The notes beneath the pieces are model-generated. The model ran no database searches, was not told the origin of the DNA, and saw only the letters and a list, made by a program, of their open reading frames with translations. Of a stretch of 54,282 nt of DNA, positions 1-54,282 are shown piece by piece (position 1 is the stretch's first letter; each line of letters starts with the position of its first letter). Source of the DNA: Deltaproteobacteria bacterium (GTDB taxonomy: Bacteria > Desulfobacterota > Syntrophia > Syntrophales > JACQWR01); contig JAPLJV010000025.1 in assembly GCA_026388415.1 (NCBI GenBank), positions 1 through 54,282 on the forward strand, given 5' to 3'. Made by a program: the position numbers and the translations under genes.

Positions 1-1
1 A

Positions 2-199
2 CCGAGACTTAACGGCAAGGTGGAGCGTTCTCATAGAACAGATCAAGATGAATTTTATCAGCTTTTGACATATACAGACGATGTAGATCTGAACGAAAAA
101 CTGGCCACGTGGGAAAACTATTATAATCTACATCGCCCTCATGGTGGCATCAAAGGACAGTCACCCTATGAAAAACTTCAAGTCTGCATAGGGGCCTGA
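2..199 (+). mobile_element. IS481-type transposase, C-terminal fragment
   Basis: An open frame enters from the window edge and ends at TGA 197-199, giving 65 residues. It contains the stretch LNGKVERSHRTD, which resembles the end of the DDE integrase core in IS481-family transposases; the Glu of KVERS would be the third catalytic acid. The tail (NLHRPHGGIKGQSPYEKL) is also typical. The right end of the element probably lies just after the stop, near 230-232, where the minus strand reads TGTGATGGTCAAGACC; that end is a guess because the left end is outside the window. Its place at the border of the sugar cluster fits a role in past rearrangement. Confidence 0.8.
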
Positions 200-267
200 A
201 TATTTGTCGCCTGAGGTCTTGACCATCACACATTAAAGATAGATCTATTTTAAAGGATATTTGAAAC

Positions 268-1500
268 TTGTTAAACAAGCTTGATAAGCTATACCATAAA
301 GTCCGTAAGCATGGTATTGGAAGATTATTTAACATATTAGGTTATATGTGCTGGCAGCGCTTTAGAATGATTAGATTTCCTTTGGCAGTAAACCCAAGAT
401 TTTATTATTATTTGGCAAAATTAATTCTGGTTCCTAATTTTGCAAAGAAACGTATTTTAGGGATCTGGGATTACAAGTCACTTCCTTGGGATGTTGGGGA
501 TCCTTTGGTTTTTATAGAAACGCTAAGCATTCTTAAGATTAAATATGACGCTGAAGAGATTGACATTTGTGTTGTTTATGATCGAGATAAACCGCTTGGC
601 AAACGTACAAAATTTCTTGGCGATCCAATTACACCTGAAAACCATCAAGAGTATTCACTGGAATATCTGCCTTTGTATAGCACATGTCCATATCTTGGAA
701 CAGTTTACCAATTTAACTCACGCAGGGAGTTTTATCGATTCCTGAAAATGAATTATGATTGCTATGATATATTTCCTCCATTGAGCCAACATTTAGGAGA
801 AACGTATGACTATTATGATTCTGCTGCCTCTGAAATGAAAATGATAGAGGAGTTTTTTGATAGTTATGGGCATATCCCTTTTCTTCGAATAGGAGAACGG
901 GATCAATCCTGGGCGCGCTGGTTTTACTTAAATTACTTGCCTGAAGGAAGTATATCAATAGCACTATCCTTAAAAATGACATCGCATGATCCTATTCGCA
1001 ATGCTGATCCTGCAGTGTGGTTATCTTTTATGGATAGGTGTAAGATAGCTTTTCCGGAATTAGTGTTCATTATTATCGGGCTTAGAGAAGAGGTGTTCGA
1101 CGGCCTAAGAGAGAGGGAAAATGTAGTAATTGCAAAAGATCATGGGACTTCTTTAGTTGAAGACTTTGCGCTGATACGCACATCACTTCTCTATATGGGA
1201 ATTGCATCTGGAATCAATACAATTGCTTTGTTTAGTGACATTCCCTATTTAATATTCCAGTTACCAAATATACATCGATATGGGTTAGAGGAAGGAAGAA
1301 ATTGGTCTTTTGCAAATGATAGGCAAAGAATATTTAGCACAAAAATCCCGGTTACCCCTGAATTATTGTTTAAGGAATTTAAAGAGCTATACTCACAGCT
1401 CGATCAAAGCACATGGCGCGACAGAGTTCTGAAAAAGGCATATAATAAAAGCAGTCACCCTTCAGCCGTGGTTTTACAATCAGTAAATAGCAAAACATAG
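268..1500 (+). CDS. Uncharacterised GT-B-like surface polysaccharide protein
   Basis: A 410-residue protein starting at TTG 268, with AAAGGA about 10 bases upstream. I do not recognise a named family. The second half has alternating hydrophobic strands and a segment (PELVFIIIG, then LLYMGIASGINTIALF) resembling the C-terminal Rossmann half of GT-B glycosyltransferases, where a Gly/Ser-rich loop binds the sugar nucleotide. There is no signal peptide or clear membrane span. It is AT-rich and lies 22 bases before a radical SAM gene, so the two are probably co-transcribed. A glycosyltransferase role is inferred from fold-like pattern and context only. Confidence 0.5.
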   Translation: MLNKLDKLYHKVRKHGIGRLFNILGYMCWQRFRMIRFPLAVNPRFYYYLAKLILVPNFAKKRILGIWDYKSLPWDVGDPLVFIETLSILKIKYDAEEIDICVVYDRDKPLGKRTKFLGDPITPENHQEYSLEYLPLYSTCPYLGTVYQFNSRREFYRFLKMNYDCYDIFPPLSQHLGETYDYYDSAASEMKMIEEFFDSYGHIPFLRIGERDQSWARWFYLNYLPEGSISIALSLKMTSHDPIRNADPAVWLSFMDRCKIAFPELVFIIIGLREEVFDGLRERENVVIAKDHGTSLVEDFALIRTSLLYMGIASGINTIALFSDIPYLIFQLPNIHRYGLEEGRNWSFANDRQRIFSTKIPVTPELLFKEFKELYSQLDQSTWRDRVLKKAYNKSSHPSAVVLQSVNSKT

Positions 1501-1522
1501 CTTTAACGAGGAGTAATTGATA

Positions 1523-2911
1523 ATGAGAATTCTGTTAGTTGTTTATGATAATGATTCTTATACGCATTATTTCCCCCTTGGCCTTGCGTATATTGCAGCT
1601 GTTTTGAAAAAAGAGGGACATGAAATTTCTATATACAGCCAGGACAAGGAACATTATCCCGAAGAACATTTAACATGGTATTTGGATAATAACCATTTTG
1701 ATATGATTGGCATTGGCGTCATCGGTGGATATTATCAATACCGTAAATTGTTGAAACTGTCTGAAGCAATCAATATGTCGAAAGATCGCCCATTCTTCGT
1801 CATTGGTGGACATGGACCTTCACCGGAGCCTGAATATTTTCTCAATAAAACAGGTGCTGATGCGATTGTTATTGGTGAAGGTGAGATGACGATGCGTGAG
1901 TTAGTTAAAACTATTGAAGAGGGTAGACCCTTAAACAGAATATTGGGTATTGCATTTAGGGAAAACGAAAAGATAATAGTGAATGAACGCCGGCCGCTCA
2001 TCAAAGACATTGATACAATCCCTTGGCCTGCATATGAATTATTCCCTATTGATTATTATAGGCTCTTGCGTGCGCCTCATACGAGCCCGACGGATTTTTT
2101 GATGCCCCTTCTTTCCGGGCGTGGTTGTATATTTAAATGCAATTTCTGCTATCGCATGGATGAGGGTTTTAGGCCGCGTTCGGCTGAAGCTATTGTTGAT
2201 GAAATTAAATTTCTTCAGCAAAGTTACGGGATAACATATATTGAATTTGCAGATGAGCTTTTGATGTCTTCGGCAAAGCGAACTACAGAGCTTTGTGAAG
2301 CATTTCTAACGGCCAAGCTGAAATTTAAATGGTTCTGTAGTGGGCGCCTGAATTTTGCTAAACTTGCAGTTTTGAAGCTCATGAAACGTGCGGGTTGTGT
2401 TTTTATTAATTATGGAATTGAGGCAATGGACGATCAGATCCTGAAGAATATGAATAAGTATTTGACTACGGAAATGGTCATCAAGGGAATAGAAGCTACA
2501 TTGGATGCAGGAGTAAGTCCAGGTTTCAATATAATTTTTGGGAACATTGGCGAGAACAGGGATACTCTCAATAAGGGTGTAAATTTTCTCCTTCAATACG
2601 ATGACGGTGCACAGCGGCGTACCATTAGACCGGTTACACCTTATCCAGGTTCAGCTCTCTACTATTACGCGATCGAAAGGGGGCTACTAAGGGATTGTGA
2701 GGATTTTTATGAAAATAAACATTTAAACTCTGATCTGTTAAGTGTGAATTTCACAGAGCTAACGGATGATGAATTCCATATGGCATTACTCGAAGCAAAC
2801 ACGACTCTTTTGAGAAATTATTATCAAAAACAATTGGATTCAGTAGTACAGCAGGTTCAAGATTTGTATGTTAAAAAGGATTATAACTTTAGAGGCTTTC
2901 GGCAGATCTAA
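1523..2911 (+). CDS. B12-binding domain radical SAM protein
   Basis: About 462 residues. The N-terminal part (roughly residues 1-140) looks like a cobalamin-binding Rossmann domain, with GLAYIAAVLKKEGHEI and later GEGEMTMRELV. It is followed by a radical SAM core with the cluster motif CIFKCNFC (CX3CX2C) near residue 210 and a TIM-barrel-like remainder ending in a helical tail. Proteins of this architecture do methylations, ring rearrangements and other difficult chemistry; the substrate cannot be read from sequence. ATG 1523 is preferred over the in-frame TTG at 1517 because GAGGAG at 1508-1513 sits 9 bases before it. It lies in the same direction as the sugar genes that follow and may modify their product. 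Confidence 0.8.
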   Translation: MRILLVVYDNDSYTHYFPLGLAYIAAVLKKEGHEISIYSQDKEHYPEEHLTWYLDNNHFDMIGIGVIGGYYQYRKLLKLSEAINMSKDRPFFVIGGHGPSPEPEYFLNKTGADAIVIGEGEMTMRELVKTIEEGRPLNRILGIAFRENEKIIVNERRPLIKDIDTIPWPAYELFPIDYYRLLRAPHTSPTDFLMPLLSGRGCIFKCNFCYRMDEGFRPRSAEAIVDEIKFLQQSYGITYIEFADELLMSSAKRTTELCEAFLTAKLKFKWFCSGRLNFAKLAVLKLMKRAGCVFINYGIEAMDDQILKNMNKYLTTEMVIKGIEATLDAGVSPGFNIIFGNIGENRDTLNKGVNFLLQYDDGAQRRTIRPVTPYPGSALYYYAIERGLLRDCEDFYENKHLNSDLLSVNFTELTDDEFHMALLEANTTLLRNYYQKQLDSVVQQVQDLYVKKDYNFRGFRQI

Positions 2912-2943
2912 TATCTTAATGTAGAAACATTTATGGAGATAAG

Positions 2944-3438
2944 ATGAAGCGATTCGTGGATCTGACGCCCGCAGCGATTGACCTGATCGTCTATGACTTT
3001 GACGGCGTCATGACCGACAACCGGGTGCTGGTTCTTCAAAACGGCACTGAGGCGGTTTTCGCCAACCGCTCCGACGGCTTAGCCATAAGCAGAATGAAGG
3101 AAATGGGCATCAAACAGGTGATAATTTCAATGGAGACCAATCCTGTTGTCAAAGCCAGGGCTGAAAAAATAGGGATCCCGTGCCTTCAAGGTATAGGTGA
3201 TAAATTGGACGTCTTGAAGAAATATCTGGCTGAAAATAATATCGATAAGGATAACGTAGCCTTTATAGGCAATGAGATCAATGATATTGCCGCGATGAGC
3301 TATGTCGGGTTTCCCGTAGTGCCGGCGGACGCTTATCCGGAGGTGAAAAATGTCGCCAAGATGGTGCTAAAAACAAAAGGCGGGTATGGCGTTGTCAGAG
3401 AGTTCTTTGACCTTATTAAAAAAGTTAGAAAAATATGA
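2944..3438 (+). CDS. HAD phosphatase, KdsC-like (ulosonate-phosphate phosphatase type)
   Basis: A 164-residue HAD hydrolase without a cap domain. Motif I is YDFDGVMTDN (nucleophile and acid/base Asp), motif II is VIISMET, and motif IV is GNEINDIAAM. This size and layout match the KdsC family, which removes phosphate from Kdo-8-phosphate, and the phosphatase domain fused to some CMP-sialate synthetases. The stop overlaps the next ATG by four bases (3435-3438), so it is coupled to a cytidylyltransferase gene. With a NeuB-type synthase downstream, it probably dephosphorylates a 3-deoxy-ulosonic acid phosphate made by this operon. The exact substrate is inferred. Confidence 0.8.
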   Translation: MKRFVDLTPAAIDLIVYDFDGVMTDNRVLVLQNGTEAVFANRSDGLAISRMKEMGIKQVIISMETNPVVKARAEKIGIPCLQGIGDKLDVLKKYLAENNIDKDNVAFIGNEINDIAAMSYVGFPVVPADAYPEVKNVAKMVLKTKGGYGVVREFFDLIKKVRKI

Positions 3439-4202
3439 ATAAGGCGATCTTCATAACCGTCAGGACAGGCTCTACACGTCTTCCTGAAAAAGCGCTGCTA
3501 AAGATCAACGAAAGATCAACGATCGAGCTTGTGATTGATAGGGCGAAAAGATCTAAAAAGGCGCAGATTGTAGTGCTGTGCACTACAGAATCTAAGAAAG
3601 ATGATATTCTGTGTGAGATAGCGAAAAGAAATGGGATATTGTTCTTCCGGGGAAGTGCCGAAGACAAGCTGATGAGATGGAAGGGTGCTGCGGAAAAATA
3701 CGATGTTGAGTGCTTTGTGACCGCTGATGGCGATGATCTGTTGTGTGATCCAGAACTTGTAGATCTAGCTTTTGAACAGTTTGAAAGAAGGGGTGCCGAC
3801 TTCATAGAAGGCAAGAATGTGCCATGTGGGGGGTTTACTTACGGGATCAAGGTCGCTGCCTTGAATAAGGTTTGCGATATAAAGGACTCAGCAGAAACTG
3901 AGATGATGTGGGTTTATTTTCTGGATACTGGTCTATTCAAGACTGAAGTGCTTGAGAATATCCCTAAAGTGCTTCAGCGGCCGGAAATCAGGATGACCCT
4001 GGATTATAATGATGATTTAAAGTTCTTTAAGGTCATATTTGATCATTTTGCTGATAATCCGGCATTTACATTAAGGGATGTTGTAAAGTTCCTTGATGAA
4101 AATCCTGATGTTATTAAGATAAATCAGTATCTGCAGGAAAGATTCTTGGATAATCAGAGATCTAAGACCAAATTAGTCTTAAAGGAAGGGGTGAAACAAT
4201 AG
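3435..4202 (+). CDS. SpsF-like cytidylyltransferase
   Basis: A 255-residue nucleotidyltransferase of the SpsF/acylneuraminate cytidylyltransferase-like type. The N-terminus reads FITVRTGSTRLPEKAL, the nucleotide-binding loop of this fold, and VTADGDDLLCDPELVD carries the metal-binding Asp residues. It would activate an acidic sugar as its CMP derivative. The C-terminal MTLDYNDDLKFF matches the family end. It is coupled on both sides: ATGA overlap with the phosphatase gene, and its TAG (4200-4202) shares a base with the GTG of the aminotransferase gene. It is distinct from the more standard NeuA/LegF at 15260. Confidence 0.78.
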   Translation: MNKAIFITVRTGSTRLPEKALLKINERSTIELVIDRAKRSKKAQIVVLCTTESKKDDILCEIAKRNGILFFRGSAEDKLMRWKGAAEKYDVECFVTADGDDLLCDPELVDLAFEQFERRGADFIEGKNVPCGGFTYGIKVAALNKVCDIKDSAETEMMWVYFLDTGLFKTEVLENIPKVLQRPEIRMTLDYNDDLKFFKVIFDHFADNPAFTLRDVVKFLDENPDVIKINQYLQERFLDNQRSKTKLVLKEGVKQ

Positions 4203-5425
4203 TGGACGAAGGAATGAAGAATCCTACCAAATATCTTGGCAATGAATTGAAATATCTTGAAAAAGTTCTAAACTCAGAGAGTTGGTCAGCGACCGGCGGC
4301 AACTGGAACAATACTCTCGAACAAGAGTTTGCCATGAAGTTTGGAGTGAAATATGCTGTTGCTATGAATTCAGGAACTTCGGCAATACATGCTGCATTGG
4401 AAGCTGCCGGAGTTGGTCCGGGTGATGAGGTGATATCACCTGCCATAACTGTGATAATGAATTCAACCGCGACTATACACGCTAATGCGATACCTGTTTA
4501 CGCTGATGTTGACCCAAAAACTTTCAATATTGATCCAGAGGATGTGGCGAGGAAGATAACGAAAAAAACAAAGGCCATAATACCTGTAGCGCTATACGGC
4601 TTGCCGCCGGACCTTGATCCCATAATGGAGCTTGCAAAAAAACATAACATTGTTGTTATAGAAGATAATGCGGAATGTGTGATGAGCAAGTACAAGGGGC
4701 GGCTTGCGGGTACGATTGGCCAAATGGCGAGCTATAGTTTCGAAAATACGAAACATATATCATGCGGTGAAGGCGGCGTGATAATAACAAACAGCGAGAA
4801 ATATGCGGAATTGGCACGCAAGGTTGGCGGCCACGGATTTAAGAACCTTAAAGCAGATGAAGGAAGAGTGCGGCTTAATCAGGATGTGTTCCAAAACCCT
4901 AATTACAAGAGGCATGATGTTCTTGGCTGGAATTACAGGCTTCCGGAATTCAATGCCGCAATAGCGCTTGCCCAACTCGAAAGGATAGAAGATCTGATAG
5001 ACTTGAGGATTAAATCAGCGAATTTTTTCGTTGACGTTATGAAATCTTGCGATTACCTTATACCGCAGTTCGTTCCCGAATGTTATACGAATACCTATTA
5101 TACTTTAGGTGTCGTGTATGAGGGTGATAAAAGCATAGGCGTTTCATGGGAAGAGTTCAGAAAATCATATATAAATAATGGCGGGGACGGGATATACGGC
5201 GCTTGGAGCGTACCGTATCTCGAGCCGATGATCGTAGAAAGGCAGTTTGCGAAAAGATGCCCTTGGGTTTATGAGAACGTCAAATATGAAAAAGGATTGT
5301 GTCCGGTCGCGGAAGCAGTACAGCCCAAGATCATGCAGTTTAAGACTAATTACAGGGACACGAAGCTTGCCGAAATAAAAGCAGCGGTTCTTTTGAAGAC
5401 GATAAACGGATTCAGGAAAAAGTAA
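4202..5425 (+). CDS. DegT/DnrJ/EryC1/StrS-family sugar aminotransferase
   Basis: A 407-residue PLP-dependent sugar aminotransferase. MNSGTSAIHAALEAAGVGPGDEV near residue 60 is the cofactor phosphate-binding region. VVIEDNAE supplies the Asp that pairs with the PLP ring, and SFENTKHISCGEGG contains the Schiff-base Lys. HDVLGWNYRLPEFNAA is the usual later signature. The start is GTG 4202 with AAGGAAGGGG about 11 bases upstream; an in-frame ATG at 4214 is possible. It probably aminates a keto sugar or keto-ulosonate in the operon formed with the phosphatase, cytidylyltransferase and radical SAM genes. Substrate unknown. Confidence 0.85.
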   Translation: MDEGMKNPTKYLGNELKYLEKVLNSESWSATGGNWNNTLEQEFAMKFGVKYAVAMNSGTSAIHAALEAAGVGPGDEVISPAITVIMNSTATIHANAIPVYADVDPKTFNIDPEDVARKITKKTKAIIPVALYGLPPDLDPIMELAKKHNIVVIEDNAECVMSKYKGRLAGTIGQMASYSFENTKHISCGEGGVIITNSEKYAELARKVGGHGFKNLKADEGRVRLNQDVFQNPNYKRHDVLGWNYRLPEFNAAIALAQLERIEDLIDLRIKSANFFVDVMKSCDYLIPQFVPECYTNTYYTLGVVYEGDKSIGVSWEEFRKSYINNGGDGIYGAWSVPYLEPMIVERQFAKRCPWVYENVKYEKGLCPVAEAVQPKIMQFKTNYRDTKLAEIKAAVLLKTINGFRKK

Positions 5426-5449
5426 ATCCAGAATTGCGGAGCAGAAAGT

Positions 5450-6508
5450 ATGTTTGATATTGATTTTTATATGAAATCTTATGATTTCATGAAAGACGCT
5501 CAAGCTGGAAGAATAAAGGACAAACCCGCCGCTCTCCACTTTCTTGAGAGCTTGAGAAGCAAAGAACCCGTAGTTTACAACATCGAAACAACCAATGCCT
5601 GCAACATGAGATGCGAGATGTGCCCCAGGACTACGATGATGACGAGATCCATAAAAACGATGCACATCGATCTATTCAGCAAGATTGTTGATCAATTGAA
5701 ACCACACAAGAAGGAAAAATGGGAAGAATGGGAGAGATTCGTTCAGGAAAAATACGGCATAAAAACGACTGATATGAGCGAAAATCATTTTTTCCTGTAT
5801 GTCATACCAAAGGTCATCCAGCTTCATGGATATGGGGATCCACTGCTCGACATGAACATGGGAGCATACGTGAAAATGCTTGCGGATAAGGACTTCTATT
5901 CTTATTTCAGTTGCAACCCGGCGAACATTGACATAGAAAAAACGATGGAAATGTTCGAGAATGGATTGGACTATATAAAATACTCGATTGAAAGCGTGGA
6001 TGATGATCGCCATAAAGCAATTAGGGGGAATGCATCCAATTTTACCGAAAGTTATGTAAAAATATTAAAGATCCTGGACATTAAGAAAGAGAAAGGGTTC
6101 AAAACAGTAATTGTAATAACGATGCTCGATCTTAACAAGGAATGGCAAAAGGAGGATTTCTCGAAACTGAAGAAACTATTTGAAGGCAAGGATGTTTACA
6201 TATACATGAAAAGCGAGGATCAGCAGTGGTACCGTGAAGATTATCACGGCACTAATTCGGTTCACTGGTCGGAATTTTGCAAACACCCGTGGATGTCGAT
6301 GACTATCAAATCGAATGGTGAAGCGGCAATGTGTATGGAAGATTTTAACAACGAGATAGTGCTTGGCGATGCTGCAATAGAATCGTTGTATAATATTTGG
6401 AATGGCGCACTTTACGAGAAATTCCGAAAGGATCATGTAGCGGTGAGCAAGGGCATTAAGTGTGTTGAGCATTGCGACATGAAACTGATAGGCGAGCACC
6501 TTGAGTGA
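5450..6508 (+). CDS. Radical SAM/SPASM-like protein
   Basis: A 352-residue radical SAM enzyme. ETTNACNMRCEMCPRTTMM near residue 45 holds the CX3CX2C motif for the SAM-binding 4Fe-4S cluster. A C-terminal Cys-rich part (FCKHPWMSM, AAMCMEDF, KCVEHCDM) looks like a SPASM-type auxiliary cluster site. Such enzymes act as sugar dehydrogenases or epimerases (BtrN-like) or as peptide modifiers. Here the neighbours are sugar genes, so oxidation or epimerisation of a sugar intermediate is the best guess. It follows the aminotransferase by 24 bases and precedes the NeuB-like synthase by 51 bases. Confidence 0.8.
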   Translation: MFDIDFYMKSYDFMKDAQAGRIKDKPAALHFLESLRSKEPVVYNIETTNACNMRCEMCPRTTMMTRSIKTMHIDLFSKIVDQLKPHKKEKWEEWERFVQEKYGIKTTDMSENHFFLYVIPKVIQLHGYGDPLLDMNMGAYVKMLADKDFYSYFSCNPANIDIEKTMEMFENGLDYIKYSIESVDDDRHKAIRGNASNFTESYVKILKILDIKKEKGFKTVIVITMLDLNKEWQKEDFSKLKKLFEGKDVYIYMKSEDQQWYREDYHGTNSVHWSEFCKHPWMSMTIKSNGEAAMCMEDFNNEIVLGDAAIESLYNIWNGALYEKFRKDHVAVSKGIKCVEHCDMKLIGEHLE

Positions 6509-6559
6509 ATCTGATACCTTCTGTTGTTCGTTATCAGATTATGAAATGGAAGCGGAAAA

Positions 6560-7438
6560 ATGACTAAGAAAAAACTCGATTTTTGCGGACACAGTGTTGG
6601 CGATGATGAGCCGGTCTTCATGATCGCAGAGATTGGCTTGAATCACAACGGGGAATTAGGCATAGCAAAGAAGCTGATCGATGCGGCTTTCGCGTGCAAC
6701 TGGCATTGTGTCAAGTTTCAAAAGAGAACCCCGGAAATCTGCGTTCCTGACCACCAGAAAACTGTGATCAGGGATACTCCATGGGGGAAAATGACTTATC
6801 TTGAATACAGACACAGAGTCGAGTTTGGCGAGAAGGAATACTCATATATCAACCAGTATTGCCGAGAGAAGCCGATTTTTTGGACAACTTCGGTATGGGA
6901 CCTGCCGAGTCTGCAATTCATTCTCCGTTACAACGTGCCTTTCATCAAGATACCGTCCGCGAAGCTTGTTGAAACAGATCTTTTACGTGCTGCCGCAAAA
7001 ACTGGCAAGCCTGTGGTTTTGTCAACAGGAATGAGCACGGTCGAGGAAATTGATGAGGCTGTTGCGGTGTTGAACGAATTTGCACGCGGTAATTTCGTAT
7101 TGATGCATACAAATTCTACATATCCAACCCCACCTGAAGAATTGAACTTGTTGACGATAAAATTTCTTAAAGAAAGATATGATTGTGTGGTTGGTTATAG
7201 CGGACATGAATATGACTTGGAGCCCTCTGTGATAGCGGTTACGCTTGGCGCCAGGATAATCGAGAGGCATATCACGCTGGATCACAACATGTGGGGGTCG
7301 GATCAGTTTGCAAGCTTGGAAGTTCATGCCATGGACCTCCTCCACAGGAGATTGAAACAGGTTAGCGTCTGCTTGGGAGATGGTGTGAAGCGGTTGACAG
7401 AAAACGAAATTCAGATTCGAAAGAAACTGAGAGGGTAA
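6560..7438 (+). CDS. NeuB-family ulosonate synthase without SAF domain
   Basis: A 292-residue PEP-condensing synthase of the sialic acid synthase family. AEIGLNHNGELGIAKKLIDA at the N-terminus, VKFQKR, STGMSTVEEI and NSTYPTPPEELNL are NeuB barrel motifs, and GYSGHE plus IIERHITLDHNMWGSDQ form the metal and PEP site. Family members such as LegI at 10322 are about 330-350 residues and end in a SAF (antifreeze-like) domain that caps the active site of the partner subunit. This protein stops at RIRKK just after the barrel, so that cap is absent. Shorter NeuB homologues do exist, so this need not be a truncation. It is the last gene of the 2944-7438 block. Confidence 0.85.
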   Translation: MTKKKLDFCGHSVGDDEPVFMIAEIGLNHNGELGIAKKLIDAAFACNWHCVKFQKRTPEICVPDHQKTVIRDTPWGKMTYLEYRHRVEFGEKEYSYINQYCREKPIFWTTSVWDLPSLQFILRYNVPFIKIPSAKLVETDLLRAAAKTGKPVVLSTGMSTVEEIDEAVAVLNEFARGNFVLMHTNSTYPTPPEELNLLTIKFLKERYDCVVGYSGHEYDLEPSVIAVTLGARIIERHITLDHNMWGSDQFASLEVHAMDLLHRRLKQVSVCLGDGVKRLTENEIQIRKKLRG

Positions 7439-7605
7439 GAGGTGGCAGTGTGATAGATCTTGCAAAAGCGCTGTCTGTCGTGATCGTCCATTCCACCCTT
7501 GAAAACCTCCGTAAAAATTCTTGCCTTTATCAAGGACTGTCACGATGTAAAATTAGCCGTAAATAGTTTGCCCCCGAGAAGTATCAAAACCTTACAAAGA
7601 CAACC

Positions 7606-8604
7606 ATGGATTTAACAAACCAAAAAATATTAGTCACCGGCGCCGATGGATTTATTGGCAGCCATCTGGTGGAGGGTTTACTGGACAAAGGGTGTCAGGT
7701 ACGGGCTTTTGTGTTCTATAACTCTTTTAATAATTGGGGTTGGCTGGATACGTTTCCCAAAGATAAACTGGATAAGATCGATGTGTTTGCAGGGGATATC
7801 CGCGATCCCAATGGGGTGAGAAAGGCCATGCAAGGGATGGACATGGTCTTTCATCTGGCCGCACTTATTGCCATTCCGTTCAGTTACCACTCCCCGGACA
7901 GCTACGTGGATACCAACATCAAAGGCACATTGAATGTGCTGCAGGCGGCGCGCGATACCGGTTGCAAGCGGGTGCTGATCACATCAACGTCAGAAGTTTA
8001 TGGAACGGCGCAATATGTTCCCATTGATGAGCGGCATCCCTTGCAGGGGCAATCACCCTATTCCGCCACCAAAATCGCGGCAGACCGGATAGCGGAAAGC
8101 TTTTATCGCAGTTTCAATACCCCGGTGACCATTGTCAGGCCTTTTAATACGTATGGGCCACGTCAATCGGCCCGTGCCGTCATCCCCACCGTCATTACCC
8201 AGTTGCTGGCTGGCGCAACAGAAATCAAACTGGGCAGCATTCATCCAACCCGCGACTTTAATTATGTCAAGGATACCGTGGCCGGTTTTATTGCGATTGC
8301 AGAGACACAAGCCACGATTGGAGAAGAGATAAACATTGCCTCGCAACAGGAGATTTCCATCGGGCAGCTTGCCCGCGAGATCATCGCCCAGATCAACCCA
8401 ACGGCCACGATTGTCTCTGATGATATTCGTATGCGTCCTGAAGAAAGTGAAGTGGAACGGCTCCTGGGCAGTAACGAAAAGATTTGCAGGTTAACAAGGT
8501 GGCAGCCGGCATATACGCTGAAGCAGGGAATCCGGGAAACCATCGCATGGTTCAGGGACGCAGAAAATCTGCGGCGCTATAAATGGGATGTCTATAATGT
8601 TTGA
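7606..8604 (+). CDS. legB: LegB-type NDP-GlcNAc 4,6-dehydratase
   Basis: A 332-residue extended short-chain dehydrogenase. VTGADGFIGSHLVEGL binds NAD, STSEVYGTAQ provides Ser/Thr, and SPYSATKIAADR carries the YxxxK pair. RPFNTYGPRQSARAVIPTVI is characteristic of LegB/PtmB-type dehydratases, which convert GDP-GlcNAc to the 4-keto-6-deoxy sugar as the first step toward legionaminic acid. The gene opens a block in which legC overlaps its end by 17 bases. The 167 bases before it (7439-7605) contain no gene I can support and no strong Shine-Dalgarno, so this looks like a junction between two sugar modules. Confidence 0.85.
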   Translation: MDLTNQKILVTGADGFIGSHLVEGLLDKGCQVRAFVFYNSFNNWGWLDTFPKDKLDKIDVFAGDIRDPNGVRKAMQGMDMVFHLAALIAIPFSYHSPDSYVDTNIKGTLNVLQAARDTGCKRVLITSTSEVYGTAQYVPIDERHPLQGQSPYSATKIAADRIAESFYRSFNTPVTIVRPFNTYGPRQSARAVIPTVITQLLAGATEIKLGSIHPTRDFNYVKDTVAGFIAIAETQATIGEEINIASQQEISIGQLAREIIAQINPTATIVSDDIRMRPEESEVERLLGSNEKICRLTRWQPAYTLKQGIRETIAWFRDAENLRRYKWDVYNV

Positions 8605-9739
8605 AAAGATCGTAAGCTTCATTAAATCCCTTTATCCGACGGAGAATCCAGTCCCCCTCCATGCACCGCGATTTTTAGGGAATGAAAAAAAATATCTCAT
8701 TGATTGTATTGATACAACCTATGTGTCCTATGTGGGACAATATGTCATTCGTTTTGAAGATGAAGTTCGGCAGCTCACCGGAGCAAAGTATGTAATCGCT
8801 GTCTCCACTGGAACCGCAGCGCTGCATGTAGCCCTCCTTTTGGCCGAAGTAGCGCCCGGAGATGAGGTGATAACCCAGCCTTTGACTTTTATCGCCACAG
8901 CCAATGCCATTTCCTACTGTAGCGCGCAGCCGGTATTTGTGGATGTGGAAAGAGTAACCCTGGGACTTGATCCGGAAAAACTGAATGATTTTCTAACAAA
9001 TAACGGCATTCTGAATTCAGATGGACGGTGTTACAATAAAACAACCGGCAGAAAGATCGCCGCATGCTTGCCGATGCACACCTTTGGTCATCCAGTGCGG
9101 ATCAACGAGATTATTGAAATCTGTCAGAAATACCATATTCCGGTCATTGAGGATGCCGCCGAGGCGCTGGGAAGTTTTTACAAGGGGCAGCATACCGGCA
9201 CATTTGGGGATATCGGTATTTTAAGCTTTAACGGCAACAAACCCGTGACCACAGGCGGCGGCGGCATGATCATCACAGACGATGAAACCCTTGCGACAAA
9301 GGCCAAGCACCTGACCACAACGGCCAAAAAGCCACACCCGTGGGAATTTATTCATGATGCTGTTGGCTATAATTATCGTATGCCGAATATCAATGCCGCC
9401 GTGGGCTGTGCCCAGATGGAATGCTTTGCCGGGGCTTTAGAAAACAAGCGTGCTACAGCGCAGATGTATAACCAGTTTTTTCAGGAGATCGGCATATCAT
9501 TTATCGTAGAACCTGCTCACGCCCGGTCTAACTATTGGCTTAATACCATTGTGCTAAAAGATAGACAGGAACGGGATGAGTTTCTTGCCTATGCCACGGG
9601 GAAAGGCACCCAAGCACGGCCCGTTTGGACACTTATGTCCAACCTTCCCATGTATCGCCATTGTCAGTGCACATCACTTGATAACGCCCAATGGCTGGAA
9701 GACCGGCTGGTCAATATCCCCAGCAGTGTGCGGATATGA
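8588..9739 (+). CDS. legC: LegC-type PLP-dependent aminotransferase
   Basis: A 383-residue DegT-type aminotransferase. VSTGTAALHVALLLAEVAPG is the PLP-phosphate site, VIEDAAEALGSF gives the ring-pairing Asp, SFNGNKPVTTGGGG contains the Schiff-base Lys, and HDAVGYNYRMPNINAA follows. Members next to LegB aminate C4 of the 4-keto-6-deoxy-GlcNAc nucleotide. The start at 8588 overlaps legB; an in-frame ATG at 8597 is equally possible. TGA 9737-9739 overlaps the ATG of legH. Order and overlaps mirror legionaminic acid operons. Confidence 0.85.
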   Translation: MSIMFEKIVSFIKSLYPTENPVPLHAPRFLGNEKKYLIDCIDTTYVSYVGQYVIRFEDEVRQLTGAKYVIAVSTGTAALHVALLLAEVAPGDEVITQPLTFIATANAISYCSAQPVFVDVERVTLGLDPEKLNDFLTNNGILNSDGRCYNKTTGRKIAACLPMHTFGHPVRINEIIEICQKYHIPVIEDAAEALGSFYKGQHTGTFGDIGILSFNGNKPVTTGGGGMIITDDETLATKAKHLTTTAKKPHPWEFIHDAVGYNYRMPNINAAVGCAQMECFAGALENKRATAQMYNQFFQEIGISFIVEPAHARSNYWLNTIVLKDRQERDEFLAYATGKGTQARPVWTLMSNLPMYRHCQCTSLDNAQWLEDRLVNIPSSVRI

Positions 9740-10329
9740 AAGAAGAAATCATCCTGATCGGTGGCGGCGGCCATTGCAAGTCATGTATTGACGTGATCGA
9801 ACAGGAAGGCCGCTTTACCATTGCCGGGATTGTGGATGTGCCTGAAAAAAAACAGCACAACGTTCTGGATTATCCCGTGATCGGCTCAGATGCCGATTTA
9901 GCGGAATTGATCAAGTCTTACCCCAATGTACTGATCACGCTGGGGCAGATCAAATCCCCAACCCGCCGCATAGAACTTCTTAATGACTTGATACAGATGG
10001 GCGCACGTTTTCCCGTGATTCAATCCCCATTGGCTTATGTCTCCCCCCATGCCCAAGTTGGCGAAGGAACCATCGTGATGCACCATGCCCTAATCAATGC
10101 AGAGGCGAAGGTTGGCAGAAATTGCATTATCAATACCAAGGCCCTTGTAGAACATGATGCCGTCATTGAAGATCACTGCCATATTTCAACGGGTGCGGTC
10201 GTTAATGGAGGGGTAACCATCGGTAGTGGCTCTTTTTTCGGCAGTGGCGCAGTATCAAAGGAATACACATCAATACCTGCTAACAGTTTTATCAAGGCCA
10301 ACAGTTTAATACCCAAGAACGATGAATAA
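9736..10329 (+). CDS. legH: LegH/NeuD-type sugar N- or O-acetyltransferase
   Basis: A 197-residue acetyltransferase. The N-terminal IILIGGGGHCKSCIDVIE is the substrate-binding half seen in PglD/NeuD/LegH proteins. The C-terminal half is a left-handed beta-helix built of hexapeptide repeats (VSPHAQVGEGTIV, then AKVGRNCIINTKALVEHDAVI), with a catalytic His in VEHDAVIEDHCHIS. In the legionaminic route it acetylates the 4-amino group installed by LegC. The start at ATG 9736 is set by the conserved N-terminus; a longer frame from 9691 only reads back into legC. The stop overlaps legI by eight bases. Confidence 0.82.
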   Translation: MKEEIILIGGGGHCKSCIDVIEQEGRFTIAGIVDVPEKKQHNVLDYPVIGSDADLAELIKSYPNVLITLGQIKSPTRRIELLNDLIQMGARFPVIQSPLAYVSPHAQVGEGTIVMHHALINAEAKVGRNCIINTKALVEHDAVIEDHCHISTGAVVNGGVTIGSGSFFGSGAVSKEYTSIPANSFIKANSLIPKNDE

Positions 10330-11320
10330 AACCTTCATCATTGCCGAAGCCGGCGTGAACCATAACGGCAGCCTGGAAATGGCGTTTCAACTCATTGATG
10401 TGGCCGTTGCCGCTGGGGCGGATGCTGTCAAATTTCAGACGTTCAAGGCCGAGAAAGTCATTGCCGTGAATGCACCCAAAGCCAGCTACCAGAAGGAAAC
10501 CACCGACTCAGATGAATCCCAATTAGAGATGGTCAAAAAGCTGGAGCTGGATGAAACGGCGCACACCAAGCTACAACATTATTGCAAACACAAGGGCATC
10601 CAATTTCTCTCAACGCCCTTTGATCTGGAAAGCATTGATCTGCTGAACCGTCTGGGGTTGGAAATCTTCAAGATTCCTTCAGGGGAGATCACCAACCTGC
10701 CCTATCTTAGAAAACTTGGGGCTTTGAAAAAACGGCTGATCCTGTCCACCGGTATGGCCGATCTGGGTGAAATCGAAGATGCCTTGGATGTACTTACCGA
10801 ATCCGGAACGCCAATGGAAAACATTACCGTTCTTCACTGCAACACCGAATACCCAACCCCGTTTGAGGATGTCAATCTCTTGGCTATGCTCACAATCAAA
10901 AACGCCTTCGGAGTCGAGGTTGGCTATTCTGATCACACACCCGGCATCGAAGTTCCGATTGCCGCCGTTGCTCTTGGTGCAACCATAATAGAAAAACATT
11001 TTACCCTGGATCGAAACCTTCCGGGGCCCGACCATAAAGCCAGCCTAGAGCCCGATGAGCTGAAGGCGATGGTGCAGGCAATTCGAAACATTGAAAAAGC
11101 TCTCGGCGATGGTATCAAATACCCCAGCCCGAGTGAAGTAAAAAACAAGCCCATTGCGCGAAAGTCGCTGGTGGCGACCCAACCAATCAAGACGGGCGAA
11201 CTGTTCAGTGCTGATAACAACACAGCCAAACGCCCCGGCGCCGGCATCTCTCCCATGCGTTGGAATGAAGTTTTGGGGCAGGTAGCACAAAAAGATTATG
11301 AAAAGGATGATCTGATATGA
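10322..11320 (+). CDS. legI: N,N'-diacetyllegionaminic acid synthase
   Basis: A 332-residue NeuB-family synthase with both domains. The TIM barrel carries IAEAGVNHNGSLEMAFQLID, VKFQTFK, STGMADLGEIEDAL, NTEYPTPFEDVNL and IEKHFTLDRNLPGPDHKASL. A C-terminal SAF domain begins near residue 270 (RKSLVATQPIKTGE, then KRPGAGISPMRW). It condenses 2,4-diacetamido-2,4,6-trideoxymannose with phosphoenolpyruvate. Neighbouring legB, legC, legH and legG support legionaminic rather than N-acetylneuraminic acid. It is followed by a toxin-antitoxin pair rather than directly by legG. Confidence 0.88.
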   Translation: MNKTFIIAEAGVNHNGSLEMAFQLIDVAVAAGADAVKFQTFKAEKVIAVNAPKASYQKETTDSDESQLEMVKKLELDETAHTKLQHYCKHKGIQFLSTPFDLESIDLLNRLGLEIFKIPSGEITNLPYLRKLGALKKRLILSTGMADLGEIEDALDVLTESGTPMENITVLHCNTEYPTPFEDVNLLAMLTIKNAFGVEVGYSDHTPGIEVPIAAVALGATIIEKHFTLDRNLPGPDHKASLEPDELKAMVQAIRNIEKALGDGIKYPSPSEVKNKPIARKSLVATQPIKTGELFSADNNTAKRPGAGISPMRWNEVLGQVAQKDYEKDDLI

Positions 11321-11377
11321 CAAGGGCCTTAACTAAAAAAGGTTTGATAAATTAAGGTAATAAGGAGGAAGATTGCT

Positions 11378-11722
11378 ATGACTATCACTTGCTTGATTAA
11401 GAAAGAAGGTAGTCAATATGCTTCATTGTGCGTGGAATTGGATGTGGCTTCCTGCGGCAAAAGTAAGATGGAAGCCCTTGACGGTTTGAAGCGTGCGATT
11501 GAGACATATATTGAATACATGGTTTCCGAAGGCCGTCAGAAAGAGATCAGTAGGCCTGTTCCCATGGATGAATTGAAAGGATTCCTTTTCCCGGAGGATG
11601 AATCATCGGAAAAGACGTTTCGCGCCATTCCTCTGAATTATCAGTATGCTTATAAATCTCACGAGTCAGGATGTGGCGTGGATACTGAATCAAGTTGGTA
11701 TCGTGCTCAAAAGGCGAAGTAA
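11378..11722 (+). CDS. HicB-like antitoxin
   Basis: A 114-residue protein with a HicB-type partial RNase H-like fold: TCLIKKEGSQYASLCVELDVASCGKSKMEALDGLKRAIETYI. It is preceded by a strong ribosome site (AAGGAGGAAG, 11361-11370). The last 25 or so residues (from about YAYKSHESG) are in a region that also encodes the start of the next protein in another frame, and they do not look conserved. It would neutralise the HicA-like partner. The pair sits inside the legionaminic acid operon, between legI and legG, in the same direction. Confidence 0.7.
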   Translation: MTITCLIKKEGSQYASLCVELDVASCGKSKMEALDGLKRAIETYIEYMVSEGRQKEISRPVPMDELKGFLFPEDESSEKTFRAIPLNYQYAYKSHESGCGVDTESSWYRAQKAK

Positions 11723-11876
11723 GGAGGATGTTTTTGAAGGTGCTTATGCAGGGCGGATAAGGGTCGTGATTGTTCCCCGGAATAAGCGAAGCATCCCGCA
11801 GGGAACTTTAAGCTCAATTTGGAGACAGTCAGGGATCAACAAAGAAATTGCTGAAAATCTGTGGGCAAAAAAATGA
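11646..11876 (+). CDS. HicA-like toxin, no evident catalytic His
   Basis: A 76-residue protein overlapping the HicB-like gene by 77 bases. Its middle and end (VVIVPRNKRSIPQGTLSSIWRQSGI) match the second half of HicA mRNA interferases, where a hydrophobic strand and GTLRSILRQAG helix are usual. The His found in the canonical GSHH segment is missing; the equivalent stretch reads RSKEDVFEGAYAGRI. It may therefore be inactive, use another residue, or belong to a divergent subfamily. Its TGA (11874-11876) overlaps the ATG of legG, so legG translation may be coupled to it. Confidence 0.6.
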   Translation: MLINLTSQDVAWILNQVGIVLKRRSKEDVFEGAYAGRIRVVIVPRNKRSIPQGTLSSIWRQSGINKEIAENLWAKK

Positions 11877-13036
11877 GAAAAATATGCATCTACACCTCCA
11901 GCCGGGCGGAGTATGGCTTGCTACGCGGGGTGATTCAAGAAATTCAGGCTACTGAAGTCCTTGAGTTGCAGATTCTTGCCAGTGGCATGCACCTGTCCCC
12001 TGAGTTTGGAATGACGATCCAGGAAATCCGGGCGGACGGTTTTGAACCTGATGAAACCGTAGAAATACTCCTGTCCAGTGACACCCCAACCGCCATCTGC
12101 AAATCCATGGGACTCGCCATGATCGGCTACGGCGAGGCGCTCCAAAGACTGAAGCCCAATATGATAGTGGTACTTGGCGACCGATTTGAAACATTTTGCA
12201 TGGCTGCCGCGGCCCTGGTTTGCCGGGTCCCTCTTGCCCATATTCATGGAGGCGAGACCACGGAAGGCGCTATTGACGAGGCTTTTCGTCATTCCATCAC
12301 GAAAATGTCGCACCTGCATTTTGCCAGTTGCGAAGCATACCGTCAGCGTATCATCCAGATGGGGGAGGCTCCGGACCGTGTGTTCAACGTCGGTGCCCTT
12401 GGTGTTGAAAACATCCGGTGTATGTCACTCATGGAACGTAGCGAACTGTCCGAATCTATCGGATTCATCCTTGAAAAGCCCTATTTCCTCGTGACCTTTC
12501 ACCCGGTGACCTTGGAAAAGAACACCTCTGAAGGACAATTTCAGTCACTACTGGATACCCTGGATTCATTCCCCGAATACAATGTGATCTTTACAAAGGC
12601 CAATGCAGACACGGACGGACGTATAATCAACCGCCTGATTGACAAATATGCAGAAAGGCAGCCCGAACGCTGTCTTGCGGCGGCCTCACTGGGTGCACAC
12701 CGGTATCTGTCAGCCATGAAGTATGCAACCGCTGTTATTGGCAACAGTTCCAGCGGTATCGTGGAGGCGCCATCTTATAAAATTCCTACAGTCAATATCG
12801 GCGACAGACAGAAAGGACGCATACAAGCAGCCAGCACATTGAATTGCTCACCAGACGCCAATGCAATCCGGCAAACAATAGACCGTGCGTTATCTCCTGC
12901 CTTTCAGGAGAGCCTTTCCGGCATATCAAATCCCTACGACCGAACGGGCACCTGTGTAACAATTGTCGGATTGCTTGAAAAGATAGATATCTTGGGTATT
13001 ACTAAAAAAACCTTCCATGATGTTAGGTTGTCCTGA
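11873..13036 (+). CDS. legG: UDP/GDP-sugar hydrolysing 2-epimerase, LegG/NeuC type
   Basis: A 387-residue hydrolysing sugar-nucleotide 2-epimerase. YTSSRAEYGLLRGVI at the N-terminus, VLGDRFETFCMAAAA, HIHGGETTEGAIDEAFRHSI and GNSSSGIVEAPSYKIPTVNIGDRQKGR are NeuC/LegG signatures, including the acidic and His residues of the active site. It inverts C2 and releases the nucleotide to give the free manno-configured sugar used by LegI. ATG 11873 is chosen because conservation begins there; an upstream in-frame GTG at 11861 adds only residues encoded within the HicA-like gene. Confidence 0.87.
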   Translation: MRKICIYTSSRAEYGLLRGVIQEIQATEVLELQILASGMHLSPEFGMTIQEIRADGFEPDETVEILLSSDTPTAICKSMGLAMIGYGEALQRLKPNMIVVLGDRFETFCMAAAALVCRVPLAHIHGGETTEGAIDEAFRHSITKMSHLHFASCEAYRQRIIQMGEAPDRVFNVGALGVENIRCMSLMERSELSESIGFILEKPYFLVTFHPVTLEKNTSEGQFQSLLDTLDSFPEYNVIFTKANADTDGRIINRLIDKYAERQPERCLAAASLGAHRYLSAMKYATAVIGNSSSGIVEAPSYKIPTVNIGDRQKGRIQAASTLNCSPDANAIRQTIDRALSPAFQESLSGISNPYDRTGTCVTIVGLLEKIDILGITKKTFHDVRLS

Positions 13037-13094
13037 CCACGAAAATAGCTTCAAATGGGGAAATGATGTTTAAGAGCGTAATCGAGATAAGACC

Positions 13095-14120
13095 ATGAAA
13101 AATTATTATATCAGTCCAGACGCCAGCCTTATCGAATGTATGCGAAACATGGACATCACCGGTGCCGGTATTGCGCTTGCGGTTGACACTGAATTCAGGC
13201 TGATAGGGACAATATCTGACGGCGATGTCCGGAAGGCTTTGGTGAAAGGTTGCTCCCTGGATAGTTCTGTATCCCCGCACATAAATCGAAGCTGCTTTTA
13301 TGTGCTGCCAAGTGTACCCAGAGCCGAAGTATTGGATGTCATGCAGGCCAGAAGATTTGGGCAGGTTCCAATCGTTGATGAACAGGGCAAAGTGATTGGG
13401 CTTCATCTTCTGCACGATATCCTGGGGCGTGTCGCACTGCCAAATTGGGCGATTGTGATGGCAGGCGGACAAGGGGTAAGACTGCGGCCATTGACTGAAA
13501 ATATACCCAAACCAATGATTAGGGTTGCAGGCAGGCCTATACTGGAACGGATCGTCCTGCACCTTGTCAGTTATGGAATCCGTCGAATCTTTCTTTCAGT
13601 CAACCATTTGGCACATGTGATTGAGGACTATTTTAAAGATGGTTCAAAATATGGTGCAAAGATTGAATACCTTCACGAGGATGAACCTCTTGGCTCCGGC
13701 GGCGCCATTTCCCTTTTACCGAAGATCCCTGAGCAAGCTTTGCTGGTCATGAACGGAGACTTGATTGTTGATACCAATTTTACCGAAATGATCCAATTTC
13801 ACAGTCAAAACGATTTTTACGCTACAATGGGGATACATCCCTATTTGCACCAAGTGCCCTATGGATGTATCGAAATACAAAATAATAGATTGGCAGGCTT
13901 GGAGGAAAAACCTATTCTTGAAAAAATGGTGAATGCGGGAATCTACGTGCTGTCACCACAGGCTATATCCGCCATTCCAAAGAATACCTATTTTCCCATT
14001 ACGACGCTGTTCGAAGATGCCATCAAGAATAATCTGGTCTGTGGAACCTTTCCCGTAGAAAAGGAGTGGCTTGATATTGGGTCCCCCCAGCAACTACGGC
14101 AGGCGCGGGGTGAATTGTGA
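13095..14120 (+). CDS. ptmE: PtmE-like sugar-1-phosphate guanylyltransferase with CBS pair
   Basis: A 341-residue two-part protein. Residues 1 to about 115 form a CBS-domain pair (LIGTISDGDVRKALVKG, later GQVPIVDEQGKVIGLHLLHDIL). From about residue 120 a nucleotidyltransferase domain begins with VMAGGQGVRLRPLTENIPKPM, then VMNGDLIVDTNF with the metal-binding Asp. This architecture is that of PtmE, which makes GDP-glucosamine or GDP-GlcNAc for the legionaminic pathway of Campylobacter. The CBS pair may bind an adenosyl ligand and regulate activity. Its presence indicates that the pathway here runs on GDP-linked, not UDP-linked, intermediates. Confidence 0.82.
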   Translation: MKNYYISPDASLIECMRNMDITGAGIALAVDTEFRLIGTISDGDVRKALVKGCSLDSSVSPHINRSCFYVLPSVPRAEVLDVMQARRFGQVPIVDEQGKVIGLHLLHDILGRVALPNWAIVMAGGQGVRLRPLTENIPKPMIRVAGRPILERIVLHLVSYGIRRIFLSVNHLAHVIEDYFKDGSKYGAKIEYLHEDEPLGSGGAISLLPKIPEQALLVMNGDLIVDTNFTEMIQFHSQNDFYATMGIHPYLHQVPYGCIEIQNNRLAGLEEKPILEKMVNAGIYVLSPQAISAIPKNTYFPITTLFEDAIKNNLVCGTFPVEKEWLDIGSPQQLRQARGEL

Positions 14121-14197
14121 TGAAGTGTCTCCAAATGAATTTCTGTCAAGGCGATTGTTCCGAGAATTCTCAACAATAAACTCTAAAAGGAACATTA

Positions 14198-15226
14198 ATG
14201 ATGAATTTCTTAATTATCGGTTTAGGATCTATGGGAAAACGCAGGGTACGCTGTTTCAAGGCCCTTGGTATTACGACAGTTGCAGGCTTTGACCAGCGTG
14301 AGGACAGGCGTTTAGAAAGCAAAGAAAAATATGGGATTCAAACATTTGCCGATATTGAACAGGCAATCCGAGAATTCAAGCCTACCGCTTTTATCATTTC
14401 CGTCCCGCCGGATGCTCATCATGTTTACATGAAAATGGCCGCAGAAAAAGGATTACACTTTTTTGTTGAAGCCAGTGTCGTGGATACTGACATGAATTTG
14501 ATAAAAGAGCTGGTGAAGGCAAAGAATATCGTTGCAGCGCCTTCAGCTACCTTGACTTTCCACCCGGCAATCAAACAGATCATGGCCATCATGAGGTCCG
14601 GCGATTTGGGAACGATATCCAACATCATTTTCCACTCCGGTCAGTATCTTCCCGATTGGCACACCTACGAGAAGGTCAGCGATTATTACGTCTCCAATCC
14701 GGCAACTGGCGGAGCGCGGGAAATTGTGCCCTTTGAGTTGTCTTGGCTGACGCACGTCCTGGGCTTTCCCCAGCGCGTGTGCGGCAACGTGCGGAAAACA
14801 ATCAACATCGAAGGTGCGGAAAAAATAGATGACACCTATAATTTCCTCCTCGATTATGAAAAATGTCTGGCAACGATCACGATTGACGTCGTATCCCGCA
14901 ACGCCACGCGGAGGCTCTTGGTCAACGGCGATCAAAAACAATTACTCTGGGATTGGAACCAAAATAATATTCAGATTTACGATCCGAAAAGCGGACAATG
15001 GCAGACCATCGAGTATCAGATGATGAGTGCTGAGGCGGGATATAATCCGAACATCGGCGAAAATATGTACATTGATGAGTTGAAGGCGTTCATCAATGCC
15101 GCGGAAGGCAAGGCTCCATTCATTAATACGATGGAAAACGATCACAATGTGTTGAAGTTGCTGTATAAGGTTGAGGAATCGGATAAAATTGGACGTTATC
15201 TTGAATTTGAAAAATGGCAATCATAA
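14198..15226 (+). CDS. Gfo/Idh/MocA-family oxidoreductase
   Basis: A 342-residue NAD(P)-dependent oxidoreductase. MNFLIIGLGSMGKRRVRC is the N-terminal Rossmann motif, FIISVPPDAHHVYMKMAAEKGLHFFVEA the second half, and the C-terminal alpha/beta domain contains the usual binding face. Sugar or cyclitol oxidoreduction is typical of the family. It lies between ptmE and legF. AAAGGA lies eight bases before the double ATG at 14198/14201. It may be a side-chain modifier of legionaminic acid or act on the glucosamine precursor; the sequence does not decide. Confidence 0.78.
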   Translation: MMNFLIIGLGSMGKRRVRCFKALGITTVAGFDQREDRRLESKEKYGIQTFADIEQAIREFKPTAFIISVPPDAHHVYMKMAAEKGLHFFVEASVVDTDMNLIKELVKAKNIVAAPSATLTFHPAIKQIMAIMRSGDLGTISNIIFHSGQYLPDWHTYEKVSDYYVSNPATGGAREIVPFELSWLTHVLGFPQRVCGNVRKTINIEGAEKIDDTYNFLLDYEKCLATITIDVVSRNATRRLLVNGDQKQLLWDWNQNNIQIYDPKSGQWQTIEYQMMSAEAGYNPNIGENMYIDELKAFINAAEGKAPFINTMENDHNVLKLLYKVEESDKIGRYLEFEKWQS

Positions 15227-15259
15227 CAATTGCATGGGTGTAAATCGTGAAGGAATCTA

Positions 15260-15991
15260 ATGATTAATAATAAAAGAGTCCTCGTCATAGTGCCTGCAAG
15301 GGGCGGTTCCAAAGGTCTTCCCGGAAAGAACATACTAACCCTATGTGGCAAGCCTTTAGTGGCGTGGCCGATAGCAACGGCAAAAGCATCAAAATATATA
15401 GATAAGATCGTGGTCTCAACAGATGATCTCGAAATAGCAAAAATAGCTGAAAAGTATGGAGCTTCAGTTCCATTTATCAGGCCTGCAGCGTTAGCTACCG
15501 ATACTGCCACAACATTTTCGGTAATCGAACATACATTAGTTTTTTTAAAAAATGCTGGAGAGTCATTCGATTATATTGTTCTCAGAGAACCTACGTCGCC
15601 TCTCACAGAATCAGACGACATCGATGCTGCATTAGAAATCTTGGAGTCGAAAAGAGCAATAGCCGATTCAATTGTGGGTGTCAGCAAAGTTGAAGCAGCA
15701 CACCCCGCTTTTGATGTTGTAATCAAAGAAACTGGCACTATTAAACCGTTCATGTACCCTGATTTTTCTCAGGCAGTTAGACGCCAGGACATCGCGGATA
15801 TTTATTTTTTTGAAGGCTCTCTTTACATATCGGATACTGAAACATTACTTGAAAAAAGCAGCTTTTATCATGACAGAACGCTTCCTTACATTGTGCCCCG
15901 TTATAAGTCTTTGGAAATCGATGAACAGATTGATTTCCTATTTGCAGAAACAATTTTGAATAATATTGAGAAAATTAATAATAATGCATGA
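15260..15991 (+). CDS. legF: CMP-legionaminic acid synthetase (NeuA/LegF type)
   Basis: A 243-residue CMP-acylneuraminate cytidylyltransferase. VIVPARGGSKGLPGKNIL is the nucleotide-binding loop, VVSTDDLEIAKIAEKYGA and LREPTSPLTESDDIDAAL follow, and RRQDIADIYFFEGSLYI matches the substrate pocket region. It activates the nonulosonic acid as CMP-sugar for a transferase. It is the second cytidylyltransferase in the window (compare 3435). With legB, C, H, I, G and ptmE it completes the known route to CMP-legionaminic acid. Confidence 0.85.
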   Translation: MINNKRVLVIVPARGGSKGLPGKNILTLCGKPLVAWPIATAKASKYIDKIVVSTDDLEIAKIAEKYGASVPFIRPAALATDTATTFSVIEHTLVFLKNAGESFDYIVLREPTSPLTESDDIDAALEILESKRAIADSIVGVSKVEAAHPAFDVVIKETGTIKPFMYPDFSQAVRRQDIADIYFFEGSLYISDTETLLEKSSFYHDRTLPYIVPRYKSLEIDEQIDFLFAETILNNIEKINNNA

Positions 15992-16007
15992 TTCTGGTGG
16001 AGAGAAC

Positions 16008-17321
16008 ATGACGACAACTGGTCAGATACTTTGGGAAAAAGCCAAAACCATTATCCCCGGCGGCAACCAGCTTTTGTCGAAACGAAGCGAGAAATTCCTG
16101 CCCGGTCTTTGGCCGTCTTACTATTCAAAGGCCAAGGGGTGCGAAGTATGGGATCTCGACGGGAATCATTACTATGATTTTGCCCAAATGGGAGTCGGTT
16201 CCTGTGTTCTGGGCTACGCAGATGACGATGTGAACAGAGCCGTAATAGGTGCCATACAAGACGGTTCCATGTGTACACTGAATTGCCCGGAGGAAGTAGA
16301 ACTTGCGGAAAAACTGATCAGCTTGCATCCATGGGCGGAAATGGCCAGGTTTGCGAGAACCGGCGGCGAGGCGTGTGCCGTCGCAGTGAGGATAGCCCGT
16401 GCCGCCACCGGTAAAAGCAAAGTTGCCTTCTGTGGCTATCACGGATGGCATGATTGGTATCTTTCCGCCAATCTTGGCGATTCATCCAATCTTGATGGCC
16501 AACTCCTCCCCGGCCTTGATCCGCTGGGCGTTCCGAGAGAACTTCACGAGACGGCTATTCCATTTAATTACAATAAATTGAGTGCATTGGAAGCCATTGT
16601 TGATAAATATCCCAATCAAGTCGGTGTAATCATCATGGAACCGGAAAGAGGCACATCCCCTATGCCGGGTTTCCTGGAAGGCGTCAGGAATGTCGCCGAT
16701 AAGATTGGCGCGGTGTTGATTTTTGATGAAGTAACGTCAGGCTTCAGGATGAATCTCGGTGGGATACATCTTGTTCGCAACGTATACCCCGACATCGCCG
16801 TGTTTGGTAAAGCCCTTGGAAACGGCTACCCCATATCCGCAATCATCGGCCGCAGATCTGTTATGGAGTCTGCGCAGGATACCTTCATAAGCTCTACTTT
16901 CTGGACAGAAAAGATTGGTTTTATAGCAGCCTTAACCACGATAAACAAAATGGAGAAAAACGATGTGACGACTGCATTGGTAAGGTATGGAGAGCACATC
17001 AATAAGGGCTGGAACAGGCTGGCTCAAAAACATGATCTAAAAATTCATATTTCCGGAATACCACCGCTGACCCACATTGCATTTGAATATGAGAATTCTC
17101 TTGCAATTCAAACATGTTACGCACAGGAAATGCTGGAACAAGGATTCCTTCTCGGGACGTCTGTCTATACAACGGATGCCTACACAGACAAAATAGTTGA
17201 GCACTTTCTTGACAATACCGATACGGTGTTTGGAATAATCAAAAAGGCTTCTGATGAAAAGAAGGTCGAAACATCCCTAAAGGGGGCGATAATGCATGCG
17301 GGGTTCAAGCGGCTAACGTAG
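16008..17321 (+). CDS. Class III aminotransferase, glutamate-1-semialdehyde aminomutase-like
   Basis: A 437-residue fold-type I PLP enzyme. PGGNQLLSKRSEKFLPGLWP resembles the HemL N-terminus, FARTGGEACAVAVRIARAATGK is the PLP-phosphate segment, VLIFDEVTSGFR has the ring Asp, and DIAVFGKALGNGYPISAIIG has the Schiff-base Lys. The start at ATG 16008 follows GGTGGAGAG at a good distance; the longer frame from 15966 overlaps legF. Placed right after legF and before two Gfo/Idh genes, it is more likely a sugar-modifying aminotransferase than a tetrapyrrole enzyme. Confidence 0.8.
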   Translation: MTTTGQILWEKAKTIIPGGNQLLSKRSEKFLPGLWPSYYSKAKGCEVWDLDGNHYYDFAQMGVGSCVLGYADDDVNRAVIGAIQDGSMCTLNCPEEVELAEKLISLHPWAEMARFARTGGEACAVAVRIARAATGKSKVAFCGYHGWHDWYLSANLGDSSNLDGQLLPGLDPLGVPRELHETAIPFNYNKLSALEAIVDKYPNQVGVIIMEPERGTSPMPGFLEGVRNVADKIGAVLIFDEVTSGFRMNLGGIHLVRNVYPDIAVFGKALGNGYPISAIIGRRSVMESAQDTFISSTFWTEKIGFIAALTTINKMEKNDVTTALVRYGEHINKGWNRLAQKHDLKIHISGIPPLTHIAFEYENSLAIQTCYAQEMLEQGFLLGTSVYTTDAYTDKIVEHFLDNTDTVFGIIKKASDEKKVETSLKGAIMHAGFKRLT

Positions 17322-17384
17322 GTGTGTATATCGGAGAGACGGGTATGATTGATGATGGATGTAACTTGTAAAGGGAGCAGCATA

Positions 17385-18368
17385 ATGCATAATACTAGGA
17401 AGGTAGCCCTTATCGGTTCCGGAGAACTCGGTAGTCGCCATCTTCAGGCGCTTGCCAAAATTGATTTACCAGTAGAAATCCAGGTAGTTGATCCAAGCCA
17501 CGAAGCTTTGAAGATAGCAAAAGAGAGATTCGACCAGATTTCGCCAAATCTTAATGTAAGAAGAATATCCTTTTTCAATTCGCTTGACGATCTTCATTCA
17601 GAGATAGATTACTGTATTGTAGCAACGAACTCAGATGTTAGGGCCAGAGTAACAAAAGAATTACTATTGAAAAAGGCCGTACAATGCCTCATTCTGGAAA
17701 AAATACTATTTCAGACTGAAGACGATTATGAAGCTATTGGGAAGCTAATTGAAAAGTATAAAGTAAAAACATGGGTTAATTGCCCCCGGAGGATATGGCC
17801 TGTTTACAAGGGAATACACGATTATTTAAAAGGCGTTCATTTGTTTGAAATAAATATTTCTGGCTCCGACTGGGGATTGGCGAGCAACAGTATCCATATG
17901 ATTGATTTAATAGGTTATCTTGCTGGCGCTACTGATTATAATATTAATGGTGATTTGCTAGATTCGGGATTCATTGAGAGTAAGAGGAAAGGCTTTATTG
18001 AATTCACTGGAACACTTGCAGGATCCTTCAATGCCACGCCATATTTTAGCATCAGTTCATACAAAGATGGGAAGGTGCCGTTAATGATTCAGTTAATTAG
18101 CGAAAAGTATGTCTATATGATTAGCGAATCCCTTGGCCGGGGATGGATTTTCAGAGAAGACAAGGGATGGTCATGTGAGGAGTTTTCATTTGAAACCCCT
18201 TATCAGAGCCAGCTAACACATCGTCTCATCAGACAGATTATCGATACTGGTGCAAGCGATCTCCCTTCATTTGAGGAATCTGCAAAGCTCCATATCCCCA
18301 TTTTGAATTGTTTTATTTCTTTCCTAATTAGAGAAGGCAAAGGGGGTGATAGGTGTCCGATAACATAA
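17385..18368 (+). CDS. Gfo/Idh/MocA-type oxidoreductase
   Basis: A 327-residue protein with an N-terminal Rossmann fold (RKVALIGSGELGSRHLQALAK) and the CIVATNSDVRARVTKELL segment of the Gfo/Idh family. The dinucleotide-domain EK pair appears in LILEKILFQ. The C-terminal domain is divergent. ATG 17385 follows AAAGGGAGC; a TTG at 17349 would lengthen it by 12 residues. It overlaps the next gene by 16 bases, so the two Gfo/Idh proteins are probably made together and may act in sequence. Confidence 0.72.
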   Translation: MHNTRKVALIGSGELGSRHLQALAKIDLPVEIQVVDPSHEALKIAKERFDQISPNLNVRRISFFNSLDDLHSEIDYCIVATNSDVRARVTKELLLKKAVQCLILEKILFQTEDDYEAIGKLIEKYKVKTWVNCPRRIWPVYKGIHDYLKGVHLFEINISGSDWGLASNSIHMIDLIGYLAGATDYNINGDLLDSGFIESKRKGFIEFTGTLAGSFNATPYFSISSYKDGKVPLMIQLISEKYVYMISESLGRGWIFREDKGWSCEEFSFETPYQSQLTHRLIRQIIDTGASDLPSFEESAKLHIPILNCFISFLIREGKGGDRCPIT

Positions 18369-19336
18369 TAAATCATATGTGGGTCATTGGATCAGGTCCA
18401 ATGACAATCGATTATATCAAAGTTCTTGACGCCTTAAAAGTTAGCTATCAGGTTATAGGTCGAGGCATCGATTCCGCTAAAGATTGCGAATCGAAAACAG
18501 GTGTTAAAGTTGTTACAGGGGGCTTGGAAAGTCACATCAGTGATTGTAAAGATTTTCCCTCATCGGCTATTGTTGCTGTAGGGGTAGAACAGTTAGCGAA
18601 CGTCGCAAAAGTGCTTCTCCAAAATGGCGTTAAAAAGATATTGATAGAAAAACCGGGTGGTCTAAATGAGGATGAAATTAGGTCTGTGCATGAGAAGACC
18701 AAGAAGAGAAATGCGGAAGTATATGTAGCCTACAACAGGCGCTTCTATACTTCGACATTGAAGGCGCAGGAGATTATACGTGAAGATGGTGGCGTTCGAT
18801 CTTTCAACTTCGAATTCACCGAATGGTCCCACGAAATTGTTAACATAAAAAAAGCGCCCGGTGTGAAGGAAAATTGGCTATTGGCAAATTCTTCTCATGT
18901 TATAGATCTCGCATTCTTTCTGGGCGGAAAGCCTAAGGAAATTAGCTGCTATGTTGGAGGCGCATTAGACTGGCATCCATCAGGTTCAATATTTACAGGC
19001 GCCGGTATCAGCGAAAAAGACGCGCTATTTTCATATCAGGCAGATTGGGGAGCACCTGGTCGATGGAGTGTTGAGGTCTTGACAAAAAAGCATAGATTGA
19101 TCTTTAAACCATTAGAAAAACTACAGATTCAAAATATTGGAGAGGTTGCGATTAACGAAGTTGCAATTGATGATGATTTAGATAGAACATTTAAACCCGG
19201 TTTATTTCGCCAGGTCAAAGCATTTATGGATGGAGACTTGTTAAATCTTCTTAAAATTGAAGAACATTTGGTAATGTTAAAATACTACTTGATACTTAAA
19301 AAAATCAGTTCCGCCTCCCTAAGAAAAAACATTTGA
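18353..19336 (+). CDS. Gfo/Idh/MocA-type oxidoreductase
   Basis: A 327-residue oxidoreductase starting at GTG 18353, with AAAGGGGG upstream. WVIGSGPMTIDYIKVL is the Rossmann loop, ILIEKPGGLNEDEI contains the EKP motif of the family, and YVAYNRRFY and SHVIDLAFFLGG are common downstream signatures. Together with the preceding Gfo/Idh gene and the class III aminotransferase it forms a three-gene set that could oxidise, aminate and reduce a position of a sugar, for example on the nonulosonic acid side chain. This is inference from order. Confidence 0.75.
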   Translation: MSDNIINHMWVIGSGPMTIDYIKVLDALKVSYQVIGRGIDSAKDCESKTGVKVVTGGLESHISDCKDFPSSAIVAVGVEQLANVAKVLLQNGVKKILIEKPGGLNEDEIRSVHEKTKKRNAEVYVAYNRRFYTSTLKAQEIIREDGGVRSFNFEFTEWSHEIVNIKKAPGVKENWLLANSSHVIDLAFFLGGKPKEISCYVGGALDWHPSGSIFTGAGISEKDALFSYQADWGAPGRWSVEVLTKKHRLIFKPLEKLQIQNIGEVAINEVAIDDDLDRTFKPGLFRQVKAFMDGDLLNLLKIEEHLVMLKYYLILKKISSASLRKNI

Positions 19337-19366
19337 CAAGAATCGACTTTTTAATTTAGAGGCTCA

Positions 19367-20971
19367 GTGTTAAAATCACCCATACTAAACACCGATAAAA
19401 AATCGGCGGGCAGTAACCTTAAAGCAGATAGAGTTAAAGTGCTGATCGTGGTGAACTCCCATGCGTCATTTCGGGAGATGAAACAGGTCGCGCAGTTATT
19501 AATTAACTCTCGTCGATATCATCCGGTTATTTTAATGGATGATCCAAAGTATAATTATGAAAAAGAAATCTCCATATGTCGAGCGGAGAGCATAGATTAT
19601 CTTTGCCCACGAGTCATGTTGACGCTACAACAGGCTGGTCTATCGACCAACCCTGCAAATCGGGTGTCTTTTTTGAGAAGGGTGAAAGAGGCGGTTAAGC
19701 ATTCTACAAAGACAGGTTCCTTTGTGCGATACACTCTGGCTTTTGTTTGGGAAAATCTCGTTTCATTTCGTTACTCTCTTCCGGGCGCCTTGATTGAGTT
19801 CATGTTGCTTTATTGTGAAATACTCCACCAACGAAGCCTAACAAAGAAAATAAAGCCGGGGATTTTGGTTTTACCTTCCGCAGATTGCGGGCATTTGGCT
19901 ATTGTAACAAAAGTTGCCGCTGAGCAAGGGATACCTTCTGTTGTTATTCCGTATGCGATCATTAATTCTACGGTTTCTTTGAAGCAGGCTATGGCGGTGC
20001 CGCGCATGAGTCTAAATCGGTGGGACTGCCGTCTTGTGTCATGGATCTATCCTCAATGGTCAGGAGAATATCAGGGCCGCAAGATGCTGGCCAGCGATGT
20101 CTCAAAGATCTTGTCGGTTGAATGGCTTGGGCTGTCTTTACCCAAGCCATGGGGTGATTTTTTGGGTCGGGCCGATGTCTTGGCTGTAGAAAGTCGTTGT
20201 ATGTGGCAACTTTATGAGCGAGCAGGCCTTGACAGAGAAAAGTATGTCTTGACGGGTGCTTTGAGTGATGATGTCATTTTTTCGAATCGCCGAGATTCAT
20301 TCGGTCCAAGGGAAGTTCTTTATAAAGAACTTGATCTGCCATTGGGCAGACCTCTTATTCTCGTTAGTATCACCCCTGATCAGTCGTTAGCGGATCATCC
20401 GGGTACTGAGTTTAACACTTATGAGCAGATAGTAGGTTTTATAATGCATGTGGTTTCGGGTGCCAAAGGGTACAATGTCATCGTTTCCCCACATCCTCGT
20501 GCAGATAGTAATGTTATAAAGAGATTTTTGTCAAATAATGCCCGCGTTGTTGATGTAAGTATAGAGTCGTTAATGCCTTTAGCAGACATTTTTATTGCTG
20601 AACCCTCATCAACTTTTCGCCTGGCTATTGCGTGCAGCACGCCTGCGATTTGTTACGATATGTGGGGGTATGAGTTTCCTGAATTTGAAAGTGAGGAGGG
20701 TATTATTACTGTAGAAACCATGGCTGAGTTTGAATCGATATTGTCGCGTTTAGTATCAGACAGTTCGTATTATAAAAATGTAAAAGACCACCAGGCGGCA
20801 CGTTCTGAGGAATGGGCAATTTTGGATGGGCGTTCGGGCGAGCGAATACTTAGTCTCTTCGACAGGATGGTCGGGATCGCAGTGCAGGTGAATTTATTGG
20901 TCCCCCCAACCCCCAATGGCCTAGTATTGCCAGACAAATCAATGGTGCGCACACAATCTGGGGAGCCCTAG
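19367..20971 (+). CDS. Uncharacterised GT-B-like surface carbohydrate protein
   Basis: A 534-residue protein starting at GTG 19367 with AGAGG upstream. KVLIVVNSHASFREMKQVAQLL begins a Rossmann-like half, and the C-terminal half has VSPHPRADSNVIKRFL, then ADIFIAEPSSTFRLAIACSTPAI, a pattern seen in GT-B enzymes such as polyglycerophosphate transferases and non-hydrolysing epimerases. No membrane spans or signal peptide. I cannot name the family. It sits between the sugar-modification genes and a candidate nonulosonic acid transferase, so a transfer step in O-unit assembly is plausible. Confidence 0.5.
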   Translation: MLKSPILNTDKKSAGSNLKADRVKVLIVVNSHASFREMKQVAQLLINSRRYHPVILMDDPKYNYEKEISICRAESIDYLCPRVMLTLQQAGLSTNPANRVSFLRRVKEAVKHSTKTGSFVRYTLAFVWENLVSFRYSLPGALIEFMLLYCEILHQRSLTKKIKPGILVLPSADCGHLAIVTKVAAEQGIPSVVIPYAIINSTVSLKQAMAVPRMSLNRWDCRLVSWIYPQWSGEYQGRKMLASDVSKILSVEWLGLSLPKPWGDFLGRADVLAVESRCMWQLYERAGLDREKYVLTGALSDDVIFSNRRDSFGPREVLYKELDLPLGRPLILVSITPDQSLADHPGTEFNTYEQIVGFIMHVVSGAKGYNVIVSPHPRADSNVIKRFLSNNARVVDVSIESLMPLADIFIAEPSSTFRLAIACSTPAICYDMWGYEFPEFESEEGIITVETMAEFESILSRLVSDSSYYKNVKDHQAARSEEWAILDGRSGERILSLFDRMVGIAVQVNLLVPPTPNGLVLPDKSMVRTQSGEP

Positions 20972-21066
20972 AACCATTGCGTAATGAATAAGGAAAAACC
21001 TTTCTAAGTAACTCAACTTTCGTACACGTTTAGGAGAGTCTATCTATTCTTTAAAGGATTAACTGG

Positions 21067-21939
21067 ATGAAAGATATCATAATAGAAACGGGAACAACAT
21101 TAATATCTTTATTGAGAGTATTAATAAATCATAGAATCAACTATTCATTCCCCGTTTTTCAAAAGGATAATTTTGAGATAAATATTCTTTGTACAGGCCC
21201 GTCTTTGAATGAAAGTTTGAGTAGTTCGGGCAACATTTTTCAGTCAAAAGACTCTATGTGTGTAAATAAATTTGCTGAATCAGATTTTTTTGAAATTATC
21301 AAGCCTAGTTACTATTTATTGCTCGATCCGGTTTTTTGGGAAGAGAATAGCCGGCCAGTGTTTATAGCGGAAAGGGATAGACTCTATAAACTAATAAATA
21401 CCAAAACGAACTGGCATCTTAATTTATTATTGCCACTAAGCGCAAAACATGCCTTTAATTGGAACTATATATTTCAAAATAACAGCAATATTAGGATATC
21501 ATTTTTTAATAATGTTCCCTTGACTGGGTTCAAATCAATCATTCATAGTTTATATAAGCATAATCAGGGGATGCCGCCTGCACAAAATGTATTAGTTGCT
21601 GCGATATTTGTTGCGATCAATATGGGGTATAAAAAACTGTATTTACTTGGGGCGGATCATTCTTGGCATGAGCGATTAGTGCTAAATGATGAAAATGTTG
21701 TATGCTATAGAGAAAGTAATTTTTTCGACAAAACGGAACAGCAGTTAATCCCATGGTTTAAAGCTCAAGAGAATGCTGGTACAAATAAAATGCATGAAAT
21801 ATTTATGGAAATTGCACGGATGTTTTTAGGATATCAATATTTAGAAGAATATTCAAAGTACAGAAATGTAAAAATATATAACGCGAGTCCGAAGACGTAT
21901 ATAGACGCTTTTGAAAGGTATAATTTCAAAAGGAACTAA
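21067..21939 (+). CDS. Candidate nonulosonic acid transferase (GT42/DUF115-like)
   Basis: A 290-residue protein. INILCTGPSLNESL near residue 40 resembles the GPS nucleotide-binding loop of GT42 sialyltransferases and of DUF115 (Maf) proteins. IIKPSYYLLLDPVFW fits their next strand, and ALGYK-like VAINMGYKKLYLLGADHSWHE fits the GYKxIYLxGxD segment that contributes to CMP-sugar binding. The tail reads NVKIYNASPKTYI. These families transfer sialic, legionaminic or pseudaminic acid. The assignment is by motif pattern only. AAAGGA lies 10 bases before ATG 21067. It is very AT-rich compared with legB to legG. Confidence 0.55.
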   Translation: MKDIIIETGTTLISLLRVLINHRINYSFPVFQKDNFEINILCTGPSLNESLSSSGNIFQSKDSMCVNKFAESDFFEIIKPSYYLLLDPVFWEENSRPVFIAERDRLYKLINTKTNWHLNLLLPLSAKHAFNWNYIFQNNSNIRISFFNNVPLTGFKSIIHSLYKHNQGMPPAQNVLVAAIFVAINMGYKKLYLLGADHSWHERLVLNDENVVCYRESNFFDKTEQQLIPWFKAQENAGTNKMHEIFMEIARMFLGYQYLEEYSKYRNVKIYNASPKTYIDAFERYNFKRN

Positions 21940-22019
21940 GACAAGAGTTTGTCTTAAAAACATGAGCATATTTCATGATTATTGTTTTATAGGAAACAAC
22001 TGTAAGCTCTCGTGTTTAT

Positions 22020-22178
22020 ATGAAACGGACACTGGCAGATATAAAAGAAAGCATTATAGATGGACTGCTTGACTTGTTGGAAGATCTTGACAAAGGAGAA
22101 TCAACAGCAAAAGCAAACAATCCATATGGAGATGGTCATTGTGTGGCAGAACGTATTATGAATATTATTGAAAAATAA
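22020..22178 (+). pseudogene. 3' remnant of a wecB-like UDP-GlcNAc 2-epimerase gene
   Basis: An open frame of 52 residues whose second half (ESIIDGLLDLL, then NNPYGDGHCVAERIMNII) aligns by eye with the end of the intact WecB at 27004 (ERIVDGLRQLL, then NNPYGDGRAAQRIVEILL). The rest of the epimerase, including all catalytic residues, is absent. It lies directly before an SDR gene and wecC. This suggests that an older wecB copy was removed by recombination and replaced by the copy now at 27004. Confidence 0.7.
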
Positions 22179-22192
22179 ATGGGAGATATTGA

Positions 22193-23152
22193 ATGGCTAA
22201 GGTTCTTGTTACAGGTGGATTAGGTGCGGTTGGTAGTGTTCTCGTGAAAGAACTCCGTGCACACGGACACGATACATGGATTGTTGATCTACCACACCAC
22301 AATGACCGGCAATACCTCCGCTGTGATGTCGGAGAATTTAGGCAAGTAGAACAGTTGTTTATGTCCGATGGATGGGCTCGTGGATACTTTAGTAAGCGTC
22401 ACGAATTCGATTTTGTTTATCATCTTGCTGCAGAGTTTGGGCGTTGGAATGGAGAAGATTTTTATGACACTCTATGGCGATCTAATGCAGTAGGTACAAA
22501 GAATATTCTTTCTATGCAAGAGCGATACGAGTTCAGAGGAATATATTTTTCTTCATCAGAGGTTTATGGCGACTATGATGGTCTGATGAGCGAAGATGTT
22601 CTTGACAATATTCCCATAAAGCAGATGAATGACTATGCGATCAGTAAATGGGTAAACGAAATGCAGGTTTTAAACTCTGCAGCCATGCATGGAACGGAGT
22701 CTGTCAGAGTAAGGCTTTTTAACACATATGGCCCCGGTGAGCCATATTCGCCTTACCGATCAGTTATATGCTTATTTTGTTACTCTGCTTTAAATGGTAT
22801 GCCCTTCAAGGTATATCGAGGACACCACCGGACATCAACGTACATTACAGATACAGTCCGCACATTGGCGAATATATGTGAAAGTTTCATGCCGGGAGAG
22901 GTATACAATATTGGCGGGCTTGACTATCACGATATCGAAACGGTAGCCCAACTGGTTATTAAATACAGTGGCTGTAATCCAAGCTTGGCTGAATATTGCG
23001 ACCCGGAACCATTTACAACTATTAGTAAAAAAGTGGACTGTGTCAAGGCAGTACAGCATTTGGGGCATAAAAGCACGGTTGGTTTAGAAGAAGGCATAAA
23101 AAAAACAATAGACTGGATGCGCCACTACTATCGTGTCGGAGAGAAAATATGA
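22193..23152 (+). CDS. NAD-dependent epimerase/dehydratase (extended SDR)
   Basis: A 319-residue extended SDR. VLVTGGLGAVGSVLVKEL is the NAD loop, FDFVYHLAAEFGRW and YFSSSEVYGDYDG supply the Ser region, NDYAISKWVNE has the YxxxK pair, and RLFNTYGPGEPYSPYRSV is the substrate loop. It is likely a sugar-nucleotide epimerase or dehydratase. The substrate is not evident. Its stop overlaps the wecC start (ATGA at 23149-23152). Confidence 0.78.
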   Translation: MAKVLVTGGLGAVGSVLVKELRAHGHDTWIVDLPHHNDRQYLRCDVGEFRQVEQLFMSDGWARGYFSKRHEFDFVYHLAAEFGRWNGEDFYDTLWRSNAVGTKNILSMQERYEFRGIYFSSSEVYGDYDGLMSEDVLDNIPIKQMNDYAISKWVNEMQVLNSAAMHGTESVRVRLFNTYGPGEPYSPYRSVICLFCYSALNGMPFKVYRGHHRTSTYITDTVRTLANICESFMPGEVYNIGGLDYHDIETVAQLVIKYSGCNPSLAEYCDPEPFTTISKKVDCVKAVQHLGHKSTVGLEEGIKKTIDWMRHYYRVGEKI

Positions 23153-24348
23153 AAAAAAAGATAATTGTTGTTGGTACTGGATATGTTGGCTTGCCGGCAG
23201 CATTGCTATTAGCTCGTGCGGGATACGACGTAGTTGGTGTTGATATAAATGAAAATATTGTTCAAGCCATAAACGACGGTATTTTGCACATAAAAGAAAC
23301 TGATCTGCAGAAGATTATGGATGCGCCGCAAGTTCGCCAAAATCTGCATGCTCAATCAGTCCCATGCGCGGCGGATGTCTTTTTAATTGCGGTACCTACA
23401 CCTATTCATCCCCATAAGAAAGTGGCCGAATTAAAATATGTTCATGAAGCGGTTGAATCTATTATTCCTTATTTGCAGCCTGGTAATTTGGTTATTCTGG
23501 AATCAACGGTGCCCCCGCTTACCTGTCGAACTGTGATAACACCTATTTTGGAGAAAAGTGGTCTGACTGTTGGAAAGGACTTGTTCCTGGCGCATTGCCC
23601 TGAACGTATTCTGCCCGGGGATGTGTTTTATGAAATTGTCCATAATAACAGGATTATCGGCGCCGCGGATCAGACATCAAGAGAAATGGCACAGGACATT
23701 TACGCATCTTTTGTTAAGGGGGAACTATCTCAAACTGATGATATAACTGCAGAAATATGTAAGCTTATGGAGAATACCTACCGGGATGTTAACATTGCAC
23801 TGGCAAACGAGTTAGCCGAAGTTATGGAAGGTTTGGGGATTAACCCGGTAAAAGCAATTGAATTGGCAAATAAGCATCCTCGCGTGAACATCCTAAAACC
23901 AGGTATCGGTGTGGGAGGCCATTGCATTCCAATAGATCCGTGGTTCATTAAGGAAGTTGACCCTGCAAATTCACGCCTAATCTTTACGTCAAGGCTTATT
24001 AATGAAGAAATGCCCCATCGTATTGCCGCTAAAATACGGCGCTCCATGCGGGACGTAAGCAATCCACAAATTGTGGCAGTTGGCGCATCATATAAAGCAA
24101 ATACAGTTGACATACGAGAAAGTCCAGCGTTAAAAATAGTAGAGTTATTGGCCCAAGACGGGTATCATGTAGATCACTTTGATCCTCTCATATCGGGCAT
24201 GGAGTACTCGTCCTTATCTAAGGTTTGTCAAGGAATGGATTGTTTGGCAATATTAGTTGAACATAATGTTGTGCGCGATGAGCTTAAAAGTTGCATAGAA
24301 GAGCTACGTTTATGTATGCGCACTCCCATAATATTGCGTTTCTGCTAA
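23149..24348 (+). CDS. wecC: UDP-N-acetyl-D-mannosamine dehydrogenase
   Basis: A 399-residue nucleotide-sugar dehydrogenase. VVGTGYVGLPAALLLARAGY is the NAD motif; ESTVPPLTCR, LAHCPERILPG and ENTYRDVNIALANELAE follow. GIGVGGHCIPIDPWF contains the catalytic Cys. It would oxidise UDP-ManNAc to UDP-ManNAcA. The wecB gene at 27004 can supply its substrate, although the two are separated by a glycosyltransferase and a polymerase gene. Related enzymes act on UDP-GlcNAc, so substrate assignment rests partly on wecB. Confidence 0.82.
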   Translation: MKKKIIVVGTGYVGLPAALLLARAGYDVVGVDINENIVQAINDGILHIKETDLQKIMDAPQVRQNLHAQSVPCAADVFLIAVPTPIHPHKKVAELKYVHEAVESIIPYLQPGNLVILESTVPPLTCRTVITPILEKSGLTVGKDLFLAHCPERILPGDVFYEIVHNNRIIGAADQTSREMAQDIYASFVKGELSQTDDITAEICKLMENTYRDVNIALANELAEVMEGLGINPVKAIELANKHPRVNILKPGIGVGGHCIPIDPWFIKEVDPANSRLIFTSRLINEEMPHRIAAKIRRSMRDVSNPQIVAVGASYKANTVDIRESPALKIVELLAQDGYHVDHFDPLISGMEYSSLSKVCQGMDCLAILVEHNVVRDELKSCIEELRLCMRTPIILRFC

Positions 24349-24420
24349 GGTAATGAATAATTCCCCCCAAAGGATAACGACTGTGGGTTGTCCTAATATA
24401 GCCAGGAATAGACAGATCCA

Positions 24421-25704
24421 ATGAATATCGGAAGACAAACTGCGACTTCGTCAACTCGCTCACCAAAAGCAAGGAGTCGTCTCGTTGAAGGTTGCCATGA
24501 TGAATCAATGGCAATTGCCTTTTTGGGGCCTGTACTGCCTGAAGATATGTGCAATCGCACCCCGGCCTGCAACGTATCTGGAAACAAGCTTCAAATCAAC
24601 TTCCTTAATGCGTTGCGCAAAGCAAGCGGCGTTTCCCCTACCATTGTCAGCTTTCTACCGATAGGTATGTTTACAAAATCACGGAAGCTCTTTGTCCGTT
24701 CCGGACCGCTCAGTTTTAACAATGGGCTCCGGGGGCGGTTAATTCCTTTTATAAATGTACTGTTTCTAAAGCAACTTACGATTGGGTTAGTGAGTCTACT
24801 CATCTTAATGAACTGGCACTGGCAAAACCGCCGCACGCGTCGCTTAGTTTTGGTTTATAATGTTTATCTGCCCATGTCGCTCCCCGTACTTCTGGCAACA
24901 AAATTATCAGGCGGGAAGGCAGTGGCTTTCGTTGCCGATTTCCCACATAATTTGTCCTTCAATTTTCAAGGATGGAAGGGCATGCTTCAGCGAATCAACC
25001 TGTGGTTAGAATCACTCAGCCTTGCCCATTTTACCGGTATTATTCCTCTTACGCAGTCTGTAGGCGAAGACTTTGCACCAGGGAGACCTATGATGGTTAT
25101 GGAAGGTGGTGTAGATCCGGACGATGTGGGCGCTAAGTCTCATCCTGTAGAGGTTCCATCGGCAGAACGAATCTGCCTTTTCAGCGGCACTCTGAACGAG
25201 ATTAATGGAATTGATCTGTTACTCAGGGCATTTCGTCTGATTCCAGATCCAAACTTTAGACTCTGGATTTTTGGAAAAGGGCCATTAGAAGCTGAAGTTC
25301 GAGCAGCAACGCAGCAGGATGATCGGATTGTCTACAGGGACTTTTTGCCCAACGCAGAGGTATTACGGTATCAGCGGCAAGCGACGGTACTGCTTAACGC
25401 ACGTCCAACCAATCAGTTGATAACCCGCTATACATTTCCTTCAAAACTAATTGAATACATGTTAAGCGGGAGGCCTGTTATTACAACAGCGCTATCGGGT
25501 ATCCCAAAGGATTACTTTGATTTTATTTATGTCCTTTTTGACGAAACGCCCGAAGGGCTATCACGACTACTCATTGATGTTTGTGCAAAACCTGCCTTCG
25601 AACTATATGAATTAGGAGGTCGAGCGCAAGAATTTATTTTGCAGACAAAAAACTGGTCAATACAGGGGCGGCGTGTATATGAATTCATCTGTAACGGCAT
25701 ATAA
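24421..25704 (+). CDS. Family 4 glycosyltransferase (GT-B)
   Basis: A 427-residue glycosyltransferase. The C-terminal half has CLFSGTLNEINGIDLLLRAF, LWIFGKGPLEAEVRAA, and FPSKLIEYMLSGRPVITTALSG, the region of GT4 enzymes that holds the EX7E-like donor site. The N-terminal 29 residues are Ser/Arg-rich and look unconserved, so the true start may be ATG 24508, where MAIAFLGPVLP begins; neither start has a strong ribosome site. The coding end overlaps the Wzy-like gene. Donor and acceptor unknown. Confidence 0.75.
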   Translation: MNIGRQTATSSTRSPKARSRLVEGCHDESMAIAFLGPVLPEDMCNRTPACNVSGNKLQINFLNALRKASGVSPTIVSFLPIGMFTKSRKLFVRSGPLSFNNGLRGRLIPFINVLFLKQLTIGLVSLLILMNWHWQNRRTRRLVLVYNVYLPMSLPVLLATKLSGGKAVAFVADFPHNLSFNFQGWKGMLQRINLWLESLSLAHFTGIIPLTQSVGEDFAPGRPMMVMEGGVDPDDVGAKSHPVEVPSAERICLFSGTLNEINGIDLLLRAFRLIPDPNFRLWIFGKGPLEAEVRAATQQDDRIVYRDFLPNAEVLRYQRQATVLLNARPTNQLITRYTFPSKLIEYMLSGRPVITTALSGIPKDYFDFIYVLFDETPEGLSRLLIDVCAKPAFELYELGGRAQEFILQTKNWSIQGRRVYEFICNGI

Positions 25705-26974
25705 TAAAACAAAGCTCCTCGGAACCATAAATTTTACCATTAAACGCCATACTTTTATGTATTTTATAGTTATTGATCTTCTTTTCTTTCCGTATGTTCC
25801 TTTTTTCGTGATGCCGATGAGTTTGCCGTTCGTCGTCGCAGCTTTGTTTTTGGGCACCGAAAGCCCCTGTCATAACGCAATATCGTTATTATATTTGTTT
25901 TCCGTGTGTGTTGTAATTAGTGTTATAGCAGGCCTAATATTTTACGGCGATGAATCTATGTTGGAAGATTTCAAACGCGCAGGGCAACTGCTATCATCTT
26001 TTGCCTACTATCTTTATTTCAAATCCTCCTTAAAGAAAAGAGCGTTTGATCCGACAAACATTCTTATTTTTTTCATTTTTTCCCAGTTGTTCTTGATTTT
26101 CTTCTTCTACAATAATCCAGATGGATTTAGTGTTCTTCGAATAAAGATGGCTCCGGCTACAGCAGGTACTGTGGAACATATATACAAACACTTTAGATAC
26201 ACCTATTTTTTTTCTGATCCGAATACCGTTGCATATTTTTCTTTGGTCTGTGCTTTTTTTGTATTGCACACACACTCATCTATTATATTGAAATGGTGCA
26301 TGTTGCTGATCTCATGCTTAATTATTGTCGCGACAAACAGCCGTGGTGCCGTTTTATGTATGGCCGCGCTAATATCTCTCTCATTATACCGCGTATTTCG
26401 AGGTCGTATCAGCGTGTCTTTAACCCTATTAAAAAAAAATATCTGCGGCATATTTGTTCTTGTAATGGTATTCACCATATTTGCAGCGACTGATACAGGG
26501 AAAATGTCCTTTGAAACGATGGAGGCAGTATACACCTTATTCGAGCAGCGTTCGGGTGCCGCAGAATATTACGAAAGCGGTGGTGAGACAAGACTTGATA
26601 TTTGGCACAACATTGTGTCGACTTATGTGCCTTCTTTTTTTGGCTGGGGCTACTCTTTTTTGGGTACGCCACATACTGATCATCTGCGTATGATTTATAG
26701 TTATGGCATCGTGGCATATGGGATTCTTCTTTATTTGGTTTTTCGTTTCATTCTAGTGCCAGGATTTGAATTTCTGATCCCTGCTTTTATGGCATTTTCT
26801 ATTAATTCACTCATCGATGAGCAGAAATTCTTCGCACTGGTATTATCCCTTGTTGCGGTGGCCCAAGTTACGGTCGGCGATTCAAACAGAATGAAGCACA
26901 TCATCAATAATTCACTCTTTGTGCCCCCCATTTTTAAAAATGAGGGGGCAAATACAAACCAAATCGTAAAATGA
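25679..26974 (+). CDS. Wzy-like O-antigen polymerase
   Basis: About 431 residues with many hydrophobic segments (roughly ten membrane spans), for example FIVIDLLFFPYVPFFVMPMS near the start and VSLTLLKKNICGIFVLVMVF midway. A large polar loop between late spans carries TRLDIWHNIVSTYVPSFFGWGYS, similar to the periplasmic loop of Wzy polymerases. AGGGG about 10 bases before ATG 25679 favours this start over GTG 25673. It overlaps the preceding glycosyltransferase gene and has an ATGA junction at 26971-26974. Wzy proteins have little sequence conservation, so the call relies on topology and context. Confidence 0.65.
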   Translation: MNSSVTAYNKTKLLGTINFTIKRHTFMYFIVIDLLFFPYVPFFVMPMSLPFVVAALFLGTESPCHNAISLLYLFSVCVVISVIAGLIFYGDESMLEDFKRAGQLLSSFAYYLYFKSSLKKRAFDPTNILIFFIFSQLFLIFFFYNNPDGFSVLRIKMAPATAGTVEHIYKHFRYTYFFSDPNTVAYFSLVCAFFVLHTHSSIILKWCMLLISCLIIVATNSRGAVLCMAALISLSLYRVFRGRISVSLTLLKKNICGIFVLVMVFTIFAATDTGKMSFETMEAVYTLFEQRSGAAEYYESGGETRLDIWHNIVSTYVPSFFGWGYSFLGTPHTDHLRMIYSYGIVAYGILLYLVFRFILVPGFEFLIPAFMAFSINSLIDEQKFFALVLSLVAVAQVTVGDSNRMKHIINNSLFVPPIFKNEGANTNQIVK

Positions 26975-27003
26975 CGAAATTCAAAGGTCCAGGCCATAGA
27001 ATC

Positions 27004-28176
27004 ATGATTAAAAGAAAAGTATTAACGATCATCGGCACGCGCCCGGAAGCCATCAAACTTGCACCTGTAGTGCTGGAACTAAAACGCCGACATGATCTGG
27101 TTGATTTTTCAGTATGTGTTACAGCCCAACACCGTGAGATGCTTGATCAGCCGCTGGCTCTTTTTGGCATTAAACCGGATTATGACTTGGATATTATGTC
27201 ACCTGGGCAAACACTGGCGAAAGTGACGGCACTTGCAATGGAAGGTATAGATAATGTTGTGTCCCAGGAAAAGCCCGATGTAATTTTGGTGCAGGGTGAT
27301 ACAACCACTGCATTTTGCGGTGCATTGACTGGGTATTATCATCAGATAAAGGTTGCCCATGTAGAAGCCGGATTGCGAACGGGAAACAAGTATGCGCCCT
27401 TCCCCGAAGAGATTAATCGTTGTTTGATAGGGCGTATTGCCGATTTACACTTTGCACCGACCGAACAGGCCCGGCAGACATTACTGAATGAGGGAGTAAC
27501 GGGCCCAAACGTGTTCGTGACAGGGAACACGGTGATTGATGCACTCCTATGGGTGCGGGAACGTGTGCGCTGCGCTCCACCTAAATTACCAGCAGGGTTG
27601 TTAGAAGCAACAACAGGAAAGCAGATCATCCTTGTTACGGGCCACCGGCGAGAGAGTTTTGGCAACGGGTTTGACAATATCTGCCATGCGATCCGGGAGA
27701 TTGCAGATAGTTTCGTAGATGTTGCATTTATCTATCCGGTTCATCTCAATCCAAATGTTCGTGAGCCGGTCAATCGCATTTTGGGGAGGCATCCGCGCAT
27801 TCATCTGATTGAGCCATTGTCCTACGCGCCATTTGTCTGGTTGATGGACCGCGCTACCATTGTGCTGACAGACTCAGGCGGTGTGCAGGAAGAAGCTCCA
27901 TCTCTTGGCAAGCCTGTTTTAGTGATGCGCGAAATGACCGAGCGTACGGAAGGTATTACCACCGGCAACGCGCTTTTGGTTGGCGTTCAGAGGGAACGAA
28001 TTGTGGATGGGCTCAGACAATTGTTATGCGATCCCCAAAGACGCGCAATGATGGTGACCGTGAATAATCCTTATGGTGATGGGCGGGCGGCTCAGAGAAT
28101 TGTTGAGATATTACTGCCGGGGCGGCACAATTATGACGGAAAAAACAAACTTCGATCAGCAACAGGACCTTCGTGA
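27004..28176 (+). CDS. wecB: UDP-N-acetylglucosamine 2-epimerase (non-hydrolysing)
   Basis: A 390-residue GT-B-fold epimerase. VLTIIGTRPEAIKLAPVVLEL, VQGDTTTAFCGALTGYY, VAHVEAGLRTGNKYAPFPEE, VTGHRRESFGNGFDNI and LTDSGGVQEEAPSLGKPVLVMR are all WecB signatures. It makes UDP-ManNAc for WecC. ATG 27004 is preferred because conservation starts there; a start at 26971 would overlap the Wzy-like gene and add 11 residues. A degenerate relative of its 3' end is at 22020. Confidence 0.88.
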   Translation: MIKRKVLTIIGTRPEAIKLAPVVLELKRRHDLVDFSVCVTAQHREMLDQPLALFGIKPDYDLDIMSPGQTLAKVTALAMEGIDNVVSQEKPDVILVQGDTTTAFCGALTGYYHQIKVAHVEAGLRTGNKYAPFPEEINRCLIGRIADLHFAPTEQARQTLLNEGVTGPNVFVTGNTVIDALLWVRERVRCAPPKLPAGLLEATTGKQIILVTGHRRESFGNGFDNICHAIREIADSFVDVAFIYPVHLNPNVREPVNRILGRHPRIHLIEPLSYAPFVWLMDRATIVLTDSGGVQEEAPSLGKPVLVMREMTERTEGITTGNALLVGVQRERIVDGLRQLLCDPQRRAMMVTVNNPYGDGRAAQRIVEILLPGRHNYDGKNKLRSATGPS

Positions 28177-28276
28177 AGGGAACTTGGTCATAGATCTTCG
28201 GCAAACTTTATTTAGGCATTCTTCTGGCGAGTTTTAATGCATTGGTTCCTCAGAGCGAAAATAAAATAGGCAAATA

Positions 28277-29410
28277 ATGCACTTGGGTATTGATGCATCC
28301 AACATCCGTGCTGGCGGCGGTGTCACCCATCTTGTTGAATTACTCAGGGCCGCAAAGCCGCAGGTGGATGGTTTTGACAAGGTTATTATCTGGGGTGGTT
28401 CATCCACATTGAATTGTTTGGAAGACCGCCCATGGTTGAAAAAGGTCCATGATCCTGTACTTGACCAAATCCTGCCCATACGGCTTTACTGGCAAGTATT
28501 CAAGCTGGATCGCCTGGTGCAGAAGGAGAGGTGTGATGCCCTCTTTGTTCCCGGAGGAACATATACTGGCGCATTCAGGCCGTTTGTTACATTTTCACAG
28601 AATTTGTTACCTTTCGAATGGACGGAAGCTCGAAGATATGGCGTATCATGGATGTTATTGAAAATGCTTTTGCTTTATAAGTCACAGAGTCGGGCTTTTG
28701 TTAGAGCAAATGGTGTGATTTACTTAACCCAGTACGCCCGCAATACTGTGATTAAAAAGTTGAAACAGCTTCGCGGGAAAAGTGTGGTCATCCCTCATGG
28801 TGTCGACAAAAGGTTCTTCCTTTCACCGCGTGAGCAAAGGGCGATTGGCAGCTATTCGCCGCAGCATCCCTTTCGTATTTTATATGTTTCTCCCGTGGAC
28901 GTATACAAACATCAGTGGCATGTAGCTGACGCTGTCGCAAGGCTTAATGATTCAGGTTTCCCCATCAAGCTCGATCTGATTGGCTCCGCTTATGCGCCGG
29001 CGCTGAAACATCTGCACCAAGTAATGAGCCGTCTTGACCCTGAGGGGAAATTTATTTGCCGCCATGGATTTTCTCCACATTCCGAGATATTCTGCCAATA
29101 TCACAAGGCCGATGTTTTTGTTTTTGCATCAACTTGCGAGACATTCGGTATGGTTATCACCGAGGCAATGGCGGCTGGTTTACCGATTGCGTGTTCGAAT
29201 CGTGGCCCAATGCCCGAGGTGTTAGGTGATGCCGGGGTATACTTCGATCCTGAAAAGCCGGCGGAGATTGTAGAAGCTATCAGAAAGCTGATCGAAGACC
29301 CTATTCTACGCGCAGAGAAAGCCGAGGCAGCCTTTGAACGCGCTAAGGAGTTTACATGGGAGCGTTGCGCCGATGAAACCTTTCGTTTTCTTGCTGAGTG
29401 CTCTCTATGA
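28277..29410 (+). CDS. Family 4 glycosyltransferase
   Basis: A 377-residue GT-B glycosyltransferase. The acceptor half starts MHLGIDASNIRAGGGVTHLVELL. The donor half has RILYVSPVDVYKHQWHVADAVARL and DVFVFASTCETFGMVITEAMAAGLP, the EX7E segment (E in CETFGMVITEA) typical of retaining GT4 enzymes. The 100 bases before it hold no other feature I can support. It is the fourth or fifth transferase of the cluster and probably adds one residue of the O-unit. Confidence 0.82.
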   Translation: MHLGIDASNIRAGGGVTHLVELLRAAKPQVDGFDKVIIWGGSSTLNCLEDRPWLKKVHDPVLDQILPIRLYWQVFKLDRLVQKERCDALFVPGGTYTGAFRPFVTFSQNLLPFEWTEARRYGVSWMLLKMLLLYKSQSRAFVRANGVIYLTQYARNTVIKKLKQLRGKSVVIPHGVDKRFFLSPREQRAIGSYSPQHPFRILYVSPVDVYKHQWHVADAVARLNDSGFPIKLDLIGSAYAPALKHLHQVMSRLDPEGKFICRHGFSPHSEIFCQYHKADVFVFASTCETFGMVITEAMAAGLPIACSNRGPMPEVLGDAGVYFDPEKPAEIVEAIRKLIEDPILRAEKAEAAFERAKEFTWERCADETFRFLAECSL

Positions 29411-29455
29411 CTTTCAATATGCATCCATCTTATACGCAATAGCGGATTTTTAACT

Positions 29456-30685
29456 TTGCACATATTACTCGTCACGCAGTACTTCTGGCCGGAAGAATTC
29501 CGAATTAATGAACTGGCAGTGATGATGGCCGGAAGCGGGCATCAGATCACCGCTTTAACGGGTATCCCTAATTATCCCGGAGGTAAATTTTTTCAAGGAT
29601 ATGGCTTCACGCGGCAGAAAGTACAGAATTATAAAGGGCTTAAGGTTGTTCGTGTGCCCTTGATTCCCAGAGGCAAAGGGGGAAGTATCCGATTGGTATT
29701 GAATTATTTCTCTTTCGCATTCATGGCGAGCTTGCTGGGTCCGATAAAATGTCGCGATGCTTATGATGTAATCTTTGTTTATCAACTATCCCCGATTACA
29801 GTGGCTTTACCTGGCATTGTAATGAAGAAAATAAAATCGGCACCCATCATAATGTGGGTTCAAGACCTCTGGCCTGAAAGCCTTTCTGCAACAGGCGCGA
29901 TCCATTCCAAATCCATTATGAAAGCGGTGGAAATGCTGGTGCGGTTTATTTATTCTCAGTGTGATCGCATCCTGGTGCAATCCAGGTCCTTTATTGATGC
30001 TATTGTGCAGACAGGTGTCGCTCGTTCAAAAATAGAATATTTCCCAAATAGTGCAGAGGCAATCTTCGATACTGCCGCAGAATGTTCAGGATCGATGGGA
30101 AATGTTGAATTTCCTGAAGGCTTTTGTGTGATGTTTGCTGGTAATATCGGTGCTGCACAGGATTTTAAAACGATCATGAGTGCGGCAGAACTTCTGAAAG
30201 GGCACCAAGACATTCATTGGATGATCGTCGGAGATGGTCGCATGCTTCCATGGGTGCGGGAGCAGGTTCAAATCAGGGAGTTGGAGAAAACAGTCCATTT
30301 GTTAGGGCGACATCCGCTTGCGGCCATGCCTGCTTTTTTTGCCAGGGCAGATGTTATGCTGGTTACTCTTAAAAAAGAACCTATCTTTGCACTGACTATC
30401 CCTGGGAAAGTGCAGTCCTATCTGGCATGTTCGCGACCTATTATTGCAGCCCTTGACGGCGAAGGCGCCCGTGTGGTCGAAGAGGCTGGCGCCGGTTTGA
30501 CTTGCCCGGCGGAAGATCCAGAGTCACTTGCCAAAACCGTCCTGAAGATATCCAGCATGACGGCTGATGATCGTGTAAAAATGGCACTGCGAGGGAGGGT
30601 TTATTTTGAAAGGAATTTTGAATCCTGTATGCTCCTGGATCGTCTGGATGGCTGGCTTTCAGAATTAGTCGGGGGGAAACAGTAA
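29456..30685 (+). CDS. WbuB-like glycosyltransferase
   Basis: A 409-residue GT4 transferase starting at TTG 29456. HILLVTQYFWPEEFRINELA and LTGIPNYPGGKFFQGYG are typical of WbuB-type enzymes, as are WVQDLWPESLSATGAI and the donor-half segments VMFAGNIGAAQDFKTIM and IPGKVQSYLACSRPIIAAL. In several O-antigen clusters WbuB transfers N-acetyl-L-fucosamine and lies next to the fnl genes, as here (three follow directly). The ribosome site is weak. Confidence 0.8.
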   Translation: MHILLVTQYFWPEEFRINELAVMMAGSGHQITALTGIPNYPGGKFFQGYGFTRQKVQNYKGLKVVRVPLIPRGKGGSIRLVLNYFSFAFMASLLGPIKCRDAYDVIFVYQLSPITVALPGIVMKKIKSAPIIMWVQDLWPESLSATGAIHSKSIMKAVEMLVRFIYSQCDRILVQSRSFIDAIVQTGVARSKIEYFPNSAEAIFDTAAECSGSMGNVEFPEGFCVMFAGNIGAAQDFKTIMSAAELLKGHQDIHWMIVGDGRMLPWVREQVQIRELEKTVHLLGRHPLAAMPAFFARADVMLVTLKKEPIFALTIPGKVQSYLACSRPIIAALDGEGARVVEEAGAGLTCPAEDPESLAKTVLKISSMTADDRVKMALRGRVYFERNFESCMLLDRLDGWLSELVGGKQ

Positions 30686-30687
30686 GT

Positions 30688-31554
30688 ATGCGCCTCGTTA
30701 TCTTAGGTGGGACAGGTATGCTTGGTCATACATTGTGGGAGTGTCTTTCTCGGCGTTTTCCCGATACATATACCACCATTCGCAAAGGTATCAGGGATTA
30801 TGGAGATGACCGTCTGTTTGGGAGCGACCGGGTTATCGAGCACATTGATGTCATGGATTTTCGGCTGCTTGAGGGTGCATTAAGGGTTATCAAGCCGGAT
30901 GTTATCCTGAATTGCATTGGAATCACGAAAAGGCGAGAAGACCCGAAAAATCCCATCACAAGTATCGTCTTGAATGCCATGCTCCCGCATAAACTGGCCA
31001 AACTGGCGGTAGATTTGAAGGCGAAACTCATTCACTTCAGCACGGATTGTGTGTTTGATGGAAGGACAGGTCATTATTCGGATGATGCCCCGACAAACGC
31101 TACGGATCTTTACGGGCGCACCAAGGCTTTAGGCGAGTTCACAGGAAATAACGTTCTTACGTTGAGATCTTCCTTTATTGGGAAGGAACTGCGCGAAGGT
31201 ACTGAACTTCTGGAGTGGTTTCTGTCTCAGAAAAAGGCTATACGCGGTTTCAAAAACGCAATCTACACGGGGCTGACGACTCTGGAAATATGTCGTGTGA
31301 TCGAGAAATTGCTATTGCATTATCCCGACGCTTCTGGGCTTTACAATGTATCCAGTGAACCGATAAATAAATTCGATCTATTAAAGCTGATTGGCGAGAA
31401 AATGCATCGGAGCGTCGAGATTATACCGGACGAATCATTTCATTGCGATCGGAGCGTCGATTCCGCAAGGTTCCGTAGAGATTTTGGTTACACACCTCCG
31501 ACATGGACGAAAATGGTGGAGGAATTAAGTCAGGAATATAGGGGTGAATCATGA
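30688..31554 (+). CDS. fnlB: RmlD-like reductase of UDP-L-FucNAc synthesis
   Basis: A 288-residue SDR-type reductase. VILGGTGMLGHTLWECL binds NADPH, IHFSTDCVFDGRTGHYSDD and DLYGRTKALGE give the catalytic Ser/Tyr/Lys (YGRTK), and LTLRSSFIGKEL follows. It resembles RmlD but, between WbuB and FnlA, matches FnlB/WbjC/CapF-type reductases acting after the 4,6-dehydratase. This copy lacks the cupin domain found in CapF. ATGA overlap with fnlA at 31551-31554. Confidence 0.78.
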   Translation: MRLVILGGTGMLGHTLWECLSRRFPDTYTTIRKGIRDYGDDRLFGSDRVIEHIDVMDFRLLEGALRVIKPDVILNCIGITKRREDPKNPITSIVLNAMLPHKLAKLAVDLKAKLIHFSTDCVFDGRTGHYSDDAPTNATDLYGRTKALGEFTGNNVLTLRSSFIGKELREGTELLEWFLSQKKAIRGFKNAIYTGLTTLEICRVIEKLLLHYPDASGLYNVSSEPINKFDLLKLIGEKMHRSVEIIPDESFHCDRSVDSARFRRDFGYTPPTWTKMVEELSQEYRGES

Positions 31555-32618
31555 TCATTGAAGGAAAAACGATACTTGTTACCGGTGGAACGGGTTCAAT
31601 GGGTAAGACGCTTGTACGCCGTATGCTGACCGGCGAACAAGGAACGCCGAAGAAGATCATCGTCCTGTCAAGAGATGAAGCAAAACAACATGATATGCGG
31701 ATGGCGTATCTGCATAAATTGGTCGCCACCGAGGAAGTGATCTACCGGAATTTCATGAATGTCCTGGAATTTCGGATTGGCGATGTACGGAACTATGCGG
31801 ATGTTTGTTCCACGGTAAAAAATGCGGATATTGTAATCAATGCCGCTGCGCTGAAACAGGTGCCGGCATGCGAATACTTCCCAGTTCAGGCGGTCATGAC
31901 AAATTGCATGGGGCCAGCCAATATAGTACGCGCCATTGAGGAAAACGGATATCCAGTCAAGACTGTGGTGGCCATCAGCACCGATAAGGCATGCAAACCG
32001 ATCAATGTCATGGGGATGACAAAATCCATTCAGGAAAGAATCATTACTACTGCGAATATACTGAACCCACAAACCCGGTTTATTTGTGTCCGTTATGGAA
32101 ACGTATTGGCATCAAGAGGTTCTGTCATTCCTCTTTTTCATGGTCAGATCAGGAACGGTGGCCCGGTTACGATCACCGTGCCGGAGATGACCCGTTTCCT
32201 CCTCAGCCTTGATCAGGCAGTAGATACCGTATTTGCTGCCCTCCGCGAAGCCAGAAGGGGTGAGACATATGTCCCCAATGCACCTGCGACCAGCATCATC
32301 AATATTGCGCAAGCTTTGATCGGTAATCGGCCCGTTGAAATAAAGGTGACGGGTATCCGACCGGGAGAAAAGATTGATGAAATAATGGTTTCGGAAGAAG
32401 AAGCCTATCATTGCGTAAAACGAGGAGATTATTATGCTATTCTCCCCATGCTGCCGGAACTACACGTAGAGGAAGAACCGGTAATAAAAGCACTGGGAAA
32501 GGAGTTCAGCTCTGCGGATAAAGTCCTCGATTTAGATCAAACTATTGAATTGTTGAAAAGAAATAAGTTGATGATTGATGATGGTGATCTGGCGCAAGGT
32601 GAAGAACTGTTGCGTTAG
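31551..32618 (+). CDS. fnlA: UDP-GlcNAc 4,6-dehydratase/5-epimerase
   Basis: A 355-residue SDR of the FnlA/WbjB/CapE group. ILVTGGTGSMGKTLVRRML is the nucleotide loop, followed by VLSRDEAKQHDMRMAY and VINAAALKQVPACEYFP. The catalytic segment reads STDKACKPINVMGMTKS, where Met replaces the usual Tyr of YxxxK, as in CapE-type enzymes. It starts UDP-N-acetyl-L-fucosamine synthesis by dehydration and C5 epimerisation. The flanking fnlB and fnlC complete the path. Confidence 0.86.
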   Translation: MIIEGKTILVTGGTGSMGKTLVRRMLTGEQGTPKKIIVLSRDEAKQHDMRMAYLHKLVATEEVIYRNFMNVLEFRIGDVRNYADVCSTVKNADIVINAAALKQVPACEYFPVQAVMTNCMGPANIVRAIEENGYPVKTVVAISTDKACKPINVMGMTKSIQERIITTANILNPQTRFICVRYGNVLASRGSVIPLFHGQIRNGGPVTITVPEMTRFLLSLDQAVDTVFAALREARRGETYVPNAPATSIINIAQALIGNRPVEIKVTGIRPGEKIDEIMVSEEEAYHCVKRGDYYAILPMLPELHVEEEPVIKALGKEFSSADKVLDLDQTIELLKRNKLMIDDGDLAQGEELLR

Positions 32619-32657
32619 AAGTCATCTTGTTATCAAGCAAATTGGAGAAAAGAGATT

Positions 32658-33788
32658 ATGTCAACAAAGGTTATGACTATTGTGGGTACTCGCCCCGAAA
32701 TCATAAAGCTCTGCCGGGTTATGAGCGAGCTGGATATCCATACGGAACATATCCTGGTGCATACAGGCCAGAATTACGATTATGAACTGAACGAAATTTT
32801 TTTCCGGGATCTTGGCATCCGGAAACCGGATCATTTTTTGAATGCTGCAGGCCAGACGGTGGCCCAGACCATCGGGAACGTAATTGCTCGATCCGATGGA
32901 ATGATGGACCAGGTTAAACCTGATGCCGTTTTGTTGTATGGAGACACAAACAGTTGTCTGTCCGTGATTTCGGCGAAGCGGCGTAAAATACCCGTCTTTC
33001 ACATGGAGGCAGGCAATCGAAGCTTCGACCAGCGCGTCCCGGAGGAAATAAACCGCAAGATTGTTGACCACCTGAGTGACATCAACATGCCGTTAACGGA
33101 ACATGCCCGACGTTACTTGCTGGCAGAGGGGCTGCGGCCGGAAACCGTCATCAAGACGGGGTCACCCATGAAAGAAGTTCTTTCCTACTACATGCCTCAA
33201 ATCGAAGGTTCTGATGTACTTGAGAGGCTCCAGGTCCAACCGGGAAAATATTTCGTTGTCAGTACGCACCGTGAAGAAAATGTTGACAATGAGGACAACT
33301 TCCGAAACCTGTTGGCATCGTTGCAACACATCACAAAGCATTACGGAATGCCGCTGATCGTCTCCACGCATCCCCGGACACGAAAGAAGCTCGAAGAAAT
33401 GCATATTAACGATTCGGATCCCCTGATCCGTTTTTTAAAACCCCTGGGGTTTTTTGATTATGTGAAACTCCAGATGCATGCCTTCTGCGTTGTCTCTGAT
33501 AGCGGCACCATTACAGAGGAATCATCCATCCTTAACTTTCCAGCAGTGACGATCCGCCAGGCGCATGAGCGGCCAGAGGGGATGGACGAAGGTACCCTTA
33601 TTATGTGCGGACTTGAGGCGGAGAAGGTCATGGAATCCATCAATGTTGTGACCGCTCAATATTCGAAAGATAAGAGGCAATTCAGGCTGGTTCAGGATTA
33701 CGATGTGGAAAATGTATCGAAGAAAGTGCTGCGCATCATCTTGAGTTATACCGATTATATCAATCGGGTAGTTTGGAAGAAGTATTAA
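32658..33788 (+). CDS. fnlC: UDP-sugar 2-epimerase of UDP-L-FucNAc synthesis
   Basis: A 376-residue non-hydrolysing epimerase. MTIVGTRPEIIKLCRVMSEL, HTGQNYDYELNEIFFRDLGI, LLYGDTNSCLSVISAKR, HMEAGNRSFDQRVPEEINR and VSDSGTITEESSILNFPAV are signatures of the FnlC/WbjD/CapG group. It acts last, epimerising C2 to give UDP-L-FucNAc. A purine-rich site precedes the ATG (TTGGAGAAAAG). The next 328 bases before 34117 hold no intact gene, only the SDR remnant listed next and a promoter. Confidence 0.86.
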   Translation: MSTKVMTIVGTRPEIIKLCRVMSELDIHTEHILVHTGQNYDYELNEIFFRDLGIRKPDHFLNAAGQTVAQTIGNVIARSDGMMDQVKPDAVLLYGDTNSCLSVISAKRRKIPVFHMEAGNRSFDQRVPEEINRKIVDHLSDINMPLTEHARRYLLAEGLRPETVIKTGSPMKEVLSYYMPQIEGSDVLERLQVQPGKYFVVSTHREENVDNEDNFRNLLASLQHITKHYGMPLIVSTHPRTRKKLEEMHINDSDPLIRFLKPLGFFDYVKLQMHAFCVVSDSGTITEESSILNFPAVTIRQAHERPEGMDEGTLIMCGLEAEKVMESINVVTAQYSKDKRQFRLVQDYDVENVSKKVLRIILSYTDYINRVVWKKY

Positions 33789-33851
33789 GGATTATAATCC
33801 TTTGTTTCTGTATTGAATATGTCATTTCAAAATTAAAACGATCGGATCAGT

Positions 33852-34010
33852 TTGTCGGACAAAAATAAATTTGCTCTCGTTACCGGCGCCACAGGTGCGG
33901 TTGGCCCGCGTGTTGTTCATGCTTTGGATCAGGCAGCCGGATCCGTTCCTTCTCGTTTGATGCACCTACATCGGGCATGTTCCCGCAAAGCGTAGAAGTT
34001 TTGATTGGCG
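33852..34010 (+). pseudogene. SDR gene copy 1, short 5' remnant
   Basis: Starting at TTG 33852 the frame reads LSDKNKFALVTGATGAVGPRVVHALDQA, the same protein as at 37758. It then loses a few bases near 33933, shifts frame and stops at 33993-33995. Nucleotide similarity with the other two copies continues to about 34010 and then ends. No function is expected. It is the first of three copies of this 5' region; the first ATPase gene begins 106 bases after it. Confidence 0.85.
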
Positions 34011-34054
34011 GTAAGATCGCATTGTAGGGGACATGATAGAGGAAGTGTAAGGTA

Positions 34055-34109
34055 ATCTCTAAAATAAAGATAATAATCGGTTGTACTATCTCTAAAAAAG
34101 AGATATAAT
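34055..34109 (+). promoter_or_regulatory. Promoter with palindromic operator for ATPase gene A
   Basis: TTGTAC (34081-34086) and TATAAT (34104-34109) are 17 bases apart, a good sigma-70-type pair. The palindrome TATCTCT-aaaaa-AGAGATA (34087-34105) fills the spacer and reaches the -10. An 18-base near-copy (16 of 18 identical) lies at 34055-34072, 33 bases upstream. The expected start point, about seven bases after the -10, falls at the ATG at 34117, so the message would have no leader. Confidence 0.65.
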
Positions 34110-34116
34110 TGCCATT

Positions 34117-35409
34117 ATGAAAAATGTAATTTCGCAACTTATTGATGATTTCCATGAACGGAACTTGCCTGAGCTGGTAACCCGGAATAAGGAATTTTCT
34201 GAGGTTAGGGGTAAGGCGGATGTCGTTATCGGTATGAGGCGAGCGGGTAAGACCTGGTTTTGTTATCAGAAAATAAAAGAACTGATTGCCTCGGGAATAA
34301 AAAAAGAGGGGATCCTCTATCTTAACTTTGAAGATGATCGGTTGCTGGAGTTTACCGTTAATCATTTTCAGGAAATTCTTGATGTCTATTTCGGGAAATA
34401 TCCAGAACATCGCAATGGCCGGTGCTATTTTTTCTTTGATGAGATACAGAGAATTGATCAATGGGAAATGTTCATAAGGCGCTTGCTTGATACGGAAAAT
34501 ATTCAAATTTTTATTACCGGCTCATCTTCAAAGTTACTTGGCTCGGAAATAGCCACCAGTTTACGGGGGCGATCTCTCGCGATAGAAATATTTCCCTTCA
34601 GCTTTGAGGAATTTTTGAAATTTCACGGGCTTTTTTCCGGCAGTCCAAAAACATTTGGCCTGAACACGGCCTCCTTATTGCGCAAGGCGGCAAAAGATTA
34701 TTTTGAAGTCGGAGGCTTCCCGGAAGTACAGAAGCTGGATCGCAATCTTCGCATTGAGGTATTGCAAGGTTATATTGACTCTGTATTGCTGAAAGACATC
34801 ATCGAGCGCCATAAAGTCAGCAATATTCTGGTGCTTAAACATCTTGTCCGCCATATTATGAATTCTTCCGGCGGGCAATTCAGTGTTAACAAATTCTTCA
34901 ATACCATGAAAAGCATGGCAATCAAATGTACCAAGAACAGCCTGTATGAATATCTTGATCATTTGACAGATGCTTTTTTATTTTACAAAGTTCCCATTCA
35001 TAGCCGTTCTGAAAAATCAAGGCTGATCAATCCGGCTAAAATCTACACCATTGATACCGGCCTTTTGAACGCCATGACCTTTCGTAATTCTCATAATTAC
35101 GGTCAGTTACTGGAAACCATGGTCTTTATGCACCTGCGTCGCGGGGGGTATGACGCGGAATATGTCAATACAAAAGACGGGCATGAAGCCGATTTCTTTG
35201 CGCGGCACAGAATTTCAGGCGAGACGCAACTGATCCAGGTATGCTGGGAGATGTCGGATAAAAAGACCTTTGAAAGAGAACTCTTGGGATTGAAAAGCGC
35301 AATGGATGAACTTTCACTCTCCACAGGTACAATAGTAACATGGGATGACGAAACCGACATAGAGAATAGAATAAAAGTAATTCCCGTCTGGAAATGGCTT
35401 TTAATTTAG
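34117..35409 (+). CDS. AAA/DUF4143-family ATPase (copy A)
   Basis: A 430-residue ATPase of the AAA_14/DUF4143 group (COG1373). VIGMRRAGKTWFCYQKI is Walker A, RCYFFFDEIQRIDQW is Walker B, and IFITGSSSKLLGSEIATSLRGR covers the sensor and arginine region. A winged-helix-like part follows (SVNKFFNTMKSMAIKCTKNSLYEYLDHL), and the C-terminus (VNTKDGHEADFFARH) resembles a PD-(D/E)XK nuclease-like domain. The family is very common in anaerobes but its role is poorly known. No ribosome site precedes the ATG. It is not related to sugar metabolism and looks inserted. Confidence 0.85.
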   Translation: MKNVISQLIDDFHERNLPELVTRNKEFSEVRGKADVVIGMRRAGKTWFCYQKIKELIASGIKKEGILYLNFEDDRLLEFTVNHFQEILDVYFGKYPEHRNGRCYFFFDEIQRIDQWEMFIRRLLDTENIQIFITGSSSKLLGSEIATSLRGRSLAIEIFPFSFEEFLKFHGLFSGSPKTFGLNTASLLRKAAKDYFEVGGFPEVQKLDRNLRIEVLQGYIDSVLLKDIIERHKVSNILVLKHLVRHIMNSSGGQFSVNKFFNTMKSMAIKCTKNSLYEYLDHLTDAFLFYKVPIHSRSEKSRLINPAKIYTIDTGLLNAMTFRNSHNYGQLLETMVFMHLRRGGYDAEYVNTKDGHEADFFARHRISGETQLIQVCWEMSDKKTFERELLGLKSAMDELSLSTGTIVTWDDETDIENRIKVIPVWKWLLI

Positions 35410-35445
35410 CAGCGTTTGCTTCGTGAAAAGTAAAATGAGCAAGGT

Positions 35446-35856
35446 ATGAGAGCTTTGAGTCAAGTGGATACCCCAGAAAATAAAATTGTTCTCGTCACCG
35501 GCGCTACCGGGGCTGTTGGTCCGCGTGTCGTTCATGCTTTGGATCAAGCAGGGTTCCGGATCCGTTCCTTCTCGTTCGATGCTCCTGCATCGGGCATGTT
35601 CCCGCAAAGCGTAGAAGTTTTGATTGGCGATGTCGCTGATCAAGTGGCGGTCCAATCTGCGATGCAAGGCGTGGATGCAGTCGTTCATATGGCGGCGCTG
35701 CTGCACATTGTCAATCCGCCGCCTGAATTACGTGAAAAATACGAGCGCGTAAATATTGGTGGAACAGCGACGGTAGTTGACGCTACAATCAAGGCGGGTG
35801 TGAAGCGCGTTGTCTTGTTCAGCCGAACAGATTGTCTTGAATGCGAGGAGCGCTGA
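35446..35856 (+). pseudogene. SDR gene copy 2, with internal deletion
   Basis: The frame begins at ATG 35446 and follows the same protein as copy 3 through VKRVVLFS. There it jumps to the sequence that in copy 3 lies about 100 bases later (CGAACAGATTGTCTTGAATGC), losing the segment with YAQTK, which supplies the catalytic Tyr and Lys. It then runs out of frame to a stop at 35856. The period-7 tail seen at the end of copy 3 follows at 35868. Most differences from copy 3 are at third codon positions, so the copies diverged while still functional. Confidence 0.85.
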
Positions 35857-35867
35857 CGGGGAAAAAC

Positions 35868-35902
35868 AAGTGCTGAGTGCTGAGTGCTGAGGACTGAGTG
35901 AA
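35868..35902. repeat. Period-7 tandem repeat
   Basis: Five consecutive heptamers: AAGTGCT, GAGTGCT, GAGTGCT, GAGGACT, GAGTGAA. The same string without two middle units ends SDR copy 3 at 38981-39000. Similar heptads occur at 40331 and 41181. Confidence 0.85.
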
Positions 35903-35940
35903 GACAATCGCAAGTTCTCGGCCATGCCATTTCGGTAGCC

Positions 35941-35982
35941 ATTCCGAAAAAGTCTTGACTTTTCCGGAATGCAGGATAAAAT
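35941..35982 (+). promoter_or_regulatory. Promoter with palindromic operator for ATPase gene B
   Basis: TTGACT (35955-35960) and TAAAAT (35977-35982) lie 16 bases apart. A 14-base inverted repeat (35941-35954 and 35957-35970, 13 of 14 paired) covers the -35 and part of the spacer. The predicted start point is at or next to ATG 35990, the codon where family conservation begins, so this message too would be leaderless. The palindrome sequence differs from that of ATPase gene A. Confidence 0.6.
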
Positions 35983-35989
35983 GGCCGCC

Positions 35990-37120
35990 ATGAAGAGATA
36001 CCTAGAAGAATACATTCAGAAGGATCTTAAAAGAAAAATAGTCCTGCTTACCGGCCCGAGACAGGCCGGCAAGACGACCCTGGCAAAGATGCTCAGTCAT
36101 AATTTCGATTATTTCAATTATGATTATGCCGAACACCGCCTGAGCCTGCTGGATAAGTCATGGGATCGCTCCAAAGATCTGGTGATTTTTGACGAGCTCC
36201 ACAAACTCAAGAACTGGAAATCATGGCTGAAGGGCATCTACGATACCGAAAGTATCCCGCCTTCCCTGGTGGTGACCGGAAGCGCAAAACTGGATATCTT
36301 TAAAAAAGCAGGCGATTCCCTGGCGGGAAGGTTTTTTGAGTTCCGGCTCCACCCCCTTGATCTGAAGGAAATTAAAAGTGTGACGGGGCCTGATAAACTG
36401 GAGGAAAAACTTGACAGGCTTTTAAGGATCGGCGGATTTCCTGAGCCCTTTCTGGAAAGCGATGAGTCCTATTACAATCGCTGGAAAAGAAGTCATCTGG
36501 ACATCATTCTGAAGCAGGACTTGATCGATCTGGAAAATGTGCAGCAGATAACTTCGATTGAAACACTCATCCAGCTTCTGAGGAGAAAGATTGGCAGTCC
36601 GATATCATACAGCTCCTTAGCCGAGGATCTTCAGTGTTCGGACAAGACCGTCAAGAGATGGCTGACTATTCTGGAAACACTCTATGTCGTTTTCAAGGTG
36701 CCCCCTTTCCATCGCAACATTTCCCGGTCCATTCTCAAGGCGCCCAAATACTATTTTTACGATACCGGTCAGGCGCCCGATGAGGCGGGAATGAAGCTGG
36801 AAAATCTTGTCGCCTGTGCTTTGCTGAAAGAAATGCATTTCCGCGAGGATTGCCGCGGTGAACGGTGGGCCGTTTATTACCTCAAAAACAAGGACGGCAG
36901 GGAGATTGATTTCTTTCTCACAAAGGAAGAGAAGCCTGCACTAATGATCGGGGTTAAATGGAGCGATGCGGAACGGAGTTCGAATTTTTCTTTATTCGAG
37001 AAATATCTGGCAGGCGCAAAAAAAATCCAGATTGTGAAGGAACTCAAAAGGGGAAAAACCTATCCGGACGGCGTCGAAATCCGCACCGCTGAAAACTGGT
37101 TGTCCGAAATGCCATTATGA
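35990..37120 (+). CDS. AAA/DUF4143-family ATPase (copy B)
   Basis: A 376-residue ATPase. KIVLLTGPRQAGKTTLAKML is Walker A, LVIFDELHKLKNWKSW is Walker B, VVTGSAKLDIFKKAGDSLAGR is the sensor region. SYSSLAEDLQCSDKTVKRWL is a clear winged-helix segment, and YLKNKDGREIDFFLT fits the C-terminal nuclease-like domain. An in-frame ATG at 35969 would lie upstream of the predicted -10, so 35990 is preferred. It belongs to a different subgroup from copy A, as the two share motifs but little other sequence. Its TGA overlaps the ATG of the antitoxin frame at 37117. Confidence 0.85.
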   Translation: MKRYLEEYIQKDLKRKIVLLTGPRQAGKTTLAKMLSHNFDYFNYDYAEHRLSLLDKSWDRSKDLVIFDELHKLKNWKSWLKGIYDTESIPPSLVVTGSAKLDIFKKAGDSLAGRFFEFRLHPLDLKEIKSVTGPDKLEEKLDRLLRIGGFPEPFLESDESYYNRWKRSHLDIILKQDLIDLENVQQITSIETLIQLLRRKIGSPISYSSLAEDLQCSDKTVKRWLTILETLYVVFKVPPFHRNISRSILKAPKYYFYDTGQAPDEAGMKLENLVACALLKEMHFREDCRGERWAVYYLKNKDGREIDFFLTKEEKPALMIGVKWSDAERSSNFSLFEKYLAGAKKIQIVKELKRGKTYPDGVEIRTAENWLSEMPL

Positions 37121-37375
37121 AGAATACGGCCGCTAAAAGCAGATTGTCCGCCGATGAAATTGCTGAAAAGGCAATGGCCGGGGGTAGACGTGTCCCGGTA
37201 TTTTTCAAACAAAGGCGAGATGAAGCCGGCAATCCAGCGGGTCAATGTTGATTTCAGCGTTGATATGCTCAATGAGCTGGATGCCCTTGCAAGGGAATTA
37301 AATGTGAGCCGCCAGGCGATTATAAAAACATATCTGCGACATTCCCTTGACCAGCATTCTCTTGCGAAACAATAA
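37117..37375 (+). pseudogene. BrnA-like (RHH/CopG) antitoxin gene, frameshifted
   Basis: From ATG 37117 the frame reads MKNTAAKSRLSADEIAEKAM and AGG, then loses sense. From the same point another frame continues DVSRYFSNKG, then RVNVDFSVDMLNELDALARELNVSRQAIIKTYL to the stop at 37375. Joined, these make an ordinary BrnA-like antitoxin of about 85 residues. The break lies in GGGGGTAG at 37180-37187 and is equal to one extra base. It could be a real mutation, a slippage site or a sequencing error. No BrnT toxin gene is beside it. Confidence 0.7.
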
Positions 37376-37459
37376 TTAGTTTTACAGGACAATAAGCGGT
37401 GCGTCCCCAGTTGAGGAATTTTTGGGTACACTGGGTATTGAGCAGGAGGTGAACTAATT

Positions 37460-37735
37460 ATGGATGATCTGGAAAAATATATCGCCAAGCGGAAAAAACG
37501 AAGTGCGGTCTTTGCACAGGATTTTGATGCCGGCTATGAAGAGTTCAAGATTGGTATCGTACTTCGGCAGGCGCGGGAGCAGGCCGGTATGACTCAGGAA
37601 GAACTGGCGCAGAAACTTCAGACCAGAAAGTTGGCTATATCCAGGATAGAAAATCATGCCGATGATATACGACTTTCCACGCTTCGCTGCATGGCAAAAG
37701 CCTTGGGCAAGCAACTTGTTGTCCATCTTGCCTGA
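37460..37735 (+). CDS. XRE-family helix-turn-helix antitoxin-like protein
   Basis: A 91-residue protein. The DNA-binding part is [41 protein letters not shown], an XRE/HigA-type domain, followed by [23 protein letters not shown] lies directly upstream (37444-37454). The 60 bases before it end in a frame reading [14 protein letters not shown] then TAA (37455-37457), perhaps the tail of a lost toxin gene. No complete toxin partner is visible, so this is an orphan antitoxin or regulator. Confidence 0.75.
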
Positions 37736-38363
37736 GGGTCAGGAAGATAGAGTAAATTTGTCAGATAAAAATAAAGTTGTTCTCGTTACTGGGGCGTCGG
37801 GTGCGGTAGGCCCGCGTGTAGTCCACGCTTTGGATCAAGCAGGTTTCCGGATCCGTTCCTTCTCGTTCGATGCTCCTGCATCGGGCATGTTCCCGCAAAG
37901 TGTAGAAGTTTTAATCGGCGATGTGACTGATCAAGTGGCGGTTCAATCTGCTATGCAAGGCGTGGATGCAGTCGTTCATATGGCGGCGCTCTTGCACATT
38001 GTCAATCCGCCGCCTCAATTGCGTGAAGAATACGAGCGCGTCAATATTGGCGGAACCGCGACGGTAGTTGAGGCTGCAATTAAGGCGGGTGTAAAGCGCG
38101 TTGTCTTGTTTAGTACGATTGCGGTGTATGGGCCTTCAGATGGTCGCGTACTCAATGAGATGTCGCCAACCCATCCTGATACTTTTTATGCTCAGACCAA
38201 ATGCGCTGCCGAACAGATTGTCTTGAATGCGAAAGGCGCCAACGGTCAACCGTTAGGCGCCGTTTTGCGTTTGGGGGCGGTTTATGGGTCGCGGATTAAG
38301 GGGAATTATGAACGGTTGACGCGGGCGTTGGCGGGTAATAGGGGGGCACAACACCTATTGCAC

Positions 38364-38500
38364 GGTAATCTGGGGACACGAAATGGGGGAGACGGAGGCA
38401 AGACCGAAAATGAGGGTACACGATCCCAATTTCTTACGAAATTGGGTCAAGCCCCCTCCCCCACATTTCCTTCGGGTCATGTTCCCCATTTTCCGTTTGT
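38364..38500. repeat. REP-like insert, in frame, inside SDR copy 3
   Basis: It begins with GGTAATCTGGGGACACGA, the same arm as the palindrome at 38766, and contains a 22-base palindrome (38425-38446, centre CTTACG). The outer parts are G-rich on the left and C-rich on the right. The SDR frame stays open through it. Boundaries are approximate. Confidence 0.7.
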
Positions 38501-38765
38501 CCCTGTTGGAAATGGGCTTAATCGGCGGACGCTGGTTTATGATAAGGACGTTGGTCGTGCGGCGGTGCTGGCTGTTTCTCATCCCGCTGCGGCGGGTCGG
38601 GTATTCAACGTCACGGATGGCGGGTTTCATACCTTGAATGAAATTATTGGGTCCATCTGCTCTGCCCTTGGCCGTAAACCGCCCCGGTTGTCATTGCCTG
38701 TGGGGCCGATACGGGTGGTGGCGGGATTAATTGAAACGGGGTATCGCGTCATGGGAATTATGGCC

Positions 38766-38846
38766 GGTAATCTGGGGACACGATCCCAATTTCTGGCGAA
38801 ATTGGGATCGTGTCCCCAGATTACCGGGTCATGTCCCCTTATTACC
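38766..38846. repeat. REP-like perfect palindrome in SDR copy 3
   Basis: Two 28-base arms (38766-38793 and 38798-38825) are perfect inverted repeats around a four-base loop TGGC. A further partial arm with GGGTCATGTCCCCTTATTACC-type sequence (38826-38846) follows. The net effect on the gene is a +1 shift. Elements like this are usually moved by Y1/REP-associated transposases. Confidence 0.88.
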
Positions 38847-38980
38847 CCCGGTTACACGGGCGATCATTGACAAATACACAGAAGATATTGCCGTTGACGG
38901 TAGCCTCATTCAAAGGGAGCTTGGTTTTGTGCCTCAGTATGATTTAAAGACTGGGTGGGCAGAAACGATCAGGGAAAGAC

Positions 38981-39000
38981 AAGTGCTGAGGACTGAGTGA
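38981..39000. repeat. Period-7 repeat at the SDR/transferase junction
   Basis: AAGTGCT GAGGACT GAGTGA. It encodes the last residues of the SDR frame, contains the TGA, and also supplies both GAGG as a ribosome site and the GTG start (38997) of the next gene. Confidence 0.75.
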
Positions 39001-39557
39001 AAAGGATATTTGATATAACCCTATCTTTTTGTTTGGGTGTGGTTTTGTTGGTTGCCATCCTCGTGATCGCGGTTTTGATCCGGCTGACTTCCAGGGGGCC
39101 TGCGTTGTACTGGTCCGATCGGGTGGGTATTGGCAACAAGATTTTCAAGATGCCGAAATTCAGGACGATGCGGAGCGATACACCTGCGGTTGCGACGCAC
39201 CTGTTATCTAATCCCGATGAATATCTGACACCGATAGGCCCCTGTCTACGGAAATGGAGCGTGGATGAACTGCCGCAATTGTGGAGTGTTTTGAAGGGGG
39301 ATATGAGTTTTGTGGGGCCTCGGCCGGCGTTGTTCAATCAAGATGATCTTATTGCCTTGCGGACGGAACGCGGGGTTCATCGCTTGATTCCGGGGATTAC
39401 GGGATGGGCGCAGATTAATGGCCGGGACGATATTCCGATTCCGAAAAAGGTGGAATTTGACGCATATTACCTGCTGCATCGTTCTTTTCTCCTGGATATT
39501 AAAATTATTCTTCTGACGATATTCAAGGTCGTGAGGCGGGAAGGGGTGCTTCACTAA
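38997..39557 (+). CDS. Small monotopic phosphoglycosyl transferase (initiating)
   Basis: A 186-residue bacterial sugar transferase of the PglC/WecP-like monotopic group. KRIFDITLSFCLGVVLLVAILV is the reentrant membrane helix, DRVGIGNKIFKMPKFRTMRSD has the KFRTM motif, WSVDELPQLWSVLKGDMSFVGPRPAL holds the catalytic Asp-Glu pair, and PGITGWAQINGRD follows. It transfers a sugar phosphate to undecaprenyl phosphate and so begins O-unit assembly. GTG 38997 overlaps the SDR stop. A T-poor spacer of about 80 bases to vapB holds no gene. Confidence 0.87.
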   Translation: MKRIFDITLSFCLGVVLLVAILVIAVLIRLTSRGPALYWSDRVGIGNKIFKMPKFRTMRSDTPAVATHLLSNPDEYLTPIGPCLRKWSVDELPQLWSVLKGDMSFVGPRPALFNQDDLIALRTERGVHRLIPGITGWAQINGRDDIPIPKKVEFDAYYLLHRSFLLDIKIILLTIFKVVRREGVLH

Positions 39558-39600
39558 GGAAAAGGGGCCTGTTCCCGAATACACCCCCCAATAATAAAGG

Positions 39601-39644
39601 TTGATTTAAGGATCATCTGTGTATATACTAAAAGTATAGATGAT
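39601..39644 (+). promoter_or_regulatory. vapBC promoter/operator
   Basis: TTGATT (39601-39606) and TATACT (39624-39629) are 17 bases apart. TATACT-aaa-AGTATA (39624-39638) is a palindrome over the -10, extended by outer ATCATC/GATGAT arms (39612-39617, 39639-39644). This fits autoregulation by a VapB dimer. Confidence 0.65.
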
Positions 39645-39660
39645 GTTTGGAGGTGATAAG

Positions 39661-39891
39661 ATGGAAACGGCAAAGTTATTTCAGAATGGGAGTTCTCAAG
39701 CGGTAAGGCTGCCCAAGGAATTCAGAATCCCTGGAAATGAGGTGAAGATATTCAAAAAAGGCAACCATGTTATACTGGAGCCCATAGAAACGACATGGGA
39801 CCCGTTGTTTGAATCGCTCAGTGAATTTCCGGAAGATTTTATGAAAGATGGTCGTAATCAACCGGGCATGCAAAAAAGAGATTCTTTCTAA
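39661..39891 (+). CDS. vapB: VapB-type AbrB-fold antitoxin
   Basis: A 76-residue protein. TAKLFQNGSSQAVRLPKEFR is the swapped-hairpin AbrB DNA-binding domain of VapB/VagC antitoxins, followed by VKIFKKGNHVILEP and an acidic tail that would block the toxin. GGAGGTGATAAG directly precedes ATG 39661; an in-frame ATG at 39640 is unlikely. Its TAA shares a base with the vapC start. Confidence 0.88.
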   Translation: METAKLFQNGSSQAVRLPKEFRIPGNEVKIFKKGNHVILEPIETTWDPLFESLSEFPEDFMKDGRNQPGMQKRDSF

Positions 39892-40289
39892 TGCGCTATC
39901 TGCTTGATACCAATATTTGCATCTACCTCATCAAGAAACACTCACCCGAGATTCTTGAGCGATTCCGGGAACATCCACCACAGGATGTTGCAATTTCCAC
40001 AATCACCCTCTTTGAGCTTCAATACCGGGTTGAAAAAAGTCAATACAGACAACGTTCAGAGGATGCCCTTGACAAATTCCTTCGGCCATTGAACATTATT
40101 GACCTGGATCGTTCCGCTGCTATTGAAGCCGCAGCTATTCGTGCCCAACTTGAAAAGAAAGGGATATCAATAGGCCCTTATGATCTTCTAATAGCAGGTC
40201 TTGCCCGATCACGAAACATGACATTGGTGACCAACAACACCAAAGAATTTGAAGGAGTCGTTGACCTGCATCTGGAAAACTGGTCTTAA
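39891..40289 (+). CDS. vapC: VapC-type PIN-domain ribonuclease toxin
   Basis: A 132-residue PIN nuclease. RYLLDTNICIYLIKK has the first Asp, STITLFELQYRVEKS the Glu, GPYDLLIAGLARS the third Asp and TNNTKEFEGVVDL the last acidic group, so the active site is complete. VapC enzymes cleave tRNA or rRNA. It is coupled to vapB by a one-base overlap. Confidence 0.9.
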   Translation: MRYLLDTNICIYLIKKHSPEILERFREHPPQDVAISTITLFELQYRVEKSQYRQRSEDALDKFLRPLNIIDLDRSAAIEAAAIRAQLEKKGISIGPYDLLIAGLARSRNMTLVTNNTKEFEGVVDLHLENWS

Positions 40290-40298
40290 TTAGAGTGA

Positions 40299-40390
40299 TG
40301 GGGGTCAGGTCTTGCATTTTAGCGTTCCAACAGTTTCTAGTTTTCAGTTCTAAGTTTTGAGTTAAAAGAGATTTCAAGACCTGACCCCCA
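40299..40390. repeat. MITE/REP-like element with 16-base terminal inverted repeats
   Basis: TGGGGGTCAGGTCTTG (40299-40314) pairs perfectly with CAAGACCTGACCCCCA (40375-40390). The interior includes a period-7 repeat at 40331-40365. It begins ten bases after vapC. No coding capacity. Confidence 0.85.
40331..40365. repeat. Period-7 repeat inside the MITE-like element
   Basis: Heptads CAGTTTC, TAGTTTT, CAGTTCT, AAGTTTT, GAGTTAA share the frame NAGTTYT. Related in pattern to the repeats at 35868 and 41181. Confidence 0.75.
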
Positions 40391-40434
40391 ATTTCCTTCC
40401 CCCAGCAAAACGCTGAAATTCAAGGCCCCCGATA

Positions 40435-41181
40435 ATGATGTTCATTCTTAAGAAGCTGGTCAGCCGGTTTTTCTTTCCCCTGGCATTGGTTATAGAACTT
40501 CTCCTCCTGGGGGCTTTTCTTAAAAAAAGAAGAAGGTCGGTTATTTTAGCAGGAGTTGCAATTCTTTACCTCTGCTCTTTTGGTCCTGTTGGTTACTTGA
40601 TTTTGCGCCCGCTGGAAAGCCAATATCAACCCATTTCATCGTTGAATTTGAATAAAGAGGTGCGATGGATTGTGGTGCTTGGTGGCGGCTCCAGGGCAGA
40701 TAAGACTCTCACTCCGGAAGATCGGTTGGGTGATGCCACTTTAAAACGTTTACTGGAAGGGGTGCGGCTCAGTCGCCTCCTTCCTCAGTCGCGGTTGGTT
40801 CTTTCTGGTGGGGATTATCAGGGAATCTCTCCGGACGCCCTGATCATGCAGCAGGTTGCCCTTGATCAGGGTGTGCCCCGGGATAAAATAATGTTAGAGA
40901 CGGCTTCCTGGGACACCACGGATCAGGCCAAATTTTTGCGGGCTCGTTTGGGGCAAGCCCCCTTCTATCTGGTTACTTCCGCCAGCCATATGACACGTGC
41001 GATGAGGATGTTCAGGCGCTCAGGCACGCAACCTATTGCGGCCCCGACAGATTTTCGGGCTGTATGGGCGCCTTTTCAAGTTACTGACTTTTTCCCTCAG
41101 GCCGGGACTTTGGTCAATACGGAAAGGGCCTTTTATGAGTATCTCGGACTTTGTTGGGGGTTGATAAGAGGACAAATATAA
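40435..41181 (+). CDS. YdcF/ElyC-family (DUF218) envelope protein
   Basis: A 248-residue membrane-anchored protein. Two hydrophobic segments near residues 10-27 and 35-55 precede a DUF218 domain: WIVVLGGGSRADKTLTPEDRLGDAT, RLVLSGGDYQGISPDA, ETASWDTTDQAKFLRARLG and YLVTSASHMTRAMRMFRRSG. ElyC-like proteins are linked to peptidoglycan and undecaprenyl-carrier homeostasis. The start may be either ATG of the pair at 40435/40438; no strong ribosome site is seen. Confidence 0.82.
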   Translation: MMFILKKLVSRFFFPLALVIELLLLGAFLKKRRRSVILAGVAILYLCSFGPVGYLILRPLESQYQPISSLNLNKEVRWIVVLGGGSRADKTLTPEDRLGDATLKRLLEGVRLSRLLPQSRLVLSGGDYQGISPDALIMQQVALDQGVPRDKIMLETASWDTTDQAKFLRARLGQAPFYLVTSASHMTRAMRMFRRSGTQPIAAPTDFRAVWAPFQVTDFFPQAGTLVNTERAFYEYLGLCWGLIRGQI

Positions 41182-41208
41182 AGTTTTTTGTTCTGAGTTC
41201 TGAGTTGC
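41181..41208. repeat. Period-7 repeat after the YdcF/ElyC gene
   Basis: AAGTTTT, TTGTTCT, GAGTTCT, GAGTTGC in register. It begins at the stop codon of the preceding gene. Confidence 0.65.
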
Positions 41209-41216
41209 TCTTTGCT

Positions 41217-41239
41217 GGTTCGGGCTTGCAGCCTGAACC
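41217..41239. repeat. Stem-loop repeat
   Basis: GGTTCgGGCT-tgc-AGCCtGAACC forms a strong hairpin. No T run follows, so it is a repeat rather than a terminator. Confidence 0.6.
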
Positions 41240-41280
41240 ATTTGTTAACGTTTTGGTTCAACCTGCAAGACCTGAATTTT

Positions 41281-41359
41281 GTCATTTCGAGGAACCTATG
41301 CGACGAGAAATCCCGGCGATTACGCACCGTTAAAGATTTCTCCCTGCGATCGAAATGAC
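41281..41359. repeat. MITE-like element with nested inverted repeats
   Basis: Outer arms GTCATTTCGA (41281-41290) and TCGAAATGAC (41350-41359), inner arms GAGAAATC (41305-41312) and GATTTCTC (41335-41342). It lies directly upstream of the squalene/phytoene synthase gene, and its sequence creates a false N-terminal extension of that frame. Confidence 0.8.
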
Positions 41360-41407
41360 AGAAAACGAAATTTAATGTTCACAGTTGGCAATTATTCAAG
41401 GCTCTCC

Positions 41408-42541
41408 ATGTGTGCAGCTGCAATATCCCTGGATAAGCAAGAATCACTCAGCAAATTATCTGATGATGAATTTCAGGCACTATTACTTGAAGGCGTCTCC
41501 AGAACATTTGCGATGACCATTCCGGAGTTACCGAAAAAGTTATACGGCGCGGTAGCCGGCGCCTATTTGTTATGCCGCATTGTTGACACCATAGAAGATG
41601 AAGTTTCTCTATCCCTTGAACAAAAGCAACATTTTTGCTCAGAGTTTATTCATATAGTAAAAACCGGGGCAAATTCCGAACCGTTTGCCTTGGAACTGGC
41701 GCCGCTGCTTTCCGGGCAAACCATTCCCGCTGAGCACACCTTGATTCAAGTATTGCCGCGGGTTGTTAAAATCATTCATAAATTAGATCCCGATCAAATT
41801 GAGGCACTGGCTTCCTGCATAGAAACCATGGCGGAAGGTATGTCAATATTTCAGGCGATGGATCTGCATGGCGGCCTGGCAACACTCGCCGATATGGACA
41901 GATACTGTTATCATGTTGCGGGCTGCGTGGGAGAAATGCTGACCAAGCTCTTTTGCCACTACTCACCGGAAATCGCCCAGCACAAAGATGAACTGCTGAG
42001 CCTGTCGGCTTCTTTTGGTCAGGGACTGCAAATGACGAATATATTAAAAGATATCGGTGATGATGCCGCGCGTGGCGTTTGCTGGTTGCCGCAGGGTATT
42101 TTTACGGAAACAGGTTTCGATCTTAAAAACCTGACCGCGGAAACCAATGATGAAAACTTCCGCAAAGGCTTGGAACACCTGATCAGCATTGCTCATAATC
42201 ATTTGCATAACGCGCTGAAGTACACGCAGTTGCTGCCAACCCATGAAACCGGTATCCGTAACTTCTGCCTCTGGTCTTTAGGGATGGCCGTTTTAACCTT
42301 AAAAAAAATCAAGGCCGCCATTCATGGTTCGACAAGCTTACCACGAACGGCCACGCGAAGTCTTGATTTCACCAGTTCCGATCAAGTCAAAATCACCCGC
42401 AACAGCGTTAAAGCGATTATTCTTGCCACCCGCTTAACCGGACGCAGCAACACCTTGCTTACCTTACTTTTCAATTTGACTAGTCGTAAACTCAAAACGC
42501 CTGACTGGGCGTATTCAATGCAGTCAGCAAAAGCCAGGTAA
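41408..42541 (+). CDS. Squalene/phytoene synthase family protein
   Basis: A 377-residue prenyl synthase. SRTFAMTIPELPKKLYGAVAGAYLLCRIVDTIEDE contains the first Asp-rich motif (DTIED), and GQGLQMTNILKDIGDDAARG the second (DIGDD), both binding Mg and diphosphate. It would join two farnesyl or geranylgeranyl diphosphates. ATG 41408 has AAGG six bases upstream; ATG 41375 is an alternative. Near residue 310 a short repeat is inserted in frame (42323-42350). The following QW-repeat protein gene suggests a triterpenoid link. Confidence 0.82.
   Translation: MCAAAISLDKQESLSKLSDDEFQALLLEGVSRTFAMTIPELPKKLYGAVAGAYLLCRIVDTIEDEVSLSLEQKQHFCSEFIHIVKTGANSEPFALELAPLLSGQTIPAEHTLIQVLPRVVKIIHKLDPDQIEALASCIETMAEGMSIFQAMDLHGGLATLADMDRYCYHVAGCVGEMLTKLFCHYSPEIAQHKDELLSLSASFGQGLQMTNILKDIGDDAARGVCWLPQGIFTETGFDLKNLTAETNDENFRKGLEHLISIAHNHLHNALKYTQLLPTHETGIRNFCLWSLGMAVLTLKKIKAAIHGSTSLPRTATRSLDFTSSDQVKITRNSVKAIILATRLTGRSNTLLTLLFNLTSRKLKTPDWAYSMQSAKAR
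42323..42350. repeat. Short repeat inserted in frame in the squalene/phytoene synthase gene
   Basis: The stretch from CATGGTTCGACAAGC to CCACGAACGG has GTTCG/CGAAC ends around AAGCTT. I recall similar sequence as a dispersed repeat in other bacterial genomes; that is from memory. It encodes HGSTSLPRTA, a segment that looks foreign to the protein family. Confidence 0.5.
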
Positions 42542-42590
42542 TTAGATGGACATCTATACCTGCCACCGGAGAAAAGGTCTTTTTTTAACT

Positions 42591-42618
42591 TTTGCAATTA
42601 CCTCATGTGTGTTATAGT
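42591..42618 (+). promoter_or_regulatory. Promoter for the QW-repeat protein gene
   Basis: TTTGCA (42591-42596) and TATAGT (42613-42618) are 16 bases apart in an AT-rich stretch, with AGGAGG at 42638-42643 nine bases before ATG 42653. Confidence 0.5.
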
Positions 42619-42652
42619 ACCACGAAAGTAAAAAAACAGGAGGGCGGTTAGT

Positions 42653-43516
42653 ATGAAAAAAATATCTCTTTTTGTAATACTCTCACTGATCTTAATCCCG
42701 TTCCTTGCTATCTCTGCTCCCAGGGATACACTCAAAACTGTGACCGATCACATCATTTCAAGCTGGGCCATAAAAGTTCTTGCTATGAACGGGATAGCAC
42801 CGGACAAAGTTGAAAAAGGTGTCTCCTTCCTTTTAAGGGATCAAAAACCTGATGGAAGCTGGAATAACAACACAGCTAACGCAGCCTTCGTAATCCTGGG
42901 GCTCAAGCAGACGGGAAAAGGCGAAGAGGCAATCAAGAAGGCTGTTGAATACTTAAGAGAAGTTCAAGATGATGCCGGAGGATTCAAAAGGATAGGCAAG
43001 GAAGGCGCTCCGTTAACGATATATACCGCAGTCGCATTGTGTGCGTTAAAAGAGGCAGGATACGGGACAAAAGACCCGATGGTCAAGAAAGCAGTTGACT
43101 GGTTAATGGGCTGTCAGAATGCTGACGGCGGCTATGGCATGCCCAAAGGCACACCATCGCTTGCACCAAGCACTGCCTGGGTGGTCAGGGCGCTCTTGGC
43201 TCAGGGCATGGCTCCCTCAACACCATTCATCCAGGATGCCGTCAGTTGGTTATTAAAAACCCAAAAACCGACGGGAGGCTTTTCTGCGGTTCCACCTGCA
43301 CCTGAAGACCCGGAAATTACGGCCTATGCGATTATGGCCTTAAGTAGGCTAAAAGACCAAACAGTTCCAATAAATAAGGCGGCGGAATACCTTGCCAAGG
43401 TTCAGCAAGCTGATGGCGCCTATATAAGCGCGGCGCCGATGCAGTTCAACAAAGTGCCAAAAAAGAACACGCAGTCCACGTGTTTTGTGGGGTGGGCGCT
43501 GTCGGAATTGAAGTAG
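42653..43516 (+). CDS. Secreted prenyltransferase/squalene-cyclase repeat protein
   Basis: A 287-residue protein with a signal peptide (KKISLFVILSLILIPFLAISA). It contains at least five QW-type repeats: QKPDGSW, QDDAGGF, QNADGGY, QKPTGGF and QQADGAY, about 45-50 residues apart, which build an alpha/alpha barrel. It is less than half the length of a squalene-hopene cyclase, and no DxDD catalytic motif is visible, so it is probably not a cyclase. An extracytoplasmic binding or scaffold role is possible. Short GC-rich inverted repeat CCCATAATGGG follows the stop. Confidence 0.8.
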   Translation: MKKISLFVILSLILIPFLAISAPRDTLKTVTDHIISSWAIKVLAMNGIAPDKVEKGVSFLLRDQKPDGSWNNNTANAAFVILGLKQTGKGEEAIKKAVEYLREVQDDAGGFKRIGKEGAPLTIYTAVALCALKEAGYGTKDPMVKKAVDWLMGCQNADGGYGMPKGTPSLAPSTAWVVRALLAQGMAPSTPFIQDAVSWLLKTQKPTGGFSAVPPAPEDPEITAYAIMALSRLKDQTVPINKAAEYLAKVQQADGAYISAAPMQFNKVPKKNTQSTCFVGWALSELK

Positions 43517-43558
43517 AAATCCGCAACCCATAATGGGCTTTATCGCCGGTAAAATTGC

Positions 43559-44113
43559 TCAGTAGCGAAGTTTATCCAAAGCAAGATCAAACGTTTCTGC
43601 TGATTTACAGAACAGGATCTCGTACAGTTTGGGCCTGGCCGTGGTGAGGATTACGCGGCCGCCGAAACCCGCCGCCTTCTTCAGGGCGGCGGTTCTGTTT
43701 TTTACACTTATCCGCGGGTCGCCGATCTCCCCGATGCGGTACACGATCCGGGAAAAAGGCCGGGAGAGCCCCCGGGCGTCAAACGCCCCTCCCGTGTGGT
43801 ACAGATCGGCGACGTCATGGGCGGAGACGCGCGGTGGGGGCGAACCGTCCGGGGTGGAGAAGGTGACCCGGTCCTGGATCAGAAGGCCGTTCCGGGCAAA
43901 AAAACCTTCCGTCACGTGGAGACCGAACTGGGAATTCCGCCAGGTGAGGGTCACCGGTTCGCCGTCCGGCGCCACCACGGAGAGAATCTTCTTCCCCCTG
44001 CCCTCCTCTGTCAGCTCGATCCGTGTGTAACCCGCAGGTGTGACCTGCGACAGAAGCCCCAAGCCAAGAAGCGAGAGAGAAAGCAGGGTGACGATCGTTA
44101 TCTTGCGGCGCAT
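43559..44113 (-). CDS. DUF1850 domain protein
   Basis: A 184-residue exported protein with an N-terminal hydrophobic segment (ITIVTLLSLSLLGLGLLSQV). VTLTWRNSQFGLHVTEGFF and HTGGAFDARGLSRPFSRIVYRIGEIGDPRI are DUF1850 features. Genes of this family regularly accompany TRAP-TAXI transporters; here it is the last gene of the minus-strand operon, 21 bases after the binding protein. Function unknown, probably connected with transport. Confidence 0.82.
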   Translation of the reverse strand: MRRKITIVTLLSLSLLGLGLLSQVTPAGYTRIELTEEGRGKKILSVVAPDGEPVTLTWRNSQFGLHVTEGFFARNGLLIQDRVTFSTPDGSPPPRVSAHDVADLYHTGGAFDARGLSRPFSRIVYRIGEIGDPRISVKNRTAALKKAAGFGGRVILTTARPKLYEILFCKSAETFDLALDKLRY

Positions 44114-44134
44114 TTCACCTCGCGAGCGGACGGT

Positions 44135-45139
44135 CTATTTCAGCACGCCCTTTTCCTTGAAGAACTTCTGGGCGCCTGGGTGCAAATACTTGAGCGCATC
44201 CGGGGTGACCTGCCCGACTGCCATGGCCGGCGTCAGCACCGTGGCACCCTTCCAGACCGCCGCGAGTTCAGCCTTATTGTCGAAGATCGCCTTCAGAATC
44301 TGGTAGAGCCGCTCCGCCGGGAAGGTGTCCATCGTCTGGAGAACGGCCGTGATGCCGAGCGCCTCGATGTCGCGCTCCACGCCGTTGTAGCAGCCCTTGG
44401 CAAACACGGTCTTGTGGAAAACACCAGGGTTCCCCTTCATGATCTTGTCCGCCGCCTCTCCTGCCACAGGCACCAGTACCATTTTGACACCGGGAGTGGA
44501 GGCCATGTCAATGATGGAGCCAGTCGGGACGGCGCCGCTCCAGAAGAAGGCGTCAATCTTGCCGTCCTTCAGCGCCGCCACGGACTCACCGGCCCCGAGT
44601 TTCTCCTTCTTGATGTCCTTGTTCCAGTCAAAGCCAAGCGCCTTGAGGACGTAGTCGGCCTGCTCCTCCGTGCCGCTGTTCGGGGCGCCGACGGAGACGC
44701 GCTTGCCCTTGAGCTGCATCACGTTCGTGATGCCGGTAGCGCTCGTGGTTACGATATGGAGCGGCTGCTCGTAGAATCCCATCACCAGCCGGATATTGTG
44801 CTTGGTCGGGATGCCGGGAACCTTGCCGTTGTTCGCCCAACCGAGGTGATAGTCATAGGCGAAGGCCATGCCAGCCTTGCCGGCGCCCAGGAGTTTCATG
44901 TTGTCTATCGCGGCCGTGGTGGCCTCCGAGGTCGCCTCGGTGTTCGGGACGTACTTGCCAATTACGCCGCCGATTGCTCCACCCAGCGGATACCAGACGC
45001 CGCCGGTGCCGCCGGTGACGATGCTGAAGGAAAGCTTCTCCTGTTTGGACTGCTCGGCGTACACGCCTGCCGTGATGAACAGCGACACGGCAATAAAGAG
45101 CACCACACATGCAAATGATTTCACTTTTCGAACATTCAT
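44135..45139 (-). CDS. TAXI-family TRAP transporter substrate-binding protein
   Basis: A 334-residue periplasmic binding protein. The signal peptide is FACVVLFIAVSLFITAGVYA. LSFSIVTGGTGGVWYPLGGAIGGV is the TAXI hallmark, followed by LLGAGKAGMAFAYDYHLGW and VSVGAPNSGTEEQADYVLKA. TAXI proteins bind organic acids or amino acids and deliver them to the fused permease encoded just upstream. A strong ribosome site (GGAGGTGGATC on the minus strand) precedes the start. Confidence 0.9.
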   Translation of the reverse strand: MNVRKVKSFACVVLFIAVSLFITAGVYAEQSKQEKLSFSIVTGGTGGVWYPLGGAIGGVIGKYVPNTEATSEATTAAIDNMKLLGAGKAGMAFAYDYHLGWANNGKVPGIPTKHNIRLVMGFYEQPLHIVTTSATGITNVMQLKGKRVSVGAPNSGTEEQADYVLKALGFDWNKDIKKEKLGAGESVAALKDGKIDAFFWSGAVPTGSIIDMASTPGVKMVLVPVAGEAADKIMKGNPGVFHKTVFAKGCYNGVERDIEALGITAVLQTMDTFPAERLYQILKAIFDNKAELAAVWKGATVLTPAMAVGQVTPDALKYLHPGAQKFFKEKGVLK

Positions 45140-45262
45140 GATCCACCTCCTGAAATTATGAAATAAAGATACCGTGATCCTAAGGACCTTACATATCCAA
45201 CCCTGCGCACTGCGAAAACCTTGAAACCGTCGGGGGCTTAGTTCTCACCCTTACATTTACGC

Positions 45263-47158
45263 TCAGACCGAGGCCTCGCTTTTCCGCACGGGGCCGCGCG
45301 TCGCCCGCAGATGATGCATGATCATCAGGATGCCAGCCAAAAGCGGCGCCAGCCCCGGGATGGACCAGCCAACGGGGGCAATTACCATGGCTAAGGCCAC
45401 GATGATCAGCAGCACCCGCTCGACCATGGGGAATTTCCGGCGCAGGTAGCCGATGATGCCCAGAGAGACGAAGAACAGGGAACAAACGCTTGTCACCATG
45501 GCCAGCAGAAAATCGGGCCAGTTTCCCCCCAGGATGAGGAGGCTGTAACCGACGGTGGTCGTCGAAAAGTAGAAGGGCACAAGAAAGGCCGGCAGGGAAT
45601 ACTTCCAGGCCTGCATCATCGAGCCGAAAGGGTTCCCTCCCGTGATGGCCGCCGCCGCGCAGGGGGAGAGGCCGACCGGCGGGGAGACCTCGGAAAGGAC
45701 GGCAAAGTAGAAGGCGAGCAGGTGCGCCACATGCATCGGGATACCGAGCTTGACCAAGGCCGGCGCGACCATGACGACAGTCATGATGTAGGTCGCAGTG
45801 ATCGGCAGGGAGAGGCCGATCAGCATGGAGGCGATCATGGCCAGGACCAGGGCGGCGAGCACCGAGCCGCCGCTCACGGACATGATGATGGAGGAAATCT
45901 TGAGCCCGAGCCCCGTCAGTGTGAAGGTGCCGACGATCAGGCCCGCGGCAGCCAGGAGCACTGCGACCGGAAGCACGTTCTTCGCCCCTTCGATAATCGC
46001 CACGATTATCTTGCGGGGGGTCAGCCATTCATCCCGGTCCCGGCTCAGAAAACTCGTCAGAATCGTCGCCGCGATTGCGCCGAGCGCCGCGTATTCGGGC
46101 GACTTGTTCCAGAAAACCAGCAGCGCCACCAGAACTACAATTGACAGCAGGTGATATCCCTTCGAGCGCATCACCTGCCGGACGGTCTTCGCTTCGGCCT
46201 CCGGGGGGGCGAAGCTGTATTTGCGGGCCTCCAGCTCCACCATGAACAGCGTGCCGATATAGTAGAGAATCGTGGGAACGGTCACCATGACGACGACATC
46301 CCAGAAAGTGACGCCCATAAACTGCATGATGATGAAGGCGGCCGCGCCCATTAGCGGCGGCGAGAGGACCGCCCCGATCCCTCCCGTGGCGATCAGACCG
46401 GCGGCCATGTCCGGAGAATAGCCGGCCTTCTTCAGGATCGGCCACATGATCGGCGTGACGGACATGGTGGTCGCCACACCGCTTCCCTGTGGCCCGCCCA
46501 GGAGCGCCGACGTGATCACCGCGCCCCGCCCCGCGCTGGCCGATTGCCGTCCCATCGTTGCGAGCGACAGATCCAGCCAGAAGCCGCCGGCGCCCGCCAC
46601 GTCCATGAAGGTGCCATAGACGACGAAGAGCATCACGAACGACGCGCTGACCGAAAGCGGCACGCCGAAGATCCCCTCCAGCGTCATGTACATGTGGCCG
46701 ACAATACGGTCGAGGTCATAACTTTTATGGGAAATGATGGCCGGAAAGTAATCCCCGAAATACATGTAGATCAGGAATCCCAATACGACCAGGGTGAAGG
46801 TGTTGTCAACAATGCGGCGGGAGATTTCCAGCAACAGGATGATCGCGACGATGCCGAAGAAGATATCCAGCGGTTCCGGAAGCGTAGAGCGGCGGATAAA
46901 CTGGTCCATGTCAATGAATATGTAAGCGATGGTGGCCACGCCCAAGATGGCCAGGATCAGGTCCAGCCACCTTGTCCAATGGCCTGCGCCCGGCCGGACC
47001 GGATAAACCAGAAAGGCCAGGGCGAAAATGAAGGCCATGTGGACCATCCGGAAGGTATAGGTTTCCACAAGGAATATGGCGCCGTATAGCGACCAGCCGA
47101 CAAAACCGACATAGAGAGCGCCGAGCGCCATAGCCGCTTTCCCCTGCATTTTGCTCAT
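45263..47158 (-). CDS. TRAP transporter fused permease (4TM + 12TM)
   Basis: A 631-residue membrane protein. The first 140 or so residues form the small DctQ-like part with about four spans. The rest is the large DctM-like part, with GGPQGSGVATTMSVTPIMWPILKKAGYSP and SPPVGLSPCAAAAITGGNPFGSMM, typical of TAXI-type fused permeases. It couples sodium or proton flow to import. First gene of the operon; GGAGG lies just upstream of ATG 47158 on the minus strand. The binding protein follows after 123 bases. Confidence 0.9.
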   Translation of the reverse strand: MSKMQGKAAMALGALYVGFVGWSLYGAIFLVETYTFRMVHMAFIFALAFLVYPVRPGAGHWTRWLDLILAILGVATIAYIFIDMDQFIRRSTLPEPLDIFFGIVAIILLLEISRRIVDNTFTLVVLGFLIYMYFGDYFPAIISHKSYDLDRIVGHMYMTLEGIFGVPLSVSASFVMLFVVYGTFMDVAGAGGFWLDLSLATMGRQSASAGRGAVITSALLGGPQGSGVATTMSVTPIMWPILKKAGYSPDMAAGLIATGGIGAVLSPPLMGAAAFIIMQFMGVTFWDVVVMVTVPTILYYIGTLFMVELEARKYSFAPPEAEAKTVRQVMRSKGYHLLSIVVLVALLVFWNKSPEYAALGAIAATILTSFLSRDRDEWLTPRKIIVAIIEGAKNVLPVAVLLAAAGLIVGTFTLTGLGLKISSIIMSVSGGSVLAALVLAMIASMLIGLSLPITATYIMTVVMVAPALVKLGIPMHVAHLLAFYFAVLSEVSPPVGLSPCAAAAITGGNPFGSMMQAWKYSLPAFLVPFYFSTTTVGYSLLILGGNWPDFLLAMVTSVCSLFFVSLGIIGYLRRKFPMVERVLLIIVALAMVIAPVGWSIPGLAPLLAGILMIMHHLRATRGPVRKSEASV

Positions 47159-47193
47159 CTTCCGAAGCCTCCGTATTCGATTCTATAATTGAG

Positions 47194-47218
47194 ACGACTG
47201 TTCCTGCCGATCAGTCGT
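47194..47218. promoter_or_regulatory. Inverted repeat upstream of the TRAP operon
   Basis: ACGACTG (47194-47200) and CAGTCGT (47212-47218) are separated by 11 bases, upstream of the minus-strand permease gene. It could be a regulator site. The 342-base gap 47159-47500 otherwise holds only the repeat at 47395 and the start of the next gene. Confidence 0.4.
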
Positions 47219-47394
47219 TTCATCCGCCGTATGCCAGATATCGTATTTTCTTGGAACGTTCAACCATAATTCAGGAGTAGTGTCAAATGCTCTTTACACC
47301 TTCAGGCTTTTGCATTATCTGCTGCCTCATGCTATATGTATGTTTCCCGGCGAAAAATTAACGACCTCGTTAAAAGTTGCATAAATGCCCCGCA

Positions 47395-47475
47395 GGTCAT
47401 TCCGGCGGAAGCCGGAATCCAGAAATTTCAATGCGTTACAAGTGCGCTGGACACCGGTTTCCACCGGTGTGACGA
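47395..47475. repeat. MITE-like double hairpin
   Basis: ATTCCGGCggaaGCCGGAAT (47399-47418) and ACACCGGTttccACCGGTGT (47451-47470) are two strong stem-loops about 30 bases apart. It lies directly before the TrmJ-like gene and may hold or disturb its promoter. Confidence 0.75.
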
Positions 47476-47500
47476 GTTTTGCAATTGGCTCTAAGGTAAT

Positions 47501-48238
47501 ATGAAAATGCAGGCGGCGAAAGAAAACATCACCATCATCCTGAACAAGCCCAAGTTCGCGGGCAACGTGGGAGCAGTGGCCAGATGTGCGAAAAATATGG
47601 GGCTGGAGAAGATTTATGTGGTCGCCGGCGATCATCTTGACCGGGAAGAGATGTGGCCGCAGGCGACTCATGTGGCGGCCGGACTGGTGGCCAATATCCG
47701 GTATTGCGGCTGTCTGGATGAGGCCCTGGGCGGCTTTCAATATATCGTGGGCACGACGGCGCGTATCGGCTTTGCCCGCGGACCTGTTGTTACCCCGCGC
47801 CAGATGGCGGAAAAGATTGTTGATGTTTCGCAAAATAACAGCGTGGCCCTGCTGTTCGGTGCGGAAGACCGGGGGCTCACCAACGATGAGCTACGCTGGT
47901 GTCATCTGCTGGTCAACATTCCCACAGGCGGTTTTACCTCCCTCAATCTTTCCCACGCCGTTATGATCCTCTGTTACGAGATCCTCGTGACCGAAACCGG
48001 AGTGGCAGCCTTTACACCTAAATTGGCCACGGCGGCAGAACTGGAGGGCATGTACGACCAGATGGGGGATTTATTGCAGAAAATCGGTTTCCTCAACAAG
48101 GAGAACCCGGATTACTGGATGATGCATATCCGCCGGTTCCTTTCCCGGACGCATCTGCAGGCCCGGGAGGTCAAAATTATGCGCGGCATTTGCCGGCAGC
48201 TCGTCTGGTATGGGGGTAACAAAAGTAAAAGTGCTTGA
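47501..48238 (+). CDS. TrmJ-like SPOUT RNA 2'-O-methyltransferase
   Basis: A 245-residue methyltransferase. ITIILNKPKFAGNVGAVARCAKNMG is motif 1 (with N and R), VALLFGAEDRGLTNDEL motif 2 with the SAM loop, and IPTGGFTSLNLSHAVMILCYEI motif 3; together they form the SpoU/TrmH knot. TrmJ methylates position 32 of tRNAs. Start codon ATG 47501 follows AAGGT. Downstream residues (DLLQKIGFLNKENPDYWMMHIRRFL) are typical of the TrmJ C-terminus. Confidence 0.85.
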   Translation: MKMQAAKENITIILNKPKFAGNVGAVARCAKNMGLEKIYVVAGDHLDREEMWPQATHVAAGLVANIRYCGCLDEALGGFQYIVGTTARIGFARGPVVTPRQMAEKIVDVSQNNSVALLFGAEDRGLTNDELRWCHLLVNIPTGGFTSLNLSHAVMILCYEILVTETGVAAFTPKLATAAELEGMYDQMGDLLQKIGFLNKENPDYWMMHIRRFLSRTHLQAREVKIMRGICRQLVWYGGNKSKSA

Positions 48239-48289
48239 CTTTCCTCAGGCGTCTCCATATTAAAGCAGCAGAAAGGAGGGAATAACGAA

Positions 48290-49447
48290 ATGATGAAAAA
48301 TATTTTTTCTTTTACCGGGGCACGGAAAATCGTTTTTGGCAATGGTTCTTTTACCGGTCTGGCACAACATCTGGTTGATCTGCAGGCCAAGCGTCCGCTT
48401 GTTGTACTGGATAAAAATTTGGCGGCGGCTGGTTTCAGCGCCAAGGTGGCGCAGGTACTGGAGAGTCCCGGAATGGAGTATTGCCTCTTCGACCAAGTGG
48501 AGCCGGAACCGAGGTTGGAGCTGGCCGATGAGGGCGCCAAACTGGCCTTGAAGAAGAAATGCGATGCCGTCATCGGGATCGGCGGGGGTAGCGCGATGGA
48601 CGTCGCCAAGGCCGTCGCAGTGCTCGCGACCAACAAGGGCAAGGCCGCTGATTATCTGGGATTGAACAAGGTCCCCGGACCGGGCTTGCCTACGATCATG
48701 ATTCCCACCACGGCCGGCACGGGCAGCGAGGTGACCTTCACCGCCGTCTTCATTCGCAAGAATCTCAAGAAAAAAGAGGGTATGAACAGCCCCTATCTCT
48801 ATCCCGATCTGGCCCTGCTGGATCCGGAACTTACACTGAGCCTCCCACCGGGGCCGACGGCAACGACGGGCCTCGACGCCCTCTGTCATGCCATCGAGTC
48901 CTATACATCAATTAATGCCTCTCCCATGAGCGAGATGATGTCCCTGGAGGCGATCCGCCTGATTTCCGACAACCTGCGCACCTGCGTCCATGAAGGCGGC
49001 AACCTGGAGGCCCGCGAGCAGATGCTGCTGGGCAGCCTTTACGCTGGGCTGGGCCTCGCCAACGCCGGTGTGACTGCCGTGCACTCTCTTTCTTATCCCC
49101 TGGGTGGGAAGTACGGAATTCCGCACGGTCTGGCCAATACGATCCTGCTTCTCCCCGTCATGGCCTTTAATCTGCCGGCAGCCCTGGAGAAATTTGCAAT
49201 CATCGCCGAGGTAATGGGCGAGGTGACCGATGATCTGCCCCTGCGTGAAGCGGCCTATCTGGCTCTGGATGCGGTGGAAGCCCTGATCGAAGACTGCGGC
49301 ATTGAGACTAAACTTGGTGATTTTGACATTGCCGAGGAGGACTTCCCGGAGCTGGCCAAGGTGGCCATGACGATCGCGAGACCGCTCGCAAACAATCCCC
49401 GCCAGGTGACCATCGAAAATGCGATCGAAATATACGGAGAAGCGTAA
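48290..49447 (+). CDS. kdnB: Iron-containing alcohol dehydrogenase, KdnB-like
   Basis: A 385-residue group III metal-dependent alcohol dehydrogenase. IGIGGGSAMDVAKAVAVLATNKG is the NAD-binding GGGS motif, MIPTTAGTGSEVT follows, and TTGLDALCHAIESYTS plus GIPHGLANTILLLPV supply metal-binding His residues. Next to a KdnA-type aminotransferase it matches KdnB, which oxidises C8 of Kdo in 8-amino-Kdo synthesis. The ribosome site is AAGGAGGG. The start may be either ATG of the pair at 48290/48293. Function as KdnB is inferred from the gene pair. Confidence 0.78.
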   Translation: MMKNIFSFTGARKIVFGNGSFTGLAQHLVDLQAKRPLVVLDKNLAAAGFSAKVAQVLESPGMEYCLFDQVEPEPRLELADEGAKLALKKKCDAVIGIGGGSAMDVAKAVAVLATNKGKAADYLGLNKVPGPGLPTIMIPTTAGTGSEVTFTAVFIRKNLKKKEGMNSPYLYPDLALLDPELTLSLPPGPTATTGLDALCHAIESYTSINASPMSEMMSLEAIRLISDNLRTCVHEGGNLEAREQMLLGSLYAGLGLANAGVTAVHSLSYPLGGKYGIPHGLANTILLLPVMAFNLPAALEKFAIIAEVMGEVTDDLPLREAAYLALDAVEALIEDCGIETKLGDFDIAEEDFPELAKVAMTIARPLANNPRQVTIENAIEIYGEA

Positions 49448-49468
49448 ACACATAGAGGAGGGCAAATC

Positions 49469-50668
49469 ATGGCCGGTGCGGAAATGATCGGTAAGGAAGA
49501 AATACAAGAGGTAATGGAGGTGCTGGAGACAGGCATCCTCATCAGATATAATTTTGATCAGGAAAGGAAGGGCGTTTTCAAGTGCAAGGAATTCGAGGCG
49601 GCCTTTGCCAAATACTGCGGGGCCAAATACGCCCTGGGGGTGACTTCCGGTTCGTCCGCCCTCAAGGTGGCGCTGACGGCCATGGATATCGGTCCCGGCG
49701 ACGAAGTACTCGTGCCGGCATTTACCTTTCTTGCCACCTATGAGGCGGTCCTGGAGGTGGGGGCTATCCCCGTCATGACCGATATTGATTCCTCGCTGTG
49801 TCTGGACCCCGATGACATGCCGAGGAAGATTACCCCTTACACGAAGGCGGTTATTCCCGTCCACATGTGCGGGGCGCCGGCGCGGATTGACCGGATCGTT
49901 GAGGTGGCCCGCAAGCACAATCTCCTGGTACTGGAGGATAATGCCCAGGGGTGCGGCGCCAGTTTCCGGGGGAAAAAGCTCGGCACCTTTGGCGATATGG
50001 GCATCTTCAGCTTTGATTACGTAAAAACCGTGACTACGGGCGAAGGCGGGATGATTTTGACTGACAACAAGGAACTCGCCGATCGTGCCGATTGGTACCA
50101 CGATCATGGACACGATCATCAGGCCGCCAACCGGGCGCTCGACGGCCGGACCATCCTCGGCTTCAATTACCGGATGAACGAGATCCAGGGGGCGCTGGGT
50201 CTGGCCCAATTGCGGAAACTCGATTATATTGTCGCCGAGCAGCGAAAAAACAAAGAGACGATCAAGGCGGCGCTGCGGTCGGTTAAGGGAGTCAAGTTCC
50301 GGGAGATCCCCGACCCCGCTGGCGATACGGCCACCTTTCTGGCCTTCAATCTCCCCTCAGAGGCCGCGACCAAGAATTATCAGCAGGCCCTCCGCGCCCA
50401 GGGTTTGGATACGGTCCGCTATAAGGATAATCTCTGGCATTATGTGCCGAATTGGGAACATTTCCTGGCGCGCTCCACGGCCAACTCCAAAAAGTATCCC
50501 TTTACCGATCCCACCTATAAGGGGAAGATCGTGTATCGGCGGGAAAATATCCCCCAGGCGGAAGATATCCTGGGCCGGACGCTCGTGATGGCCATCCAGG
50601 TAAAGATGTCGGAGGAGCGCATCGCGACGATTAAACAGGCGATCACCAAAGCGGCACAGTCACTGTAG
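49469..50668 (+). CDS. kdnA: 8-amino-3,8-dideoxy-octulosonate transaminase
   Basis: A 399-residue DegT-type aminotransferase. GVTSGSSALKVALTAMDIGPG is the PLP-phosphate segment and FSFDYVKTVTTGEGG contains the Schiff-base Lys. YHDHGHDHQAANR, FREIPDP, NLWHYVPNWEHF and GLAQLRKLDYIV match, as I recall it, the Shewanella KdnA sequence closely. It aminates the C8 aldehyde of Kdo made by KdnB to give Kdo8N. AGGAGG lies upstream of ATG 49469; kdnB ends 21 bases before. Confidence 0.82.
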   Translation: MAGAEMIGKEEIQEVMEVLETGILIRYNFDQERKGVFKCKEFEAAFAKYCGAKYALGVTSGSSALKVALTAMDIGPGDEVLVPAFTFLATYEAVLEVGAIPVMTDIDSSLCLDPDDMPRKITPYTKAVIPVHMCGAPARIDRIVEVARKHNLLVLEDNAQGCGASFRGKKLGTFGDMGIFSFDYVKTVTTGEGGMILTDNKELADRADWYHDHGHDHQAANRALDGRTILGFNYRMNEIQGALGLAQLRKLDYIVAEQRKNKETIKAALRSVKGVKFREIPDPAGDTATFLAFNLPSEAATKNYQQALRAQGLDTVRYKDNLWHYVPNWEHFLARSTANSKKYPFTDPTYKGKIVYRRENIPQAEDILGRTLVMAIQVKMSEERIATIKQAITKAAQSL

Positions 50669-50718
50669 GGTGTGTTAGCGAAGCCCATTCTGCGGGCTCA
50701 GGACAGGCGTAACGCACC
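50669..50718. repeat. REP-like inverted repeat between kdnA and hldD
   Basis: GGTGTGTTAGCG (50669-50680) pairs with GCGTAACGCACC (50707-50718), with one mismatch or bulge region, immediately after the kdnA stop codon. The intervening GC-rich loop contains AGCCC/GGGCT. No T tract follows, so it is not a standard terminator. Confidence 0.65.
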
Positions 50719-50746
50719 GAACCACAGCGGGAGAGATACCTCACAC

Positions 50747-51718
50747 ATGATAGTCGTAACCGGCGGCGCCGGCTTTATCGGGAGCGCCTTCATCTGGAAG
50801 CTGAACAAGGAAGGGATTGACGATATCATTATCGTTGATGAGCTCGGTGAGTCTTATAAATGGCGGAACCTCGTCAAGCGACAGTACGCCGACTACCTCC
50901 ACAAGGATGATTTCCTGAAGATGATCCTCGCGGAAAAGCTGCCCTTCAATGTGCGGGCGCTGATCCACATGGGGGCCTGCTCGGCCACGACGGAACGGGA
51001 TGCCGACTACCTGATGGAAAACAACTACCACTATACCTGTCGGCTGGCGGCCTGGGCTATGAAACAGAATGTCCGTTTCATCTATGCCAGTTCGGCGGCG
51101 ACTTACGGCAACGGCGCCCTGGGTTTTTCCGATGCCGACGACCAGACCAGGACGCTGCAACCCATCAATATGTATGGTTACTCCAAGCAGCTCTTCGACC
51201 TCTGGGTGCTGCGCCGGAAGGCGGAACACAAGATCGTGGGGGTGAAATTCTTCAATGTCTTCGGTCCCCAGGAGTACCATAAGGAAGATATGACGAGCGT
51301 CGTTTACAAGGCCTTCCACCAGATCCGGGAGCAGGGCAAGGTGCGCCTTTTCAGGTCCCATCGTCCCGATTTCGGTGACGGCGAACAGGTCAGGGATTTC
51401 GTTTATGTTAAGGACTGCGTAAATGTCCTGTGGTGGCTCCTGAAGAACCGGGAGGTAAACGGCATCTTCAATCTCGGCACGGGCCGGGCGCGGACCTGGA
51501 ATGACCTGGTAGCGGCTGTCTTTGCGGCACTTGATATTAAACCGGAGATTGAATATATCGAGATGCCGCCCGCCATCCGCGATCAGTACCAGTACTTTAC
51601 GGAAGCTAAAATGGACAAGCTGAAACAGGTCGGCTGCCCGCTGCCTTTCGGCACGCTGGAAGCAACTGTCCGGGACTATGTAACCGGCTACCTGCAAAAA
51701 GCCGATCCCTATTTGTGA
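50747..51718 (+). CDS. hldD: ADP-L-glycero-D-manno-heptose 6-epimerase
   Basis: A 323-residue SDR. MIVVTGGAGFIGSAFIWKLN is the NADP loop, LIHMGACSATTERDADYLMENNY, FIYASSAATYGNG and INMYGYSKQLFDLWVLR (YxxxK) are HldD/RfaD signatures, as is FNVFGPQEYHKEDMTSVVYKA. It makes the L,D-heptose donor for the LPS inner core. ATG 50747 matches the conserved start; an earlier frame start at 50672 covers only the REP-like repeat. Placed between kdnA and kdsB in a core-sugar operon. Confidence 0.9.
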   Translation: MIVVTGGAGFIGSAFIWKLNKEGIDDIIIVDELGESYKWRNLVKRQYADYLHKDDFLKMILAEKLPFNVRALIHMGACSATTERDADYLMENNYHYTCRLAAWAMKQNVRFIYASSAATYGNGALGFSDADDQTRTLQPINMYGYSKQLFDLWVLRRKAEHKIVGVKFFNVFGPQEYHKEDMTSVVYKAFHQIREQGKVRLFRSHRPDFGDGEQVRDFVYVKDCVNVLWWLLKNREVNGIFNLGTGRARTWNDLVAAVFAALDIKPEIEYIEMPPAIRDQYQYFTEAKMDKLKQVGCPLPFGTLEATVRDYVTGYLQKADPYL

Positions 51719-51745
51719 TTTCCCAGCATCGAGGTGTATATTCCA

Positions 51746-52501
51746 GTGAGCGTCGTCTGTATCATCCCCTCACGATACCGTTCCAGCCGGTTTAACGGCA
51801 AACCCTTGGCCGATCTCTGCGGCCGGCCCATGATCCAGCACGTCTATGAGCGCGTCATGCAGGCCAAGACGCTATCCTATGCCGCCGTGGCAACTGATGA
51901 TGAACGGATCTTCGCTGCGGTGGAAAAGTTCGGCGGCCGGGCGGTCATGACCTCGCCTCGGCACCGTTCCGGCACCGACCGGATTGCCGAGGCGGTAGCC
52001 GGTCTGAATCTGGCGGCAAACGACATCGTGGTAAATATCCAGGGCGATCAGCCCCTCTTTGAACCCGCCCAGATTGATGAAGTGGCGGCGCCGCTCTTAG
52101 CCGATCCCTCCCTCCCGATGGCGACGCTGATCTATAAAATCGTGCGTGAGGAAGAAATCTTCCACCCCCATGCCGTCAAGGTCGTCTTTGACAGCGACTA
52201 TTTTGCCCTCTATTTTTCCCGCGCCACGATCCCCTATGTGCGAGACAGAGGCATGAAGACCGACTACTACAAGCATCACGGCATTTACGCCTACCGGAAA
52301 GCTTTTCTCGATACCTTCACTAATCTACCCGAGGGCAAGCTCGAAAAGCTGGAGGCCCTGGAACAGCTCCGGGCGCTTGAATATGGCTATCGCATCAAGA
52401 TTGTGATAACGGAGCATGACTCCGTGGAAGTCGACACCCCTGAGGAATTGGCGCGCGTGCGCGACATAATTATGGGAAAAGATCAGGAAAGGAACCTATG
52501 A
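51746..52501 (+). CDS. kdsB: CMP-Kdo (or CMP-Kdo8N) synthetase
   Basis: A 251-residue cytidylyltransferase. CIIPSRYRSSRFNGKPLADL binds CTP, VATDDERIFAAVEKFGG, VNIQGDQPLFEPAQID and FSRATIPYVRD are KdsB motifs, and KHHGIYAYRKAFLDTF follows. GTG 51746 has GAGG about 11 bases upstream; an earlier GTG at 51734 overlaps that site. In Shewanella the KdsB beside KdnA/KdnB prefers Kdo8N; whether that holds here cannot be read directly. The stop overlaps the next ATG by four bases. Confidence 0.88.
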   Translation: MSVVCIIPSRYRSSRFNGKPLADLCGRPMIQHVYERVMQAKTLSYAAVATDDERIFAAVEKFGGRAVMTSPRHRSGTDRIAEAVAGLNLAANDIVVNIQGDQPLFEPAQIDEVAAPLLADPSLPMATLIYKIVREEEIFHPHAVKVVFDSDYFALYFSRATIPYVRDRGMKTDYYKHHGIYAYRKAFLDTFTNLPEGKLEKLEALEQLRALEYGYRIKIVITEHDSVEVDTPEELARVRDIIMGKDQERNL

Positions 52502-53691
52502 AAACATACGAACAGATAAACGACCGCATTGCATCAGGCAAGGCCGTGGTGATGACGGCCGATGAGATCATGGATTATGTGGACCGGAAAGGGCTTCATG
52601 CGGCGGCCGAGGAAGTGGATGTCGTCACGACCGCCACCTTCGGTCCGATGTGTTCCTCCGGCTGCTTCCTGAATTTTGGGCATTCCACGCCGCGGATCCG
52701 CATGACTGAGGCCTGGATCGAGGATGTCCTGGTTTACACTGGCTTGGCTGCCGTGGACGTCTATCTGGGGTGCACGCAGCTCCGCCACGCGGACCCGGCC
52801 AATATGTATCCTCCCGGTGAATTCAGGTATGGGGGTGGCCACGTCATCGAGGATCTCATTGCGGGAAAGACCCTCCAGCTCTTTGCCCTCTCCTATGGCA
52901 CCGACTGTTATCCACTGAGGGAGATCCGAACGTATTTCACTATGGACGACTTGAACCAGGCGATCATGGTCAATCCACGCAACTGCTATCAGAATTACAA
53001 CGTAGCGGTCAACCGGACGGACCGGACGATCTACACCTACATGGGCAAGCTCGAACCCCACCAGAAAAACGGCAATTATTGCTCAGCGGGCCAGTTGTCC
53101 CCGTTGCTCAACGACCCCTATTACGAGACCATCGGCGTCGGCACCCGCGTCTGGCTGGCGGGGGCGCACGGGCATGTCCATGCAGAGGGAACGCAGCACG
53201 CTGGCGGCGGCGCCAGGACCCCGGAAGGCGTACCGATAGGCGGGGCCGGGACGCTTGGGCTTACCGGTGACATGAAGCAGATGCGCAAGGAATTCGTCCG
53301 GGGTGTCAGTTTCATCGGCTACGGTGTCTCACTGGCCCTGGGAATCGGGATTCCGCTTCCCATCCTCAATGAGGAGGTCCTGAAGCGGGCCTGCGTGCGA
53401 GACAGGGATATCCTGGCCCCCGTGGTTGACTACGGGGCCGAGTATCCTCAGAACACCACCGGACAGGTCATCGGCCATGTGAACTACGAGCAACTGCGCA
53501 CCGGTCGCATCGAGCTCGGCGGAAAGACCGTGGATATCGGTTCGCTGTCCTCTTACTACAAGGCATTGGAGGTGGCCAATCTGCTGGCGGACGAGATCAG
53601 GCGCGGTGATTTCCTGCTTGCGGCACCCATTGCTTCCCTCCGCAGAGACACAAAAATGAAACCGCTTTTAAGAAGGGAGCCTCCCCGATGA
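52498..53691 (+). CDS. DUF39 homocysteine biosynthesis protein (COG1900)
   Basis: A 397-residue protein. TATFGPMCSSGCFLNFGHS, VYLGCTQLRHADPANMYPPGEFRYGGGHVIEDL and LSYGTDCYPLREI carry the conserved Cys residues of DUF39. In methanogens and some anaerobes this protein, together with a NIL/ferredoxin partner, forms homocysteine from aspartate semialdehyde and a sulfide-derived sulfur. It begins inside kdsB (ATG 52498) and overlaps the ferredoxin gene by four bases, so the pair is made together. Confidence 0.87.
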   Translation: MKTYEQINDRIASGKAVVMTADEIMDYVDRKGLHAAAEEVDVVTTATFGPMCSSGCFLNFGHSTPRIRMTEAWIEDVLVYTGLAAVDVYLGCTQLRHADPANMYPPGEFRYGGGHVIEDLIAGKTLQLFALSYGTDCYPLREIRTYFTMDDLNQAIMVNPRNCYQNYNVAVNRTDRTIYTYMGKLEPHQKNGNYCSAGQLSPLLNDPYYETIGVGTRVWLAGAHGHVHAEGTQHAGGGARTPEGVPIGGAGTLGLTGDMKQMRKEFVRGVSFIGYGVSLALGIGIPLPILNEEVLKRACVRDRDILAPVVDYGAEYPQNTTGQVIGHVNYEQLRTGRIELGGKTVDIGSLSSYYKALEVANLLADEIRRGDFLLAAPIASLRRDTKMKPLLRREPPR

Positions 53692-54110
53692 GCAGCGATA
53701 TAATCACAAAAAAGCTGATGTTCCACTTTCTCCGGTGCGAGTGCGAAAAACCGATCGTCTATCATCTGGTCAAGGACTACAACTTGATCGTCAATATCTT
53801 CCGCGCCAAGGTGACCCCGGAAGAGGAGGGCTACCTGGTGCTGGACGTCACCGGCACGGAAGAGGCGATCCAGGACGGCATCGCTTTTGTCAAGACTTTC
53901 AACGTGACGGTCAATTACTCCGGCAAGGGGGTCACATGCGACGAAGAGCTCTGTTCCCACTGTGGCTACTGCGTTCCTTACTGTCCCACTGGGGCGCTGA
54001 CCATCGGTGACGTCGTCACCCGCAAGGTCTCCTACCGGGAATCAGAATGCATCGAGTGCCTGGCATGCGTCCGTATATGTCCCTTTGGGGCTTGCGCCTC
54101 GGCATTTTAG
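53688..54110 (+). CDS. NIL-domain 4Fe-4S ferredoxin of homocysteine synthesis
   Basis: A 140-residue protein. The first 75 or so residues form a NIL domain (ending FVKTFNVTVNYSGKGV). A two-cluster ferredoxin domain follows, with CSHCGYCVPYCPTGA and CIECLACVRICPFGA. It is the electron-transfer partner of the DUF39 protein, as in the Methanosarcina pair MA1821/MA1822. Six bases separate it from the next frame. Confidence 0.87.
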   Translation: MSSDIITKKLMFHFLRCECEKPIVYHLVKDYNLIVNIFRAKVTPEEEGYLVLDVTGTEEAIQDGIAFVKTFNVTVNYSGKGVTCDEELCSHCGYCVPYCPTGALTIGDVVTRKVSYRESECIECLACVRICPFGACASAF

Positions 54111-54116
54111 GTCTTC

Positions 54117-54282
54117 ATGAACCGCAAGCGGGTTTACAGAACGTTCATCCACAAGGAGGCGGTCTTCCGCATCTGCTGAGAAGCCTTCACTGCCGTCACG
54201 CGGGAGATCGTCCGGCAACGGGCTATCCTGGAAGACTATGTCCGGCGGGATCTCATTTTCAGGCATACACTGGAACCGCTCG
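54117..54282 (+). pseudogene. UPF0280/COG2122-like gene with in-frame TGA, cut by window edge
   Basis: From ATG 54117 the frame reads MNRKRVYRTFIHKEAVFRIC, then TGA (54177-54179), then EAFTAVTREIVRQRAILEDY and on to the window end without another stop. The continuous frame resembles the N-terminus of UPF0280 (COG2122) proteins, the third gene linked to DUF39-type homocysteine synthesis. The TGA could be a nonsense mutation (CGA to TGA), a sequencing error, or a selenocysteine codon; I see no convincing SECIS hairpin directly after it. Confidence 0.6.

Follow-up and report, generated by a model that had tools for sequence, protein, structure and literature searches.

The window, by which we mean the whole stretch of 54,282 nucleotides that was analysed, carries between positions 2944 and 7438 five open reading frames which, checked at their coordinates, are intact, complete, tightly spaced and all on the forward strand (Table 1). 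The first-pass annotation, made from the letters, had described them as packed together, and each of its five gene assignments is backed by Pfam and NCBIfam. The frames of the phosphatase and of the cytidylyltransferase overlap by 4 bases (3435-3438), and that of the DegT aminotransferase starts with a GTG at 4202 or with an ATG at 4214. Just ahead of them comes a B12-binding radical SAM gene, as had also been reported, and because it recurs beside the cassette in other loci the unit is better taken as 1517-7438. The gene at 268-1500 gave no match in Pfam and NCBIfam searches; its sole relative, 29% identical, adjoins a NeuB in another locus (L128).

Table 1. Genes of the cassette and its upstream partner, with the features that support their predicted roles
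Feature	Position	Strand	Support and predicted role
B12-binding radical SAM protein, 464 aa	1517-2911	+	Pfam B12-binding and Radical_SAM; optional cassette partner
KdsC-family HAD phosphatase	2944-3438	+	TIGR01670 above cut-off; predicted ulosonate-phosphate phosphatase
SpsF-like CTP_transf_3 cytidylyltransferase	3435-4202	+	PF02348; predicted CMP-ulosonate synthetase
DegT-family PLP aminotransferase	4202-5425	+	PF01041; predicted ketone amination
Radical SAM protein with SPASM-type domain	5450-6508	+	One four-Cys auxiliary cluster, BtrN/twitch type; predicted ulosonic acid hydroxyl radical dehydrogenase
NeuB-family synthase without SAF, 292 aa	6560-7438	+	PF03102 only; predicted Kdn-9-phosphate-type synthase

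The synthase is, as had been noticed, a NeuB homologue in which Pfam finds no SAF domain; a second NeuB, at 10322-11320, does have one. It scores below the equivalog cut-offs of TIGR03569 (237.6 against 399.65) and TIGR03586 (182.5 against 340.25), and its catalytic residues E24, K52, K130, S155, H216, E235 and H237 are at 100% in 50 SAF-less homologues, a class which has conserved basic residues of its own, K55, R56 and R71. The legionaminic, pseudaminic and neuraminic acid pathways likewise use a NeuB-family synthase and a CMP-transferase; unlike them, the cassette has a phosphatase and lacks a SAF domain, a 2-epimerase and a 4,6-dehydratase. The first-pass annotation had this composition right, but its conclusion that the set matches no known route left out the Kdn route, which fits the core. 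There, mannose-6-phosphate and PEP give Kdn-9-phosphate, then Kdn, then CMP-Kdn, a sequence that needs a synthase, a phosphatase and a CMP-transferase and dispenses with both the 2-epimerase and the 4,6-dehydratase. The core route is already known, and the radical SAM enzyme is the new part; to judge from the genes, a sialic-acid-like sugar is probably made in this way.

We read the core as the Kdn route because of a Glu/Lys signature in the phosphatase and of the frequent fusion of this enzyme to the CMP-transferase. The pair, E56/K67 in BT1713, is present in the phosphatase of the window and in 36 of the 37 radical SAM loci that have a phosphatase, the remaining one having Asp/Lys; it was reportedly recognized by Daughtry, in 2013, as a mark of Kdn-9-phosphate phosphatases. 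The housekeeping KdsC of the host, a separate gene (G000:C4:104956), has Arg/Asp instead, and the solved KdsC 3mn1 has Arg/Ser. One solved BT1713 variant has Ala at the Glu position. A point against the Kdn reading is that the phosphatase of the window does not pass the curated Kdn-9-phosphate phosphatase model NF058599 (101 bits against a cut-off of 180). As for fusions, they are found in most Chloroflexota cassettes; the SpsF-like transferase, whose best solved match is the cytidylyltransferase 6oew, gives way elsewhere to a transferase of LegF type, in many cases fused to the phosphatase, and two bare cassettes (L124, L131) consist of a NeuB and a fused CMP-transferase/phosphatase only. Kdn biosynthesis in Bacteroides thetaiotaomicron (BT1713) has the same three core enzyme types, the same Glu/Lys pair, and neither epimerase nor dehydratase. 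The cassette differs from it in adding the radical SAM and DegT proteins, in the sub-threshold score of its phosphatase and possibly in its synthase, which is devoid of SAF. NanE is absent from the genome, and there is no epimerase in the cassette. A search for type-I mannose-6-phosphate isomerase found its C-terminal domain absent from the genome too, which counts against the reading, though a type-II enzyme may be present.

The radical SAM gene has relatives in 47 loci, all 59-88% identical except two at about 40%, which belong to Nitrospirota, Thermodesulfobacteriota, Omnitrophota, Chloroflexota, Bacillota and archaeal bins; tblastn was used for gene content in some of the GC-rich ones. In 34 of the 47, genes for all three core enzymes (NeuB-family synthase, KdsC-type phosphatase, CMP-sugar transferase) stand no more than 6 kb from it, so that the grouping, for which a search of other genomes had been suggested, is a conserved cassette and not the work of chance. 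The CMP-activated ulosonic acid that had been proposed as product is likewise supported. Ten loci of the survey count against the scheme proposed below, in that they have a synthase nearer the SAF-bearing LegI type, which in some of them replaces the SAF-less one. SAF-less NeuB was found in 26 of 395 genomes of the phylum, and all four genomes where the radical SAM gene is unlinked carry one elsewhere, beside GDP-mannose genes. The radical SAM gene had no match among plasmid records. The cassette is found widely in uncultured anaerobes and in gut Lachnospiraceae; Lachnospiraceae bacterium AC3007 (L051), possibly a cultured host, has the form with DegT.

Seven cluster cysteines of the radical SAM enzyme are invariant in 48 homologues: C51, C55 and C58 of the CxxxCxxC motif, and C277, C295, C338 and C342 of a predicted auxiliary cluster. 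Pfam SPASM matches the protein at 44.6 bits; two-cluster SPASM maturases have seven auxiliary-cluster cysteines, and this type was rejected on finding four. BtrN is the top solved match of a sequence profile search (E 5e-14), and in the profile alignment C277 and C295 fall on BtrN cysteines, with a CxEDFN motif common to both proteins. BtrN (4m7t) again ranks first among solved structures when the AF2 model (pLDDT 94.8) is submitted to Foldseek (E 3e-11, with TM scores of only 0.46/0.64). The 2-deoxy-scyllo-inosamine dehydrogenase of butirosin synthesis, BtrN is a radical SAM alcohol dehydrogenase that turns a hydroxyl into a ketone without carbon rearrangement, acting with its DegT partner BtrR/BtrS on a polyhydroxylated ring. 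The cassette enzyme shares with it a DegT partner and a predicted single auxiliary [4Fe-4S] cluster with four cysteines; it differs by an identity of about 15%, a longer N-terminus and a place among ulosonic acid rather than aminocyclitol genes. BtrN oxidises its alcohol substrate by two electrons (PMC9012708). The best reading is that the radical SAM enzyme would turn a single hydroxyl of a Kdn-type acid into a ketone, aminated here by the DegT protein; put more generally, an oxygen-sensitive radical enzyme probably changes one hydroxyl of a sialic-acid-like sugar. The first-pass annotation had radical chemistry altering the skeleton of the sugar: that a radical step modifies the sugar is very probable, but the case for a change of skeleton is weak, the enzyme resembling BtrN.

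A carbonyl-using enzyme neighbours the radical SAM gene in 42 of the 47 loci. It may be a DegT or a class-III aminotransferase, a Gfo/Idh or an SDR oxidoreductase, and along the radical SAM tree its label switches 10 times or more, even where the radical enzymes are 88% identical. DegT copies 66-89% identical adjoin the radical SAM gene in nine loci (54% in a tenth), while L122 pairs this DegT, at 75% identity, with an SDR and lacks the radical SAM gene. L135 has a class-III aminotransferase and an SDR fused in a single 742-aa frame, and the SDR of L132 occupies the place held by the radical enzyme in L034/L037. The idea that the SDR strictly replaces the radical enzyme was dropped, and only a partial interchange is claimed, because Chloroflexota cassettes carry both together. 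Among solved structures the cassette DegT is closest to perosamine synthases, BtrR and KdnA, the last (5k8b) ranking under the others. A DegT relative in genome G329 (49-51%) was set aside because its neighbours, LegB and a NeuB of lower similarity (30%), make a different context. The same contig has a separate KdnA/KdnB-like set at 48290-50668, in which a KdnA-like aminotransferase (49469) adjoins an Fe-alcohol dehydrogenase, with KdsB also beside it; over 228 aa the cassette DegT shares 39% identity with this aminotransferase. In the synthesis of 8-amino-Kdo (Kdo8N), the Fe-alcohol dehydrogenase KdnB oxidises a hydroxyl of Kdo and the DegT protein KdnA aminates the product. The route proposed for the cassette would follow the same logic, oxidation of an ulosonic acid hydroxyl and then DegT amination, with a radical SAM enzyme instead of a metal/NAD dehydrogenase and a nine-carbon-type synthase.

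We therefore propose, at roughly even odds (a probability of about 0.5), that the product of the cassette is an amino-Kdn-type acid activated with CMP. The SAF-less NeuB would join PEP to a phosphorylated aldose, of which mannose-6-phosphate is the likeliest, to give an ulosonate-9-phosphate, from which the KdsC-type phosphatase would take off the phosphate. The BtrN-like enzyme would then abstract the hydrogen of one carbinol carbon of the acid, at this point free or perhaps bound to CMP, a second electron passing to the auxiliary cluster to yield a ketone; transamination by DegT would convert the ketone into an amine, and the SpsF-like enzyme would attach CMP. In other hosts all steps but the fourth would be kept, with a class-III aminotransferase giving an amine at the end, or with re-reduction to an epimer by an oxidoreductase of Gfo/Idh or SDR type; in some cassettes an SDR would take the place of the radical enzyme, and the B12 radical SAM protein would bring an optional extra change. 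The sequences themselves show the gene set and its conservation, the switching of partners, the signature of the phosphatase and the BtrN-type cysteines and fold. What we infer in this scheme is which aldose is used, which carbon is oxidised, in what order the steps occur, and that DegT takes the product of the radical enzyme.

A cysteine outside every cluster motif, C155, is invariant in 48 of 48 homologues; it could mark an epimerase and as such counts against a dehydrogenase. The radical SAM enzyme would then invert one carbinol carbon, C155 returning the hydrogen, while DegT would act on another carbon or sugar and the Gfo/SDR partners could serve some other step. EpeE, a radical SAM epimerase, is indeed among the fold matches, but BtrN stands clearly above it, it is missing from the profile matches, and the ketone- or aldehyde-using neighbour so regularly present would be left unexplained, so that we hold this to be unlikely. 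Rather unlikely too is a different order, in which a mannose-6-phosphate-like aldose would be the substrate of DegT and of the radical SAM enzyme, and NeuB would come only afterwards, extending an amino-aldose phosphate; the product would still be an amino-ulosonic acid. Both genes do precede that of NeuB, and K55, R56 and R71 would suit a phosphorylated substrate; against this, the same synthase and phosphatase types are found in the bare cassettes L124 and L131 and in those with other finishers, whence the core seems indifferent to decoration.

The cassette might also be part of the legionaminic acid operon (7606-15991) that directly adjoins it on the same strand, and only edit that sugar. 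In favour of such a role, the class-III aminotransferase at 15966 shows some 60% identity to the ones that accompany the radical SAM gene in L049, L063 and L072. This is nevertheless improbable, as LegB, LegC, LegG, LegI and a CMP-transferase already form a complete set within the operon, beside which the synthase, phosphatase and CMP-transferase of the cassette would be redundant, and most loci with the cassette are without Leg genes. Finally, the weak NCBIfam matches of the radical SAM protein are mostly maturases, and SuiB and SkfB are high in its fold list, as if a peptide or protein maturase stood beside sugar genes by operon convenience. That would be very surprising with the same sugar genes linked across many phyla, a BtrN-like set of four auxiliary cysteines and two sugar enzymes, BtrN and DesII, among the best folds; nor, on casual inspection, was a small precursor peptide gene noticed in the cassette.

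In the literature searched there was no report linking radical SAM chemistry to nonulosonic acids or NeuB, and because none was found of such a step for sialic-acid-type sugars the preferred reading, oxidation followed by amination, may point to a bacterial surface sugar not yet described. Widespread as it is, in uncultured anaerobes and gut Lachnospiraceae, the cassette probably gives rise to surface sugars that escape current surveys of LPS and sialic acids. The SAF-less NeuB class gains testable predictions, and there may be here a new enzyme family by which ulosonic acids receive amines or hydroxyls of inverted configuration. A more speculative and unlikely reading places the oxidation and DegT amination at C5 of Kdn: this would lead by radical chemistry, with no epimerase, to neuraminic acid or a positional isomer, by a route invented by anaerobes and spread between bacteria and archaea, and more broadly a radical SAM dehydrogenase that diversifies nonulosonic acids by swapping with SDRs.

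Changes of the skeleton, or C-methylation, could come only from the B12 radical SAM protein, an optional partner. NCBIfam gives 22 matches to it, all far below the cut-offs of named families; the fold of its model (pLDDT 86.9) is closest to AprD4, OxsB and MgmA (Foldseek E 6e-21 for OxsB, TM 0.74/0.76 for AprD4). Genes 49-76% identical to it stand beside the cassette in six loci (L028, L032, L035, L039, L040, L072), and a relative at 33% in a seventh.

The gene set that the first-pass annotation had noticed as tightly packed is present: five complete genes, all on the plus strand, with gaps of at most 51 bases or overlaps, a NeuB devoid of a SAF domain and a B12-binding radical SAM gene upstream, on a window that is one entire contig of 54,282 bases in a host genome of 2.79 Mb (66 contigs). 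This cassette is real and conserved, with a core of the already known Kdn type and a radical SAM branch that is apparently undescribed.

Features of the contig relevant to the cassette
Feature	Position	Strand	Basis	Remark
B12-binding radical SAM gene	1517-2911			directly precedes the five-gene cassette
HAD/KdsC phosphatase	2944-3438	+	Pfam, NCBIfam	
CTP_transf_3	3435-4202	+	Pfam, NCBIfam	
DegT	4202-5425	+	Pfam, NCBIfam	
Radical_SAM + SPASM	5450-6508	+	Pfam, NCBIfam	
NeuB without SAF	6560-7438	+	Pfam, NCBIfam	
Legionaminic acid operon, complete	7606-15991			starts after the cassette
Fe-alcohol dehydrogenase + KdnA-like DegT	48290-50668			
KdsB	51734			

Used as a query against 84,980 genomes, the radical SAM protein retrieved 46 true relatives; a further one, found in the phylum sample, brings the set to 47 loci, the neighbour genes of which are labelled by best tblastn match. 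These loci are spread over Nitrospirota, Thermodesulfobacteriota, Omnitrophota, WOR-1, Saganbacteria, Chloroflexota, Bacillota (Lachnospiraceae, Oscillospiraceae) and archaeal bins. The hosts are mostly metagenome bins, so that single taxonomic placements may be wrong. The search in other genomes that had been proposed as a check found NeuB, phosphatase and CMP-transferase together within 6 kb of the radical SAM gene in 34 of the 47 loci. Of the 25 loci that extend 6 kb in both directions, 17 have all three. In 42 of the 47, its neighbours include a DegT, class-III aminotransferase, Gfo/Idh or SDR gene. Among 395 genomes of the window's phylum, 4 have the radical SAM gene and 26 a SAF-less NeuB; most genomes with such a NeuB therefore lack the radical enzyme, which is a decoration of a larger SAF-less NeuB class. 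Four Lachnospiraceae genomes have a lone radical SAM gene and, elsewhere in all four, a SAF-less NeuB (55-57% identity) adjoining GDP-mannose genes.

The Kdn route starts from mannose-6-phosphate and PEP. Its enzymes are a NeuB-type synthase, a KdsC-type phosphatase and a CMP-transferase; it needs neither a 2-epimerase nor a dehydratase. The earlier view that no known route fits compared neuraminic, legionaminic, pseudaminic and Kdo routes; it left out Kdn, and does not hold for the core, whose phosphatase carries a Kdn-like residue pair. In 2013, Daughtry et al. reportedly found that a Glu/Lys pair separates Kdn-9-P from Kdo-8-P phosphatases, and that transferase fusions are frequent. This pair (E56/K67 in BT1713, the Kdn-9-P phosphatase of Bacteroides thetaiotaomicron) is found in the window phosphatase and in 36 of the 37 phosphatase-bearing loci, with Asp/Lys in the 37th; the same positions hold Arg/Asp in the host's separate housekeeping KdsC and Arg/Ser in a solved KdsC. 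The pair is a specific test for a Kdn-type assignment. The core is Kdn-like, with use of mannose-6-phosphate predicted; against this counts that the window phosphatase does not reach the NF058599 equivalog cut-off (Kdn-9-P phosphatase). No NanE was found in the host genome. Phosphatase-CMP-transferase fusion is the rule in Chloroflexota cassettes, and two bare cassettes (L124, L131) consist only of NeuB and the fused protein. In SAF-less NeuBs the catalytic residues are retained, and a set of basic residues peculiar to this class, K55, R56 and R71, is invariant or nearly so; we infer these to be candidates for phosphate holding. In the phosphatases of L034, L093, L132 and L133, Tyr, Trp, Phe or Ile replaces the Arg aligned with BT1713 R64; their ulosonate substrate is possibly different.

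The best solved match of the radical SAM profile is BtrN, the alcohol dehydrogenase of butirosin synthesis (E 5e-14), which is also the top Foldseek match of the confident AF2 model (pLDDT 94.8; E 3e-11), before SuiB, DesII, SkfB and anSME; TM-scores of 0.46/0.64 make the relation a distant one. The three radical SAM cysteines and the C-terminal C277, C295, C338 and C342 are kept in 48/48 homologues; cysteines of BtrN align with C277 and C295, and the CxEDFN motif is common to both. BtrN converts a ring hydroxyl into a ketone and probably passes electrons to its auxiliary cluster (PMC9012708). The cassette's radical SAM enzyme, or an SDR, would similarly create a ketone, at C4, C5, C7, C8 or C9 of the ulosonic acid as candidate carbons and either before or after CMP transfer, on which an exchangeable finisher (DegT, class-III aminotransferase, Gfo/Idh or SDR) would then act. 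The enzyme may instead, though less probably, be an epimerase, because C155, invariant in its homologues, lies outside the cluster motifs and has no assigned role. Neighbour switching and replacement of the radical SAM gene by an SDR are, for their part, the pattern expected if oxidiser and finisher interchange around a ketone. The neighbour switches at least 10 times on the radical SAM tree, and differs even between 88%-identical enzymes (DegT in the window and L029, Gfo in L028). L122 has an SDR and no radical SAM gene, with DegT (75%), phosphatase, NeuB (84%) and CMP-transferase; L132 repeats the arrangement of L034 and L037 with an SDR in the radical SAM gene's place; class-III aminotransferase and SDR are paired in L125, L126 and L135, as one fused ORF in the last (Pfam). 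Oxidiser and finisher would thus be swappable modules around a ketone, a reading that stays inferential because of the Chloroflexota exception, where SDR and radical SAM gene co-occur in one cassette.

The contig offers an internal parallel to oxidation followed by amination, the order in which KdnB and KdnA act on Kdo. An Fe-containing alcohol dehydrogenase, a KdnA-like DegT aminotransferase, HldD and KdsB at 48290-52501 form what looks like an 8-amino-Kdo gene set, the aminotransferase having KdnA 5k8b (8-amino-Kdo transaminase) as its best solved match, at full length (E 4.5e-109). The cassette DegT is 39% identical to this protein over 228 aa, versus 32% over 284 aa to LegC.

The adjacent operon contains LegB, LegC, LegH, LegI with SAF, a NeuC-type epimerase, a CBS-nucleotidyltransferase, Gfo/Idh and a CMP-transferase; its LegB, LegC, epimerase and NeuB exceed curated cut-offs, and the host is likely to produce more than one nonulosonic acid. 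A glutamate-1-semialdehyde-aminotransferase-like protein (15966-17321), about 60% identical to those adjoining the radical SAM gene in Lachnospiraceae L049, L063 and L072, could be responsible for a second amination. Candidate roles of the B12 radical SAM protein are AprD4-like dehydration, methylation or another reaction. The 410-aa protein at 268-1500, with no Pfam or NCBIfam match, may be a glycosyltransferase for the cassette product, because a 29% relative adjoins NeuB and CMP-transferase in L128.

Related loci hold further unusual genes. A 600-aa thiamine-diphosphate enzyme of the acetolactate-synthase type belongs to the cassettes L030, L034, L037 and L132, which carry Gfo/Idh with a radical SAM gene or SDR and, apart from the truncated L030, NeuB and phosphatase. 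Next to the radical SAM gene of L037 lies a 499-aa ORF fusing Gfo/Idh oxidoreductase and KdsC-type phosphatase (8509-10008). In L039, a 751-aa fusion (6267-8522) of CBS domain, NeuB, SAF and an AP_endonuc_2 (xylose-isomerase-like) domain takes the SAF-less synthase's place. In L093, from a Nitrospina bin that has a radical SAM gene of 41% identity at another site, a GmhA-like SIS isomerase adjoins SAF-less NeuB, phosphatase and CMP-transferase (4322-7828), a possible sign of a ulosonic acid derived from a heptose (C10).
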